NCBI RefSeq assembly: GCF_003711515.1
Contig: NW_021167089.1
Location: 7,296 to 71,295, forward strand
DNA from: Sodiomyces alkalinus F11
Lineage: Eukaryota; Ascomycota; Sordariomycetes; Glomerellales; Plectosphaerellaceae
DNA length: 64,000 nucleotides
Direction: 5' to 3'
Notes under the pieces: generated by a model
What the model was told of the DNA's origin: nothing
Database searches by the model: none
What the model saw: only the letters and a program-made list of their open reading frames with translations
Position numbers and translations under genes: made by a program
In this document: positions 1-64,000 of the stretch, piece by piece
Numbering within the stretch: the first letter of the stretch is position 1
How the letters are laid out: the number at the start of each line of letters is the position of its first letter

Positions 1-77
1 TTGAAAGATACCTTAGCCGGTGCTCAACACGGAAAAAAAAAAAAAAAAAAAAAAAAAAAAGGAAAGACCGTGTCATG

Positions 78-353
78 TCAAGAACTGACCCCATACTCGC
101 AAAGGAAGGTGCCGCAAGTCCGACAAAACTCGCGCACCACACCGTTATCCTGCGTGTATTGCCTCGGCACGCCCTTGGTGTAGGAGTACGACTCGACCGG
201 CACCTTGGTGGTGAGCCCGTGGTCGGTGCCGAAGGCGCGTTTGCAGCTCGAGCAGTGGCAGAGCGACGTCCGCGCTTCGTCGGCCGAGCCGAGCGATACG
301 GTGTACTGCACTTCGTCGCACGCGCAACGGCCTTTCATCAGTGGCATCGGCAT
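78..353 (-). CDS. GFA/CENP-V domain protein, 5' part (runs off left edge)
   Basis: This exon encodes the zinc-binding start of a glutathione-dependent formaldehyde-activating (GFA)/CENP-V fold protein. Visible motifs are CACDEVQY, CHCSSCKRAFG and FCRTCGTFL, the usual spaced cysteine pairs that bind zinc. I chose the ATG at 353 because it sits a few residues before the first cysteine motif, as in family members; an upstream in-frame ATG at 497 would add a low-complexity leader. The frame stops at 78, before the rest of the domain, just after a possible donor (GTATGG or GTCAGT). A poly-T tract on this strand follows, so I infer an intron with the remaining exon beyond base 1. The substrate is unknown; many fungal members are uncharacterised. 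Confidence 0.7.
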   Translation of the reverse strand: MPMPLMKGRCACDEVQYTVSLGSADEARTSLCHCSSCKRAFGTDHGLTTKVPVESYSYTKGVPRQYTQDNGVVREFCRTCGTFLCEYGVSS

Positions 354-725
354 CGTTCCGTGGGAGGAAGAAGATATTTGGGCCTGTTGCCAAGTCGTCG
401 CGGTGGTGGCACCGGTGAGATGCTGGAGACGTCTAGGGCCAGCGAGGCTGGGTGCTGGCAAAAATGACCGGTAGGTTGCCCGATGATATACCTTCATACC
501 ATGGACCTCGTGATTTCTACATGTACAAACGGGAAGGCCGTTGGAACCGTTCGGTGGTGTCGTAGAATCGTATGGTGTTTGTTGTGTTACTGTGTACCTT
601 ATGTATGCGTGGGCAGCTGCATGTGGTGACGATGGGAGAGGAGGGGAGGCGGCCCGGGAGGGTTCCCGAAAGGGATGAGGGATGATGACTTGGCTCTGAC
701 GTCAATCATGCCCTCCCATCATCCA
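354..725. other. Intergenic, nothing recognised
   Basis: This stretch is the upstream region of the GFA-like gene and the 3' flank of the next minus-strand gene. I see no conserved coding frame or RNA gene. Confidence 0.5.
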
Positions 726-1610
726 TCACCATCTTCCACCCCTTCGCCATGTCGACGGGACACAGACCGCAGGAAGTCTTAGGTCAGATCTCAGAAACTC
801 GACAAAGGCCGTCTCGATGCAAAGCGACAAGGCGGCGTGTACGATAGCCTCCGTCGTCTCTGCAGCGACAGAGGTGGGCCGTACATCGGCCACCACCTCG
901 AGCATTCCGAGTCCCTTGGACTTGTTGTGGAACCCGGCCAAATCGCGGATCCAAGAGACGCTGTCGTGCTTGATGTGACACAGGAGGCGGAAGTCGGAGA
1001 CTTCCAGGGGTCGCGGTGGCTCTGGCTTCCATGACGGCACAGACTCCCGGTGAGAATCAAGGGCGGGCGGCGGCGGGAGGTCTCCTTCGACGGTGATGCG
1101 TAGATGCCTGAGATTCGGGAGGTCGTCCTGGAGGTGCCGGCACATATGGGACCAGTCGATCGGATCACTGCCGCTGCCGGGCCAGCGGACGGCGCTCTGC
1201 TTGCGCACAGCGATGGAACGGACCAGTTCACGAGTGGGTGGCGTCAGGTCGCCGAGAAACGGATCAACGGCTTCGATGTCCGTGTCGAAGCTGAAAGTGT
1301 GCCGGCCGTACAGGAACCACGAGGCTTCGGAGTGGAGGAGACGGTTTGTGGCCATGAAGGCCGTGTGCATCTCGGCGTTGCACGCGAGGGCGTAGGTCAT
1401 GTAATAGCATCGTCTGCGGAGGGAGGGCTCAATGATACGGTAGGAGGAGCGTCGTTTTTTGGACCGTGCTATTTGTTGCCCCTGTCCTAGAGGCAGATGA
1501 CGTATTTCGAGATTCCGGTTGCCGCAGTCATCGAGTAGGTATTCGTAAATGAGCATGCGAATATCGAGCGGAATGCGCAACAGCGGCGGCAATGGGGACT
1601 TTTCCGCCAT
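726..1610 (-). CDS. Fungal F-box-like protein of unknown function
   Basis: A single uninterrupted frame encodes 294 aa. The N-terminus carries a hydrophobic motif, LLRIPLDIRMLIYEYLL at residues 10-26. This is typical of the large fungus-specific families with an F-box-like start (annotated as 2EXR or DUF7730-type). Further on, NRLLHSEASWFLYGRHTFSF (residues 89-108) is the other block usually conserved in these families: a 'hosteaa.lly....f.f' pattern. The rest is poorly conserved and no catalytic motif is seen. By analogy it may be a substrate adaptor, but no function can be assigned. Confidence 0.7.
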   Translation of the reverse strand: MAEKSPLPPLLRIPLDIRMLIYEYLLDDCGNRNLEIRHLPLGQGQQIARSKKRRSSYRIIEPSLRRRCYYMTYALACNAEMHTAFMATNRLLHSEASWFLYGRHTFSFDTDIEAVDPFLGDLTPPTRELVRSIAVRKQSAVRWPGSGSDPIDWSHMCRHLQDDLPNLRHLRITVEGDLPPPPALDSHRESVPSWKPEPPRPLEVSDFRLLCHIKHDSVSWIRDLAGFHNKSKGLGMLEVVADVRPTSVAAETTEAIVHAALSLCIETAFVEFLRSDLRLPAVCVPSTWRRGGRW

Positions 1611-2530
1611 GTTCGATGTTAGGCTGTAATGGTGAGTCCTTGGGGAGATGGAGAGAGAACAAAGTAAAGGAAAAAAAAACCCCAGTGGTCACTCATGCAG
1701 TGGACAAGACGCAGCTACCATTGAACCCCGTTCCCCCGTTCCAATATGCCCTTACGGATCGACACTTAGAGAGTAGATCGATGGTACGGAGCACGTGTAG
1801 TTGCCCCCCTTGGCTCACTCACCCAAGACTGCCATGGATTAACAACCAAAGAGTTCCAGGCAACTAGGACGTATCATCCCCAGGCAAATCGAAATAATCT
1901 CCATTCTCCCTTCATAACCCTCTTATGCTCTGGAAGCGTGGTACTGCTGGTAAGATGTCAGTTCACAGAGCCCAATGTCGCATCGTAGGAGTACGGAGAA
2001 ATTAGTACCTAATTAGTAAGGTACCTTGCTCTCGTGACTGCACGGGGTATCGGTGTACATCCCTTAGTCAGACGCACACAGTATCACCACGTGACTTCAA
2101 TCGGGCCAATCAAACGTCATCCCCCGACTTGCGGCGTGGGGAGAGCACGCACCCCCCGTCTCCATGCGTCTCCATCCATCTCCATCAAAGCAACAAGCAG
2201 GCAAAGCCCCACACCTTCCTACGTGATACCCTTGGTCCAGCCCTTCCAACACCATCCATCGCCATCCTCGAGCTTACCCAGACCCGTTCGCAACGCCTAG
2301 CCAGGCACTTTTCATCTGAGAGTTGCTTACCTCCGAACCAATTGCCCCTCTGACCTATTTCCGGGGCCGTCCCCCGTTCTCCATGCCCGTTTGCTTGATT
2401 ACTGCTTCCTCCCCTCTACCTCTACCTCTACCTCTGCCTCTACCTCTACCGCCAACCTGAGCTTCCCGCAGCAACCACTTCCCCCCCTCCTCCCTAGAAC
2501 GCCCAGCTGGCCTCTCGACGCGTCACGGCC
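1611..2530. other. Divergent intergenic region upstream of VPS35
   Basis: The region lies between two divergently transcribed genes. Just before the VPS35 start it contains a CTCTAC hexanucleotide run (about 2410-2450) and long pyrimidine-rich stretches, common in fungal promoters and 5' leaders. No further gene is supported. Confidence 0.5.
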
Positions 2531-5500
2531 ATGTCTGCGACACCCGCGCCGCCGGAGGACCAGGCCCGTCTGCTGGAAGATGCGCTGATTGCCGTCCGCC
2601 AGCAGACGGCTCTCATGCGGCGATGTCTCGACACCCCGGGTAAACTGATGGATGCTCTGAAGTGCTGGTGCGTCGTCCCCTTCTTCCCGTGACACTGAAT
2701 TCTTCAACGCACACTGCAAAAACCCCATACAGTTCCCGTGTCTGTGTCTGCTGTGCTTTCTTAGAACCCAATCCCTCCATAAGCTGACCCGTATTCTCGC
2801 GACTTTCCACAGCTCTACACTCGTCTCCGAGCTCCGCACCAGCAGCCTTGGCCCGAAACAATACTACGAGCTCTACATGGCGGTGTTCGATGCCCTACGC
2901 TACCTCTCCGTCCACCTCCGCGAGAATCACCCGGTAAACCACCTAGCAGACCTCTACGAACTCGTCCAATATGCCGGAAACATCATCCCTCGTCTCTATC
3001 TCATGATCACCGTCGGCACCGCCTACATGTCCATCGAAGATGCCCCGGTGAAGGAACTCATGAAGGATATGATGGACATGAGCCGCGGCGTCCAGCATCC
3101 CGTTCGTGGCCTCTTTCTCCGATATTACCTATCCGGCCAGGCCAGGGACTACCTACCCACCGGCGACGGCGACGGTCCCGAGGGCAACCTGTCCGACTCG
3201 ATCAACTTCATCCTCACCAACTTCGTCGAGATGAACAAGCTCTGGGTGCGCCTGCAACACCAAGGCCACTCCCGCGAGAGAGAGCAGAGGATCAAGGAGC
3301 GGAAGGAGCTCCAGCTCCTCGTGGGCAGCAACATCGTCCGCCTCAGCCAGCTCGTCGACCTCGAGACCTACAAGACCAGCATCCTCGGCCCGCTCCTCGA
3401 GCAGGTCGTGCAGTGCCGCGATGTGCTCGCGCAGGAGTACCTGCTCGAGGTCATCACCCAGGTGTTCCCCGACGAGTTCCATCTCCACACGCTCGACCAG
3501 TTCCTCGGCGCTGTGTCGCGCCTGAACCCCCACGTCAACGTGAAGGCCATCGTCATCGGCCTGATGGATAGGCTGTCGGACTATGCCGAGAGGGAAGCTG
3601 CCAACAATGGCGCCGACGAGGACAGGGAAAGAATCGAGAGGGAGGCCTTGGCCAAGCTGCTCGAGCAGGTCAAGCTCAAGGCAGAAGAAGCATCCGAGCA
3701 ACCTGCCCCCGAGCCGCCGACGGACGACGACGCCCAAGCGGATGATACCAGCGACCCGCACCCGTCCGGTGCCAACGGCGAAGGACACCAACACCACCCC
3801 GGCGAGGACAAGGACGGGCGCAGAGGTGAGGAGGATCAGGTCACACAATCAGGGCAATCGGCGACGGCTGGCGAGTCCGACGACGCATCAAAGGCACAGC
3901 CCGACACGACTACTACGGCGAATGGGTCCGAGTCTGCCGCGACCGAGGAGAAAAAGGAAGAGAAGACGGCACAGAAGGGCATCCCGCAAGACGTCCAGCT
4001 CTACGAGATCTTCTTCAGCCAGGTCAAAAACCTGGTCGAAGTGCAACACCTTCCCGTGCCAGACACCATGGCCTTGCTGCATTCCCTGACCAACTTGGCC
4101 CTCAACATCTACCCCGACCGGCTCGACTTTGTCAACCAGATCCTCGAGTACGCCGCCTCCAAGGTCCGGGACAACGCCAACAACGCCGACCTCCACTCGC
4201 CCGCGTCGCAGCAGAGCCTGCTGGCCCTCCTCCAAGCCCCCGTCAAGCGCTATGTCTCGCTCTTCACCGCCCTCTCCCTCCCCGCCTACGTCCCGCTCTT
4301 CCAGTCCCAGCCCTACCCGACCCGCCGGGCCGTTGCCGGCGAGGTGGCGCGGAACCTCCTGCGAAACCGGACGAGGATATCGACGCCGACGCAGCTCGAG
4401 AACGTGCTCGAGGTTCTCAAGGTCCTCATCCGGGAGGGCTCCCAACCACCGACCAACTACCCCGGCGTCACGCAGCGGAGGCCCATCGAGACGGACGAGA
4501 CCATCGAAGAGCAAGGCTGGCTGGCGCGGATCATTCACCTCATCGACGGCAAGGACAACGACACGCAGCTCAAACTGCTCCAGATGACGCGCAAGGCCTA
4601 CTCGGAGGGCAACGAGCGGATCCGCACGACCACGTCGCCCCTCGTCACGGCGTGCATGAAGCTGGCGCGGCGCTTCAAGGCGCGAGAACACTACGAGGAC
4701 AACTGGGAAACCCAGAGCAACGCGCTGTACAAGTTCATGCACTCGGCCATCAGCGCGCTCTACGCCCGTGTCGGCGGGCCCGGCGCCGCCGACCTGGCCC
4801 TCCGGCTCTTCTGCGCCTCCGGGCAGACGGCGGACCAGACGGGGTTCGAGGAGGTGGCGTACGAGTTTTTCGCCCAGGCCTTCACCGTGTACGAGGAGTC
4901 CGTGTCGGATTCCAAGGCGCAGTTCCAGGCCGTCTGCGTCATCGCTTCGGCGCTCCACCAGACGCGCCACTTTGGCAAGGAGAATTACGACACTCTCATC
5001 ACCAAGTGCGCGCAGCACGGGAGCAAGCTGTTGAGGAAGCCGGATCAGTGTCGCGCTGTCTACCTCGCGAGCCATTTGTGGTGGGCGATGCCTCTTGCTG
5101 CTAATGGGGAGACTGAAGAGACGGAGGTGCGTTTCCTTTTTTTCTTCCTTTTTTTCCCTTCCCCCCCCCCTTTTTTTGGTCCCTTTCTTCTTGTTTTTCC
5201 CTCATCAATCACAGCATGCTCACCACATCTCCTTCTAGCTCTACCGCGATGGAAAGCGCGTTCTCGAGTGTCTCCAGCGAGCCCTCCGTGTAGCCGACTC
5301 GTGCATGGAGACGGCGGCGTCCATTGAGCTCTTTGTCGAGATTCTGGACCGCTACGTATACTATTTTGACCAGCAGAACGAGGCTGTGAGTCCCTTTTTT
5401 TCTTCTTCTTTTTTTCTTCCTTCTTTCAGTAAGCTTCTTACGCAGACGGCTAACCAGTGGAAAAAGGTCACGACGAAATACCTCAACGGCCTCATCGAGC

Positions 5501-5631
5501 TCATCCACTCCAACCTGGCCGGTAATCAGCAGGACTCGGCGTCGGTCGAGAATAGCAAGCGCCATTTCCACTCGACGCTCGAGAACATTCGGAGTCGGCA
5601 GTACGAAGGCGTCGTGCTTTACCCTAAATAG
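2531..5631 (+). CDS. VPS35: Retromer subunit Vps35
   Basis: Vps35 is the scaffold of the retromer coat that recycles cargo from endosomes to the Golgi. Predicted exons are 2531-2667, 2813-5126, 5239-5385 and 5467-5631, giving 920 aa. The start at 2531 reads MSATPAPPEDQARLLEDAL, matching the family N-terminus; the first intron interrupts the conserved MDALK segment. The PRLYL motif required for Vps26 binding is at residues 105-109, within ELVQYAGNIIPRLYLMITVG, and GVQHPVRGLFLRYYL follows. The C-terminal exons encode the last helical repeats (LYRDGKRVLECLQRAL, KRHFHSTLENI). A hydrophilic insertion rich in Asp, Glu, Ser and Thr (about residues 295-410) interrupts the helical solenoid, common in filamentous fungi. 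Introns 1 and 2 use GTGCGT donors; intron 3 is a multiple of three and could be read through. Confidence 0.95.
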
Positions 5632-6551
5632 AGCGTCCGGCCTGTCATGCGTGAGCACCAGCATCATGTGGCTGGTGCCGTGAGAGGTTGAGAATGATGC
5701 TGTGAGTGAAGGGGACTTTGATTTGGGACGACGACCGCATTTGCAGACCTACAGACAGAGGCAGAGACCGAACGAGAGAGGAAGAGAGAGAGGACGTTAG
5801 GAGGAGGAGATATCCGTCCTTAATTCACTTGTCCCTAGATTTTGTTTTATTGTTTTCTTCTTTTCTTTTTCTTCTGTTCCGTCACCCGACGACACGGGGC
5901 AGGGACAGCCAGGGCAAAGGTTGATCGATGCCCAGCGCATCGCATTGTAAACTCATGTACAGACTTTATGCAGCTGATTCCTAGTAAAGCGACCGATTTT
6001 TATTTACCTCTTCTTGAATCGCGACGTGAGGACACTGCAGCCGGACTATCAGACGAGGTTGTGAGTTGCATGAATCAAGTCGAGAATCGAACAAAAGAAA
6101 TAAAAGGAAGAAATATACATGAGGTTTCTAAAACTCCGTTGCAATGCCTCGCGAATGGAGATTCAGAGAAAGAGAGGCCGCGTATCCATCGCAAAATCGC
6201 CTCCAGTCATATTTGGTTTCTCCGAGTTCGGGGCATGGCCTTATAAGACCTTGACTTTCTCTTCCTCCCTCGCTGTTCATGGTAGGGCAAGGACGCCAGT
6301 ACACGCGAGAGAGGTAATAGCCTGGTGTCCCCGTGAATAATGGAATGTCAAGGGAAGAGAAAAACCCCGGAGAGGATATATAAAAAAGAGAATTTTAAAA
6401 GGAAAATAAAAAGAATGCCGGTCGAGTATACCGGTCGACGTAGTATCATGCTCGCTCATCAGCGCATGTAATTGCATCCTCTTCTCGACGTACAATCCCT
6501 CATCATGTCTCCCCCTCCCTTGTTGCCTGGCCTTCACGGCTGGAGCGGCGC
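5632..6551. other. Convergent 3' region
   Basis: This is the shared downstream region of VPS35 (plus) and the transferrin-receptor-like gene (minus). It contains T-rich and A-rich tracts compatible with 3' untranslated regions. No conserved open frame is seen. Confidence 0.5.
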
Positions 6552-9415
6552 TCATATGTCCTCAGTGTCGATGAGCACTCTCGCCGCATCCCGGAGAAGG
6601 CTGGCAGTCTTGAGAACGATCTTGTTCGCAAGATCCCAGTCGCCTCCCTCAATGGCGTCGCGGATGGCGGGGAAGGTGGTGTTGTAGCCCGCCCATTCTC
6701 GGGGGCCGAAGACGACGTGTTTGAACTGTGTGCGGTTGGGGATCTAAGAAAAGAAAAGAAAAGAAAAGAATTAGCAAATCTTGCGAAAGAACGGGCAGCG
6801 TCGGGCGTGAGAGGGAGAGGGAGGGGGAGAGGGAGAGAAAGGATTACCCCGCCATCCTTTTCCAAATCCAACAAGGCCGTCTCGAAAAGCGCCATCCTAT
6901 CGTTGTAGTTGAGGCGCTGGCTGTTCAAGGAGGCCGACTCCCACCCGCCGCTGGATATGACCATGCTGTCCCAGGCGTGCTCCCAGGTCGAGTAGGTCTT
7001 GGCCGCCGACTTGATCTCGTGGACCGCAATGCTCAGCTGGTCGAGCGCGAACTTCTCCTCCCCGCCCGCGTCCTCGGCCGTGGCCTTGACCTTGCCCTTC
7101 GCCCAGGCGACGAGGTCCTCGACCCAGCCGTCGAGGCGGTCGGCGTACCCGACCAGGTCGAAGGGCAGGATCGGCCGGTCGGCCAGCTCAAGCACCAGCA
7201 GGGCGACGACCTCGGCCATGAGGCCGTGGTAGACGAAGGACGGGTCGCCGACGCGCTTGGCCCAGTCGTAGGTGTCGTAGTTGGAGTGGCCCGGGTAGCG
7301 CGGCGGGCCGCGGAAGCTGAGGTCGATGGAACTCGTGCCGGCCATGTCCTGGAAGGCGGCGAAGTCCCCCGCCGCGGCCGGGGTTTCGACTTGGCCCCGC
7401 CGCTCCTCCCAGAGGTGGCGCAGCGACTCGTTGCGGACCGGGTCGTGGACGCGGTCCAGGACGCGGTGCAGGGTCTGGCGGAAGACGGGCGAGCCGGCGG
7501 CGTGGAAGTGGGTGCCGGCGACGGCGGCCTCGAGGTTGACGTAGGCGTAGGCGTTGCGGCGCAGGGCGTCGAGGTTGGCTTCGACGAATTCGGTCGAGCC
7601 GACGAGGTTGTAGGCCCCGCCGTCCCACGACATGAACTCGATGGACCGCAGGGGTCGCCAGCCCTTGCCGAGGAGGATGCCGAGGATGCGGGCCACCTCG
7701 AGCATGACGGCGGTGCCGCTGTGGGGGTCGGTGGCGCCGAAGCCCCAGGCGTCGCGCTGGTTGCCGACGATGACGGACTTTTCCGTCTGCTCCACGCCTT
7801 CGATCTTCCCGTAGACGTTCCAGATGGGCTGCTTTTCCACCTCGTCCTGCTCGTTCTTGAGGCGGACGACGGGCGAGGACGAGGACCCGGCGTCGCCGGT
7901 CCACCACTCCGAGACGTCGGGGACGCCGCCCTTCCACGCATCGGGGACCTTCTTGCCGTGGCCCTTGAGGTGCTTCAGGAGAACTTGCGCATCGCCCCAG
8001 GACAGGGGCAGACTCGGGATGTGGTTCAGACCGGGGGACTGGTCGACCTTCATGCGCGGCAGACCGTCCTTGCTTTCCCAGCCGGGGGTCAAGACGTCGC
8101 CGAGGACCCAGTTTGTCAGGCTGACCGAGTTCCGCTGCACGCCGTCCTTGGGCATGTATCGGCCATCGGGGGCCACGTCGTCCAGGTCGGAGCCTTCGTC
8201 GAGCGGATCGCTGTAGATGAGGCAGCCCGCGAAGCCGGCCAGCTCGGCGGCCCTGACCTTGAGCGCCGGGTCGGTCTGGGAGCCGTAGTGCCGCACCAGG
8301 GCGATGGCGCCCTCCGTCTTGATGCCCCTCTCCTTGAGCTCTTGGAAATCCTGCCGCGATCCGTAGTTGGCGTAGACCAACGGGCCCTTGACGTCGCCCG
8401 CCTTGGAATGACCGTGGAAAGCGTATGTCTGTCGACCGGCGACTTGCTCCGCCCTCGCGTGCTCTTCCAGCTTGGCCGTCCAGGAAGCCTTCCCGTCTTT
8501 GTCGAGGATCTGGACGGCGCGTCCGTCCTTTTTGGGGTAGTTCAGGTACACGTAGTACTCGTCGACGTGCACGGTGTCCAGCCCGGTCCTGGTCAGCATG
8601 TGTTCCATGTCCGAGGCCAGGGAATAATCGCCCTCGGTACCGGCGAGGTGGGCGTAGCTGGTGAAGTGCTTGACGGTGGTGGCCATGCTCGCCGGGTCGA
8701 CGTGACCTTGCACCCACGACCGCACGTCCTCGGGATCGAATCGGAAACCGGTGCCCATCCGCCTCGCCATTCTCGAAAAGACATCGCTGACGAAGACGAG
8801 GTAGAGGAAGGACAGGATGACGAAGACGGCGAAGATGCGGACCAGTAGGAGGATCACCTGCTTGCGGGACGCGCCCTGGAACCTGGGCCAGGGGAACCGC
8901 CACCGCCGCGATGTGTTGTTTTCTGTGCTACTCTCGTTCCCTTGGGTCGAGCTCGGGGTCGTCGTCGTCGTCGTCGTCGTAGGTGGTCCCGAGGGGAGCA
9001 CGATGGTCGGCCTCAGGCGAGGTAGGCGCCAGCGCCAGGACCATTTCCAGCGAGGCAGCGATAGCGAGAAGGGTATCCGTTTGCCCCATAACGACGTTCT
9101 CGAACCGTGGTCTGGCTCTCCTATGTCCAGCTCTTGCATCTCCCGCCGCACGTAAGCGGTCTCGTGGCCTCCGTCATCGTCGCTCTCGAAAAGGCCGTCT
9201 TCGTCGTCGCTCTCGACCGTGGGGGGGCGGTAGCCGTTCGGGCGGCGCGAGGAGGACGGCGCACCATGATTACGGGAGGTTAATAAGGATTGTGATTCGG
9301 TCTCGTGTGGTGATGGATCGTGGGCATCGGCGATGGCTTCTTCGTAGGTCGGGATGGGTGGCACGGCATCGTACCGATGATCGCGGTCGGTAGGCATGGC
9401 GAGACGGCTCGCCAA
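6552..9415 (-). CDS. Transferrin-receptor-like type II membrane protein, inactive M28 peptidase fold
   Basis: Two exons (9415-6848 and 6743-6552) encode about 919 aa. Order: cytoplasmic tail with an acidic stretch and a PY-like motif (PIPTYEEA, residues 21-28); transmembrane helix at 187-209; protease-associated domain around 345-410; M28 peptidase-like domain around 545-740; C-terminal transferrin-receptor dimerisation domain, completed by exon 2 (IPNRTQFKHVVF). The fold matches glutamate carboxypeptidase II, but the zinc site is largely lost. The usual ligand His is Gln in GNQRDAWGFG, the Glu-Glu pair is Gly-Gly in SWDGGAYNLVGS, and the later Asp and His positions are also replaced (YVNLEAA, SNYDTYDW). 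Only Asp563 of the ligand set remains. It most resembles yeast Tre1/Tre2, which act with Bsd2 in ubiquitin-dependent sorting of metal transporters; that role is inferred. The intron is 6744-6847. Confidence 0.88.
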
Positions 9416-10331
9416 GGTCTGTGGTCGTCGGGTGGAGGAAAAGCACAGATGTCAAGGGGCGACATTCATGAAATGACAAGACGTAGGTCGGGAATTGATA
9501 CTTAAAGAATGTAGAATCGCTTGCTGGGAGAGGGTAAAGGAAATAGGGGGGGAAAAAGATTAGGGAAAATCCTCAGAGGCAACAATGATTGTCGGAAGAA
9601 AATCTATAAGAGAACGGCAACAGAAGTACCCATCCAACCCGGTAAAGGTAAAGCAGACATTGACGAAGCGTCACAAAGCGGCCTGGGGTTCGTTTTCTTG
9701 GAGTTGGGGGGGGAATAATATGGAAGGAGCGAAATGAAGTCGAGGATCCCGCACAGATGCAGGATTCGATGTTGGATCTGGAGGTTGCGGAAGTTGCGTG
9801 TCCCTGGGGGTCCGCCCCACTTTGTCACTTTGTCCGGGGAAGAGCTTAGTCATGATTCTGATTAGTCATGTACCGGGTGGAGATTGCGGAGTTACTTCTC
9901 CAACCATCACCTCAAGTTCCCGACCGCTAGCTCGAAGGAGAAGTGTTTGAGAGCCAAGAAAGACTGGCAACTGCTCAAGGAGTGTTCCGAGATTTGGATG
10001 CCATGTTTCGCCTTGTCTACATTGTCTACATCGCTCAGGTATCGACATTGTCACACGTAGATTGTCGTTCTTGGTCATCGTTGGAGAGGTCATGTGACCT
10101 GTCACCTGCCCTCGGGCTAAGAAACTATGCGAATTGTCAGAACAATCGGGTCAAGGTACCGCGGAATTGTCCATGTCCCATTCTTCTAGACTTGAGGGTA
10201 CAAGTCTAGGGCGCTATTTATACTACGCTATGGGTGCGGAGTGGCCCGTGCCAAGTAGCGGAGGTCGCCGGCCATGTACGATGTGTCCTGCGGCTGTACC
10301 CAACGACCTCCTTGATGTAACCCTCCGTTAG

Positions 10332-10370
10332 GTGGAAGTCCAGCACGCCACAGCGTGCAACTCCTTCCAC
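10332..10370. repeat. Small imperfect hairpin next to the MITE
   Basis: An outer stem GTGGAAG/CTTCCAC encloses an inner stem GCACGC/GCGTGC with a CACA loop. It ends 7 nt before the MITE's target duplication. It may be chance or part of an older element. Confidence 0.4.
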
Positions 10371-10384
10371 TGCCTATTATGATA

Positions 10385-10520
10385 GGGCCTTACTAGGGAG
10401 CCAGTACAGATGACTATTTTGCCAGTAAAACGGTGGGGCCCGCCAATGCATATCATGCTTAGCGGGCCCCACCGTTTTACTGGCAAAATAGTCATCTGTA
10501 CTGGCTCCCTAGTAAGGCCC
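10385..10520. mobile_element. MITE with 59-bp perfect terminal inverted repeats
   Basis: Bases 10385-10443 and 10462-10520 are exact reverse complements, starting GGGCCTTACTAGG and separated by an 18-nt loop. The element is flanked by a perfect 8-bp direct repeat TTATGATA (10377-10384 and 10521-10528), the mark of a transposase-mediated insertion. An 8-bp duplication is typical of hAT-superfamily elements, so this is probably a non-autonomous hAT-type MITE; the superfamily call is an inference. The arms show no divergence, and no RIP-like mutation is seen, as expected for an element too short to trigger RIP. It sits about 210 bp upstream of the BTB gene start. Confidence 0.88.
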
Positions 10521-10729
10521 TTATGATACTATCACCAGTTAACCCTTAATTTTCCCCTCAATCAACAACCTTCCACCGACCACGTTATTCATCTCTATTC
10601 ATACAGCATCGCGTTTATAGGCCTTGTCGGCCTTGTCGTTTTTTATGCTTTCCTGAAAAGCCAACGGAGAAACCTCGTCACTCACACCCTCGGACCTCGT
10701 GGGGAAGCTTCGCTCTGCAGAGACGCCTG

Positions 10730-11880
10730 ATGCCATCGCATGCTTCTATATCTATAATCGACGTTGCCAAAGCGGCCAACATGGTCGGCACGCGCTCCCG
10801 AGCCTCCGTAGCGGACGGGGACAACCACGCTGGCGACACTGTCATGGATGAAGCTGGAATGCAAACAACAGTCTTTGACCCACTTGGCGACCTCCGTTTG
10901 AGATGTGGCGCTGAGCTTGGGTCTGCTGTCCAAGACTTCGTCGTCTGCTCCCGGTCTTTGGCGCGAGCCTCGCCTGTGCTGCGTGTGCTGACCTATGGTC
11001 CTTTCGCCGAGTCGAGGGCCAACCAGTCCTCGGCTTCGCCCGACAAGGACAACGAATGGGTCATCGATCTCCCCGAAGACGACCCGAAACCCTTCCGGGA
11101 CATCCTCAACATCGTTCACGGAAGGTTCAATCTCGTCCCGCGCCGACTCTCTTTGGCCGCATTGTACGATGTTTTGGCCCTCACCCACAAATATGACATG
11201 TCGGCTGTCATCAAGCCATGGTCTGATGGGTGGTACCAGAATGTCGATACAGAACCCAACGCCAACGACCCCAGACTACTACTTGTGGCGCGCGAGTTGG
11301 GTGCCACCCAGCGTTTCGCCTCGTTGGTGCGCGAATGGGCCATAAAAAGCCATCTGAATGCTGCCGGCGAGGTTGTGATGGAGGACGGCCAAGGCTGTAA
11401 CTTGCTGTCTTACAAATACCTCAAGCCCGAAACCGCAGCAGGTATGTCTGTGTCTCTCCAGCCGCACCATGAGCGCAATCCCCCTCCCATTCCTAACGCG
11501 CTGCAGACACTATCCGCAAGCGCAGAGAAGAACTTGTGCAATATATTCTCGGGTGTTGGAATGATACAGCGGACAAACTCTTGGCGGCGAACTACCTCGC
11601 TGATTGCCGCGCCGAGTACACCTACTTGTACGGACTGATGATGAGAGCAGCGAAGGAACACAAAGCAGGAAAATCTCTACTCTCCGTACCGGCGCGGGAA
11701 TGGCCTCTATCTGTTTCTGATCTACAGGCGTTTATCCATTCCCTGACGCAGTCAGACGAGTATACCAAAAAACTTAATTCTTACCACAGCCTTTTTTCCG
11801 GTTCGCCCAATCTCATTGCAAACATGAAGACAGCGGTATGTCAGCTCCTTCTTATCCACGACTTGCTCCTTTTGAGCTAA
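10730..11880 (+). CDS. BTB/POZ domain protein
   Basis: Two exons (10730-11441 and 11507-11880) encode about 361 aa. The N-terminal half has the pattern of fungal BTB proteins: DLRLRCG, a 'FVVCSRSLARASPVLRVL' segment (about residues 67-84), then WVIDLPEDDPKPFRDIL. The second half is the helical extension seen in these families (YDVLALTHKYDMSAVIKPW, DTIRKRREELVQYIL). The intron (11442-11506, donor GTATGT, acceptor CTGCAG) was placed because it joins LKPETA to DTIRKRREE, a junction common in relatives. A start at the internal Met (10781) is also possible. Many paralogues occur in fungi and the function is unknown; a protein-protein adaptor role is likely from the domain. The MITE lies in its putative promoter. 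Confidence 0.85.
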
Positions 11881-12187
11881 ACAGCCCCTTAAAAGGTCGA
11901 AAGCACGTTAAATGGAACCACGGCCACGCCCGCGCATCCGTACTGGCGATAGTTATCTGTCATACCAGAGCGGACAGACGCTACTAAGGGGTCACTGGTG
12001 TTAAAACAGCCTTACTAGGTCGTACAAGGGTGCTAGCATGTTCGTTCTGTTATGATATCGATGGAATTTAGTGTGGTTCAATGTTGTGAATAGGGGAATA
12101 TTCCTTGCAGAGCTTCATACGATAGGGGGAGCCCTTCCAGGTGTACCTTATAGCTCGGCCTTTTCCTCGGCCTGACCATGATGGCTC
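11881..12187. other. Convergent 3' region
   Basis: This short stretch lies between the BTB gene and the amine oxidase gene. GCCTTACTAGG at about 12007 matches an 11-bp piece of the upstream MITE end, but no inverted partner or target duplication is visible. Confidence 0.4.
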
Positions 12188-14387
12188 CTACTCGGGCCTC
12201 CTCCCCTCGACTAGCACACTGCAACTCCTCTCCTGTGTGGAAATGGGGACGTCCAAGCCGGGATTTGCAGTGAAAAAGTTCACCGGCTTAAGCCCAACAA
12301 CCATCTTCTCACAAGGCATAACGGGCCAATCCTCGATACGCGGGTTATGCGTCGACCCAAACGTATGCCACAGCACGATATCCCGGTCTCGCACTGCACT
12401 CTCTTCCCCGTCCCCCTTCCGCGCCCTCTCCTGAATCCATGAGGCGATGCCCTCCCCGCCGAGCGACTGCATGGTATGCCGGCCGGCCGGGAACAGCTCG
12501 TCGTCGCGGTACCGCGTCACCCACACGGCGTGCGTCGCGTACTCCGCCCGGCGGGCATGGTAGGACGACGGATGCGCGAGCAACATCTGGCTGTAGCAGG
12601 GAAGGAGCTTGACGCCGATGGGCGTCCCCGTGACGGGGTTCCGCCGCGCCTCGTTGACGACCTTGAAGGTGCGGTTCGAGGCAAAGTCGAGATCGAGACC
12701 CGCTTCGGCCTCGACGGTCCGGGAACGAGTCGCGAAGCCCATGGCGAACGGGTTCGCGGCTTCGTCCGGCGGCAGGGGGTGGGATTCCTCGACCACGAGG
12801 GAGTTGTTGGCGTGGCCGCCGACGGCCGGGTCGACGCGCAGGCAGAAGAGGTGCTGGTGGCCGGGGGCCATGGCGCCGGGGGCGACGTTGACGCCGTAGG
12901 GGACTGCCGAGTCGCCGACGTCGACGGGCACGGTGGACATGATCCCCGTGGCGCGGACCTCGTAGAAGAGCGAGGCGTCCTGCTGGAAGTAGAAGAGGAA
13001 GATGTACTCGTAGTTGCTGACGGTGACGATGGTCTGCAGCACGAGCACGCGGGACCGCGTGACGACGGCGTTGCCGGTGCGGAAGTTGGTGTGTTTCCAT
13101 AAGATGCCGTCGTCCGCCTCGTGGCAGCATATGACGTTGGGCATGCGGACCGGCGTCCCCGACGCGGCTGTCAGCCAGCCGTCGAAATACTTGATGTGGC
13201 CCAGGCAGTCGCAGCCCAGGGCTAGGTTGTTGGCGTTGATGCCGGCGCCGTCGTTGCCGAGATCGAAGGCGGCCTTGCGCGGGTAGGGCGCGCGGGGGTC
13301 CGAGTAGGGGACGAACATTTCCGAGAGGGAGAGCCGGTAGTAGAGGCTCCGGCCGTCGTACCGGACGTCGTGCAGGGTCATGCCCTCGCGGTAGTTGAAG
13401 CCGATGCGCATCGTCCATTTCTCCCAGCGGATGAGGTTGCCTTCCGTGGTGAACGATGGGCCTTCTGGTTGTGACACGTGGTAGGGCCGGGTGGTTGTCC
13501 TCCGGTCGTCGACGAGGTCCGGGTGATATTCGCTGGTGGTGTGGATGCGGCGACGGTCGAATTCGTTTCGCCGGGAGTGCGTCTTGTCGTTTGCTCCCGA
13601 GGGGAGGCGGTAGACACTGGTGACCTGGAGAGTTGGGGAGATTTCGGCACAAATATCGAGGGGGTAGGCGTAGTAGTTGGCATCCGGGTTGTCGGAGAGT
13701 CGCAAATAGAACCATCCCTACGATCGTCTCGTGTCAGAAAGAACGAAGAAAGATGTGAAAAGGGGGGCTGGGGGGAAGAGAGACAGGGAGAGAGAGAGGA
13801 AACACAAGGTGTGACCGTTCCCACATGCATCCAAACGCACCATGGTCCAGCGGTCCTTCATATCCTTCACCCCGTCCGTGGCGTATGCCCACGGCTCAAC
13901 GACAACGGTGGCACCCTCGGGGAGGTTCAGAGACTCGATCTCCTCCTGAACGCGCGGATCAGCGAGACAAGCTTCGGCGGCCTTCTCCATGAAGCCTGTG
14001 TCGATGTAGGAGTGTCGACCATGCAGCGCCTCTTTCGCGACAATGACTCGGCGGTCCAAGTCGACGACGGCTTCGTGAAGTACCCGGCCGTGGAAGAGCT
14101 GGACCCTGGCCTGCCGAGGGGGTGGAGCAGGGGACTGTGCCCCTGGGCCTGCACGCTCGATGTCTAGGAAAGAGACCATATCTTTCTTAGGAGGTTCCGC
14201 GAGGGTGATGGCCCTGAACACCACATCGTCTCCGGTCCATGTTTTCACAATCTCAGCAGCCTGCATGTGGATGTTTTAACTCGAGGTTAGACAAGAGACA
14301 TATTTATGACCGGAAATGAGAAAGGGGGAGGGGTCTTACGAGGCTGATCTCTTCAGGACGCAGGGGATCGAAAGGGTGCGGGGTCAT
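12188..14387 (-). CDS. Copper amine oxidase (topaquinone)
   Basis: The enzyme oxidatively deaminates primary amines to aldehyde, ammonia and hydrogen peroxide. Three exons (14387-14340, 14260-13841, 13717-12188) encode about 665 aa, normal for the family. The cofactor motif NYEY gives the topaquinone Tyr at about residue 392. The catalytic Asp is in KAAFDLGNDGAG (about 308). The copper ligands are the His pair in PGHQHLFCLR (443 and 445) and the His in STHNPRIEDWPVMP (613). Exon 1 encodes MTPHPFDPLRPEEISL, the usual cytosolic/peroxisomal-type start, and no signal peptide is present. The C-terminus (RRPE) is not a PTS1. The second junction, ATG|GTGCGT to TAG|GGATGG, restores the conserved GWFYLRLSDNPDANYY block. 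The gene is outside the recognised beta-lactam cluster. Confidence 0.94.
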
Positions 14388-16457
14388 GATGAAGGTTGAT
14401 GGCTGGGTCCTGGGGAGTTGATATCTTGATCAATCGATCCTCCGAGTCGGTCAAGTTGTCAACCTCCCCTCCTCTTGGGGCCTGTGTGATAAGAGTTGCG
14501 AGGTTGAATTTTGAACTGTTTAATCACGTACAAATTGAAAGGTACAAGTGGAACGGTAGAAGAAGCAACCGTTGGGGTTCATGTGGGTTTTGGGCTCCCA
14601 CGTGCCCCTAGGGCCGAGATCGCCCCAAGATCCGGCCCGAAGCCGATCGGCTATTAGCGGCTTCCATTAGCACGCGGACCGGCATCGGACCATCGGACCA
14701 TCGGTGCTCTCGGATCCCGGCCCCCATCGTGGTACATGTACACATCGGTAGAGTGGGGTTCCGAGAGACACGCCGCTTCGGTTAAAAGTCGAGGTGAACT
14801 TCCGGCCATCTCCCAGTCCGTACCGGAACAGGCCGGGCTTATCGTCTGTTAGACCGGGAAGGGCCGGCGACGTGGACGAGGTGACCGGTCAGATGGCCGA
14901 TTCTCATTGATCGATGGCTTGTCAAAGCAACCATTGGGGGGGTTCACCGGTCAGTGATTAAGCTTATTTTGAGCCAAAGGTCTGTTTCCGGGTTCCTCTC
15001 CCCCACAACGGTGGGAGCAAGCGGACAAATATTTGTGTACGAAGCAATTGTGGGGGGAGAGGAAGAGGAGAAGAAGAAGCACACGTTGACGCGAAAACGA
15101 AGAGCTGAGCGCGGAATATTGTCGAGCCTGTTTGTCAAAAAATCCCCAGCCACTCCCGAGGTGAGAGAGCCAAGATATCGCCAAGACACCCTGGCTCCCG
15201 TTCCCAAGGCTTGGCGTCAGGTTAAATACCTGCCGGTTTGCAGCCCTCAACGACTACTACTGCTCCGTAACGCGAGCACGACATCTCGCTGCATATCGCG
15301 TCATCATCCACTCCAAGCAACAACGTCTGTTTTCTCCCCTTTCGGTCGACCAGCCCGCACTCAAGCATGGGGAGGGAGATGAATTCCTCGGCCACCCTCG
15401 ACTGGACTGAGCCTTTTGTAATGATCCTGCCCGTTCCCCCCCTTGTTCGTCCCCCACGGCCTGGTAATTTGCGCATTTATTATTCGTTTCTTGTTTTTCC
15501 ATGGGGTGTCGCCATTTCCTTCGTCATCAGCTGGAGATGGAGTCACCGCTCAAGAATGTCCAATGCCCAGTCCATTAAGCTGGTGATGTGGTTCTTTTAC
15601 CAGTTCTATCCGGTTTCTGCGACGCCCGTTGTGGTCTTTTAAACCGTAGCCGCAGAGTGGGCAGTCGACCGCATAATTGTATTAATTACCCCTGAAGTGA
15701 TGACCTGACAAAGACGCTTCATGCATGTACAGAATTAACACCCAAGCAGGTTGAATTAGGGTTACCTATCTTCGGGGCTTGCCCCGTCACAGATCGACTA
15801 ATATATCCGTATAGCGTCTACAACCCGGCTCAGTCCGGTTCGACAGTTGTATGCATGGGTGTGATAAGAGCACGAGTTGGGGGTTTGGTCTGCTTGGGTA
15901 TGGAGTTGGTTGTCTATCTTGATCCTTTCTGCACGAAACCAACGCTCGAGTCCCTTTGACATGTTCACCTTTCAGAAGGCAAGCTGACTACATTAGCGAA
16001 CACAGCGTGTCTAACAGTCTAACATTATGAATGACCGCCGGGGACCCATCCGGCATTCTTGTGCTCCTACTAAGGCGGTACCTTCGGTTCTAACTCCTGC
16101 CGCGCAAGCCATGTCCACTCCAAGCGCCTCGGCATGCAAGCCGCGCACTCTAAACGTCCAATGCCACCTCCCACGGCCTATAAAGCTTTTTCTTTCTCAA
16201 ATGTCGTGATCGTTGCGCACCCAGGACCCCGGCAGGCTGGCCCTGAGGGGTCCAAGCTCCCTCCTCGTTTCCCCAGAGTGTAGACTGTCCAGATCTATAT
16301 GTATGAAAGGTGTCCTACAACCTCTCTTCCCATAGTCCGTCCTTTGATTCTCTCACCTCGACCCCAGGTTCCCCGCCACTCAACACCACTCTTCTGGTCC
16401 CATTCTTCGCCTCTCCCCCCTTTTCTTCCTCGCTTCTCGCATGGTAGCTTGCCCACC
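14388..16457. other. Long divergent intergenic region
   Basis: About 2.07 kb separates the amine oxidase (minus) and the MFS permease (plus). Small open frames here lack conserved motifs and plausible splice structure. I see pyrimidine-rich leaders close to the permease start and nothing else recognisable. Confidence 0.5.
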
Positions 16458-18794
16458 ATGTCAGACATCGAGAAGAAACACCCTCCTCTCTCGGACAATC
16501 CCGAGAAGGACGCCAAGGGTGCATCGGAAATCTTCACCAACTCCAAGCCAGAGTCGGACGAGGACCTCGAAGAAACCCGCGAGCGTATCCTCCGCCAGCA
16601 CCGGGAAGAACTCGAACAGCGCGGCGAGCTCAAGGAGCAACAGATCCCCATCCTACCCCTGACCCAGTTCTTCGGTAAGGGGAACAAGGACTTTGATGTC
16701 AACGCCATCGCCACACAGCCGTCTGTTTACGACAACCCGGCCGCAGCCGCCTACTTCAAGCCTCACCCCGACTATGAGAACCTCCATCGCTTCGATCCGT
16801 CCTGCCGATGGACTTGGAAGGAGGAGCTGCCGCTCATCAATAAGATGGACCTCAAGAGTGAGTCAATCCACCGTACCCTCATGCTTTAACCACATGTGCA
16901 CCGACGGGCTACGTTGGTTGTTCACTTGTGTGGACTGGCACATGCATTCTGATCAACTCATTTGATATTATAGTTACTGTCTGGGCCTGCGTCGCTTTCT
17001 TTGGACTCGACCTCGGACGAGGCAATCTTTCTCAAGCCAACACCGACAACTTCCTCCCTGACCTGGGCATGACCACTAATGGTGAGTACGCAAACATCTC
17101 AACCTCACATGTAGTCTACATGTACTCAACCTCAGCCCCTTTTCAAGTCGTCCGTCCCCTTCTTTACATGTACTCTCTGGCTTGCTAATGGACTCTCCTA
17201 GATTACAACCTCGGAAACACCGTCTACCAAATGTCTTTCCTGTGCGCAGAGCTACCTTCTCAGATGGTCAGCAAGAAACTCGGCCCCGACCGCTGGATCC
17301 CCTTTATAATGTGCTCGTGGAGCATCATCTCCGGCGCCCAGTTCTTCCTTACCGGCCGAACCTCCTTCCTCGTCACCCGCGCCCTCCTCGGTCTCCTGCA
17401 AGGCGGCTTCATCCCCGACGTCGTCCTCTACCTCACCTACTTCTTCAAAGGCAACGAGCTCCCCTTCCGGCTCGCGCTCTTCTGGTGCGTCCGCCGCGTA
17501 ACCGACATCATCGCCCCCATCATCGCCTTCGGCGTCCTCCGCATGCGCGGCGTCCTCGGCTACGAAGGCTGGCGCTGGCTCTTCCTCATCGAAGGCATCT
17601 TCATGCTCTCCATCGGCATCTGGTCCATCTTCATGATGGCGCCGTCGCCCACGCAGACCAAACGGCCCTGGCGCCCCAAGGGCTGGTTCGACGAGCGCGA
17701 GGAGAAGATCCTCGTCAACCGCATCCTGCGCGACGACCCGTCCAAGTGCGACATGCACAACCGCCAGGCCATCACCCTGCGCATGCTCCTCCGCTCGCTG
17801 TCCGACTACGAGCTGTGGCCTATCTACATCTTCGGTCTGCTTTGGGAGATCCCCGCCGGCCCGCCCGACCAGTACCTGACCCTGACGCTCCGCAACCTCG
17901 GCTTCGGCACATTCGATGCCAATTTGCTGAGTATCCCCTGCCAGTTCCTCGGCGCGGTGTCTATGTGTGTCATGACGTATCTGTCTACCATCTGGGATGA
18001 GCGGGCGCTTTTCGGCCTGTTCACGCAGTTTTGGTATCTCCCTAGTCTCGTGGCCCTGGCGGTTTTGCCGGATAATGCTGGGCCTTGGGCTCAGTACGCT
18101 GTCGTGACGACTCTGCTCTCGTACCCGTCTCGTGAGTGGCCTCCGACTTGATCTGCAGCAGAGATTACTTGTCCTCAATTTTTTGCTAACTACTGTCGTT
18201 TCATGTTTTCTTCTTATAGCTCATGCCATGCATGTCGCTTGGGGTAGCTGCAACTCCAACTCGGTGCGCACCAGGGCCGTGTCTGCCGCGCTGTATAAGT
18301 ACGTTTCGTTTTCCCTATACACCGAGCCCTTATTACTCCCGTTGACTGGAGATGTGCTAACACTTAAACTAGCATGATGGTTCAACTGGCTCGCGTCATC
18401 TACTCCAACATCTACCGCGAAGACGATGCGCCCAAATGTGAGCCTCTTATGCCCGCACCTTGGCTTCTGTGGTTACACGGTACATTCCGAATAGACGATA
18501 ACTAACAAGAACTTGCCAGACCGTCGCGGTAATCGCGTTCTCATCGGCATCTGCTGCATGAATATGTGTGTTTACCTCATTGCCAAGGGGTTCTACATCT
18601 ACACGAACCGCAAGAGGGAGAGGGCGTGGAACGCCATGACCGAAGATGTACGTCTTGGCCCCCCAGCCCCCCCCCCTATTCTGTTGTTCGATGTGTATAA
18701 GTGCTAACCCATGACTGAATAGGAGCGCATCCATTACCTGGATACAACGAAGGATAAGGGTAGCGCAAAGAAGGATTTCCGCTTTGCTCATTAG
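16458..18794 (+). CDS. MFS permease of the anion:cation symporter (ACS/Dal5-Vht1) type
   Basis: Seven exons are predicted: 16458-16857, 16974-17081, 17202-18131, 18220-18298, 18373-18437, 18520-18647 and 18723-18794, giving about 593 aa. A hydrophilic N-terminal tail of about 130 residues precedes the membrane core. Family blocks include ITVWACVAFFGLDLGRGNLS (start of TM1), DYNLGNTVYQMSFLCAELPS (TM2), RALLGLLQGGFIPDVVLYL (TM4) and HAMHVAWGSCNSNSVRTRAV (late loop). These fit the fungal ACS family, whose members import allantoate, biotin, pantothenate, nicotinate or organosulfur compounds; the substrate here cannot be read from sequence. All junctions keep frame and use GTGAGT, GTACGT or GTGAGC donors. 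It is not the DHA1 type expected for CefT and lies at the outer edge of the beta-lactam cluster. Confidence 0.9.
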
Positions 18795-19096
18795 CACTTC
18801 CGTTCCTTTCTGTTTCTTCACGAATAATAAATGCTGTTGTGGCGTGCCCAGCCGGTTTGGGCCGGTTCTCGCGGCCTGACTCCATCCATTGCTGGTATTC
18901 TACTGTCTCCCAGAGTATCCGATATCTCCGTCTGGTCAGAGAGACGCTGGTAGATTCAAAAGTTCTAATCTATTCATGCCAAAGACCGCAGATAAGCATA
19001 CATGTATTCAACTATCCATTACTTCGCGTCCAGGAGGCACGGTCTACTGTGATATAACATCTCGCTCGTGTCCATAGGCATTAGCACCCCCTCATG
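18795..19096. other. Convergent 3' region
   Basis: This is the downstream DNA shared by the ACS permease and the CefM-like transporter gene. An AATAAT/AATAAA-like stretch at about 18824-18832 could serve as the permease polyadenylation signal. Confidence 0.4.
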
Positions 19097-20957
19097 CTAA
19101 AGGGTCAGCTGGTATCGAGGATTCGTCCTGATTGCCTCGCCATATCGGATAAAAAGGAGAGGGACTGGGATGAGGCCGATGGCAATGAACCCGAGAGTCG
19201 AGTTTCCCCAGCCGAGCCCCAGGGCCTCGTAGAGGGGCGGGCCGGCCAGGGGAAGAAAAGCGCCGAAGATGGATCGGAGGACGGTGGCAGCGGCCAGCGC
19301 AGAGGCTGCGTAGAGCGTGTAGGCGTCTACCAAGTAGACTTGGATGGTCATCTGTTAAGGTGTAAGATGAGTCTTCTCTTTGCGTACGTCAAATGGAGGG
19401 TGGAGTGAGGCAGGGAGGGGAAGGGAGAAGGACAGAGAAGGGAAGACAAATAGGATGCATGTGGATAGTAAAGACTGCATGTGGACTTACCAGTGACATG
19501 TTCAACCCCAGCCCTAGAAGAGACGTCGCAAATATAGGGATAATCCAGTGCAGCGCATAATGCGTAGTCCAGCCGTAGATGAAAAAGCAGGCAGGGATAC
19601 AAAACGCGGCGGGGATCATCAGGGGGAGGCGATACTCGGGCTTCAGTTCAGTCACCCCAGCCAGCTTCGCCTTCCCCGTGAGCAGGCGATCGGCGAGATG
19701 GCCAAACACGGCATTACCCAGGAGCAAGCCGGTCGCGATGCCGAGGTAGGCGAGCCCCGTCTCGCCGACGGAAAAGCCGTAGGTGCCGCCGAAGACGGAC
19801 GGGATGGTGACGAAGAGGAGGAACTGGTACGAGAACACGACGGCAATGAAGAGGGAGAAGAGGAAGACGATGGGGGACCGGAAGAGCATGACGAGCGGCC
19901 GGCGGATGGAACGGGTCAGACGGCTTCGTCGGCTTGACGTGTCGGCCATGGCGGACGTGAGGTGCGGGTTTCCCGTTTCGCGGCGCAGGCGGTCAACTTT
20001 GCGCTGGAGGAGGACGGGGGGGTAGGTCTCGCGTACGACGAGGAAGAAGATGACGGTAAAGACGCCTGCCTATGCGATTGTGTAAGGGTGTTGTTAGCTC
20101 TCTCCCTCTCTCCCTCTCTCTCCCCCCCCCCCTCTCTCTCTCTCTCTCTCCCTTGTGTGTCAAGATGATATACTCACAGCAATGGTCACAAGCCAGAACA
20201 CCCATCTCCATCCCATAGCCTCCGTGAGATATCCACCGACAGCCGGACCGACAGCAGGTCCCATCAGCGGACCGAAGGTCCAAATGGCCATGGCCCGGCC
20301 CCGCTCCTCTTGAACGAAGAGGTCGGCCACGGTGGCGCCGCCGACGGTCAGAACGGCCGAGGCCTCCATGCCGGCCAGCATGCGGAAGACGATGAGGGCC
20401 GGCAGGTTGGGGCTGAGGGCGCAGCCGGCGGTGAAGAGGGTGAAGAGGACGTTGGTGACGTGGTAGGGCAACAGGCGGCCGTACATCTCCGACATGGGCG
20501 CCACGATCAGCGGGCCGATGGCGAGGCCGACATTGTATACGCTCACGATGAGGGAGCTGAGCACTTGGTCGGTGCTGTCAAAGTCGACGATGGCCTGGTT
20601 GACGCCGGGGGCGGCGATGGATGAGCCGAGGGCGCTGAGTGACTGTTACTACCAGACGAGAGCACGAGAGTGTATGCCATTACGATGGATAGCCTCAGTG
20701 CTCTGTACCGGGGATGAAATACAGGAATACACATGACATAAAAATTAGAAAAGAAAATCATAAAAGAAAAATAGAAAAGAAAGGAATGCAACGCACGAGA
20801 TGAAGGTCATGGCAGCCAGGACTAACACGTTCAGCCACTTTCTCCTAGGGGCCCAGTTGATGGCCATCTCCGGATCGCCAGGGCCATCAAAGTCGACAAT
20901 GTGGCCGCGAGCATCCCCCTCTCCCAAGGCAACCACATCCTCTGTTTTGCTAGCCAT
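19097..20957 (-). CDS. cefM: DHA1-family MFS transporter, CefM-like
   Basis: Four exons (20957-20797, 20634-20178, 20069-19491, 19351-19097) encode about 483 aa with 12 predicted membrane segments. Drug:H+ antiporter signatures are present: the motif A region MSEMYGRLLPYHV after TM2, GMEASAVLTVGGATVADLF, and the motif C-like run GPLMGPAVGPAVGGYL. The start MASKTEDVVALGEGD was chosen because it precedes a short hydrophilic tail and TM1 (KWLNVLVLAAMTFIS). The A. chrysogenum early cephalosporin cluster is known to include cefM, a 12-TM DHA transporter of about 482 aa needed to go beyond penicillin N. Size, family and position next to the cefD1-like gene, on the same strand, agree with that assignment. 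A generic multidrug exporter remains possible. Confidence 0.78.
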
Positions 20958-21659
20958 GGCAGGCTCGAAATTTCCTGGTTGGACAGGGTGATGGGGGGAA
21001 ACAAACCAGCATGGGGCATCTACAGAGGGAGAAGCACATGTGGACATGTGCATGTGTGCAGCGTGCTCAACGCATTCCACAGCCTCCGAGAATCGGATCA
21101 GTTGATGCAGTCCCCAGGAAGTAGTGTACTAAAGTCTAAGGCTTCTCCTGATGAGCGTGCGCTGTCTCGGGTAGGGTGGGTGAAAGGGGCCACATCGCTA
21201 GGTCGATCGATGATAACATGATGATATGAAGAATGTGATCGACCTCACTGGGACCCAAGACCTCCAGGACTACGTAGAAACACGGTGAGGTATCATCATA
21301 GTGGTGTACACGTACGCGTGTATCATAGGATCTCCTCGGATCGACGCAGTGGAACCATCGATGCCGAGAATGGTGAGAGCTAACAGGGGTAACGATGCAG
21401 ATCGAGCAAGGGTGTCGTGTTTGCCGACCCGTATTCGGCCCGCCGACTCCCGGATGCCCGATGCCCAACTAGGAAGGTCGCATACATATGCATTCTGGTG
21501 GATCAAGGCGCAGGCAGGGGGGCGGGGCGCTGGGGGATACTGCAATCTAACTGTACGTGTAATACACATGGTCCGCCGCGGCGGGTAAAAACCAGGGACT
21601 CTAAGTCTAGGCATCTCCATTATCTCGTCAAATCCAGAGACTCCGGACTCGGGAGACTC
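20958..21659. promoter_or_regulatory. Upstream region of the CefM-like gene and 3' flank of cefD1-like
   Basis: About 700 bp separates two genes transcribed in the same direction, so this region should contain the transporter promoter and the cefD1-like terminator. No single binding motif stands out by eye. Confidence 0.4.
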
Positions 21660-23926
21660 CTAGAGCCTTGCACGAGCCTGGCCCAACATATCCCAATCAC
21701 TCTCCGTGAAAGGGACGTACTCGGACGACCCAGCGGGGAGCCAGAAGAACAGATCTCGCTCCCCGCCTGGGACCTTCGTACCCCTGGCCCGAGGGTCAAC
21801 CCCTTCCTCCCTAAGGGGCACCTTACTATGCTTGTGATTATCGGTGCTCATGCCGCCGACGCCACCGTCCCGGACACGAAGGAAGACCGGCACGGCGTAG
21901 GGGGGCAGCTTGGACCTCAGCAAAGCCGCCAACCCTTCGGTCCCCTCGGTCCCCGCAGTCCCACCGTCCTGCCTCCAAACGAGAGCGACGCATCCAGCCC
22001 TGCCCTCGTGGCCTGGGATCTTCACCCCGTAAACGTTCGCCTCCGCGACGCGCGCATCGGAGCCCAGCACCTGCGCCACCTCCGTGGTGGACACGTTCTC
22101 CCCTTTCCAGCGGTACGTGTCGCCGAGCCGGTCCAAGAAATGCCAGTGTCCGTCGGCGTCGCGGCGGAGCGCGTCGCCCGTCCGGAAGTAGACGTCGCCC
22201 TTCTCGAACACGTCCCTGAGCAGCTTCTTCTGCGTCGCGTCCTCGGCTTGCCAGTACCCGGCCCAGGCCGAGGGGGACGGCAGCTTGACGAGGATCTCGC
22301 CCCCTTGGTCGTACGGCACGCGCTTCGCGAAGCCGGTCTTTGGTGACCGCCAGACGTCCCCCGTGTCTGGGTCGATGTGGACCGGCACGTACGTCTTGTG
22401 GAATTTTCGACGGAGGAGCCAGCCGTGGTGGCCTACGGCGCCGATGCCGAATCCGGGGCTCCGGTAATGCTTTACCAGCGTGAGGACGCCTTCGGTGCTG
22501 GCGTAGAATTCGCCAATGTCCGAGACGCCGAAGCGTTCCTGTCAATCATTAGCCCAGGGTAAGGTATAAGTTATTTCCCCCTTTTTTCCTTCTTTTCTTC
22601 GTTTCTTCTTTTCCCCTCCCTTACCTGGAATTTGGTCCACAACTCAGGACCGAGTCCGTTTCCCCAAATGAGCCGAATCTGGTGTTTACGGTCGTTTGGC
22701 GAAGGGGGGGCAGAGAGCAAATAGCGCACCAGCTCCCCGACTATTGTTTCTCAGTCCCCCTATCTATAGACTATAACAGTCACCCCGGTAGACCGGGAAG
22801 GGGAGAAACGCACCATAGACAAACACAGTTGACTTGCTTTGTATGCAATCATCCCAAAACCGCGACAGTGAGAATTTCGGAGCCACGGCAATGGAAATGC
22901 CACTCATTAAATCGTTCATCGCCGCGATCCCTCCGGTGCCGTGATACAGAGGGATGCAATAATAGGTCCGGTCACCATCTGGGCCTGGCCGCTGCCCAAA
23001 GGTTTTTGGGAGCAGGGACGCCGAGGGATAGTTGCGAGCCACAGTCAGAGGGAACGCCTTTGGCAGTCCGGTAGTTCCGCTGTCCACCGGTTAGAAAGAT
23101 TTAATTGTTCCGTTGTGAGGAAGTTGAGGAGGATGAGAAGTTGAGACCAGAGGAGGTCGCCTACCTAGTGTACATGAGAGCCAAAGGCAGCACCACGTCC
23201 CGTTCGAAGCAGTCCACCGGAGCCCTCTCGGGGACGTTCCCGGCAATGCCGGCCTTCAAAGAGCCCGAAAGCCTGATGGTCTCGACGCCGATCTCCCTTA
23301 GCTGTGCATCGGCGGCTTCCATGCGCGAGACGCAGTCTTGGGCGTCGTCGTACAAGAGGAACCACGTGCCCGCCAGACGGACACAGTGAACCAAAGCATC
23401 CGAGGCCAGGTTGTAGTTGACCAGGGCCGGGGCGGCGCCGATGGAGAGGAGGCCCATCCACACGAAGAGCAGCTCGGGCGAGTTGTACAGGTAGACGCCG
23501 ACATACTGAGAGGGCGAGACGCCTAGGGCCTGGAAGTAGCGGCCGTACTGGCACACGCGCTCGTAGGTCTGCGTCCAGGTGTACTGGGCCTGGCGAGACC
23601 ATATACAGGGCGCGTTTCCGAGGCGGCGGGCGGCGGCTTCGAAGAGGAAGAAGCCGGAAGCCTTTTTTTGTTCGACTGTGAGTATGTTAGAAGGGGGGGG
23701 GGGGAGGGAGAAGGGGGAAAAAAAGAAAAAAAAGGAAAAAGAAAAAGAAAACCCCCTTACCCGCCCTTGCAAAGTTACGCTCACCCTGCTTGGCTCGCGA
23801 TAGCTGGTCGAGATCTTTGGTGATGTGAAATTTGGCATCTAGATATGCCGACCCTGCGGCTATACCGACGAGGGCCATCAGCCCCTGAGGCATGCCTTGT
23901 AGAATTGTATCGAGTGGCAGCGACAT
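21660..23926 (-). CDS. cefD1: Acyl-CoA ligase, isopenicillinyl-CoA ligase candidate (CefD1-like)
   Basis: Five exons (23926-23785, 23675-23165, 23079-22814, 22740-22625, 22538-21660) encode about 637 aa of the FATP/very-long-chain acyl-CoA synthetase type. The N-terminus has a hydrophobic stretch (GLMALVGIAAGSAYL). The AMP/ATP-binding core [10 protein letters not shown] is at 216-225; GEFYASTEG, YFRTGD (to 467) and FLDRLGDTYRWKGENVS follow. The C-terminus ARL fits a peroxisomal PTS1. In A. chrysogenum, CefD1 activates isopenicillin N to its CoA ester so that CefD2 can epimerise it. The divergent pairing with a racemase gene, several introns and linkage to pcbC all match that system. Without context it would be called a fatty-acid CoA ligase. 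The A|GTAGGC to CAG|C junction rebuilds the SGTTG motif, supporting the splice model. Confidence 0.88.
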
Positions 23927-24747
23927 GTCGATTATCGATGCACTAGCTTAGAGGTGGACAGCAGAGTTGCTCAGCGTCAACGGTCAGACGTCTAAGGTCC
24001 AGCCTCTACTTGGACCAGTAACAGTAAGTCCAATCCGTACAACGTACAGGTGGTCAGCACTGAGCAGGCTACGATTAGGGGCTGTTGGGCTACAAACCCC
24101 TGGGTGCACGTGGTTTAGGGGCTCGGGGAAAAGATACTGGTGAGTCCTCGGGAGGGCAGACCGCCAGTTTACAAAGTTTCATTGCAAACAAGACTTGGGA
24201 CAAATGAAAATGGTTATTGGCCCATGTGGCCATGCCATTCTCGGTCTAGAAGGTTAGAAGTTCCCTGCCCTGTTCCACAGACGGATCCCTGGGATACTAC
24301 ACTGTACGAGAGAAGCAGGTCCAGAACACTGCAATCCGCAGACAGTGGCCGGTTGATTTATTAATGACTCCGCCGGCCATACATGTACGTTGCATCATGC
24401 ATGCGTTCAGGACCGATGGGAGATGCATGGCTTCGGCAGTCATTACGAAGTACCGGTATGATAAGTTCTCTCCCGTTGAACCTGTAATTAGGGCCCAGGA
24501 GGATACCTAAATTGGTCTTCTGCACCCTCCCTCGCTTCCTTCCGAAGCCCCTAGCTACAAATAGCAGGTGGTTCTTCATTTCCCAACAGGAAGGCAAAGA
24601 TGGACTCGAGCGTGACTTGATCGGGTTTAGGGCCGTGGCAAATGAAGGGCCAAGGACTGGTGCTCAGGGGCTATAAGTTCCTACCCGCATCCAGTGACAG
24701 TAGTGCCATTGCATTGGACAGATATCCCGTGATCGTCCTTATATGCT

Positions 24748-24800
24748 CCACGTGTACACGTGTACAACTCGTACACGTACTGTACACGTACACGTAGTAC
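24748..24800. repeat. TACACGTG/GTACACGT palindrome cluster
   Basis: About 50 bp consist of overlapping copies of GTACACGT and its complement, including two CACGTG E-boxes spaced 8 bp start to start. The density of short palindromes is striking against the surrounding DNA and lies roughly midway between the two divergent genes. Confidence 0.7.
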
Positions 24801-25038
24801 ATTTTTCTGTTCAAACGATTAACCCATGTCCATTGATTTTATGGCATTTGATGTTTCAACGGTGGAAACGGTCCGGCCGCTAAGCGACCCGTGCTCCACG
24901 CGGAACACGGGGATTTATAGAGACCGTCGCAACGTGGCGCGACGTGGCGTCGGCTCGCTTCGGACCGAGGTCGGACCCAGTTAGGACGAGGTGCCTCGTG
25001 ACGGTGATTGTACATTGTACACTACAACGTACAACGTA

Positions 25039-25129
25039 ACAAAAAAAAGAAGAAGAAAACAAGAGAAAAAGAAGAGAAAAAGAAGAGAAAAAGAAGAGAA
25101 AAAGAAGAGAAAAAGAAGAAAAAAAAAAC
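25039..25129. repeat. Purine microsatellite (AAGAAGAGAAA-type)
   Basis: A run of GAAGAGAAAAA-like units forms an almost pure purine strand about 90 bp long, ending about 155 bp upstream of the cefD2-like start. Such tracts are often nucleosome-poor promoter elements in fungi. Confidence 0.75.
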
Positions 25130-25285
25130 CCCCGCGCTCAATCAAAATAAGGAGTCACTCCGCAGTCCACCAGATTGGTCGTTTCAGTGTTCTTCTTTTC
25201 CGTACGGTGGTAGTCACGAAAATCGACTTCTCACGTCATCTTGGGACTTGGGTGGCGAGTTTTCATTTTCCTCTCATTTCCTCTC

Positions 25286-26641
25286 ATGACGCGGCCTCCT
25301 CCCTTGGCCGGCATACGTGTCGTGGAGCTCGCCGGCCTGGCGCCAGGTTCGTGTTCTCTGGCTCTCTCTCTCTCTCTCTGATTTTTGAGTATTGTTGGAT
25401 GTTGTTTAATTTTTCATTTTTTTATTTAAAAAAAGAGTGACAAAAGAGAAAAGAGAAAAGAGAAAAGAGAAACGGATCAAGTCTCAAGAAACAAGACACA
25501 AGACAAAAACGAAAATGTCTAACACCCTCGCATAGGCCCTTTCTGCGGTCTTGTCCTCGCCGATTACGGCGCATCCGTCCTCCGCATCGATGGGCCTCGC
25601 TCCCCGAAAGGCGACGTCTTAGCCAGACACAAGTCATCCCTATGTCTCGACTTGAAGCACCCTCCGTCCCGAGATGTCCTGCTCGAGCTGCTGGCCCGCG
25701 CCGACGTGCTCATCGACCCCTTTCGCCCCGGCGTCCTCGAAAGACTGGGCCTATCGCCCCACGAGGTCCTCCTCAAAAGGAACCCCCGACTCGTAGTGGC
25801 CCGCCTCACGGGGTTCCGCCGAGACGGCAAGTATCGCGACATGGCAGGCCACGACATCAACTACCTCGCCGTATCCGGCGTGCTCTCCATGCTGGGCCGC
25901 CCCGCCGACACCCCGCTCCCACCCGCCAACCTGCTGGGCGACTTCGCCGGCGGGGGCGCCATGTGCGTGCTGGGCATCCTCATGGCGCTGGTTGCGCGCC
26001 AGGCAGCAGCAGCGGGGGGCGCGGGCCAGGTGGTGGAGGCCAACATGGTGGATGGATCAGCTTACCTGGCGACGATGCCGCGGCTGGCGACGAAGACGGC
26101 CTTCTGGAACGCCGCGCGCGGGGAGAACGTTCTGGATGGAGGGTGTCCCTGGTACGACACGTACAGGACCAAGCAGTCGCAGTCCGTCGAGTCGGGCGTG
26201 GACGAATACGTCGCTGTCGGGGCGCTGGAGCCTCGTTTCTATGACGCGCTGTTGCGGGGGCTGGGTCTCGATCCGGCGACCTTGCCACCCAGGGAGGACA
26301 AGACGCAGTGGCCCGCGCTACGATCCGTGTTGCGGGCCAAGTTTGCGGAGAAGACGCGGAAGGAATGGGAGGGTGTGTTCGATGGCCTGGATGCATGCGT
26401 AACGCCGGTACTGGGCCAAGCTGAACTGGAGCGGGAGGGGTTCCTGCAGCGTCTCCCCGTTCACATGTCTCACACGCCCGGGAAGGCGATCCCACATGGC
26501 CAGGGCGATTGGACAGGAGGCACTCTGGCGCATGGCTTCGGAGGGGAGGAGGTGTTGTCTGAGTGGACCGGGTGGGCGGAGGGAGTCGACTACACCAAGA
26601 CGGCAAGTGGAATTGCCGTTCGGATGAGGGCTAAGCTGTAG
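25286..26641 (+). CDS. cefD2: Alpha-methylacyl-CoA racemase family, isopenicillinyl-CoA epimerase candidate (CefD2-like)
   Basis: Two exons (25286-25346, 25536-26641) encode about 388 aa of the CoA-transferase family III/racemase fold. The start [21 protein letters not shown] leads directly into the conserved [19 protein letters not shown]. Catalytic residues align with characterised racemases: His126 in [11 protein letters not shown], Asp156 in [10 protein letters not shown], and Glu252 in [12 protein letters not shown]. The C-terminus AKL is a canonical peroxisomal PTS1. In A. chrysogenum, CefD2 has one intron, about 380 residues and is divergent from cefD1; all three features are seen here. 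It would convert isopenicillinyl-CoA to penicillinyl-CoA. A housekeeping racemase for branched fatty acids is the alternative, but linkage to pcbC and pcbAB favours the epimerase role. Confidence 0.9.
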
Positions 26642-27090
26642 CTAACCGGAGGGGGGTAAAGGGGGGACCAACCAGATTCGCAGTAGTAGTCTGAGATGTG
26701 AGATACGGTGTGGGAGACACTACCCATTCGTGCATCAGACATGGTCGTCGCATATGCACTCATATATTGCTGTGTTTTTAGGTGCTTTCGGCAGTCAAGT
26801 TGAAGACCAAAGTTCTTTTCTTCTTTTTTTTTTCTTCCTTTTTTCCCCTTTTTTAGGAGATGGTTACGACTCAGGAGGTCTGCTATGCAGTGTTATCCCG
26901 AAGACAAACGGACAAATTAAAACAGACGGGTAAAGCCAAGGTAGTATTTCTCTTTCTTCTTCCTCTTCTTTCCCTACATGTATGTATGGATAATAGCGAA
27001 AAGGGGTGTATGGTCAAATCCGGCCTATCTTGCCGATTCCAGGTGAGTCGCGTCCCGATCTATGCTGCCCCCCTTTTCTTCACCCCACGT
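26642..27090. other. 3' flank of cefD2-like gene up to the retrotransposon
   Basis: Pyrimidine-rich DNA with no recognisable gene. The last 5 bases (27086-27090, CACGT) are the left copy of the retrotransposon's target duplication. Confidence 0.6.
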
Positions 27091-27296
27091 TGTCGAATAG
27101 ACCACAGTCTTTTCGGTTACGTAATGGGCCGGATTGCCAAGAGTATAATCCGGGTGGACGCTTACAGAATCTGCACTATATAAAATACGGTGGCAGCGTT
27201 TCCCTGATAGTCTAAGACAGTTAAAAATTATACATAATTACCTTAATTAATTTCGACTTATTTTTATTCATGATTTTAACTACGCTTTATCTGATA
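27091..27296 (+). repeat. 5' LTR
   Basis: This 206-bp repeat matches 32545-32749 apart from scattered C/T and G/A transitions and a 1-bp length difference. Its end has changed from the expected CA to TA, consistent with RIP. Confidence 0.92.
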
Positions 27297-30200
27297 ATTA
27301 AGAGTCTCACTTGCTAAGTGAAGATATACCCATTTTACCTACCCTTTACCACTACTACCGAATTAAGAAGCTATCTAGCTACGCCGATATAGCGTGTTAA
27401 TCTACAAATAACTATTAAGATATCGTATCTTAGCCCTATTACGTATAAAACCTATAAGGATTAGGAGCTCTAGCGACACCTGTACGAATCGGTTACCACC
27501 TATAATAACGTGTGGAGGTTTCTCCGCCCAGTCGATCCGACTTAGTTCCCTGAGGAGCCTATAATACCGGATTACGGTTCTTTCCTCTCTATAACACCTA
27601 AGCGTACGCCTATATAATATCTCGACCTTACGGACGTTAGCTAGAAAGCATACGACGTCGAAATCGCGCGCTGGAAGATCCTATAAACGCAATACGACAG
27701 CTACCTAAAGGGGATCAATGCTATACTAACCTAGCAGGTTAATACTATCGACTACAGCCGCAGATAACTACTACGAGGAGGCACACCTCGCGAGGTGTAT
27801 AAAGCCGTTAAACGCGATACGGATTAGTACCTGGCCACCCGCTAAACCGACACCCACGAAGAGTATATCGAGTATGCCTATTACCCTGCGAATAGCCTTA
27901 AGAAGCTCGGGGAGTGGTTAGATATATGGCAGCTACTACTATAAAGCTGTGAAGATACCGGTTCAAAGCCCGCCACGCATATATAGGTTATAGACTTCTT
28001 TAGAGGTATACGCCCCTATACCGGCCGCGATTAGACTAAGGCCGAGGGTCGCCTAGTAGATAACCAGGTAGTTATACCCGAAGACCTTTACACCCTTAGT
28101 CAGAAGTATATTAACACCAGACTTAAAGACTAAGGAAAACGCGGTAGCCACCGCGCTATAGTATTCCCTGCACTATATACCGGAAGCGAAGAGGGTGAAG
28201 ATACCTTAGAGGCCACGGCTAAGCCCCGTAAGAAGGGCGGCCGTGGGAAGAATAAAGCTAAGAATCCTATTACCGCGGTATCTATAGCCACACCTTTAGC
28301 TACTTTAGCTACTTTACCTACTTTAACTAACCGTTCCTCTTCTAAACGCCGCTAATCTGCTCTATAGAGAGGTTAGATCTACTGCGTATACGCTATACCT
28401 GGTCACGATATTAACGCCTGCTTCTATTTATTCCCGGATACGGTATATAACGATTAGATCCCCTTCGAGAGCACTAAAATAACCGTCTAAGGGATCCTTA
28501 AATACGACCCCTCGCTACGCGCGGAAGTAGAAGAACTGCGCGCCGTAAAGAAGGTGAAGAAGGATATAAGCCGGGATTCTGTATAGCTTAAAGAGGCGTG
28601 ACTTAATTATAGTAGCGTCCGCGGCGTCTCCCACGCCGCCACCTTTATAGCTAGCACTACTACTAGCTACCCTCTTCGAACCTCTGCTATCCTCGATTCC
28701 GGTACTACTATTTATATTTTGAACGATTTTTCCCGTTTTTTAGATTGTATACCCGTAACGCCGGGAGACTACGTAGTTATAGGCAGTTTATCCCTGCCTA
28801 TTAAAGGTTATAGTAACGTGACCGTGAGATTAAACAGACTAATAGGAGGCCTTAATTTTAGGCTATTAAACGTCGCCTACTACGAGGATTTTACCTATAA
28901 TTTAATCTCTAACTAACGCCTATATCTTCGAGGATACTAGTAGGATTAGAAGCTACTAAATAACTGTATTCGGCGTTCCGATAAATCTATACTATACTAG
29001 CTAAGTCACCGCTTCGATTAAACCGTTATTAAATATATGCCCTCTGACTAATCTACGGCTGCTTTTCTAGGCTCTTCTTCTTCTTCTTCTGCCACCCGAA
29101 AAGGCGTCTATAAATCGACGATATAGTATCTAAGAACTACGGAGGGTATCTTATAGTATCTATACCTAGGGCACGCAGGCCCTAAACCACTTAGGCACCT
29201 AAAAGAGCAGACGTAGGAGGTTAAAATCAAAGGACTAATAACTATCGACTATAAGGCCTACGAGCTTATAAAGATAAAACGGCACGTTAGTAGGCGCCCT
29301 CGCACTACACCTACCTACGCAGGGGAGCGATAGGCGATTAATTTTACGGATTTTGAACGAACGTCCGACGGGGACTTAAGGTTTATGTTTTTCACCGACC
29401 GTTATAGTGGTTTTACGGCCACCTACGTTATAAAAAGCAAGCTGGTAGTGGATATCCTTATAATAATTAAGGAATTCCTCGCCTGGGTAGACCGTTAATT
29501 AGGCTATAAGGTGCGCGTTTGCGAATCTGATAACGAACTAACTTAATCCCACGATATCACCTAATTCCTGCGTGACGAGGGCATCCTTTTAGAGGTATCT
29601 GCTACCGACACTCAAGTATAGAACGGGGGTGCCGAACGCGCTGCTGCCGTGGTTATTTCAAAGGGTTATACGATAAATATCCACGTAAAACTATCGCCGT
29701 TTATATAGCCTAAGGCTATTCCCACGGCAGTATACGTCTATAACCGGACGCCATGAAGGCAGTAAAAGGATTGGAAAACGCCCTACGAGGCCCTCTTTGA
29801 AAGGAAGCCGATTTTATTACACCTTCGAGCTTACGGCTATAAGGCGTACGCGATAATAAAGGACGCCCAGAAGGCTACTAATAAGCTATTAAATCGTATT
29901 GCTCCTCACGCCTATATCGGCTACCTCGTCGGCTACGATTCTACTAATATTTTCCGTATCTGGGTGCCTGGCCTACGCCGCTATAACCGCGTTATTCGAA
30001 CGCGCGATATGGATTTTAACGAACGCGCCTTCTTCAACGGCGATATCGCCACCTTTAAGGACAACCTCCGTTAATCAATGAGGAGTAATTAGAAGACCTG
30101 ATTAGTTAGATCGAGCAGGAGAGGGCTAGAGATTCACGGCCGTTTACGGACGTATAAGCTAAGGACCCCCCCCTTTATATAACTGCTTATTTTAAATTAT

Positions 30201-32544
30201 TAGATCCGGGGATAAACGCCCCCGGATCCCCTTCCTCGACGGCTTTACCGTTAAGGTTATAGTCCGTAATACCCGGCCGTAAGGGGGTAGAGGAGGCTAT
30301 TTTAAGTTAATCAGGACAAGATTTAGGTTATAAATAGTGTGATTTAGCCGGTATAGCGCCTGATTACCGTCTATATCCGTCCGATCTATTACTTCCTACT
30401 CTACTAGTAACCCCGCCGTCGATTATAGCGCTAATAGCAACTGTTATATTAGGAAACCGTGATACCCCTGCGGCCGCAGGGTTCTAGGATAACGGAACAC
30501 GGTGCTACGATACCCTTATAGCTACGGCTACAGGGCTCCTATTAAATAAAGGAGCGTAACTAATTCGGTAAGGAGATAGCTGGAAAAGAGACTATTAGGT
30601 TATAGTATTTAACGCTGGCCGTTACGCACCTAATATATATATATTAAATAGGACTCCGCTAACTAAATTACGGTTAAAAAGGTCCACGCCTATAGCATTA
30701 TAACGACGCTTAATAACACCCCGCGAATCCACGGCCCCGGCGGCAGCTATTAGAAGCACGTCCCGGGAGGCTATCTCGGGAAATATGACCCCGGCGGTTA
30801 CTTCGGCGGGTACTCCGGCGGTTATCCCGGCTACCGCAGAGATCCACCGTAAAGACCTCCCTCCTCCTCCGAAGAACCCTCGCGATATACCCTCGCACCC
30901 TTACGGCCACCTATTCCGACAGGTATAAGAAGACTACCTGCGGAGCCACGAAGAGATAGGGTTATAGATACGGGTGCCGGCATCCGTAGCAGATAGATAT
31001 CAGGTTCTTAATTCGATATGGGTAATAATATATAAGTTCGATAAATATAGATTTCTATATAAATGTAAGGTAAGGCTTATAGTGCGAGGAGATTAGCAGT
31101 ATTAATCCTCGCTTAAGGAGACGTACGCAGTAACACAGCTATCGCCGCCCGATTTAACCTTACGCTATTATAATTTAACGTTATAAACGCGTTTATATAC
31201 GCGCCCCTCCCCCACGATATCTTTATATACCCGCCGCCAGGCTTTCCAGCCCTTAGGAGTCGTTTACACCTGAAAAAGGCGTTATATAGACTTAAGAAGT
31301 CTCCACTACTTTAGTAAAAGCACTTTTCGGCTATCCTTTTAACGGACGGCTTCTAGATAGTGCCGTAAGAACCGTGTTATTTTCTACGCCGCGGTTTAAT
31401 CCTATTCTTCTATGTTAACGATATCGTTATTACTTATAAGGAATAATATAAGACGTAGATAGAGCAGGCCATTAATAACCTGCAACGCCACTATAACCTA
31501 TAAAGTAGCGATCCTCTATAGTAGTTTCTTAGTATTAAGGTTATTCGCGACCGCGTCGCCCGTAAAATCTGGTTATCATAACACGACTACGTTACTAAGT
31601 TAGAACGCCTATTAAAGCCGAATAGCAAACATAGCAGTAACTATCGCCTAACGTACGTAATTCAGGTTATAGAGCTACTACCCTATTCAGGGACCTCGAC
31701 TAACGTTAAAAGCTATTAACGGAAGATAGGATCTATACTATACGCAGTAGTGATATCACGGCCTAATATCGCGTTTATAGTATCTAGGCTATACCGGTTC
31801 AACGTCAATCCAGGGCCTATTCACCACGAGGCCGCCGATTATCTAATCCTCTATCTGATTAATAGCCAATCGTTTACGTTAGAACTAGGGGGTGGCGATA
31901 CTATTAAAATCTACACTAACGCCTCCTTGACCGATAATACCCTCGATCGAAAGAGCAGTTAAGCCTATATAATACGCTTATTTAGCAGTATAATAGCATG
32001 GCGCGCTAATAAGCAGGATACGGTTATAACGTCTATAACGGAAGCAGAGCTATTAGCGTTAGTATAAGATGTAAAAGAGGGTATCTTCATATAACGCCTA
32101 TTACTTAGTATAGGAGTGGAATTTAACGATCCGGAATTAAGGATCTTATACGACAATAACCAAATAATTCGATTAGTCAATTATGAGATCAGCACGTTAA
32201 TAACGCGCCTCCGCCACGTCGATATCCACGGCCACTAGTTACGTTAAGCAAAGGAATAAGGGTAAATACTCGTAACGTACGTTACGAGCGCGGAAATAAT
32301 GGCAGACGGATTAACGAAGGCGTTATACGGCGAGAAATTTAAGATATTCAGGTCCTAGGTGGGCGTGATAGATATACGGGAACGGTTATCGCAGAAACAG
32401 CTAGAGGAAGTCCGGATAGAATATTTGAAGGACCTAGAGGATGAATTTAAGGGCGGCTATAGCGAACAGATTATATAGCTAGATTGTCTGCCGATTACGA
32501 ATAGCTTTAATCGCCTAACTAACGTTTAGGGCGATTAGGGGGTG
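27297..32544 (+). pseudogene. Decayed Copia gag-pol
   Basis: No long open frame remains; the longest fragments are about 60-70 codons (for example 28719-28916, following the protease motif, and 31750-31962, spanning the reverse transcriptase/RNase H region). In-frame TAG and TAA stand where Copia proteins usually carry Gln or Trp, as C-to-T change on either strand would produce. The reverse transcriptase active site, normally Tyr-Val-Asp-Asp, reads Tyr-Val-Asn-Asp near 31415, so the first catalytic Asp of the pair is lost. The element cannot encode active proteins. Confidence 0.88.
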
Positions 32545-32749
32545 TGTCGAATAGACCACAGTCTTTTCGGTTATATAATAGGCCGGATTACCAAGAGTAT
32601 AATCCGGGTAGACGCTTGCAGAATCTGCACTATATAAAATACGGTGGCAGCGTTTCCCTGACGGTCTGAGACAGTCAAAAATTATACATAATTGCCTCAA
32701 TTAATTTCGACCTATTTTTGTGACGATTTTGACTACGCTTTATCTGACA
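32545..32749 (+). repeat. 3' LTR
   Basis: This 205-bp repeat begins TGTCGAATAG and ends TGACA, directly followed by the right CACGT duplication. A purine-rich stretch immediately before it (GGGCGATTAGGGGG) is the likely plus-strand primer site. Confidence 0.92.
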
Positions 32750-32835
32750 CACGTCGGCATACGAATCTTCACCCCTAGTCGTCGATCTGTGGAGCTCAAG
32801 ATATGCCGGCGTCCCACTTACAGTGTAACCTTACA

Positions 32836-33843
32836 CTACGTCTGTCCATTCTTCTTGATCAGACCCGCCAAGCCACCTTGCAGATAGTCGCCATATGAAA
32901 CGCTCTCTCTCGCTTCCTCCTCCTTCTTACCGCCTTCTTCGCCGGCGGGGTTCCAGGGGTGGACGGTATCCTCCCAGCCGAGATTGACGAAAAAGGGCAA
33001 CGATTGGCGCTCGGCATTGACCCATTTGACGCGGTGGATGGGCGCCGGGTAGTAGTCGTTGGTGATGTGGGCCATGTAGCTCCCGCAGTTGACCAGGAAG
33101 CCCGAGTCGTCGGCCTCGATGTCGAGCCACCCCTGCGGCGTCTTGACCTGCAGGTTCTGCACGTCGGACTGGTACAGCACCGTGATGAGCGAGACGTCCT
33201 CGTGCCACTCGAAGCTGAGCTTGGTGCCGTCGTCGGCCGTCTTGATGGCCGGCGCGGGGTAGTCCTCCAGGTACGGGTAGCGGATCAGCACGACCGAGGA
33301 GAGCGTGGTGTCCCGGCGGAAGTGGCGCGTGAACAGGTCCTCCTGCTGGCCCAGCGCGAGGGCGTACCCGCGCAGCAGGGCCTCCGAGACGCCGAAGACG
33401 TCCCAGTAGTACTTCTCGGCGAAGGCGCGGAACCCGGGGTGCTTCTCCTCGTCGGGCCACACGTTGACCTCGTGCATGGGCGTCGGGTGGGCGATGCGGG
33501 GGTGGTCCGGGGTGAACGAGGGGTTGAGGTAGCAGAAGGACTCGACCGCCTTCTTGCCCGGAATGGGCAGGTAGTAGCCGGAGCGGATTTGCGACTGGTG
33601 CTCCTTGTTGTAGGCGCGGATGGCCAGTTCCCATTTTTCGTCGTCGGTGATGGTTCGGTGGAACTTGGCCGTCTCATGGGAGAGCCGTGGGAGGTCGACG
33701 CCGTGGTGGACGGCGTAGAAGAAACCCGTGTCCCGCGAGGCGGCGTCGATGGCCTTTGCCACGCGGAGCTTTGCCTCCTTGTCGTCTCCGAAGAGGGGAG
33801 AGACGTCGATGCGGGGGACGTTGGCGACAGGAACAGAACCCAT
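32836..33843 (-). CDS. pcbC: Isopenicillin N synthase
   Basis: IPNS is a non-haem iron oxidase that closes the linear tripeptide ACV to isopenicillin N using O2. The intron-free frame gives 335 aa from the ATG at 33843; an in-frame upstream ATG at 33939 adds a hydrophobic leader unlike known IPNS proteins, so I prefer the shorter form. Iron ligands His214 and Asp216 ([10 protein letters not shown]) and His270 (PIHRVKWV) fall at exactly the classical positions. Substrate-binding residues Arg87, Tyr189, Arg279 and Ser281 (the RQS motif) and the C-terminal NGQT with the mobile Gln are also present. The absence of introns agrees with the proposed bacterial origin of this gene. It diverges from pcbAB. 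The C-terminus is not peroxisomal, consistent with a cytosolic step. Confidence 0.97.
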
Positions 33844-35177
33844 GGTGTCTGTGTGAGTGGTGTAGAGAAAGGGGAGGCGCGATGTAAGAGCAGTGAGCAC
33901 AGGTAATAGCACAGGTATGAGGGATGAGCTGGAGTGCAATGTGAGTAGGGGGGTGCTCGTGTAAGTAAGAGGCAGAGAAAGGGCTGGTGACTAGGCGAGA
34001 CGGGTGACTCGTGAGACTCTTGTGGTTGAAAAAAAAGGGGGTAGCACTAGAACCCGTCGATCAACGTTGTGCATTAAATAAATACACGAATCTGTAGATA
34101 TATGACCGGATCAGAATTCTTTGCCCCTCCATTCCATCCCTCTTGATGTGAGGGTATTTCCCTTTTGGTGCGGCCTGCGGCTGGGTGGCAATGCGAACTA
34201 CATGTGCCTACACTATGTGTACTGAAAGTGCATGTGCTCTGCTCTTAGCAAATCATGGCCCATGATCCCGGCTGCAGATCGACGTCTTGGGAACCGATAT
34301 AGGGGCCCATGTTCTAGGAAGGTAGTCGAGAACTACCCCCGCCAAGAGGATGCTAAGATGCACTGCAGCACTTCTATCCAGAGCCGCTTGACACGGTTTA
34401 CTGCTTCCTCCACATGCCGTCTTGCGGCTAGTTTGGTTTCTTGAAGCATCAAATCTAACATACGACGTACATGGGCCCTGTGAGATCAAGCTGCATACCG
34501 AGCGGCCCAGGCATGGGTCGATGGGCCATGCCGCCGTTGATCCGTGGACCCAGCGATACGCTGATGTTCAGAGACTTTCCGAGAACGGCTCGCAACGTGC
34601 ATATCCCTTCTCCGGCTTATCCCACAAGAGTTTGGTACCAAATAACAACACGGCGGTGAGACCACATGGTGCAGCAAAGACGTGGATTCCCGTCCAGGTG
34701 CCTCCGGATCATCGTATCTCGAGCCTTGCGGCTTGCCACAGCCCATGGCCCACGGCCCAGGGCCCGACTCGCTGCAGATATGAAAGACATAGCGGGGTAT
34801 GGGCCATATGCTCCAACGTGGGCCATTTCGCCTCTTTGCCTACTCCATGTAGTAACGTGCGATCTTCTATGGTGAAGCCGGACCCTTACCGGCAGGGGTG
34901 AAGGATCCAGCGTAGTCGATGCATGTGGGTTCTGCAGCCTTTGGGACTTGCAGATATTTTCTCCCTTCTCTTTTTGCGTTCCTAGAAATATAAGACGTGT
35001 GAAGAAAGGACTTTGTCGATAAAGGAAAGCCCTCGTTGACATTATTGTTCCATTCGCCTTGGAGAGATACGTTTGCTCACTGCTCACTTGCATCCATCCG
35101 ATTCCTTCCCTGCGGGTCGTTCCCCTGAGCCCCTGAGCCCCTCACCCCCTTTCCCCCTTTTCCCCCCTTCGAACAAC
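33844..35177. promoter_or_regulatory. Bidirectional pcbC-pcbAB promoter
   Basis: This 1.33 kb region lies between the two start codons, the layout known from Acremonium, Penicillium and Aspergillus. A TATA-like ATTAAATAAAT (about 34072-34082) lies some 230 bp upstream of pcbC, and AAATATAAGA (about 34986-34995) some 180 bp upstream of pcbAB. A PacC-type GCCAAG is at 34341-34346, and CreA-like GCGGGG is at about 34792. I found no exact CCAAT. A pyrimidine-rich leader (35102-35170) precedes the pcbAB start. Functional use of these sites is inferred. Confidence 0.75.
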
Positions 35178-38100
35178 ATGGAGCATTCCGGGACAAACGG
35201 AACAAACGGAACAAACGGCGTTGCAATCAACGGGTAAGTCGAATAAGGGTTGATTTATTGTCCATCTCCCCGAAAAAAAAAAGTTGAGAATACAGAGAGA
35301 GACGTCGTTGGGACAAGCAACTGATATAACCAAACCCCTGTCCACACGATTAGGAATCACAGCCCACCCACCAAACATGACGCCTTACAAACCCCCAAAG
35401 GCGTCATTCACGTCAAAGCTGCCAGAAATGAAGGGCCCCAACCGCCGGTCCCGAACTGCTGGATCAGTTCCGCTGCGCTGGAACGGTGGAAACAAACGGC
35501 CCGGGCTTTCCCCGAGCGCTGCGACCTCAGCGGCCTGAGTCTGCAACCGGTGCAATACCAACTGGCATCGACCGGAGTGTCGGTGAACCGGACCAGCAGC
35601 ACCGACTCCGGCCAAGCTCCGTCTCCCACTCCTCCCACCCTCGCCCTCACCCTCGCCCAGCGCTCTACCGTCGTGTCGGGCGACCTTATCCCTCAACTGA
35701 AACATGTCTGCTCGCAGAGACGACTGGATGCCAAGTCCCTGGTGCTCTTTGCCGTGCACCAAATGCTCAAGGGCCACGGAAACGGCTCTCATACCGTTAT
35801 CGCATCGTTCGTCTCGCGGACATCCCAACGGCCCGATTCTGGTTCATCAACGGCCGCCGCGTCGCTGGTTGTCCCCTCTGTCGTGGATCACGGGGATCGA
35901 CCGAACCAGACGGTCGATTCTGCCTTGTCCCAAATCGGCCTGGGCACGGGGTCGGTTGACTGGGACGAGGAGCCCCTGATTCCCGTGGCGACAGACGACC
36001 TCGTCAAGTCCGAACTTGTCGATCTCATGGTGGTTTTTGACGACAACGAACACGAAGACAACTTGAGCGACACACCGCTACCAGGAGGAGAATTCATGTT
36101 TCCTCTCATCCTCCGTATAACTTTCGGGGAGACGCAATGGAAATTCTCTCTGCAATACCGCCGCAGTCTCTTCGACGGACCCGTCATCGACAGCTTCCTG
36201 GGCTCGCTGCACACCCTCCTGGCAGCCTCCCTGCGGCCCTCTCTCCCGCTGGCGGACATCGAACTCCTCCCGGCCGAACAAGTCGCCCAGCTAAACGAGT
36301 GGAACAACACGGACGGCGACTACCCGGCAGACAAGAGACTGCACCACCTGTTCGAAGACGTGGCGTCACGTCGCGGGGACAAGGTGGCCGTCCTTTGCGG
36401 CGCCAAACGCATCACCTACAGCACGCTGAATGCGCGGGCCAACCGCTTGGCGCGCCATCTCTCCGACATCATGGGCATCCAGCCCGAGCAGCTCGTCGGC
36501 CTGTTCCTCGACAAGAGCGACAAGCTGGTCGCCACCATCCTGGGCGTTTGGAAGTCGGGCGCCGCCTACGTGCCCATCGACCCGGCCTATCCGGATGACC
36601 GCGTGCGGTTCGTGCTGGAGGACACGCAGGTCCGCGTCGTCCTGGCGAGCGAGAGACACGTCCATCGGCTGAGGGACCAGATCGCCGCGGCGGGGCGAGA
36701 TCTCCTCCGTGTCATTGCCATTGAGCCTCTCCTGGAGTCTCTCGAGTTGCAGAGACTGCAGCAGCAGCAACAACAAGACGGCGACGCCTCTTCGGAAAAC
36801 CTGACCCATCTGCCCCTCCACAGCAAACAGCTCGCCTACGTCACGTACACCTCCGGCACGACGGGATACCCCAAGGGCATCCGCAAGGAACACACGAGCG
36901 TGGTCAACAGCATCACCGATCTCTCGTCCCGGTACGGCGTGGCCGGTCAGGAGGACGAAGTGGTGATGCTCTTCTCGGCCTACGTGTTCGAGCCGTTCGT
37001 CCGTCAGATGCTGATGGCCCTGACGACGGGGAACCGGCTCGCCATCATCGGCGACGACGAAAAGTTCGACCCGGACGTCCTGCTCCCCTTCATCCAGAAG
37101 CACAAGGTCAGCTACATCAACGGGACGGCGTCGGTGCTGCAGGAGTACGATTTCACCGCGTGCCCTTCGCTCAAGCGCATCATCTTGGTCGGGGAGAACC
37201 TGACCGAGGCGCGCTACGAGGCTCTCCGGCGACGGTTCCAGGCCCGGATATTCAACGAGTACGGCTTCACCGAGTCGGCCTTCGTCACGGCCCTCAACAT
37301 CTTCGAGCCGACGTCGGAGCGGAAAGACACGAGCCTGGGCCGCCCCGTGCGGAACGTCAAGTGCTACGTGTTGGACGCGAACCTCAAGAGGGTGCCCATA
37401 GGCGTCACGGGCGAACTGCACATCGGCGGCCTGGGCATTTCGAAAGGCTACCTGAACCGGGAGAAGCTCACGCGGGAGAAGTTCATCCCCAACCCGTTCC
37501 GGACCGAGAGGGAGCGCCGGCTGGGCATCAACGGGTTGATGTACAAGACGGGCGACCTGGCGCGCTGGCTGCCCAACGGAGAGGTCGAGTACCTGGGCCG
37601 GGCGGACTTCCAGATCAAGCTGCGCGGTATCCGCATCGAGCCGGGAGAGATCGAGTCGACGTTGGCCATGTACCCCGGCGGACCTGTCCGGACGAGCATC
37701 GTCGTGTCGAAGAAGCTGATCGGCAAGGAGGGCCGGGAGACGACCCAGGACCATCTCGTGGGGTACTACGTGTGCGACGAGCGGGCCTTGGACGAGGACG
37801 AGCTGCTGATGTTCCTCGAGACCAAGCTGCCTCGGTATATGATCCCCACAAGGCTGGTCCAGCTCGGCCAGATTCCCGTCACCACCAATGGCAAGGCTGA
37901 CCTCCGTGCCCTTCCCGCTGTCGAGGTGGCCCCGTGTCCATCCCGGTCGTCTGACGGGGTTGATGTGAACACGGAGGGGCCGAGGACGACGAAGACCGAG
38001 ATGGAAAGTCGGCTGGCCGGTATCTGGGGAGACGTGTTGTTGATTGCGTCGGGGGGGGTTGGGCCCGAGTCCAACTTCTTCCGCCTCGGAGGGCATAGTA

Positions 38101-41100
38101 TCGCCTGTATCCAGCTCATTGCTCGGGTGAGGCGGCAGTTGGGTCGGACGATCACTCTGGAAGAGGTCTTCCGGGCGAAGACTCTGCAAGAGATGGCCGA
38201 ACTCTTGGAGGGCAAGCCGAGCGCCAACGGTGTAGGCGTTGTGACGAATGGCACTGGCCACGCCAACGGCATCACCAACGGTGTGAATGGTCACGATCAC
38301 GGCCACGGCCAAGGCCACGGCCACGGCCACAGCGTCAACTACCTTGCCAACAGCCTGCAACAAGGCTTCGTATACCACTCACTCAAGACCGAGCGGTCCG
38401 ACGACGCCTACATCATGCAGTCCCTCCTTCATTACCAAGTGGCCTTGGACGAGAGGCGTTACCAAAGTGCCTGGGAGAGGGTGCAGCGGCAACATCCCGC
38501 CTTGCGACTGCGATTCGCATGGGAAGCCGAGGTGATGCAAGTCGTCAACCCAGAACCCATGGCCACCTGGCGAGTGATCGACTGGACAGACGTCTCAGAC
38601 CAAGGGGAACGACAAAGGCTGCTGGAAAAGATGCAAATCGACGACCGTTCCCGTGCCTATCGTCTCGACGAGGGCTCCCTGGTCCAACTCTACTTCTTCC
38701 TCTTGCCGGAGCAGCAATCCCTATGTCTGTTCAGCTGCCACCATGCCATCCTCGACGGATGGAGTCTGCCGTTGCTCTTCGAGTATGTCCACCAGGCCTA
38801 CCTGGACCTGACAGACGGGACTGCCGGGACTGCCGAGACCCAACTTGAAGAACCGGCCCAAGAGGACGCGACCTACCTCCTCAGTCAGCAGTATCTCCAG
38901 GATCACAGAGACGACCACCTGGACTTTTGGGCGGAGCAAATCGACAAGATCGAGGAGCGCTGCGACATGAACGCCCTCCTGAACGAAGCCAGCCGCTACA
39001 AAGTGCCCCTGTCCAACTACGACCAGATCAAGGAACAAAAGCAACAGACCGTCGACCTCCCCTGGGGCAACAAGTCCATGAGCCTCGCGGCAAAACAAGA
39101 GCTCGACAGCCGGGGCATCACCCTCCATTCCGTCCTGCAGCTGGTCTGGCATCTCGTGCTCCATTCGTACGGCGGCGGCACGCATACCATCACCGGCACC
39201 ACCATATCCGGCCGCCACCTCCCCGTCGACGGCATCGAGCACGCCGTCGGCCTGTTCATCAACACGCTGCCCCTGATCTTCGACCACGTCCTGAGCCGCG
39301 ACATGACCGCCCTGGAGGCCATCACCCACGTGCAGAGCCAAGTCAACGCCATGAATTCCAGGGGCAACGTCGAGCTGGGGCGTCTGCAGCAAAACGACTT
39401 GAAGCACGGCCTCTTCGACTCGCTGTTCGTCTTGGAGAACTACCCGAACCTCGACACCACGAGACGAGAGCTACACCGGAAGACGTTGAAGTACACGGTC
39501 CAAGGCGGCACCGAGAAGCTCAGCTACCCCCTGGCTGTCATTGCGCAGGAAGAACATGAAGACTCGGACGGCAACGGCGGCGGCTGCTCGTTTACCCTCT
39601 GCTACGCCAGCGAGCTGTTCGCCGACGAGTCCATCGAGGTGTTGCTGCACACGGTCCGCGACACCTTCCGCACCGTCACGGAAAACCTCCATGCGCCGAT
39701 CCGCGGCATCGAGTTCCTCTCCTCGAACCAGATCGCCCTCCTCGACAGGTGGAATGCCACCGACGCCGAGTACCCCAACGCCACGCTGCACGCCATCTTC
39801 GAGTCCGAGGCGCTCCAGAAACCGAAAAAGACCGCCGTGGTGTACGAGGACGTCCGGTTGACCTACGAGGAGCTCAACAGCCGCGCCAATGCCCTGGCGT
39901 ACCATCTCCTCCGAGAGGCCCCTTCGCTGCGACCCAACAAGCTCGTGGCCCTGGTCATGGAGAAGAGCGAGCACATGATCACGAGCATCCTCGCCGTGTG
40001 GAAGACGGGGGCCGCCTACGTGCCCATCGACCCGGGCTATCCCGACCAACGAATCCAGTACCTCATCGACGACACGGCGTCCCTGGCCGTCATCGCCGAC
40101 GTTCCTCACCTGGACCGCCTCCGTGCCATCACCAAGGGCCGGCTACCCCTGATCCCGTCCGACCTGGCCCCGCGCCTACCGCCGAGCGCCGTGCATCCCG
40201 TCTCCGCCTCAAGCTGTACCCCGGCGGACCTAGCCTACATCATGTACACGTCCGGCACGACGGGTCTCCCCAAGGGCGTCATGGTCGAGCACCACGGCGT
40301 CGTCAACCTCTGCGCCTCGCTGGGTCGCATCTTCGGGCTGCGAGACACCGACGACGAGGTGATCCTCTCCTTCTCCAACTACGTCTTCGACCACTTCGTC
40401 GAGCAGATGACCGACGCCCTGCTGAACGGCCAGACCCTCGTGGTCCTCAACGACGAGATGCGCGGCGACAAGGAGAGGCTCTACCGCTACATGGAGGCCA
40501 ACCGCGTCACCTACCTCTCGGGCACGCCGTCCGTCATCTCCATGTACGAGTTTGACCGCTTCCACGCCCACCTCCGCCGCATCGACTGTGTCGGCGAGGC
40601 TTTCAGCGAGCCCGTCTTCGACAAGATCCGCGAGTCCTTCCCGGGCCTCGTCATCAACGGGTACGGGCCCACGGAGGTGTCCATCACCACCCACAAACGC
40701 CTCTACCCCTTCCCGGAGCGGAGGACCGACAAGAGCATCGGGAAGCAGGTGCACAACAGCAAGAGCTACGTCTTGAACGGTGATCGGAAGCGCGTGCCTA
40801 TCGGGGCCGTCGGGGAGCTGTATCTCGGCGGCGACGGCGTGGCGCGCGGGTACCATAACCGCCCGGACCTGGCGTCGGAGCGCTTCCCGCCGAATCCGTT
40901 CCAGACGGAGCAGGAGAGGCGAGAAGGTCGGAACTGTCGTCTCTACAAGACGGGCGACTTGGTGCGGTGGATCCGGACCCCCGAGGGCGAGGGCGAGGTG
41001 GAATATCTCGGCCGCAACGACTTCCAGGTCAAGATCCGCGGGCAGAGGATCGAGCTCGGGGAGATCGAGGCCGTCTTGTCGTCGTACCCGGAGATCCAGC

Positions 41101-44100
41101 AGTCGGTCGTCGTCGCCAAAGACCGCGAGAGCGATGGACAGAAGTACCTCGTCGGGTATTTCGTCTCGGACTCGGCCGTCCCCCTCTCGGCCCAGGTGAT
41201 TCGGCGCTTCATGCACACGAGGTTGCCGGAGTACATGGTCCCCGCGCGGCTGGTGCCCATCGACAAGATCCCCGTCACGGTCAGTGGGAAGCTGAACGCC
41301 AAGGCATTACCGGACCCCGGGGAGCTGGTAGAAGAGGAGAAGGTGGCGCCCCGGACCGAGGCGGAACGGACCCTCGCCGAGATTTGGTCCGAGTTGCTCG
41401 GGATCCCCTTGGCGGGCATTGGCATCTATAACAGCTTCTTCAGTCTCGGCGGCGACAGTCTCAAGAGCACCAAGCTTTCGTTCGCCGCCACCAAGGCCTT
41501 CGGGGTGTCCGTCAGTGTCAGTGACCTGTTCAGCCACCCTACCGTCGAGGCCCTGGCGCATCTGATCACTAGGGGCCGGGGCAAGGGCCAGGGCAAGGGC
41601 AAGGGCGAGGACAAGTCGGCAGACGTCGGGAGGGTGAGACCGGGAGGTGTCCGGAAGGACGACACGGTCGAGGACATCCCCGTGTCGCCAGCCCAGGAGA
41701 GACTGATATTCATCCACGAGTTTGACCAGAGCCAGAACGACCACGCCTATAACATCTCCCTCCAGCTCACGCTTCGCCAAGATGTCTCTCTCGAGGCGCT
41801 CGAAAAGGCGTTCTGGGATGTCGTCTCCAGACACGAGGCTCTGCGGACGTTGATCGTCAGGCCAACGCACAGCCAGAGACACTGCCAGAGAATCCTCGAG
41901 GCCGATGCGGCGCAAAGGCTCTTCCACGTCGAGGTCCTGCCCCTGGATTCTGAGAGCCAGATGCACGCCAAGATGGTGGAGAGCGCGGAACATGCCTTTG
42001 CCCTTGATGCCGAACTGCCCATCCATGTGCGCCTCTACGAGACGCAGACACAGACCCAGACCCAGACCCAGACCCAGACACAATCCCGCTCGTACGCCAG
42101 CATCGTCTTCCATCACCTCGCATTCGACGCCTGGTCGTGGGACATCTTCGAGAGAGACCTGGCCGAGTTATACTCCGTGCACGCCGGCCACAAGACGGCC
42201 GCCAGTCTCCCGCCCCTCCGCGTCCAGTACAAGGAGTACGCCCTGGAACATCGCAAGACCCTACGGGACGACCAGGGCCGTCGCCACCTCGCCGACTACT
42301 GGCTCCGCAAGCTCAGCGATCTAGAGCCTTCGTACCTCGTCACCGACCGGCCGCGGCCCAGCCAGTTCGACTACGCCGGCCACGACCTCGACGTGTGCAT
42401 CGGCGAAGAAGTGACCGACAAGCTGAGGAACCTGGCCAAGCGCCAAGGGACGAGCCTCTACACCGTGGTCATCGCCGCCTACTTCCTGCTCCTCAACGTC
42501 TACACGAACCAGCGGGATGTGACCGTCGGCATCCCCGTCGCCCATCGTACCCATGCCGAGTTCGAGTCGGTTGTCGGCTTCTTCGTCAACTTGCTCCCCC
42601 TGCGGGTGAATCTCGCCGACACGAACGTCCACGGGCTCGTCCAGGCCGTGCACAAGGAGTTCTTGGATGCCCAGGCCCACAAAGACCTGCCTTTCCAGGA
42701 CATCACCAAGCTGTTGCACGTGCAGCATGATCCGAGCCGCCACCCCCTGGTGCAGATCGTGTTCAACTGGGAGACGACGCAGGCGGTCGTTGCGGACGAG
42801 AATGACAAGGCGGACGGCAAGCCGCTTCTCCAGGAATATAGCCCCCCGTCTGGTTCTAATCCCCTGCCGTCCGTGGCCAAGTTTGACCTGAACGCCACCG
42901 TCCGGGAGAGCACGTCGTCGCTGAAAATCAACTTCAACTATGCCACCAGCCTCTTCGACGCCGAGACCATTCAGGGGTTCCTGGACACTTTCCACCACCT
43001 CCTCCGACGACTGGCGAATAGCACCCCTGAGATGGCCCTCTCGGAGCTTCAGCTCGCTGCATCTGTTCCCAATGGTGTCGCTGTAACGTCGTCCACCAAC
43101 GGCGAGGCCGCCGCCACCCCGACACAGACTCTCGGCGACATGTTCGAAGCCCAAGCCGCCGCCACACCAGACCGTGTCGCCCTTGCAGACGGCTCTACCA
43201 GGCTGTCCTACCTCGAGACCAACGCCCGAGCAAACCGGCTGGCCGGCTGGATGTCCTCTCATCTCGGCATGGGCCCAAGCGATCGCGTTGCCCTGCTTCT
43301 CGACAAGAGCATCGACATGGTCGTGGCCATCCTGGCCGTCTGGAAGATCGGCGCCGCCTACGTCCCCATGGACCCGGACTACCCGCGGCAGAGAATCGAG
43401 TACATCTTGAAGGATGCCGGCGCCCGGCTGCTGATCACCGCGAGCAAACATGTCCCCGGGCCGGAAACCACCGGCGGCGGCGTGTGTACCCTGGCCCTTG
43501 ACGACCCCGAGACCCCCGCGGCCCTCCAGCAGCACGAGACGTGGAGTCCAAACGCCGTCGTCGTCCCCCAGCGGAGCCTCTCCGACTTGGCCTACATCAT
43601 CTACACATCCGGGACCACCGGCAAGCCAAAGGGCGTTCTGGTAGCGCAGAGAAGCGTAGCCCGGTTCCGCAACGCCGTGGTCAGCCGGTACTTCGGCCAG
43701 ACGAACGGCTCGCACGCGGTGCTCTTCCTCTCCAACTACGTCTTCGACTTCTCCATCGAGCAGCTCGCCCTCGGCATCCTCAGCGGCAACAAGCTCGTCA
43801 TCCCGCCCGAGGAGGGCCTGACGCACGAGGCCTTCTACCACCTCGCCGACGCGGAACAGCTGACCTACCTCAGCGGGACGCCGTCCGTGGTGCAGCAGAT
43901 CCAGCTGTCCCGGCTGCCGCACCTGCGCATGGCCACCGTCGCGGGCGAGGAGCTCCACGCGAGCCAGTTCAAGGCCATGCGCGCGCAGTTTGGCGGCCCC
44001 ATCAACAACGCCTACGGCGTCACCGAGACCACCGTGTACAACATCGTCACCACCATGGCGGGAGAGGCGCCTTTCACCAAGGCGCTGCAGGACGAGCTTC

Positions 44101-47072
44101 CCGGCACGCATGCCTACGTCCTGAATGACCGACTCGAGCCCGTGCCCCGGAATGCGGTGGGCGAGCTGTACCTCGGCGGTGCATGTCTCGCCCGGGGCTA
44201 CCTGAACAAGGAAGACCTCACGAGAGAACGATTCATCCCGAACCCCTTCATCGTTTCGAGCCGGGACGGGAGGGGGGAGAAGGAGGAGCACCTGCATGAT
44301 GTGCTTTACAAGACCGGCGACATGGTGCGCTTCCGCGGGTCCCGGCATCTCGAGTTCCTGGGACGACGAGATCAGCAGGTCAAGTTGCGCGGCTTCCGCA
44401 TCGAGCTCTCCGAGGTGCGGGACGCCATTCTGGCCATCCCGGGTATCAAGGAAGCCGCCGTGGTGCCCCGTTACGAGCGCGACGACCCGGCTTCCCGCGC
44501 CATCAGCGCCCTGTCCTGCTATTACACCCTCCAAGACGGAGCGTCGCACTCGCATTATACGCCGTCGGACGTTCGGGACCGTCTGCGCGACAGCGTCCCC
44601 CCTTACATGATCCCGAGCCAGATTCATCGTCTGGAAGGGTCCCTCCCCGTGACGGTCAACGGGAAACTCGACATGAAGCAGCTGAGCATGACCGAGGGCG
44701 CCAAGCCCGAGTGTTACGTCGCGCCGCGGGACGAGCTGGAGGTGAAGCTGTGCCAGCTCTGGGCGTCGATCCTGGGCATAGACGGCAACTGCGGAATCGA
44801 CGATGATCTTTTCGCCAGGGGCGGCGACAGCATCTCGTCGTTGCGGTTGGTGGGCGATATCTACCGTGTCCTGGAGCGCAAGGTCACGGTGAAGGATATC
44901 TACCTCCATCGGACCGTCCGGAGCCTGTGCGAGAACGTCCTGCGAGACGGGGAGGAAAAGCAAAGAAGACGGAAGGAGCTGACGAACGGAACGGAGCCGG
45001 CTGCTGCTGCTGGTTGGCAAGCCGAGCAGGGCGCTGTCGAGGGTGATGCGCCGCTGCTTCCCATCCAGCGCTGGTTCCTGGCCAAGCCGCTGCAGCGTCC
45101 CGGATACTGGAACCACTGCTTCACCGTTCGCACGCCAGAATTGTCGGTCGAAAGGCTCCGCAGAGCTCTGCACCTGTTGCAGGAGCGGCATGATGTGCTG
45201 CGACTGAGGCTCAGACGCGGCGATGACGGAGACTTTGTGCAGACGTTCCCCCTGAACTGCGCCCCGCCCCATCCGGAGGAGGTCGACGTCGCAGACTTCG
45301 GGGATCCTCAAAACGACACGGTCCGGGTCCTGTCGGAGCTTCAATCCAAGTTTGATATCGAGCAAGGCCCGTTGTATGCAGTCGCTTACCTCCACAACTA
45401 CGCAGACGGTTCGGCCCGCGTCTGGTTCGCGCTGCATCACCTCCTCGTCGACACGGTCAGCTGGAACATCATCCTCTCGGACCTGCAGACGCTGTATCAC
45501 GGCAACAACCCCGGCCCCAAGACGGCCAGCGTCAAGCAGTGGGCGCTGGCGGCGAAGGACTACTTCATGTCGCTCTCCGAGAAGGCGTACTGGAACTCGG
45601 CCCGCGCCAAGGCTGCTGCCCAAGGCCCCGGTCTGGGCATGCCAAATCCGACGACCGTCGGGGGCGCTACATGTACCAAGCACGGAAGCAAGCTTTCCGA
45701 GAAGGACACGACGTTCCTCCTCACCAAGAGCTGCGCGGCCCTGAACGCCGGCATGCACGACATCCTCCTGACGGCCGTGGGCGGCGCGATGCAGAAGGTC
45801 CTCGGGGACAAAGCGCCAACGGTCGTCACCATCGAAGGTCACGGGCGTGAGGGGGACGCCATGGTCGGCGGGTCCTCATCCTCGGCCTCCTCGCTCGACG
45901 TGAGCCGCACCGTCGGCTGGTTCACGAGCATGTACCCCTTCGAGATCCCCAAGGTAGCAAATGATCCGGCCCAGGGCGTCGTCGACGTCAAGGAAAGGTT
46001 GGGAAAGGTGCCGAACAACGGCTTCGGCTACGGTCTCGCGTACGGATACCTCGAGCAGGCCCTTCCGGCCGTGAGCGTCAACTACCTCGGCCGTCTGGAT
46101 CAAGGAGGAAGCCGGCCGAGGCCGGGAGAGTGGGTCCTCGCCCTCGGGGACGGGGAGTTCCCGCACGGCCTGTGCACGGCTGCCGAGGACGCGGGACGCA
46201 GCTCGTCCTCTCTGGTGGATTTCACATTCGCCGTTGCCAGGGGGCAGTTGACCGTCGAGATGAGCTGCGCACGGGAATTCGGCGCATCCGAGGCGCTCAT
46301 CCGCGGCGTAGAAGAGACGCTGGGCGCTCTGATCGAAGCCACCGCGCAACCCGACTTCCACCCTCCGGCGGCATCGGACCCGGACCTCGACTTCACGCCC
46401 TACTTCGTCTTCGAGGGTCCGGCGTCCCGCCAAGGCGCTCCGCTCTTCATGCTGCCCCCGGGCGAGGGAGGCGCGGAGAGCTACTTCCACAACCTGGTGC
46501 AGGGTCTCCCGCACCGCAACCTCGTCGTGTTCAACAACCACTACCGCGAGAAGAAGACGCTGCGCACCATCGAGGACCTGGCCGCCTACTACCTGGCGCA
46601 CATGCGTTCCATCCAGCCGGAAGGGCCGTACCACATCCTCGGCTGGAGTTTCGGCGGCATCCTGGGCCTCGAGGCGGCGAAGCGGCTGACGTGCGACGGC
46701 GAGCGGGTTGCGACGTTGGCCTTGATCGATCCCTATTTCGACATCCCGTCGGCCGCCAAGGCCGTTGGCCATGTGGAGGGGTCGATCCTGGATCCCATCT
46801 ATGATGTGTACCGGCCCGACCCGGAGAGTTTCAAGGCGGTGCAAGATGGTACGGATCGGGTGATCCTTTTCAAGGCCACCGAGACCAACGACCAGGACGG
46901 AACACCGACCAGGATGAAGCTGTTCCGCTGGTACGCGGCGTCGCCGATGAACAACCTGGACATGTTTATCGACCGGGATGCCATTCAGGTGGTTCCGTTG
47001 AAGGGGACCCATTTCACCTGGGTTCATGTGTCGGAGCAAGTGGCTGCCATGTGTGCCCGGTTAGAGGAGTGA
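35178..47072 (+). CDS. pcbAB: ACV synthetase (three-module nonribosomal peptide synthetase)
   Basis: The enzyme joins L-alpha-aminoadipate, L-cysteine and D-valine into ACV, the first step of beta-lactam synthesis. I predict exon 1 at 35178-35233 ([18 protein letters not shown]) and exon 2 at 35354-47072, about 3924 aa. Domain order with approximate residues of key motifs: A1 ([11 protein letters not shown], 514), T1 (LGGHS, 925), C1 (HHAILDGWS, 1146), A2 ([11 protein letters not shown], 1647), T2 (LGGDS, 2045), C2 (HHLAFDAWS, 2271), A3 ([11 protein letters not shown], 2766), T3 (RGGDS, 3171), epimerase ([10 protein letters not shown], 3380; EGHGRE) and thioesterase (GWSFGG, 3782). This is the diagnostic ACVS layout; the epimerase produces D-valine and the thioesterase releases the tripeptide. 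It is longer than the usual 3700-3800 aa because of low-complexity linkers: a Gly/His run after T1, a Gly/Lys run after T2 and a Thr-Gln run within C2. Confidence 0.98.
42044..42084 (+). repeat. CAGACC/CAGACA microsatellite inside pcbAB
   Basis: A hexanucleotide run encodes repeated Thr-Gln pairs ending about 10 residues before the C2 catalytic HHxxxD motif. It keeps the frame. Confidence 0.85.
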
Positions 47073-47700
47073 GCAAGGCTGCAAGTGGTGCGATGCGATG
47101 GGAGTTGAGAGGAGTTGGAGGAGTTGGAGGAGTTGAGAGGGGAGGGAGATGATGATATGCCTGGACACGTAGAGGCGTCGAGGCGTCGAGGCGTCGAGGC
47201 GTTGGGGGAGGATGAACATGGGCGTCGGGATCAACTTTGTCCTTGTTCTCTTCTTTTATTTTCTTTTTTCTTTTTTCTTTTCCATTTTTCTTTCTTTTTT
47301 CCTCATTTTTGATGGGCTGCAGTGCAGGTTCGTGATGGATGGATCATGGAGTTCAGGATAAAGGCAGGATGAAGGCGCAAGGACCGGGATACCTAGTCAG
47401 GTGATAAGAGATAAGATAATGTCGGTGCTTATCGTTGTTATCTTATCTTTTCGTATGATGTCACACTTCGCTCCACGTGGGACAAAACCACAGCACAGAG
47501 CTACGGTCAGCTACCCGTATAGGTACCCAGCAGAAGTTCATGGGATATTAATAATATGCCCTTTTCTTAGCATGGCATGGCCTTATTCGGATAGAAACTG
47601 GCTGAAAGTAGACTGCGAACTAAGAAGACAGGGACTGTAGAGAAGGGGATATGAAGAGAAAATGAAAAAAAAAAAAGAACCATGAAAGAAACACCACAAC
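47073..47700. other. Convergent 3' region downstream of pcbAB
   Basis: Contains a short GGCGTCGA tandem run (about 47170-47200) and T-rich tracts near 47250-47310 likely belonging to the pcbAB 3' end. No gene is supported. Confidence 0.5.
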
Positions 47701-48807
47701 TCATGCCCACCTCCGTCTGTCCCGGCCTTGCTGATACCGGTGATGCAACCCCAGAGCCGTCATCACCGCCATAATAGCCCACCTCTCGCCCAACAAACCC
47801 GAATCCCCCGTGCCGAAAAAGCCAAAGCGCAGGACCTTGCTAAGATTCATAAACGACGACGACTCGGAAACCGCCGCAACGACCTCGGCCCCGTCACTCC
47901 CCCTGGCCACGATATGTCTCGCCCACGCCGCGCGATCCGACCCCGCCGGCGGCCCATTCGCCAACCGCACGAGCTTCCACCCGTACCCTATCCCGCCAAG
48001 CCTGGCCACGGCGTCGCCCCGGCTGCGGCGCCACTCGAACCGCTCCATCGGCACCTGACCACCACTACCACCACTGCCATTGCCCACCTCGAGGGCAAAC
48101 TCGAACCCCACGCGGGGAAAGTCGACGACCGTCTCCAGCGCCACCACGGCGGGGGCACCCGGGAAGGGCGACGGCGGGAGGCGCACGAGCATATTCTGGT
48201 TCTGGCCGAACGGCGGGGGTTCCTCGAGGGTGGCGAGGGGAGGGTGGCCCATGGTGGGCCCGGAGTGGAGGACGAGCTCGACGTCGCGGCGGAAACCGGC
48301 GCGGATTTCGAGGGCGTAGATGGGCTCGGAAGGGTGCTCGCCGAGGACCATGTCGTCGGTGAAGGGGAGACGGTAGACGTCGAAGGCGGTCGGGAACTGG
48401 CGCGGGATGGGGGCCATGGGGGCCATGGGGCCCGGTTTCGGGGCTTGTGCGCTGCTGCTCGCGCCGGGTTGGGGCCGTGCGGCGGCGGGTGACGAGGGCG
48501 ATGATGCCGCTCGACGGTGTTCATTTTGGTAGGCTGGGTATGGCGAGAGTCTGCTGGGACTTGGTGGCGCTGCTGGGTCTGGGCTGGTCGGGAGGGAAGG
48601 TTGCGTTGATTCTGCCCGGGCCGAGTGCGCTCGAGGACGGAATGGGCCACTCGGACTTGCAGAGGACGGTGCGGGCCGTGCGGGGACTGGTCGTACTGGT
48701 TGTAGAAAGGGGTTGTTTGAGTTGTTTGAAGAGCCTACTGCCTCTTCGTAGGATGGGGGAGGTTCGTCAGGAGGTGCATTGGTCACTATGGGCGGTACAG
48801 ACGACAT
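47701..48807 (-). CDS. Proline-rich PY-motif protein of unknown function
   Basis: A single exon encodes 368 aa. The N-terminus contains a perfect PPxY motif (PPPSYEEA, residues 16-23), the type bound by WW domains of Nedd4/Rsp5 ubiquitin ligases. A long Pro/Ser/Ala-rich disordered region reaches to about residue 135. The C-terminal half is folded: it starts FDVYRLPFTDDMVLGEHPSEPIYALEIRAG (given here for residues about 142-171 in part) and has alternating beta-like segments. Near the end FMNLSKVLRFGFFGTGDSG and WAIMAVMTALGLHHRYQ suggest a hydrophobic segment. A tubby/LURP-like barrel is a loose guess from the pattern only. It is convergent with pcbAB and is probably outside the cluster. Confidence 0.7.
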   Translation of the reverse strand: MSSVPPIVTNAPPDEPPPSYEEAVGSSNNSNNPFLQPVRPVPARPAPSSASPSGPFRPRAHSARAESTQPSLPTSPDPAAPPSPSRLSPYPAYQNEHRRAASSPSSPAAARPQPGASSSAQAPKPGPMAPMAPIPRQFPTAFDVYRLPFTDDMVLGEHPSEPIYALEIRAGFRRDVELVLHSGPTMGHPPLATLEEPPPFGQNQNMLVRLPPSPFPGAPAVVALETVVDFPRVGFEFALEVGNGSGGSGGQVPMERFEWRRSRGDAVARLGGIGYGWKLVRLANGPPAGSDRAAWARHIVARGSDGAEVVAAVSESSSFMNLSKVLRFGFFGTGDSGLLGERWAIMAVMTALGLHHRYQQGRDRRRWA

Positions 48808-51431
48808 GATGGCAGCGTGGCTTGGGGGAAGTTGGTGATTGTGTTGCAGCTTCGAAATAGTTGATGACGAACTTGGGGAGAGAGTAAGAATTAGGTAGGT
48901 ACCTTCCTTATTAGTAAGGGAGATGAATGTACACTACAACGTACGGACGTAACGTCGGCATTATACGACGTACCTACCCCGCCGAAAGATACGTACTACA
49001 GGTACCTTACCTTACCTTAGGCTGGGGCGGCTGCCTCCCGAACTTGATTACTCACGAGCACCGAGATGATAGACCGTGCCGTATACAGTTTATACACAGT
49101 ATATATACTGTAGATGCTGTCGTAGACTTGATCCTTCCCCATTCACTTCCGTCTCTTTTCCCCCTTTCCCCCTTCGGAAATTCTCACGATTTCACCTCGA
49201 CACATAAACACCTCGACTTTAGATCCGAGTTCTGGTCTTGGTCTTGGTTCTTGCTACCTATTGCCTATGTCTGCTGACCGTTTATACCAACAGCTTCCTC
49301 GACTAGAATACCCCTAGGGTTGGCGTCGGATCCTCGTCCTTCCACTGGTAGCCGTCTCGCCTTACCCTCACCCCTGGAGGCTGGAGGGCGCTATGGGTCG
49401 TTGTCTTGCCATCTTGCCATTCTTACCGCCCTGGCGTGACGTTTCGTCGTTTTCGCCTTTCACGGACGGACCATAAGGTTTGTGATTTATACTTCACGCC
49501 GAGCTTGAATCCAACAACGCAGGGAGTTGCAAGCTCAGGGCCCGACTGAGAACTAATTGACCGGAGCTTCCAAGGACTCCAAGTGCCTTTGAATTTCCCC
49601 TGGCCGTCCTCCTTCTCGAATCCTCTTTTTCAACGCTGATTTGTTGAGGCAGACAATAGGTTGTCGACCATCTCTGGTTTTTCGTCATTGGCGAGCGGCG
49701 TAACCACCTCTTTTTTTCATTTTTTATTTTATTTTCCAATTCCCTTGATCGATCGACTGTTCCAGCCGCTTCATCCGATTGGAGACAAGGGAGGGACAAA
49801 CTAGAAAACTGCCTCAGCCCTACCCACGTTCGGTCCTTTTTCCTCCGGATCCCCAATATCTGTCCTCCATGACGCTGCATGGTTTGTGGGTTGGTTCGCT
49901 CTAGCGGTAGACCGTCAGAAACCTTCCCACACCGGCCAGGAGAAAAATCAAAACCGCTTCTTCTCTCGGCGGCTTGTCAAGCCACACTATGGACAGGTAC
50001 CATCGGCCGATGACAGCGTTGCCGCCGTTGCCTCGCCGTCTCATCTTCGTCAGAGACCGCCGGCCCTCAACAAAATCAACCACAAACATCATACCATGAA
50101 ATTTACAATTATCCGAACCTCTCCAGCCATGCCGTTATCCAAGTCCAGTGAGCTCATATGCTTTGCCATCGAGATGGCCGGCCGAACTCGACCACAGTTA
50201 ACGTTACTCCGGTTTCACCTCACGTTGCGAGTCCCGTTGCGAGTCCCGCCAGCTGGGGCTACTGTGTGGAAATGAAGACAACGCCTCCATTCTGCAGAGC
50301 CTGCTGGCAAGGCCCTCCACAAGAAGTTCTCTACTGCCGTTGAGGGGTACAAGCAAAGCAAACTTCGGCCGCTCTTCTCTTCACGTCGTCTTGGCAGGGG
50401 CGAGGAGACAACAAAGTGGACAACAAAGTACCCGTAACGTTCTCGAAGACGGCGAATCATCGTCCAACTTGTCCGATTTCACGACCCATCTTCATCCCCA
50501 ACCTCCCTCTTTCTAGAGGGGGTTGGTCAAAAGGGTAAATACTAGCCCTCGCGTCTCATGTTGTGGCCCAAGTCCTCTAGACGGTCTGGACATTTGTCCC
50601 GACCCCCCGGCCACGAAATACTCGCTCGCTCAACCGACACATGTTTGTAGCCTCATCCCACGCGGTAGGACATTCTCGTCAAGTCGCCGGACCGAATGTC
50701 AGCCATAGCACTGCGAGAATGCGACGACCTTGATGGACCCGGCTAGCCAGATGTTCCTCATTTGACGGGCCACCAGCGATATTCTTACGTCCCGTCCCGC
50801 CTTTCTGTCTCGGCACCATTACCAGCGCAATCTTGACCAAATTCAACCGAATGTTCTTCCAATATTCCCAATAACCCCTCTCCCTCACTCCATCATCTCA
50901 TCATCTCCAAGACCCGCAGAATGGCCTGATTGTGCCCCAACAAAATGCTTATCTATTATGGTCTATTGGGTGAAGACGGACCATCAGAGTTGGGACCGGC
51001 AGGTGCACGGAATCGGATGAGGGATAGACTAGAGATGTCCACCCGACCTTGGTTGAGTTTTCCCCAAGAACGGAACCGGACCTAGAACGTCAGGTCCGTG
51101 ATGGCTGGTGATGGGGCTGGGGAAAGCCGAGACTGTAGGACCTCTCCATGTGACAGTGGCAGTCTTCGAAGGCCGGAGTGAGTGGGCGTGGCTTCACCAT
51201 AGCCAGCGAAAACCCGACTCCATTCCGAGTATAAGAACCCCCGTCATCCTGCTCTCTATACTCTACAGAAGTTCTTCTCCGCTTTGCAAGGACAGCAGCT
51301 CAAGAGGTCTCCCTTCATAGTCGGGAAGCTCAGCCATCCTGCCAACAGTTCCCTTGCCCCCTTTTTTTTGTGTGTGTGTTTCCACGCTTTTTCTCATCGT
51401 GGTAGCAACAAGGCTCCCTCGCGGTCCCAAG
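48808..51431. other. Long intergenic region
   Basis: About 2.6 kb lies between two divergent genes. AT-rich patches occur near 49080-49110. Short open frames here show no conserved motif, signal peptide or credible splice structure. The last 200 bp precede the secreted-precursor gene and probably contain its promoter (TATA-like TATAAGAA near 51231). Confidence 0.5.
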
Positions 51432-52718
51432 ATGAAGACCACCGCAGCTCTCGTCCTCACCGCCGTCGCCGGGGTGCTCGCCGCCCCTGCGCCTGCTCCC
51501 GAGCTCCTGGAGCTGACCAAGTCGGTCCCCCAGCGCGCGCAGACCGTCAACCCGGCCTTTGCCCCTTCGAAGCGCGACGCGCAGTACCACGGGCATGGGT
51601 CGTCGTGCCACAGCCGCCACTGCCACCAGTCCTACTCGCACAGCTACTCGTACAGCTACCACGACTGGTACAACTGGTGCCACAGTCACTGTTGGCACAA
51701 GAAGAACAAGCGCGACGCCGAGCCCGGTGCCCAGGTGCCCAGCGCCCCCCAGCCTGCCTTGGGCAAGCCGCACCTCACGGATCCCGAGAAGCGCGACCCC
51801 TCTGGCGGCGGCCACCATGGCCACTCCTATGACTACAAATACTCGTACGACTGGTACTACAACTACTACTGGAGCCACCACGGGGACAAGAAGCATCACC
51901 ATAAGCGCGCCGAGGAGGCCGACGCCGCCGTGGCTCAGCAGGCCCAGCAGGCCGAGGAGGCTCAGCAGGCTCAGCAGGCCCAGGAGGCTGAGCCGGCTCA
52001 GCTAGCCGACCAGTCTTTCACCGCCGCCGAGTTGGAGCAGTTGAACCAGATGGCCGAGCAGGCCGAGCAGGCCCAGCAGGCGGACGCGCAGTGGTGGGGC
52101 TGGCGCTACCGTAACCCCTGGTGGCGCTACCCCCCCGGCCGCTACCCCCCCGGCCGCCGCCCGCCTTGGGGCCGTGCCGGGCGCAACCCCGCCGCTGCCG
52201 GTGCCGCCGTGAACAAGCGCCAGGAGGCTCCTGAATCCGCCGAGCCCATCGAGTCCGAGGCGGACGATGCCACCGAGTCCACCGAGCCCATGGAGCCCAA
52301 CGAGGCGGACGATGACACCGAGTACACAGAGGCCATCGACTCCGCCGACTTGGCCGAATCCACCGAGCCCAACCCGGCCACCACCGAGGCCGACGACGAA
52401 GCCCTGGCCAACGAGCTCGCCACCGCCGAGCTCGCCGAGTCCAACGAAATGGCGCGCCTGGCCCAGATCGCACAGACGGCCGAGGCCGACGGGGCGGCCC
52501 GGTGGTGGCGCTATCGCCATCGCTACCCCTGGTGGCGCTTTCGCCAGCCCTGGCGGGGCACGCGTGGTCGTCCCTGGCGGGGCGGCCGGGAGGCCAAGCG
52601 TTCGGAGGAGCCGGACAAGGAGCGCAGGAGCTGCTGGGGTGGTTGGTGCAGCAGCTCGTCGTACTCCTCGTACAGCTACAAAGACTGCTACTACCACGGT
52701 CACTGCGGCGGCTACTAG
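51432..52718 (+). CDS. Secreted multi-kexin-site precursor with His/Tyr-rich and Trp/Arg-rich segments
   Basis: The frame encodes 428 aa with a clear signal peptide (MKTTAALVLTAVAGVLAAP). Lys-Arg sites at residues 47-48, 93-94, 120-121, 158-159, 262-263 and 389-390 would split it into peptides by Kex2-type cleavage. Segment 49-94 is His/Ser/Tyr-rich with four Cys. Segment 122-159 is His/Tyr-rich without Cys. Segments 160-263 and 264-390 each begin with an acidic Ala/Gln/Glu or Glu/Asp/Thr stretch and end in a cationic Trp/Arg/Pro-rich block (WWGWRYRNPWWRYPPGR; RWWRYRHRYPWWRFRQPWR). The last peptide, 391-428, has four Cys and SCWGGWC. No known family is recognised. It could be a polyprotein precursor of small secreted peptides, possibly antimicrobial-like or metal-binding; these roles are inferred from composition. 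No UstY-type modifying gene is adjacent. Confidence 0.82.
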   Translation: MKTTAALVLTAVAGVLAAPAPAPELLELTKSVPQRAQTVNPAFAPSKRDAQYHGHGSSCHSRHCHQSYSHSYSYSYHDWYNWCHSHCWHKKNKRDAEPGAQVPSAPQPALGKPHLTDPEKRDPSGGGHHGHSYDYKYSYDWYYNYYWSHHGDKKHHHKRAEEADAAVAQQAQQAEEAQQAQQAQEAEPAQLADQSFTAAELEQLNQMAEQAEQAQQADAQWWGWRYRNPWWRYPPGRYPPGRRPPWGRAGRNPAAAGAAVNKRQEAPESAEPIESEADDATESTEPMEPNEADDDTEYTEAIDSADLAESTEPNPATTEADDEALANELATAELAESNEMARLAQIAQTAEADGAARWWRYRHRYPWWRFRQPWRGTRGRPWRGGREAKRSEEPDKERRSCWGGWCSSSSYSSYSYKDCYYHGHCGGY

Positions 52719-53316
52719 AAGTGAACGGCCCAATTGTCGGTACCCTCGACCTGCTTAGAATGTTGGTGTTTTTGTTTTTAATGTTGTGGGAATGGGAGAA
52801 TGAAGGAGGAAAGAAAAAAAAGGAGCAGAAGAGTGAGGACACCAAATGGTACTAATAATGTCTTGTCTATTTGATTGGAAGAGGACCGTTAGACTTAGCT
52901 TTCTGTCCTTACCGGGAATATAAATTGCAGTCGAGGAAAATATTTGCCTTGTCTCTCCTAATGATTTCGTGAATCGTGATGACTTGGGCGTTGTCTTTTT
53001 ACTTTGCTGTCGGTCGCTTCGCGAAGTCGAATGATTGGAGTCGAAAGGTCGAAATGTCTCTCCATGGTAGTGCAGTGCACAGGGTGCATTGTGACAAAAC
53101 TGATAAGATGCCCATACAGTGTGGTTCTGCAGCATCATGTCCCTTGATACACTGGCTACTTGGTACTTTGGTAACCACCCCACAGTTTAGCCCCAATTCA
53201 AGCCACAGACCGAGTGGCGTCCTGCTTTCTTTGGGGAGCTACAGAGTTACTTCAATACTTCAAACTCAGAGGTCACGCCTCGCCTGAATCCAAACAACAA
53301 ACCAATGCTCTGCTCC

Positions 53317-53347
<31 letters not shown>

Positions 53348-53494
53348 GTCTTCATCGCGTCTGACAGTCCACACCTACAAAGAAGCTCGCGCATAATCAT
53401 CCCTGAGGTTTTAGGCCATCCAATCCCACCGAAACGACGGCATAAATTCGCATTTTCTATCTATCACGTTCAACCCGACTTTTAAGCAGCCACG
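52719..53494. other. Intergenic, 3' of the precursor gene and promoter of the RRM gene
   Basis: Contains a CT dinucleotide run (about 53317-53348) shortly upstream of the RRM gene start, typical of fungal 5' leaders. Nothing else recognised. Confidence 0.5.
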
Positions 53495-54784
53495 ATGGCC
53501 GCCAATTTGGACCGCAGCCTCGACGAGATCCTCTCCGAGAAGGTGCGTAGACCTTTTGCCAGCGGCCAGCGGCCTGGTCGGACTCTAAGGATGTGTCCCT
53601 CTAACATTTGGAGATAGAAGACCGAGCGACCTCAAAATCGTCGCCGCGGTGGCGGTACTGGCGGCGGTACTGGCGGCGGTACTGGCGGCGGTACTGGCGG
53701 CGGTACTGGCGGCGGTACTGGCGGCAGCGCTGGTCCGCGCAGCTCCTCTCGACGAGACAACGATTACCCTCGAGACGGCATTCGAAAGGTATCTACATGC
53801 CTTTTCCCCTCAGTGCATCATCAAGCGAACTCTCTCCCCGCGGCTCGACGTCTCCAGGCTAACGGTCTAGGTTGCACCTCCTCCCTCATGAAATCCCGGC
53901 AACCTCACGTCCTCTTTGGTCGCCAATCCAACATCCAAACAACTTTTGGACGGGGGCGACCAAAGGGGACTGCAGTTGCATGAACGACGTCCTCGCGCTA
54001 ACCGTGTCGCTTCGGGCGATACAGTCCTACAGAGACGAGCCTCGAGATCTTGACAGGTAATGCTACTAGCCCGTCCCCCGTCCCCCCCTTCCCTTCCTCG
54101 TCGGTGTCGAAGCGCCTTCTTCGGCCGGCCTGCTAACAAGAGTCTTGCTACGTCTAGCGAATGGGTCCACGACCGTTATGAAGACGACTCCCGTACTGTG
54201 TCACCCCAACTCGTCGGCCTTCAGGCTTTCTTTTCGCCTGGACTTGCCCTTTCAAGTACTGACTCCGTTTCTAGGTCCTCGCCGATCTGCCCCTCGACGC
54301 CGTAGAGAGTCCCCCCCCGAGCAAAAGTCGGTTTTCCCTTTCTTTCTCCTGGGCCCACCTGCCGTGCGGTGGTGGTCACAGCTGTCGCTGACATGAGAAC
54401 ATAGCGATCCCACGTCTTCGAAACTGAAAGTCGAGAATCTCCACTATGATTTGACGCAGAAAGAGTTGGAGGTGCGTTGGATACTTTGCGCCTGCGCGTG
54501 CGCGCGTCCACTAATTTGGCACTTCTTTTTTGGCTTACCATACATATACCGCACAGGACCTCTTCAGCCGAGTGGGGCCGATCGTGAGATTTGTGCTCGT
54601 ATACGACCGTGCCGGACGATCAGAGGGCATCGCATATGTCACCTACGAGTACCCCGAGCACGCCCGAAAGGCCGTTCGGGAATTCGATGGCGCCAACGCC
54701 AATGGCAAGCTCCCCCTTCTCCTTGACTCTATAAACCCAAGTCTTCTCTTGAGCGAAACCCTCGATCCGCTAACCGCCACAATG

Positions 54785-54826
<42 letters not shown>

Positions 54827-55306
54827 ACAGGCCAACCCATCCGATTGACCTTGATACCCGACGGCCGCCGCAGTCGCGCGTCACGAAACCCATTCGACAC
54901 CGCAGTCATGCCGAGCCGCCCGCTCTCGGAACGCATCACCTTTCCCGACGACAGGTCTCGGTCCTTGTCCCCCACTCGAAATCAGGATGTCGAGGAGGCG
55001 GCGAGCAGAGGAATCGACCGCTACGTCCCCGGCCCGCGTTCTTCGCGCAGCCCCCTGCCGTCGAGGCGGCGAGGAGGAGGAGGCGGCGGTGGTGGACGCC
55101 GACCAGGAGCCAGGAGAGAGGCGGCGCCGGCAGGCCGAGGGAACAGCCGAAGCGGCCAACGGCCGAGGAAGACGCAGGAAGAACTGGATGCGGAAATGGC
55201 GGATTACTTCAACGGCGGCGGCGACAACGGGGCCCCGGCTCCTGCTCAGACCGGAGCGGTCAGCAGTGACCAGACGGCGACGGACGATATCGATATGATC
55301 GAGTAG
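53495..55306 (+). CDS. Yra1/ALY-like RRM protein (mRNA export adaptor type)
   Basis: Eight exons are predicted: 53495-53542, 53618-53788, 54025-54056, 54158-54192, 54275-54326, 54405-54471, 54557-54704 and 54831-55306, about 342 aa. The start MAANLDRSLDEILSEK is the short N-terminal box of ALY/Yra1 proteins. A Gly/Thr repeat follows, then RDNDYPRDGIRK, SEWVHDRYEDDSR, an Arg-rich stretch, and the RRM (about 120-195: VENLHYDLT, RSEGIAYVTY, GQPIRLTL). The tail is RGG-like and ends with RPRKTQEELDAEMADYF, the C-terminal box typical of ALY/FoP-type proteins. The role, linking RNA to export factors in the nucleus, is inferred from the family. Every junction keeps frame; the last intron (54705-54830) begins GC rather than GT and contains a 40-C run. 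Confidence 0.88.
53648..53724 (+). repeat. 12-bp GGCGGCGGTACT tandem repeat in the RRM gene
   Basis: About six units encode repeated Gly-Gly-Gly-Thr in the N-terminal linker of the RRM protein. The units are almost identical, so copy number may vary between strains. Confidence 0.85.
54786..54825 (+). repeat. 40-nt poly-C tract inside an intron
   Basis: Forty consecutive C residues end 2-5 nt before the CAG of the acceptor site. The exact length may be affected by sequencing or assembly. Confidence 0.8.
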
Positions 55307-56212
55307 GAAGTATGAACAAGTTCTACGGCGCCATGGTCCAGCTTTGGGAGCACCCAGCACCGCTTAATTGCTGATTCGACAACCACAGCTAGCAAAAGTG
55401 GACAAAAGAGTGTAAACATCAATAAATTGGTCCTTCACAACAGGAACACGCATTACAACGATGTCGATTTTTTATGCCGAAGCTGGCTCCGAGACTTTCT
55501 GCAAGGGTCATGTCTTCTGCTGCAGCACGGATAGGTTCAATGTAAGACTGTCTGGCCTGGTTTTAATGAATCGACTCTTGAATGCGTTTGGAGATATAAA
55601 TAATTCTGCGCTGGAAACATGAACACGCTCCCCGACCTCTTCCCGCTGAGATGGCCATACGAATACACATCCTCCTACCTCGGCCTGCTATAATACTCCG
55701 TAAAGTACGTGTAGACCCCGCTGGTTGTCGACGTGGCTGGGGGTATAACCAGGGTGGACTGTGGTTCTAACGCCATCGCCGCCTTTCATTGCGACTACCC
55801 TAGCGAGGTAAAATACAGGGGTGAGTTAAAGATGCTGTCGCAACACGAACTGGCCATGAAAACAGGCGATTGAGGTCGTAAGCGGCCTATGCCTATACAT
55901 ACAGAAATATATTGGATGCCGAGGAAATCAATGTTGGAAAGGTCTTCGTGTTTACTTACCATCACCACATGTTAGATGGCTGTCGCAGGACGGAGAACCC
56001 AGGCGCCGCAGCTCTTTTACAGCATTGAGACGACTAAGAAAGACTCTAAAAATCTTACAAGACTTGGGCATGGGATGCCTGTCCAGATGAAACTTTGACC
56101 CGTGACAGGCGTAAGAGGTCTTTGTCGCTCGGCCGTAGTCGGTTTGGAATGTGCGTGTTACCTTGGACAGTCACAGCTGGTTTAGTTAGTACCTGCTTCT
56201 CCTATCGGGTAC

Positions 56213-56251
<39 letters not shown>

Positions 56252-56310
56252 CCCTCTTCGTGCCGAGCTCGAGTTCGTTCCCCTCTTTCACTCCCCTTAC
56301 CGGTCCAAAA
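55307..56310. other. Convergent 3' region with a GTTGTC microsatellite
   Basis: About 1 kb between convergent genes. A GTCGTT/GTTGTC run lies at about 56216-56252. No gene is supported. Confidence 0.5.
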
Positions 56311-58172
56311 TCAGCAGAGACTGATGACACGACGCCATGACGCCGACTCGACCTCCCCACTCTGCCCAGTAGGCCGGAGGAACGACTCCGGCACATTAAT
56401 CTTCGTTTGCATTCGCGGTCCTTGACCGTCGCCCCTCAAAGTACGAGGCGTAGTCGAGAGGTAGATGCAATCGCTCGACACGCCGCCGAATAGGTCCGGC
56501 ACGATAGCCCAGGACGGCCGAGGAGGTTCTCCCGCAGACGAACCGTCGAGGACGTGGCCGGCACGGGGCGAGAAGCCAAACACGGCTCTTCCGCCCGCAT
56601 ATTCTTCGGCAGTTTCTAGCGTCGGCGCGGCGTTCGCAGCCGTCTCATCGGCACCGGCAACGAAGAACTGGATGATGGAACCACGGGAAACAACACCGCC
56701 GTTGGTGGTAGCGGCGCCAGAGCTTGCGTCTTCGCCGTCATGCCCTCCGCGGAACGACCGGATGAACTCATCCAGCCCGTCCTCGCCGGCGTTACGGAAC
56801 AGCGTGTCTGGATCTAGCGACAGGAGGCCCTGCTTCTTGCCCCAGCCACCTCCTCCACTGACTATTACCCTCTTCGTCATTAGCAAACGGAGCCATGGTA
56901 TAAACGGGTAATAAGTAATGAGAAGTAATGAGAAGTCATGAGAAGTAATGAGACGTAATGAGAAGTAATGGAGAAGCTCGGGCTTTAGAAAAAGACTTGC
57001 CGACTTGGTAGAGACGCCCTCCCTCGGACAAAGCGCCGGTAAGACAAGACTCTCCCGACCGGAGCCAGGCGCGCTGCTGCTCCACAAGCAACATCTCGTC
57101 CACGACACCCAGTCTGAGGGGTGACGGCCAATCCCCGAAAGACGGGAGGGAAACCGACCCCGCCACCTCGGACGGCATAACGAGCGCCCAAATGCCGATG
57201 GGCCCCGACGGACGACCCCCCTTTGCGCCGTCGTCCCAGCCGTCGTAGATGCGCTGGACCGCCACCTCGAGCTCCTTGGACGCCGGGGTGACGCTGCCAT
57301 CCACATCGATCTGCCTCACAATGTTGCCCAGGCCGGCGAGGATCCCCCGGGGCGGCGTGATGGGGACGAGGGGGGCGGAGACGGAAGAGAACTGGCCCTG
57401 GGTGTCGTCGTCGAAGCAGCCGACGTCCTGTCTCTGCTTGGTTACCATCCGGGTCAGGGAGAACGGGGATCCGGGGCCGTCCTTGCGCCAGTGGCTGGCG
57501 AGCAGAGTGAAGGGCTGCTGGTTCTGGAAGATGGTATTCGACAGAGGAACGGTGCAGGTGAGTGGGAGGGGTGTTGTCGTGCCGGTTCCGGGAAGGAGAT
57601 GAAAGCCCCGGGAGAAGGTCAATGCTGCTTTGGGTTCGGCTCCCCTGACGGGATGAGAGGTTACGGCGTCCCGTGGATCCCATAGGCCTGGGAGGACATG
57701 GTCCAACTTGCCGTGGCAGATGGAGAAGCCTTGCCGCGGGTCGCCTTGGCGGGACTGGGGGGGGAGACCATCCACGACGGCCGCTAGCACGTTGACCTCC
57801 TGTGGCTCGGAATCTGAGAAAGATTCGAGGAGGTTTGCCATGAATTCCTGGTCCGAGAGCCACGTTGCGTGATGGCGGGAGGCAAGGATGACCACAGCGT
57901 CTTGGCCGGCATTGCGACGGATAGACTGCGCTGGTGCCGTGGCTAGTACGGCGTCGAGCAGATCACGCTAGCGGAAAGGTCTGGTGAGCAAGTAAGACAA
58001 ACACTACACGACGAGTAACGGGGATCGTTCGCAAGGGGGAAGCTGAGATTCAATTCACCTTGCTCCCTCCGCCATGGACGGTGAACCGGGTAGTAGTCGA
58101 GGACCACCTTCTGGAGAGGCCGGAACCAGGGAGAAGGGCCCTCCTAAGAGAGGGCCAGGGGCGTAAAGACAT
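56311..58172 (-). CDS. Probable mitochondrial protein of unknown function
   Basis: Three exons (58172-58059, 57967-57005, 56871-56311) encode about 545 aa. Exon 1 has a typical matrix-targeting presequence: Arg/Ser/Leu-rich, no acidic residues (MSLRPWPSLRRALLPGSGLS). It is followed by RDLLDAVLATAPAQ and VVILASRHHATWLSDQEF. The last exon begins with a conspicuous glycine motif, VIVSGGGGWGKKQGLLSLDP (residues 361-380), seen in a conserved fungal family without assigned function as far as I know. The C-terminal part after TKINVPESFL is uncertain because it reads into a simple-sequence region. The second intron's acceptor (GAAG|AGG) is the weakest junction; the frame on both sides is supported. 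Confidence 0.72.
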
Positions 58173-58676
58173 TCTGCTTTGGTCCGTCTACTTCGTTTGC
58201 ATTTCGATTTTGTGGTGCCTTCTCAAGTAACAGCAGCCGAGAGGACAGGAATGACGACCACAGAGAAGTGTATTTCGTAGGTGACGTTCATAAGGCTACG
58301 GAGTACGCTACGCGTGGGACGCGTAGTACGATATACGAGAGTGTACGGGTTACATAATCGTCTCTAGGTTCGTGTAACGACTTTGGGCCAAGCGAAGGAC
58401 CCAAAAAGATTATATAAGCCATAATTACAGCAGAGCATATCGAGTACCTACGTATGACGTCGTTGCGCCTCAGTTTGCAACACAGGTTGAGCTTGCGAGG
58501 AGCGTACACTGTGATGCGGAATGTTAGGGGCAAAGAATGCCCTTTAAAGACTTCACCTTATACATTATCCATTTATCCATCTTTTTGATCAACAATCTAG
58601 CAGAAGAAAAAGTCGTTCACTCAAGCCCACTGAAGACCAAGCTTGAACATTGCAATCCTCATAAACTACCATCTCA
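58173..58676. other. Divergent promoter region
   Basis: About 500 bp between the mitochondrial-protein gene (minus) and a small hypothetical gene (plus). AT-rich near 58400-58580. Nothing else recognised. Confidence 0.45.
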
Positions 58677-59021
58677 ATGGCGACCAACAGTGGAGGAGGC
58701 AACCCCAGTACGGACTCATCCCTTTTCTCCTACGCTGTACACATGCGCATAGGCATACATCCTGCTAACCGATGTTTCCTTTCTCATGCAATAGTTGGGG
58801 CAACCGACGGTCTGGAAATAAGGGACAATAACCCTCCGCCTGTGTCTCCGGACGCCAAGGCCGGTGCGTCGACAACAGCTTCGTCGTCCTCGATACACTC
58901 GGCTGGTCAAGATGCAGATGTTGCTGCTAGTCGAAATCTGGGCAAAGTTGAGACGGTCGAAGAAGTAGAGAAGGAGGAACCAAATGCGCAGAAGGAAACG
59001 AGGGAGACGCCAGGGGAATAG
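58677..59021 (+). CDS. Small hypothetical acidic protein
   Basis: I predict two exons, 58677-58707 and 58795-59021, encoding about 85 aa. The intron has GTACGG at its 5' end, a good branch site (GCTAAC near 58764) and an ATAG acceptor. Joined, the protein starts MATNSGGGNPIGATDG and continues with a Ser/Ala-rich middle and an acidic, Lys/Glu-rich tail (KVETVEEVEKEEPNAQKE). It looks intrinsically disordered, with no known domain. Reading through the intron would also stay open and give 114 aa, so the gene model is tentative. Confidence 0.5.
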   Translation: MATNSGGGNPSTDSSLFSYAVHMRIGIHPANRCFLSHAIVGATDGLEIRDNNPPPVSPDAKAGASTTASSSSIHSAGQDADVAASRNLGKVETVEEVEKEEPNAQKETRETPGE

Positions 59022-59431
59022 ATTTTGGTTGGAAGGAACTCTCCCCTATTTTTCCTGTTTCCGCCTCACACGTTCCCCTTGTGTCGATAAACGTCCTGTG
59101 GCGTCTTCTCTGGGCAGTTCAAACATCGTCTTCTGAACCGATTGAATCTTTCGTGTCCCGTCAAGGCACACATCTCGTACAGAGACATCTCGACGCATCG
59201 CTGCCACCAATAGCAATAAAAGCCGTAATATTGTCACGCCTGCAACCCGGGCAAAATGCGACGCATGTGCTATTCCCCCATGTACCATGATACTCTTCGT
59301 CGTGCACACATTTTCCAGACCACCCTTCATGCAACTGTCCCAACAAACTCCCCTCTAACCTAATCCAGGAAAACAACCAGACGAGTGGCGAAAGAAGGCC
59401 CAAACGCAGGTACGCGAAGGAACGAACCCTC
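59022..59431. other. Convergent 3' region
   Basis: Downstream DNA of the small hypothetical gene and of the Shr3 gene. No open frame with recognisable content. Confidence 0.45.
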
Positions 59432-60257
59432 TTACTGCTTCTTCTTCGTGGCAGTAGAACCAGCAGACCCCTTCCCGGTACCCGCAGAAGCAGCACCAGC
59501 ACCAGCAGCAGCAGCAGCGGCAGCGGCAGCGGCAGCCTGATCACGGTCCTCCGCCTCCATCTTCTCCCACTCTTCCTTCTCCTTGCTCTCCGCATACCAC
59601 TGGCCCGCCTGGAGCACGAGCACCCCCACGAGCACGAGCGCGAGGATGGTGTTGCTGGCGGCCATGACGCGCAGGCTGTCCTCCTTGCCGAGCATCAGGT
59701 CCCCGAGGAGCCGCTTCTCCTGCCAGTCGTCGCGGTTCCAAATGTCGTTGCCCACGGCGCGGAGCCCCTTGACGATGTTGGTCAGGTAGACGCCGACGCC
59801 GATCATGTAGAGGATCAGGCTCGCGCCGTCGAAGAGCACGTTCGCCTCGGACGGGTTGAACAGCTTGATGAAGAAGCCGAGGAAGCCCACCAGGATGATC
59901 GTCGAGAGCAGCCGCCCGATGAGCGGGGGGGACTCGTAGACGAAGCGGACGTGCGTCTCCACGTGCCCGTAGTACTCGTCGGGAATGGGCGCCGAGGTCC
60001 ACAGGAGGGGGTAGTCGTAGGGGAAGAAGGCGAAGAGGATGCCTAGGAAGAAACAAGTCGCTGGTTCGTTTGGTGAGATGTCAGTTGATTGTTTCCTTTG
60101 AGCCATTGCGAATTGGTATTGGCCAGGGCGGAGAGGAAAAAAAAATAGATGGCGGGAAAGGGAAAGGGAGTCGTAGAGACGACGGGAGGTACGTACGGCC
60201 AATAATGAGAAAGGTCGCAAAGGAAGTCGACCCATATTGTTTCTTAGTAGTCGCCAT
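59432..60257 (-). CDS. SHR3: ER membrane packaging chaperone Shr3
   Basis: Shr3 helps amino-acid permeases fold and enter COPII vesicles at the endoplasmic reticulum. Two exons (60257-60197, 60060-59432) encode about 229 aa. The N-terminus MATTKKQYGSTSFATFLIIG is joined to PTCFFLGILFAFFPYDYPLLW, rebuilding the first membrane segment; this join is the main support for the intron (60061-60196). Three further hydrophobic segments follow (GRLLSTIILVGFLGFFIKL, VLFDGASLILYMIGVGVYL, NTILALVLVGVLVLQAGQW), as in the family. The cytosolic tail is Ala/Gly-rich and ends STATKKKQ, with lysines near the terminus compatible with ER retrieval. It is slightly longer than the yeast protein because of the poly-Ala tail. 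Confidence 0.92.
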
Positions 60258-61279
60258 CTTGAATTGGCGAAGTAGGGGTAGAGGTAATCGTCGGCTTTTG
60301 GACGCTGCGGGACAGAAGGAGATCCAATCAAGAGGAGATTAGGAGGTGAAGGTCGAAATGGCCCCAAAATCGCCTAGAAATAAAAAATGTCCAGGTTAGT
60401 AGGGAAACAAAAGATGGCCCTTTCGTTCGAGACGCACACGTTCGTACGGCTGGGGGGGTTTTTTACTCGTTTTTTTTTGGCTCTGACTTTCTAAATTTGT
60501 CTATTCCCCTTGTCGAAAGGTGGCGATGTGGGAAATTCGACAATGGTGGTCGAAGAAGAGGATGGACGAGTTTTCGACGCGGATAGGATACGGACACGAC
60601 TTCTCGAACTTCTTAGCTCGCTCTGCGCTTGGCACGGGGGCGTTCTTAGGCTTCAGGGTACACCGTAAGCCGTCAAGGGTCCCGTTTTCGGCGAATTGAA
60701 GACAGTGGGCAGTTGGGGAGGTCTGGGGCGAGCTAGACGAATCAGGCAGGTGGGTGGTACAAGTAAGGTAGTCACAAGATACGTGCGGAGTACATGCCCA
60801 AAGGTACAGCATTACCTTGCCTTACCAAGCTCAAACTCCGACATCCTTATCAACACTTCGTGCGGATACGTGACACAACAACAGCAACAGCCGACACACA
60901 TGTACCGATACTTTCAAGATACCTAACAACGATGGACGATGGACGATATCGGGAGGCATCTCATCAAGACGACAGCAACAAGTAAAATGCAGAAAAATAC
61001 AGATAAAAATGCAAAAGACCAGATCAATTACAGCGTCACGCTCTCGCTCGCAATAGCATGCGTCATGATATAAGTACAAAGGAGAAAAAAATCCACGCGC
61101 TGTACCGCCCGCCAATGCCCACCAAAAGCGCATCATGACACGAGAGGAAAAAAAAAAAAAAAAAAAAGGAAAAAAAAGGGAAAAAAAAGGCAGACTCCCA
61201 AACCATTGCTATCCGTAACGTAACGTCGACACACCGAGTAGAAAACGTAGAAACCAATGCACGACCCCATTAGCTATTA
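60258..61279. other. Intergenic, upstream of SHR3
   Basis: About 1 kb holding the SHR3 promoter and the 3' flank of the next minus-strand gene. It includes poly-A/T runs (61146-61190). No gene supported. Confidence 0.5.
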
Positions 61280-63541
61280 TCAGATCGCAGTCGTCCGCGC
61301 ATGATAAAGTCTTCCCAGCGTCAACTGCCCCAGCGACATCGTCCTGGGCGCCTTCTTGTGCTGCTGCTGGCCGTCATCCTCCTCGTCCTCGCCCTCGCCC
61401 TCGCCCTCGCCCTCGCCGCCCGCGTAGTGCGTGCCTCCCTGGTACGCGACACCCTGGCCAAACGTCAACTCCTCGCGCGGCGTCTCGAACGGCTCAGAGT
61501 AGTCGTCTTCCCCCGTCGTGCTCCCCGTCGCCAGTCCCGAATCCTCGGGTCCCAGGTGGTGCACATTCTTCGAGTGCAGGCCATTCTCCTCGTCCGAGTC
61601 GTCGTGGTCAAAAGCCGACACGTGGCCGAAAGACCTGGCCGTGGGAGGCGGCTGAAAGTCCCCCGACAGCCCACGCTGCTGCTGCGACGACAGCAGCGAG
61701 TCGAGGCTGCGTGTCAGAGCTGCCACCCGCGCTTCCAGCACTTGTCGCGACGCTATTTCCGCCTCGAGGTGGGCGAGGGCCATCGGGAGGTCGGCGGTCT
61801 CCCTGATGGTCGCCTCCGATATCGGCCGTTGGTGGAAAGACGGGGCCGACAGCTGCGGAGGAGAGGCAACGTGGCTAGGCCCCTCGTCCGAGGACCTCTG
61901 GGATGCCCTGGAATACCCGGACGGGCTGCGCTCAGGGGAGTCCCGCTCCCTAATAGGCACTGCCTTCTGATACGCAGGGGACTCCGGCGCCATTGCGCTC
62001 GTGGCGGGGACGGGTACCGGCACCGGCACCGGCGGGGGAGGTCGGTCTGGAGGAGGGTTGTGAAGCTCCGGTAGGGCCTGGAACCCAGGAAGCGCATCGC
62101 AAAGTTGCGCCACCATCCGTTCCATCCTGCCCATTCTGGCCTCCAGGTTGTCGATTCGCGTCTCCAAGCTCACTGCCTGAGTGATCTTCATGCCGGCGGT
62201 GGGATTGAGATGTGTAAAGTCGCCAAAGTTGAATGGTAGTGCGACGGCCGCCTGCGAAGGCTTCTCCTCTTCCTGGACCGACAGATCCATCGACGCCTTG
62301 TCGCCTCCTCTCCTCTCGTCGTCCGGGCCGCTGCGCTGGGGCGGACCGGACGATGTGGGGGAAAGGAAAGCCTCGTGGCTCTGTCGCCAGTATCGAATCT
62401 CGTCGCTCCTCCTCCTCACCTTCCGTCCCTCGACGTTGTGGAGGCCGTTCAGGCTCCTGGATCGCCGCCTGTGGCCCAGAGTATCGCTCGTGATGGCCCG
62501 GCCAATCTCGTCGGGATTCTCCTCCATGGGGAACAAACGGCTTCCGCGGGCGTGTGCGTGTGCGTGTGTGCTGACAGGCCTCGGCGACAGGCCGGCGAGC
62601 TCGCCGTCCCGACTCCTGAAAATCTGGCTCGTCGTTATGGTTGCTCTCCTGCGGGCGGCCAGACCGTACTCGGCGTGCATCGAGTTTCGCGCGCTTTCTA
62701 TGGCGTGTATGTCGCTCAGACCGATCGAGTGAGACCGGAGTGCTCGGTCGAATTCGGTGATGGGGAGGGACGCCGACCGTTTCGATTCGCTCTCTTTGCG
62801 TTCTCGCGCCATGGGAGGGGGTTCCTGGAAGGAGAACTTGTCAACCTCACCAGGTAAGAGAGACAGAAAAAAAAAGAAAGAAAAGGAGAAAAGAAAGCTT
62901 ACAGTCTGCTGCTGCTGCGGCCGGCCATCCAAGGTAGAGACACGCTGTGCACTGACAAACGACTGTCCTTCGCTCTTCTTGCGACGACCAAAGAGTTTGC
63001 TAAACGCACCCCTCAAAGTAGACTTCTTCCGCTGCGGTTTCCCTTTGCTGCTACCAGTCCCCTGCGTCGCCTCGCTAACAACCGAATACCTCACGGTGCT
63101 GGGTGGGTTGGCTCTCCTGTGCCCCTGAGGGGGTTCTCTCGGGACTGCGGGAGGGGGTTCGCTGGGGGTTTGAAGAGCCTCTGCCCTAGTACTAGGGCCG
63201 GGAGCGAGGGCAGCAGCGGCGGCGGCGGCGGCTAGTTCCCTACCGGAGTCTGAACCTGAACCGGTATATTGGGCAATTTCGGGACGGGAGACCTGGGCCG
63301 AGACCGGAGTCACGAAATCTGGCGGGGCCGAGGATTGATGCTGAAGCTGGTCGTCATGGGCGTCGCCACCTGCAGTCATGGCAATGCCGGCACCAGGGTT
63401 GCGCACGGGGAATTCATCGTCGGTGGGAATGAGAATCGGGATGGGGCCGGAGATTCTGCCACGGATGGATTGGCCGGCCTTGGGACGAGGGGAGGCTGGA
63501 TCTCCGGCGGCAGATGCAGACTTGAAAATGCTGACCTTCAT
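61280..63541 (-). CDS. Low-complexity coiled-coil protein of unknown function
   Basis: Two exons (63541-62903, 62824-61280) encode about 727 aa; the intron 62825-62902 has a GTAAGC donor and TTCCAG acceptor, both in phase 0. The N-terminal third is Pro/Ser/Ala-rich and disordered, with a basic patch KKSTLRGAFSKLFGRRKK (about 170-187) that could bind membranes or nucleic acid. The middle has many RRxS-type sites that could be phosphorylated. Two short coiled coils are likely: SLETRIDNLEARMGRMERMV (around 430-450) and LAHLEAEIASRQVLEARVAA (around 560-580). The tail is acidic with a Gly-Glu repeat. It resembles hypothetical proteins annotated only in filamentous fungi. Confidence 0.78.
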   Translation of the reverse strand: MKVSIFKSASAAGDPASPRPKAGQSIRGRISGPIPILIPTDDEFPVRNPGAGIAMTAGGDAHDDQLQHQSSAPPDFVTPVSAQVSRPEIAQYTGSGSDSGRELAAAAAAAALAPGPSTRAEALQTPSEPPPAVPREPPQGHRRANPPSTVRYSVVSEATQGTGSSKGKPQRKKSTLRGAFSKLFGRRKKSEGQSFVSAQRVSTLDGRPQQQQTVSFLFSFSFFFFLSLLPGEVDKFSFQEPPPMARERKESESKRSASLPITEFDRALRSHSIGLSDIHAIESARNSMHAEYGLAARRRATITTSQIFRSRDGELAGLSPRPVSTHAHAHARGSRLFPMEENPDEIGRAITSDTLGHRRRSRSLNGLHNVEGRKVRRRSDEIRYWRQSHEAFLSPTSSGPPQRSGPDDERRGGDKASMDLSVQEEEKPSQAAVALPFNFGDFTHLNPTAGMKITQAVSLETRIDNLEARMGRMERMVAQLCDALPGFQALPELHNPPPDRPPPPVPVPVPVPATSAMAPESPAYQKAVPIRERDSPERSPSGYSRASQRSSDEGPSHVASPPQLSAPSFHQRPISEATIRETADLPMALAHLEAEIASRQVLEARVAALTRSLDSLLSSQQQRGLSGDFQPPPTARSFGHVSAFDHDDSDEENGLHSKNVHHLGPEDSGLATGSTTGEDDYSEPFETPREELTFGQGVAYQGGTHYAGGEGEGEGEGEDEEDDGQQQHKKAPRTMSLGQLTLGRLYHARTTAI

Positions 63542-64000
63542 TGTGGAGGAGGGGAAGCGGGGTGACCGCTGAGGGGTTCGAGCAAGAGAAGATGATGTAT
63601 ATGGCTGGTGGCCCAGTACTAGCCAGGGAACATGGTGGGATTGCGAGTCGTCGGAGAGCGGAGCTCAATGACAGTTTGTCATGAATGTCAGGACGTCGTC
63701 TCGCAGGGGCTCCGAGTAGGTTGTCGAAGTTGAGGTACCGGTAGTTGGACAAACAAATTGGTCATGCGTGTCTATGCGCCCTGGGCGGGAGGGTGGCCCT
63801 GGTACGAAAGAGCAACACGGCTTGATGCTCCTCTTCCCTGGAAGCCGATTCGAACAAGTTGAAAGCTCTACTCGGTAGAGACTGGCCAGCCAGAGCTTGG
63901 GAAAGCAGCGGAAACGGCGTGGTTATGAAGAGAAGATGCGAGATTGATCAATGGGGGAGGGAGAAAAAGAGGGAGTAAAAGAGGGACACGAAGGTGATGA
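63542..64000. other. Upstream region at the right edge
   Basis: This is the 5' flank of the coiled-coil protein gene. No other feature is recognised up to the window end. Confidence 0.5.

Follow-up and report, generated by a model that had tools for sequence, protein, structure and literature searches.

A cephalosporin-type early beta-lactam gene cluster, probably intact and ending at penicillin N, in the soda-lake alkaliphile Sodiomyces alkalinus F11

Background

In Acremonium (Hapsidospora) chrysogenum, as far as the accessible sections of the cited papers go, the early cephalosporin genes are arranged in the order MFS-cefD1-cefD2-pcbC-pcbAB (PMC8780691), and both CefD1 and CefD2 bear pts1 signals (PMC7183595). 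For the clavicipitaceous fungus Conoideocrella, the part of PMC12352038 at hand places a CefEF relative inside the cluster. Penicillium chrysogenum is described, in the available portion of PMC8810379, as having cefD1/cefD2 without making cephalosporins, and for this reason the pair by itself is no proof of epimerisation.

Sodiomyces alkalinus F11, an alkaliphile of soda lakes, carries beta-lactam core genes, and we found no discussion of its cluster in the open literature. The gene set is of a well-known kind; the new part is the host. In the window, i.e. the whole 64,000-nt stretch of DNA that was analysed, we recognise, with good confidence, the early genes of a cephalosporin-type beta-lactam cluster, apparently intact and most likely yielding penicillin N as its end product. 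This proposal rests on open genes, the catalytic residues of isopenicillin N synthase (IPNS), substrate codes, peroxisome-type C-termini and gene order, from which we infer the enzyme activities, transport, expression and the stop at penicillin N.

Results

Layout of the cluster

The original prediction had placed a pcbC-pcbAB core at 32836..47072. This core is indeed there, intact and divergently transcribed, but it forms only part of the cluster, as cefD2, cefD1 and an MFS gene lie to its left, at 19097-26641 (Table 1). Stop-free models were obtained for all five genes (MFS, cefD1, cefD2, pcbC and pcbAB). As to a subtelomeric position, the contig sequence fetched from left of the window reads as N almost throughout.

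Table 1. Features of the S. alkalinus F11 beta-lactam locus (positions in the window)
Feature	Position	Strand	Basis
MFS transporter in cefM position, 4 exons, ~483 aa (preferred splice model)	19097..20957	-	PF07690, gene order
cefD1, isopenicillin N-CoA ligase candidate, 637 aa, YTSGTTG motif, ends ARL; five hand-chosen exons (23785-23926, 23165-23675, 22814-23079, 22625-22740, 21660-22538)	21660..23926	-	domain, position, C-terminus
cefD2, isopenicillin N-CoA epimerase, 388 aa, exons 25286-25346 and 25536-26641, ends AKL	25286..26641	+	database identity
LTR retrotransposon copy with RIP-type base bias, between cefD2 and pcbC	27091..32749	.	LTRs ~204 nt, 91% alike
pcbC, isopenicillin N synthase, 335 aa, intronless	32836..33843	-	uninterrupted frame, IPNS matches
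pcbC-pcbAB interval, 1,334 bp, presumed two-way promoter	33844..35177	.	divergent genes
pcbAB, predicted, 3,924 aa, intron GTAAGT...TAG	35178..47072	+	two-exon model from sequence
pcbAB exon 1 (proposed), 56 bp	35178..35233	+	frame and GT...AG intron 35234-35353
pcbAB exon 2, 11,719 bp	35354..47072	+	without internal stop

Isopenicillin N synthase and ACV synthetase

The pcbC protein aligns end to end with A. nidulans IPNS 1bk0 (E 2.4e-173). Of 11 active-site positions, ten have the expected residue at its classical number (Arg87, Ser183, Tyr189, Phe211, His214, Asp216, His270, Arg279, Ser281 and Phe285); at the eleventh, Gln330, plain numbering gives Lys because the S. alkalinus enzyme is 4 aa longer, and its C-terminus still reads NGQT. 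The iron ligands (His214/Asp216/His270) and the substrate motif (Arg279/Ser281) are present, and the alignment bore out the earlier statement that these residues stand at their classical numbers. In a PDB comparison the top 15 of 54 sequences were IPNS (568-579 bits) and the next entry scored 111 bits, which sets the S. alkalinus protein with known IPNS rather than with other 2OG-type oxygenases. Of 386 database relatives 120 were listed; among these the best matches came from Sodiomyces alcalophilus (87%) and Hapsidospora (84%), and at least 13 fungal genera are named, so that the "few fungal genera" first credited with true pcbAB/pcbC pairs proved too narrow. An NCBIfam profile search with the pcbC product returned no family.

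No frameshift, which had been named as a refuting condition, was found in the 11.7-kb exon of pcbAB, the frame being open throughout. Pfam searches on seven pieces of the protein gave, in order, A-T, C, A-T, C, A-T, a C-type domain that we read as E on the strength of its position and HHLLVD motif, and TE; a C-like remnant, sub-threshold in Pfam, precedes the first A domain. The predicted A-T-C-A-T-C-A-T-E-TE order of ACV synthetase within one protein was in this way confirmed. The second C domain carries HHLAFDA instead of HHxxxDG, a form that is presumably usual for ACV synthetases, and with NCBIfam general adenylation-type models alone passed the cut-off among the 25 listed of 106.

The three adenylation codes read EPRNIVEFVK, DHESDVGITK and DFESTAAVYK, a looser alignment giving the third as DFESTAAIVK. 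For comparison, 72 bacterial loci were fetched, 12 of which had an IPNS at 55% identity or more; 11 of these possess a synthetase 40-44% identical over the main stretch, while the twelfth (L025) is a short contig without one. Codes 2 and 3 appear as DHESDIGITK and DFES(L/V)AAVYK in each of the 11 synthetases, and the first as EPRNLVEFVK in L024, the sole bacterial locus with three complete A domains. Differing by 1-2 letters in each, the codes read from pcbAB match those of synthetases adjoining bacterial pcbC. Residues, domain order and codes together support the claim that pcbAB and pcbC are a true pair, predicted to make isopenicillin N. The pathway probably does not end at isopenicillin N itself, because a cefD1-cefD2 pair and an MFS gene adjoin the core.

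Epimerisation genes and the proposed pathway

The CefD2 model is 100% identical over 388 aa to the database entry "isopenicillin n-CoA epimerase [Sodiomyces alkalinus F11]". The assignment of cefD1, by domain, position and C-terminus, is that of a candidate; with this reservation, the occurrence of cefD1 and cefD2 beside pcbC, a feature of cephalosporin-type early clusters, is present. Both proteins end in peroxisome-type tripeptides. NCBIfam searches with their pieces gave no family at its cut-off among the 25 listed of 60 for cefD1 and the 6 of 6 for cefD2. For the MFS gene, 15 stop-free splice models were computed, from which one was preferred, and PF07690 matched its two pieces, one above the cut-off and one just below.

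In the pathway that we propose, (i) ACV synthetase would join L-aminoadipate, L-cysteine and valine, turning valine into the D form, (ii) IPNS would close both rings to give isopenicillin N, (iii) isopenicillin N would enter the peroxisomes, where CefD1 would make its CoA thioester, (iv) CefD2 would there invert the aminoadipyl side chain, and (v) penicillin N would be released and then exported. An improbable alternative is that the pathway ends at isopenicillin N, with cefD1/cefD2 taking part in the oxidation of fatty acids or in some other pathway. Fungi commonly possess CefD2-like proteins (7570 of 7996 scored candidates pass E 1e-3), many of the 120 listed CefD2 relatives belong to Penicillium, Aspergillus or Talaromyces (61-66%), and P. 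chrysogenum itself has the pair, according to the portion of PMC8810379 available. Against this, Hapsidospora CefD2 has its closest counterpart in the S. alkalinus genome in the cluster copy (77%), a separate copy elsewhere in the genome (61% to the Hapsidospora query) can serve a general role, and cefD1 and cefD2 are linked in the A. chrysogenum order given in the accessible text of PMC8780691.

Search for late genes and acyltransferase

No cefEF was found in the S. alkalinus genome with two CefEF queries, nor, accordingly, a complete cephalosporin C pathway. The best matches were 27-31% identical (E 1.7e-5 or worse), with in addition a 55-residue match at 39% (E 0.57). As a control, the A. 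chrysogenum query found 50-56% identical genes, all bacterial and intronless, in three of three bacterial genomes (top match of each genome at E 3.1e-105 or better), and searching the S. alkalinus genome with Hapsidospora CefD2 does recover cefD2. Of 205 CefEF relatives 120 were listed, and no row with a name is from Sodiomyces, although the same database contains S. alcalophilus proteins. Likewise, neither PF03417 nor a typed IAT sequence gave a genome match for penicillin acyltransferase (penDE), the positive controls being non-fungal (PF03417 matches in 5 of 14 named control genomes).

These results bear on a reading that we judge very unlikely, namely that unlinked or unrecognised enzymes convert the product into a cephalosporin or some new derivative. 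It is favoured by the location of cefEF/cefG at another locus in A. chrysogenum, as stated in the consulted parts of PMC11719821 and PMC7183595, and by the five 2OG-oxygenase family matches in the genome, pcbC included; the distant matches of both CefEF queries beside positive bacterial controls, and the lack of Sodiomyces among the named rows listed, speak against it. A stop at penicillin N is the reading retained here.

The retrotransposon and the intergenic regions

The retrotransposon is flanked on both sides by CACGT (27086-27090 and 32750-32754) and leaves 86 bp between its end and the pcbC stop; it could disturb the 3' end of pcbC. We give some weight, though clearly a minority one, to the view that the cluster, though intact, is silent or expressed at a very low level, with little or no beta-lactam made, for example if the element brings repressive chromatin or spoils that 3' end. 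The nearness of a RIP-biased repeat is in its favour, as is a study of 8 S. alkalinus strains against 10 bacterial strains and fungi, which, in the part available, stresses antifungal activity with beta-lactam unmentioned (PMC9322931). On the other side stand the open models for all five genes, the kept active-site residues of IPNS and the presence of IPNS and CefD2 relatives in S. alcalophilus, both listed on a contig of 9,102,672 bases, which points to continued selection.

The idea that PacC ties the cluster to growth in alkali was considered and rejected: GCCARG is found a single time in the pcbC-pcbAB interval, where simulated sequence has it 2.0 times; CreA, GATA and CCAAT motifs were not enriched there over simulated sequence either. 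Between cefD1 and cefD2 no clear enrichment of PacC, CreA, GATA or CCAAT motifs was seen, the five CCAAT (2.5 expected) being reached by 13% of simulations.

Phylogeny

A phylogeny of IPNS, suggested in the original prediction as a check, gave a divided answer. In a tree of 41 rows Sodiomyces groups with Emericellopsis and Hapsidospora, but one of 16 rows does not settle the order and does not reject one Hypocreales clade (P = 0.213). In the 41-row test the values were P = 0.053 for a Hypocreales clade and P = 0.040 for a Bionectriaceae clade, the latter group having been named after the tree was seen. Moreover, Hapsidospora IPNS is 83.7% identical to that of Malbranchea, which we take to lie outside the Sordariomycetes, and 84.5% to that of Sodiomyces, a similar closeness that counts against the idea of transfer. 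IPNS alone is not decisive and was rejected as proof of inter-order transfer.

The CefD2 tree rejects one Hypocreales clade without Sodiomyces (P = 0.002, with rows of uncertain origin forced outside), as does a joint IPNS and CefD2 alignment of 9 taxa (P = 0.010 and 0.0088), and both place Sodiomyces inside Hypocreales. This placement hints at transfer between orders. Tentatively, and with somewhat more doubt than confidence, we propose that the whole penicillin-N cluster moved from a Hypocreales donor (Bionectriaceae-like, Hapsidospora/Emericellopsis) sharing soda-lake habitats into Sodiomyces (Glomerellales), where an obligate alkaliphile would have kept it, minus the late genes, to serve as a beta-lactam weapon or signal.

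Discussion

With this locus, the fungi that have beta-lactam genes gain a named, culturable host from an extreme habitat, whose cluster apparently comes to a natural end at penicillin N. Penicillin N is a relative of penicillin, and compounds of this sort should not last long under alkaline conditions. Three questions can now be put directly to the test. Does an alkaliphile produce an alkali-labile antibiotic and shield it from decay? Are the late cephalosporin genes an addition to the pathway? Do beta-lactam clusters move from one fungal order to another?

The penicillin clusters of P. chrysogenum and Trichophyton erinacei have the same pcbAB-pcbC core as S. alkalinus; in the available text of PMC8810379 both species have cefD1/cefD2, lack cefEF/cefG and carry penDE, for which S. 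alkalinus gave no match (with non-fungal controls). In the Clavicipitaceae, the cephalosporin-type clusters of Conoideocrella and Pochonia have an IPNS ~77% identical to that of S. alkalinus, and Conoideocrella shares pcbAB, pcbC, an epimerase gene and cefM with it, according to the part of PMC12352038 seen; a CefEF relative occurs in both, whereas none was found in S. alkalinus. Emericellopsis cladophorae (Bionectriaceae; IPNS 81%) shares pcbAB, pcbC, cefD1 and cefM, while cefD2, present in S. alkalinus, is reported missing there, within the accessible text of PMC8780691. Unlike A. chrysogenum, S. alkalinus has a retrotransposon separating cefD2 from pcbC and no cefEF found in its genome; right of pcbAB, where A. 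chrysogenum has a D-lactate dehydrogenase (ORF3) and an MFS gene, Pfam matched neither in the 6 of 8 coding-like segments scanned. The early cephalosporin C cluster of A. chrysogenum nevertheless comprises the same five genes in the same order, as given in the available part of PMC8780691, with IPNS 84.5% and CefD2 76% identical and with peroxisome-type C-termini common to both fungi, as far as the consulted text of PMC7183595 describes them.

Core biosynthetic genes

A gene for IPNS at the left end of the predicted interval 32836-47072 and, divergent from it and reaching 47072, a gene for ACV synthetase were both found as originally predicted. The IPNS aligns end to end with the solved Aspergillus nidulans enzyme 1bk0 (E 2.4e-173). 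Of eleven positions that we took to represent the active site, ten agree with the classical enzyme in both residue and numbering, the eleventh, Gln330, being displaced by a 4-aa length difference. No identical protein occurs among the best 120 listed IPNS relatives; pcbC may be unannotated or differently modelled in the public protein set. Relatives with 59-61% identity are listed for two animals, the fungus gnat Bradysia odoriphaga (P0057) and the nematode Plectus sambesii (P0050), which pair in the IPNS tree.

The long pcbAB frame, in which a frameshift would have counted against the prediction, is open throughout its 11,719 bp, and with the proposed exon 1 the model encodes 3,924 aa. Pfam, run on seven pieces of the protein, gave the domains in the anticipated order, A-T, C, A-T, C, A-T, C-type and thioesterase. 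GGxS of the carrier domains and HHxxxD occur three times each, and the thioesterase has its GWSFG motif; the second C domain reads HHLAFDA instead of HHxxxDG. Alignment to the typed GrsA sequence gave the adenylation substrate codes EPRNIVEFVK, DHESDVGITK and DFESTAAVYK, the last letters of the third differing under a looser alignment.

For comparison, 72 bacterial loci were gathered by IPNS alignment, 12 of which (L015-L026) were at least 55% identical to the query's first row. Eleven of these hold in their flank a relative of the synthetase, 40-44% identical over the main stretch; none is present in L025, the remaining one, whose contig is short. The codes DHESDIGITK and DFES(L/V)AAVYK are common to all 11 flanking synthetases, and EPRNLVEFVK is the first code in L024, the sole locus with three complete A domains. 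Loci L023, L024, L025 and L026 belong to Lysobacteraceae, Pseudoalteromonas, an uncultured proteobacterium and Luteimonas, respectively; ACV synthetase adjoins IPNS in three of these four.

Features of the window
Feature	Position	Strand	Description
Ordinary neighbours	2820-13699 and 59546-60052		VPS35, M28 peptidase with TFR dimer domain, copper amine oxidase, SHR3 chaperone
Another MFS gene region	16299-18151	plus	PF07690 on 17204-18028; on the left side of the cefM-like MFS gene
MFS gene		minus	about 483 aa
cefD1 (candidate)		minus	four introns, 637 aa, acyl-CoA synthetase
cefD2		plus	one intron, 388 aa, CoA-transferase family III
LTR retrotransposon copy	27091-32749		between cefD2 and pcbC; LTR pair and 5-bp repeat
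pcbC	32836-33843	minus	335-aa frame
pcbAB exon 1 (proposed)	from 35178, 56 bp		brings start codon; GTAAGT...TAG intron; modelled from sequence
pcbAB long frame	35354-47072

Neighbouring genes and retrotransposon insertion

The cefD2, cefD1 and MFS genes all lie left of pcbC. Their splice sites were chosen by hand, and for the MFS gene the first of 15 stop-free splice models was preferred. The protein predicted from the spliced cefD2 matches "isopenicillin n-CoA epimerase [Sodiomyces alkalinus F11]" at 100% identity along all 388 aa; the public annotation already names this gene. The genome also contains the S. alkalinus hydrophobin whose sequence is given in PMC9322931, with 98% identity across residues 1-87 of 99. 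CefD2 ends in AKL and CefD1 in ARL, which we take to be pts1-kind tripeptides. The pattern [SAC][KRH][LM] closes 91 of 120 listed relatives of CefD2, so for this enzyme a pts1-type end is a family trait; pts1 signals have been reported for the peroxisomal CefD1/CefD2 pair of A. chrysogenum (PMC7183595). A second, unlinked CefD2-like gene (G000:C1:7137960-7139087 of the genome; 61% to Hapsidospora CefD2) is perhaps a general racemase. A Pfam scan covering the synthetase and 20 of 30 coding-like segments (6 of 8 right of pcbAB) revealed no further beta-lactam gene among those 20.

The retrotransposon, bordered on both sides by CACGT, has two LTRs of about 204 nt that are 91% alike. Elsewhere in the genome it has at least 33 matches, and in 17 of these the alignment extends over 4.6 kb or more of the query, with 87-91% identity; this is a lower bound, obtained by scoring 26 of 499 first-look candidates. 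The RIP composite is 0.48 to 1.66 in the six 1-kb blocks of 27001-33000 and at most 0.09 in the remaining 36 of 42. Between the pcbC stop and the near end of the element lie 86 bp, and the block with most of pcbC has no RIP bias (composite 0.01).

Descent of the cluster

Beta-lactams hydrolyse in alkali. S. alkalinus (Glomerellales, Plectosphaerellaceae) is described as an obligate alkaliphile whose habitat is saline, alkaline lakes, and lakes of this type are reported to harbour E. alkalina (Hypocreales) as well (PMC13207871). The 41-row IPNS tree groups Sodiomyces with Emericellopsis and two other rows (97/87), and then with Hapsidospora (95/84); a Hypocreales clade without Sodiomyces was not clearly rejected (P = 0.053 with 41 rows; P = 0.213 with 16). 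The CefD2 tree joins Sodiomyces, Hapsidospora and Madurella mycetomatis (Sordariales) with good support (97/91), and for this protein a single Hypocreales clade was rejected (P = 0.002). The joint alignment of both proteins from nine taxa places Sodiomyces with Hapsidospora (98/94) and likewise rejects one Hypocreales clade (P = 0.010; P = 0.0088 with one further row added to the clade). Among the relatives listed, the closest CefD2 outside Sodiomyces is that of M. mycetomatis (P0245; 81-83.6%), with Hapsidospora lower, at 75-76%; no row named Madurella occurs among the best 120 listed IPNS relatives.

Based on the CefD2 and joint trees and the shared type of lake, transfer of the cluster between fungal orders is a fair hypothesis. 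The near-tie of Malbranchea counts against it, as Hapsidospora IPNS is 83.7% identical to that of Malbranchea versus 84.5% to that of Sodiomyces, and hidden duplicates and losses are a possible alternative to transfer.

Likely end product and comparison with known clusters

With A. chrysogenum and Pochonia CefEF as queries, the genome yielded just 27-31% identical oxygenases (E 1.7e-5 or worse), one of which is pcbC itself, and an additional 55-residue match (39%, E 0.57). The A. chrysogenum query recovered 50-56% identical, intronless genes in all three bacterial beta-lactam genomes used as positive controls (best match per genome E 3.1e-105 or better), and within the Sodiomyces genome a Hapsidospora CefD2 query recovered the spliced cefD2 (E 1.7e-180). 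Sodiomyces is also absent from the organism-labelled rows among the best 120 of 205 CefEF relatives. Possibly, a cefEF gene sits in an assembly gap. The acyltransferase search, run without a fungal positive control, gave no match in the genome. Given these two results, the pathway most likely ends at penicillin N.

None of the open-access papers searched names both Sodiomyces and isopenicillin, and a broad search returned no Sodiomyces paper among its 20 best matches. Sodiomyces and cephalosporin co-occur in three papers, of which PMC10609068 draws no link in the sections available; the main text of PMC13207871 contains none of the terms cephalosporin, lactam, isopenicillin or penicillin.

The order MFS-cefD1-cefD2-pcbC-pcbAB is the same as that described for A. 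chrysogenum (PMC8780691). Early genes without late ones are on record in T. erinacei and P. chrysogenum, which are reported to have cefD1/cefD2 and no cefEF/cefG; cefD1/cefD2 are there accompanied by penDE (PMC8810379).
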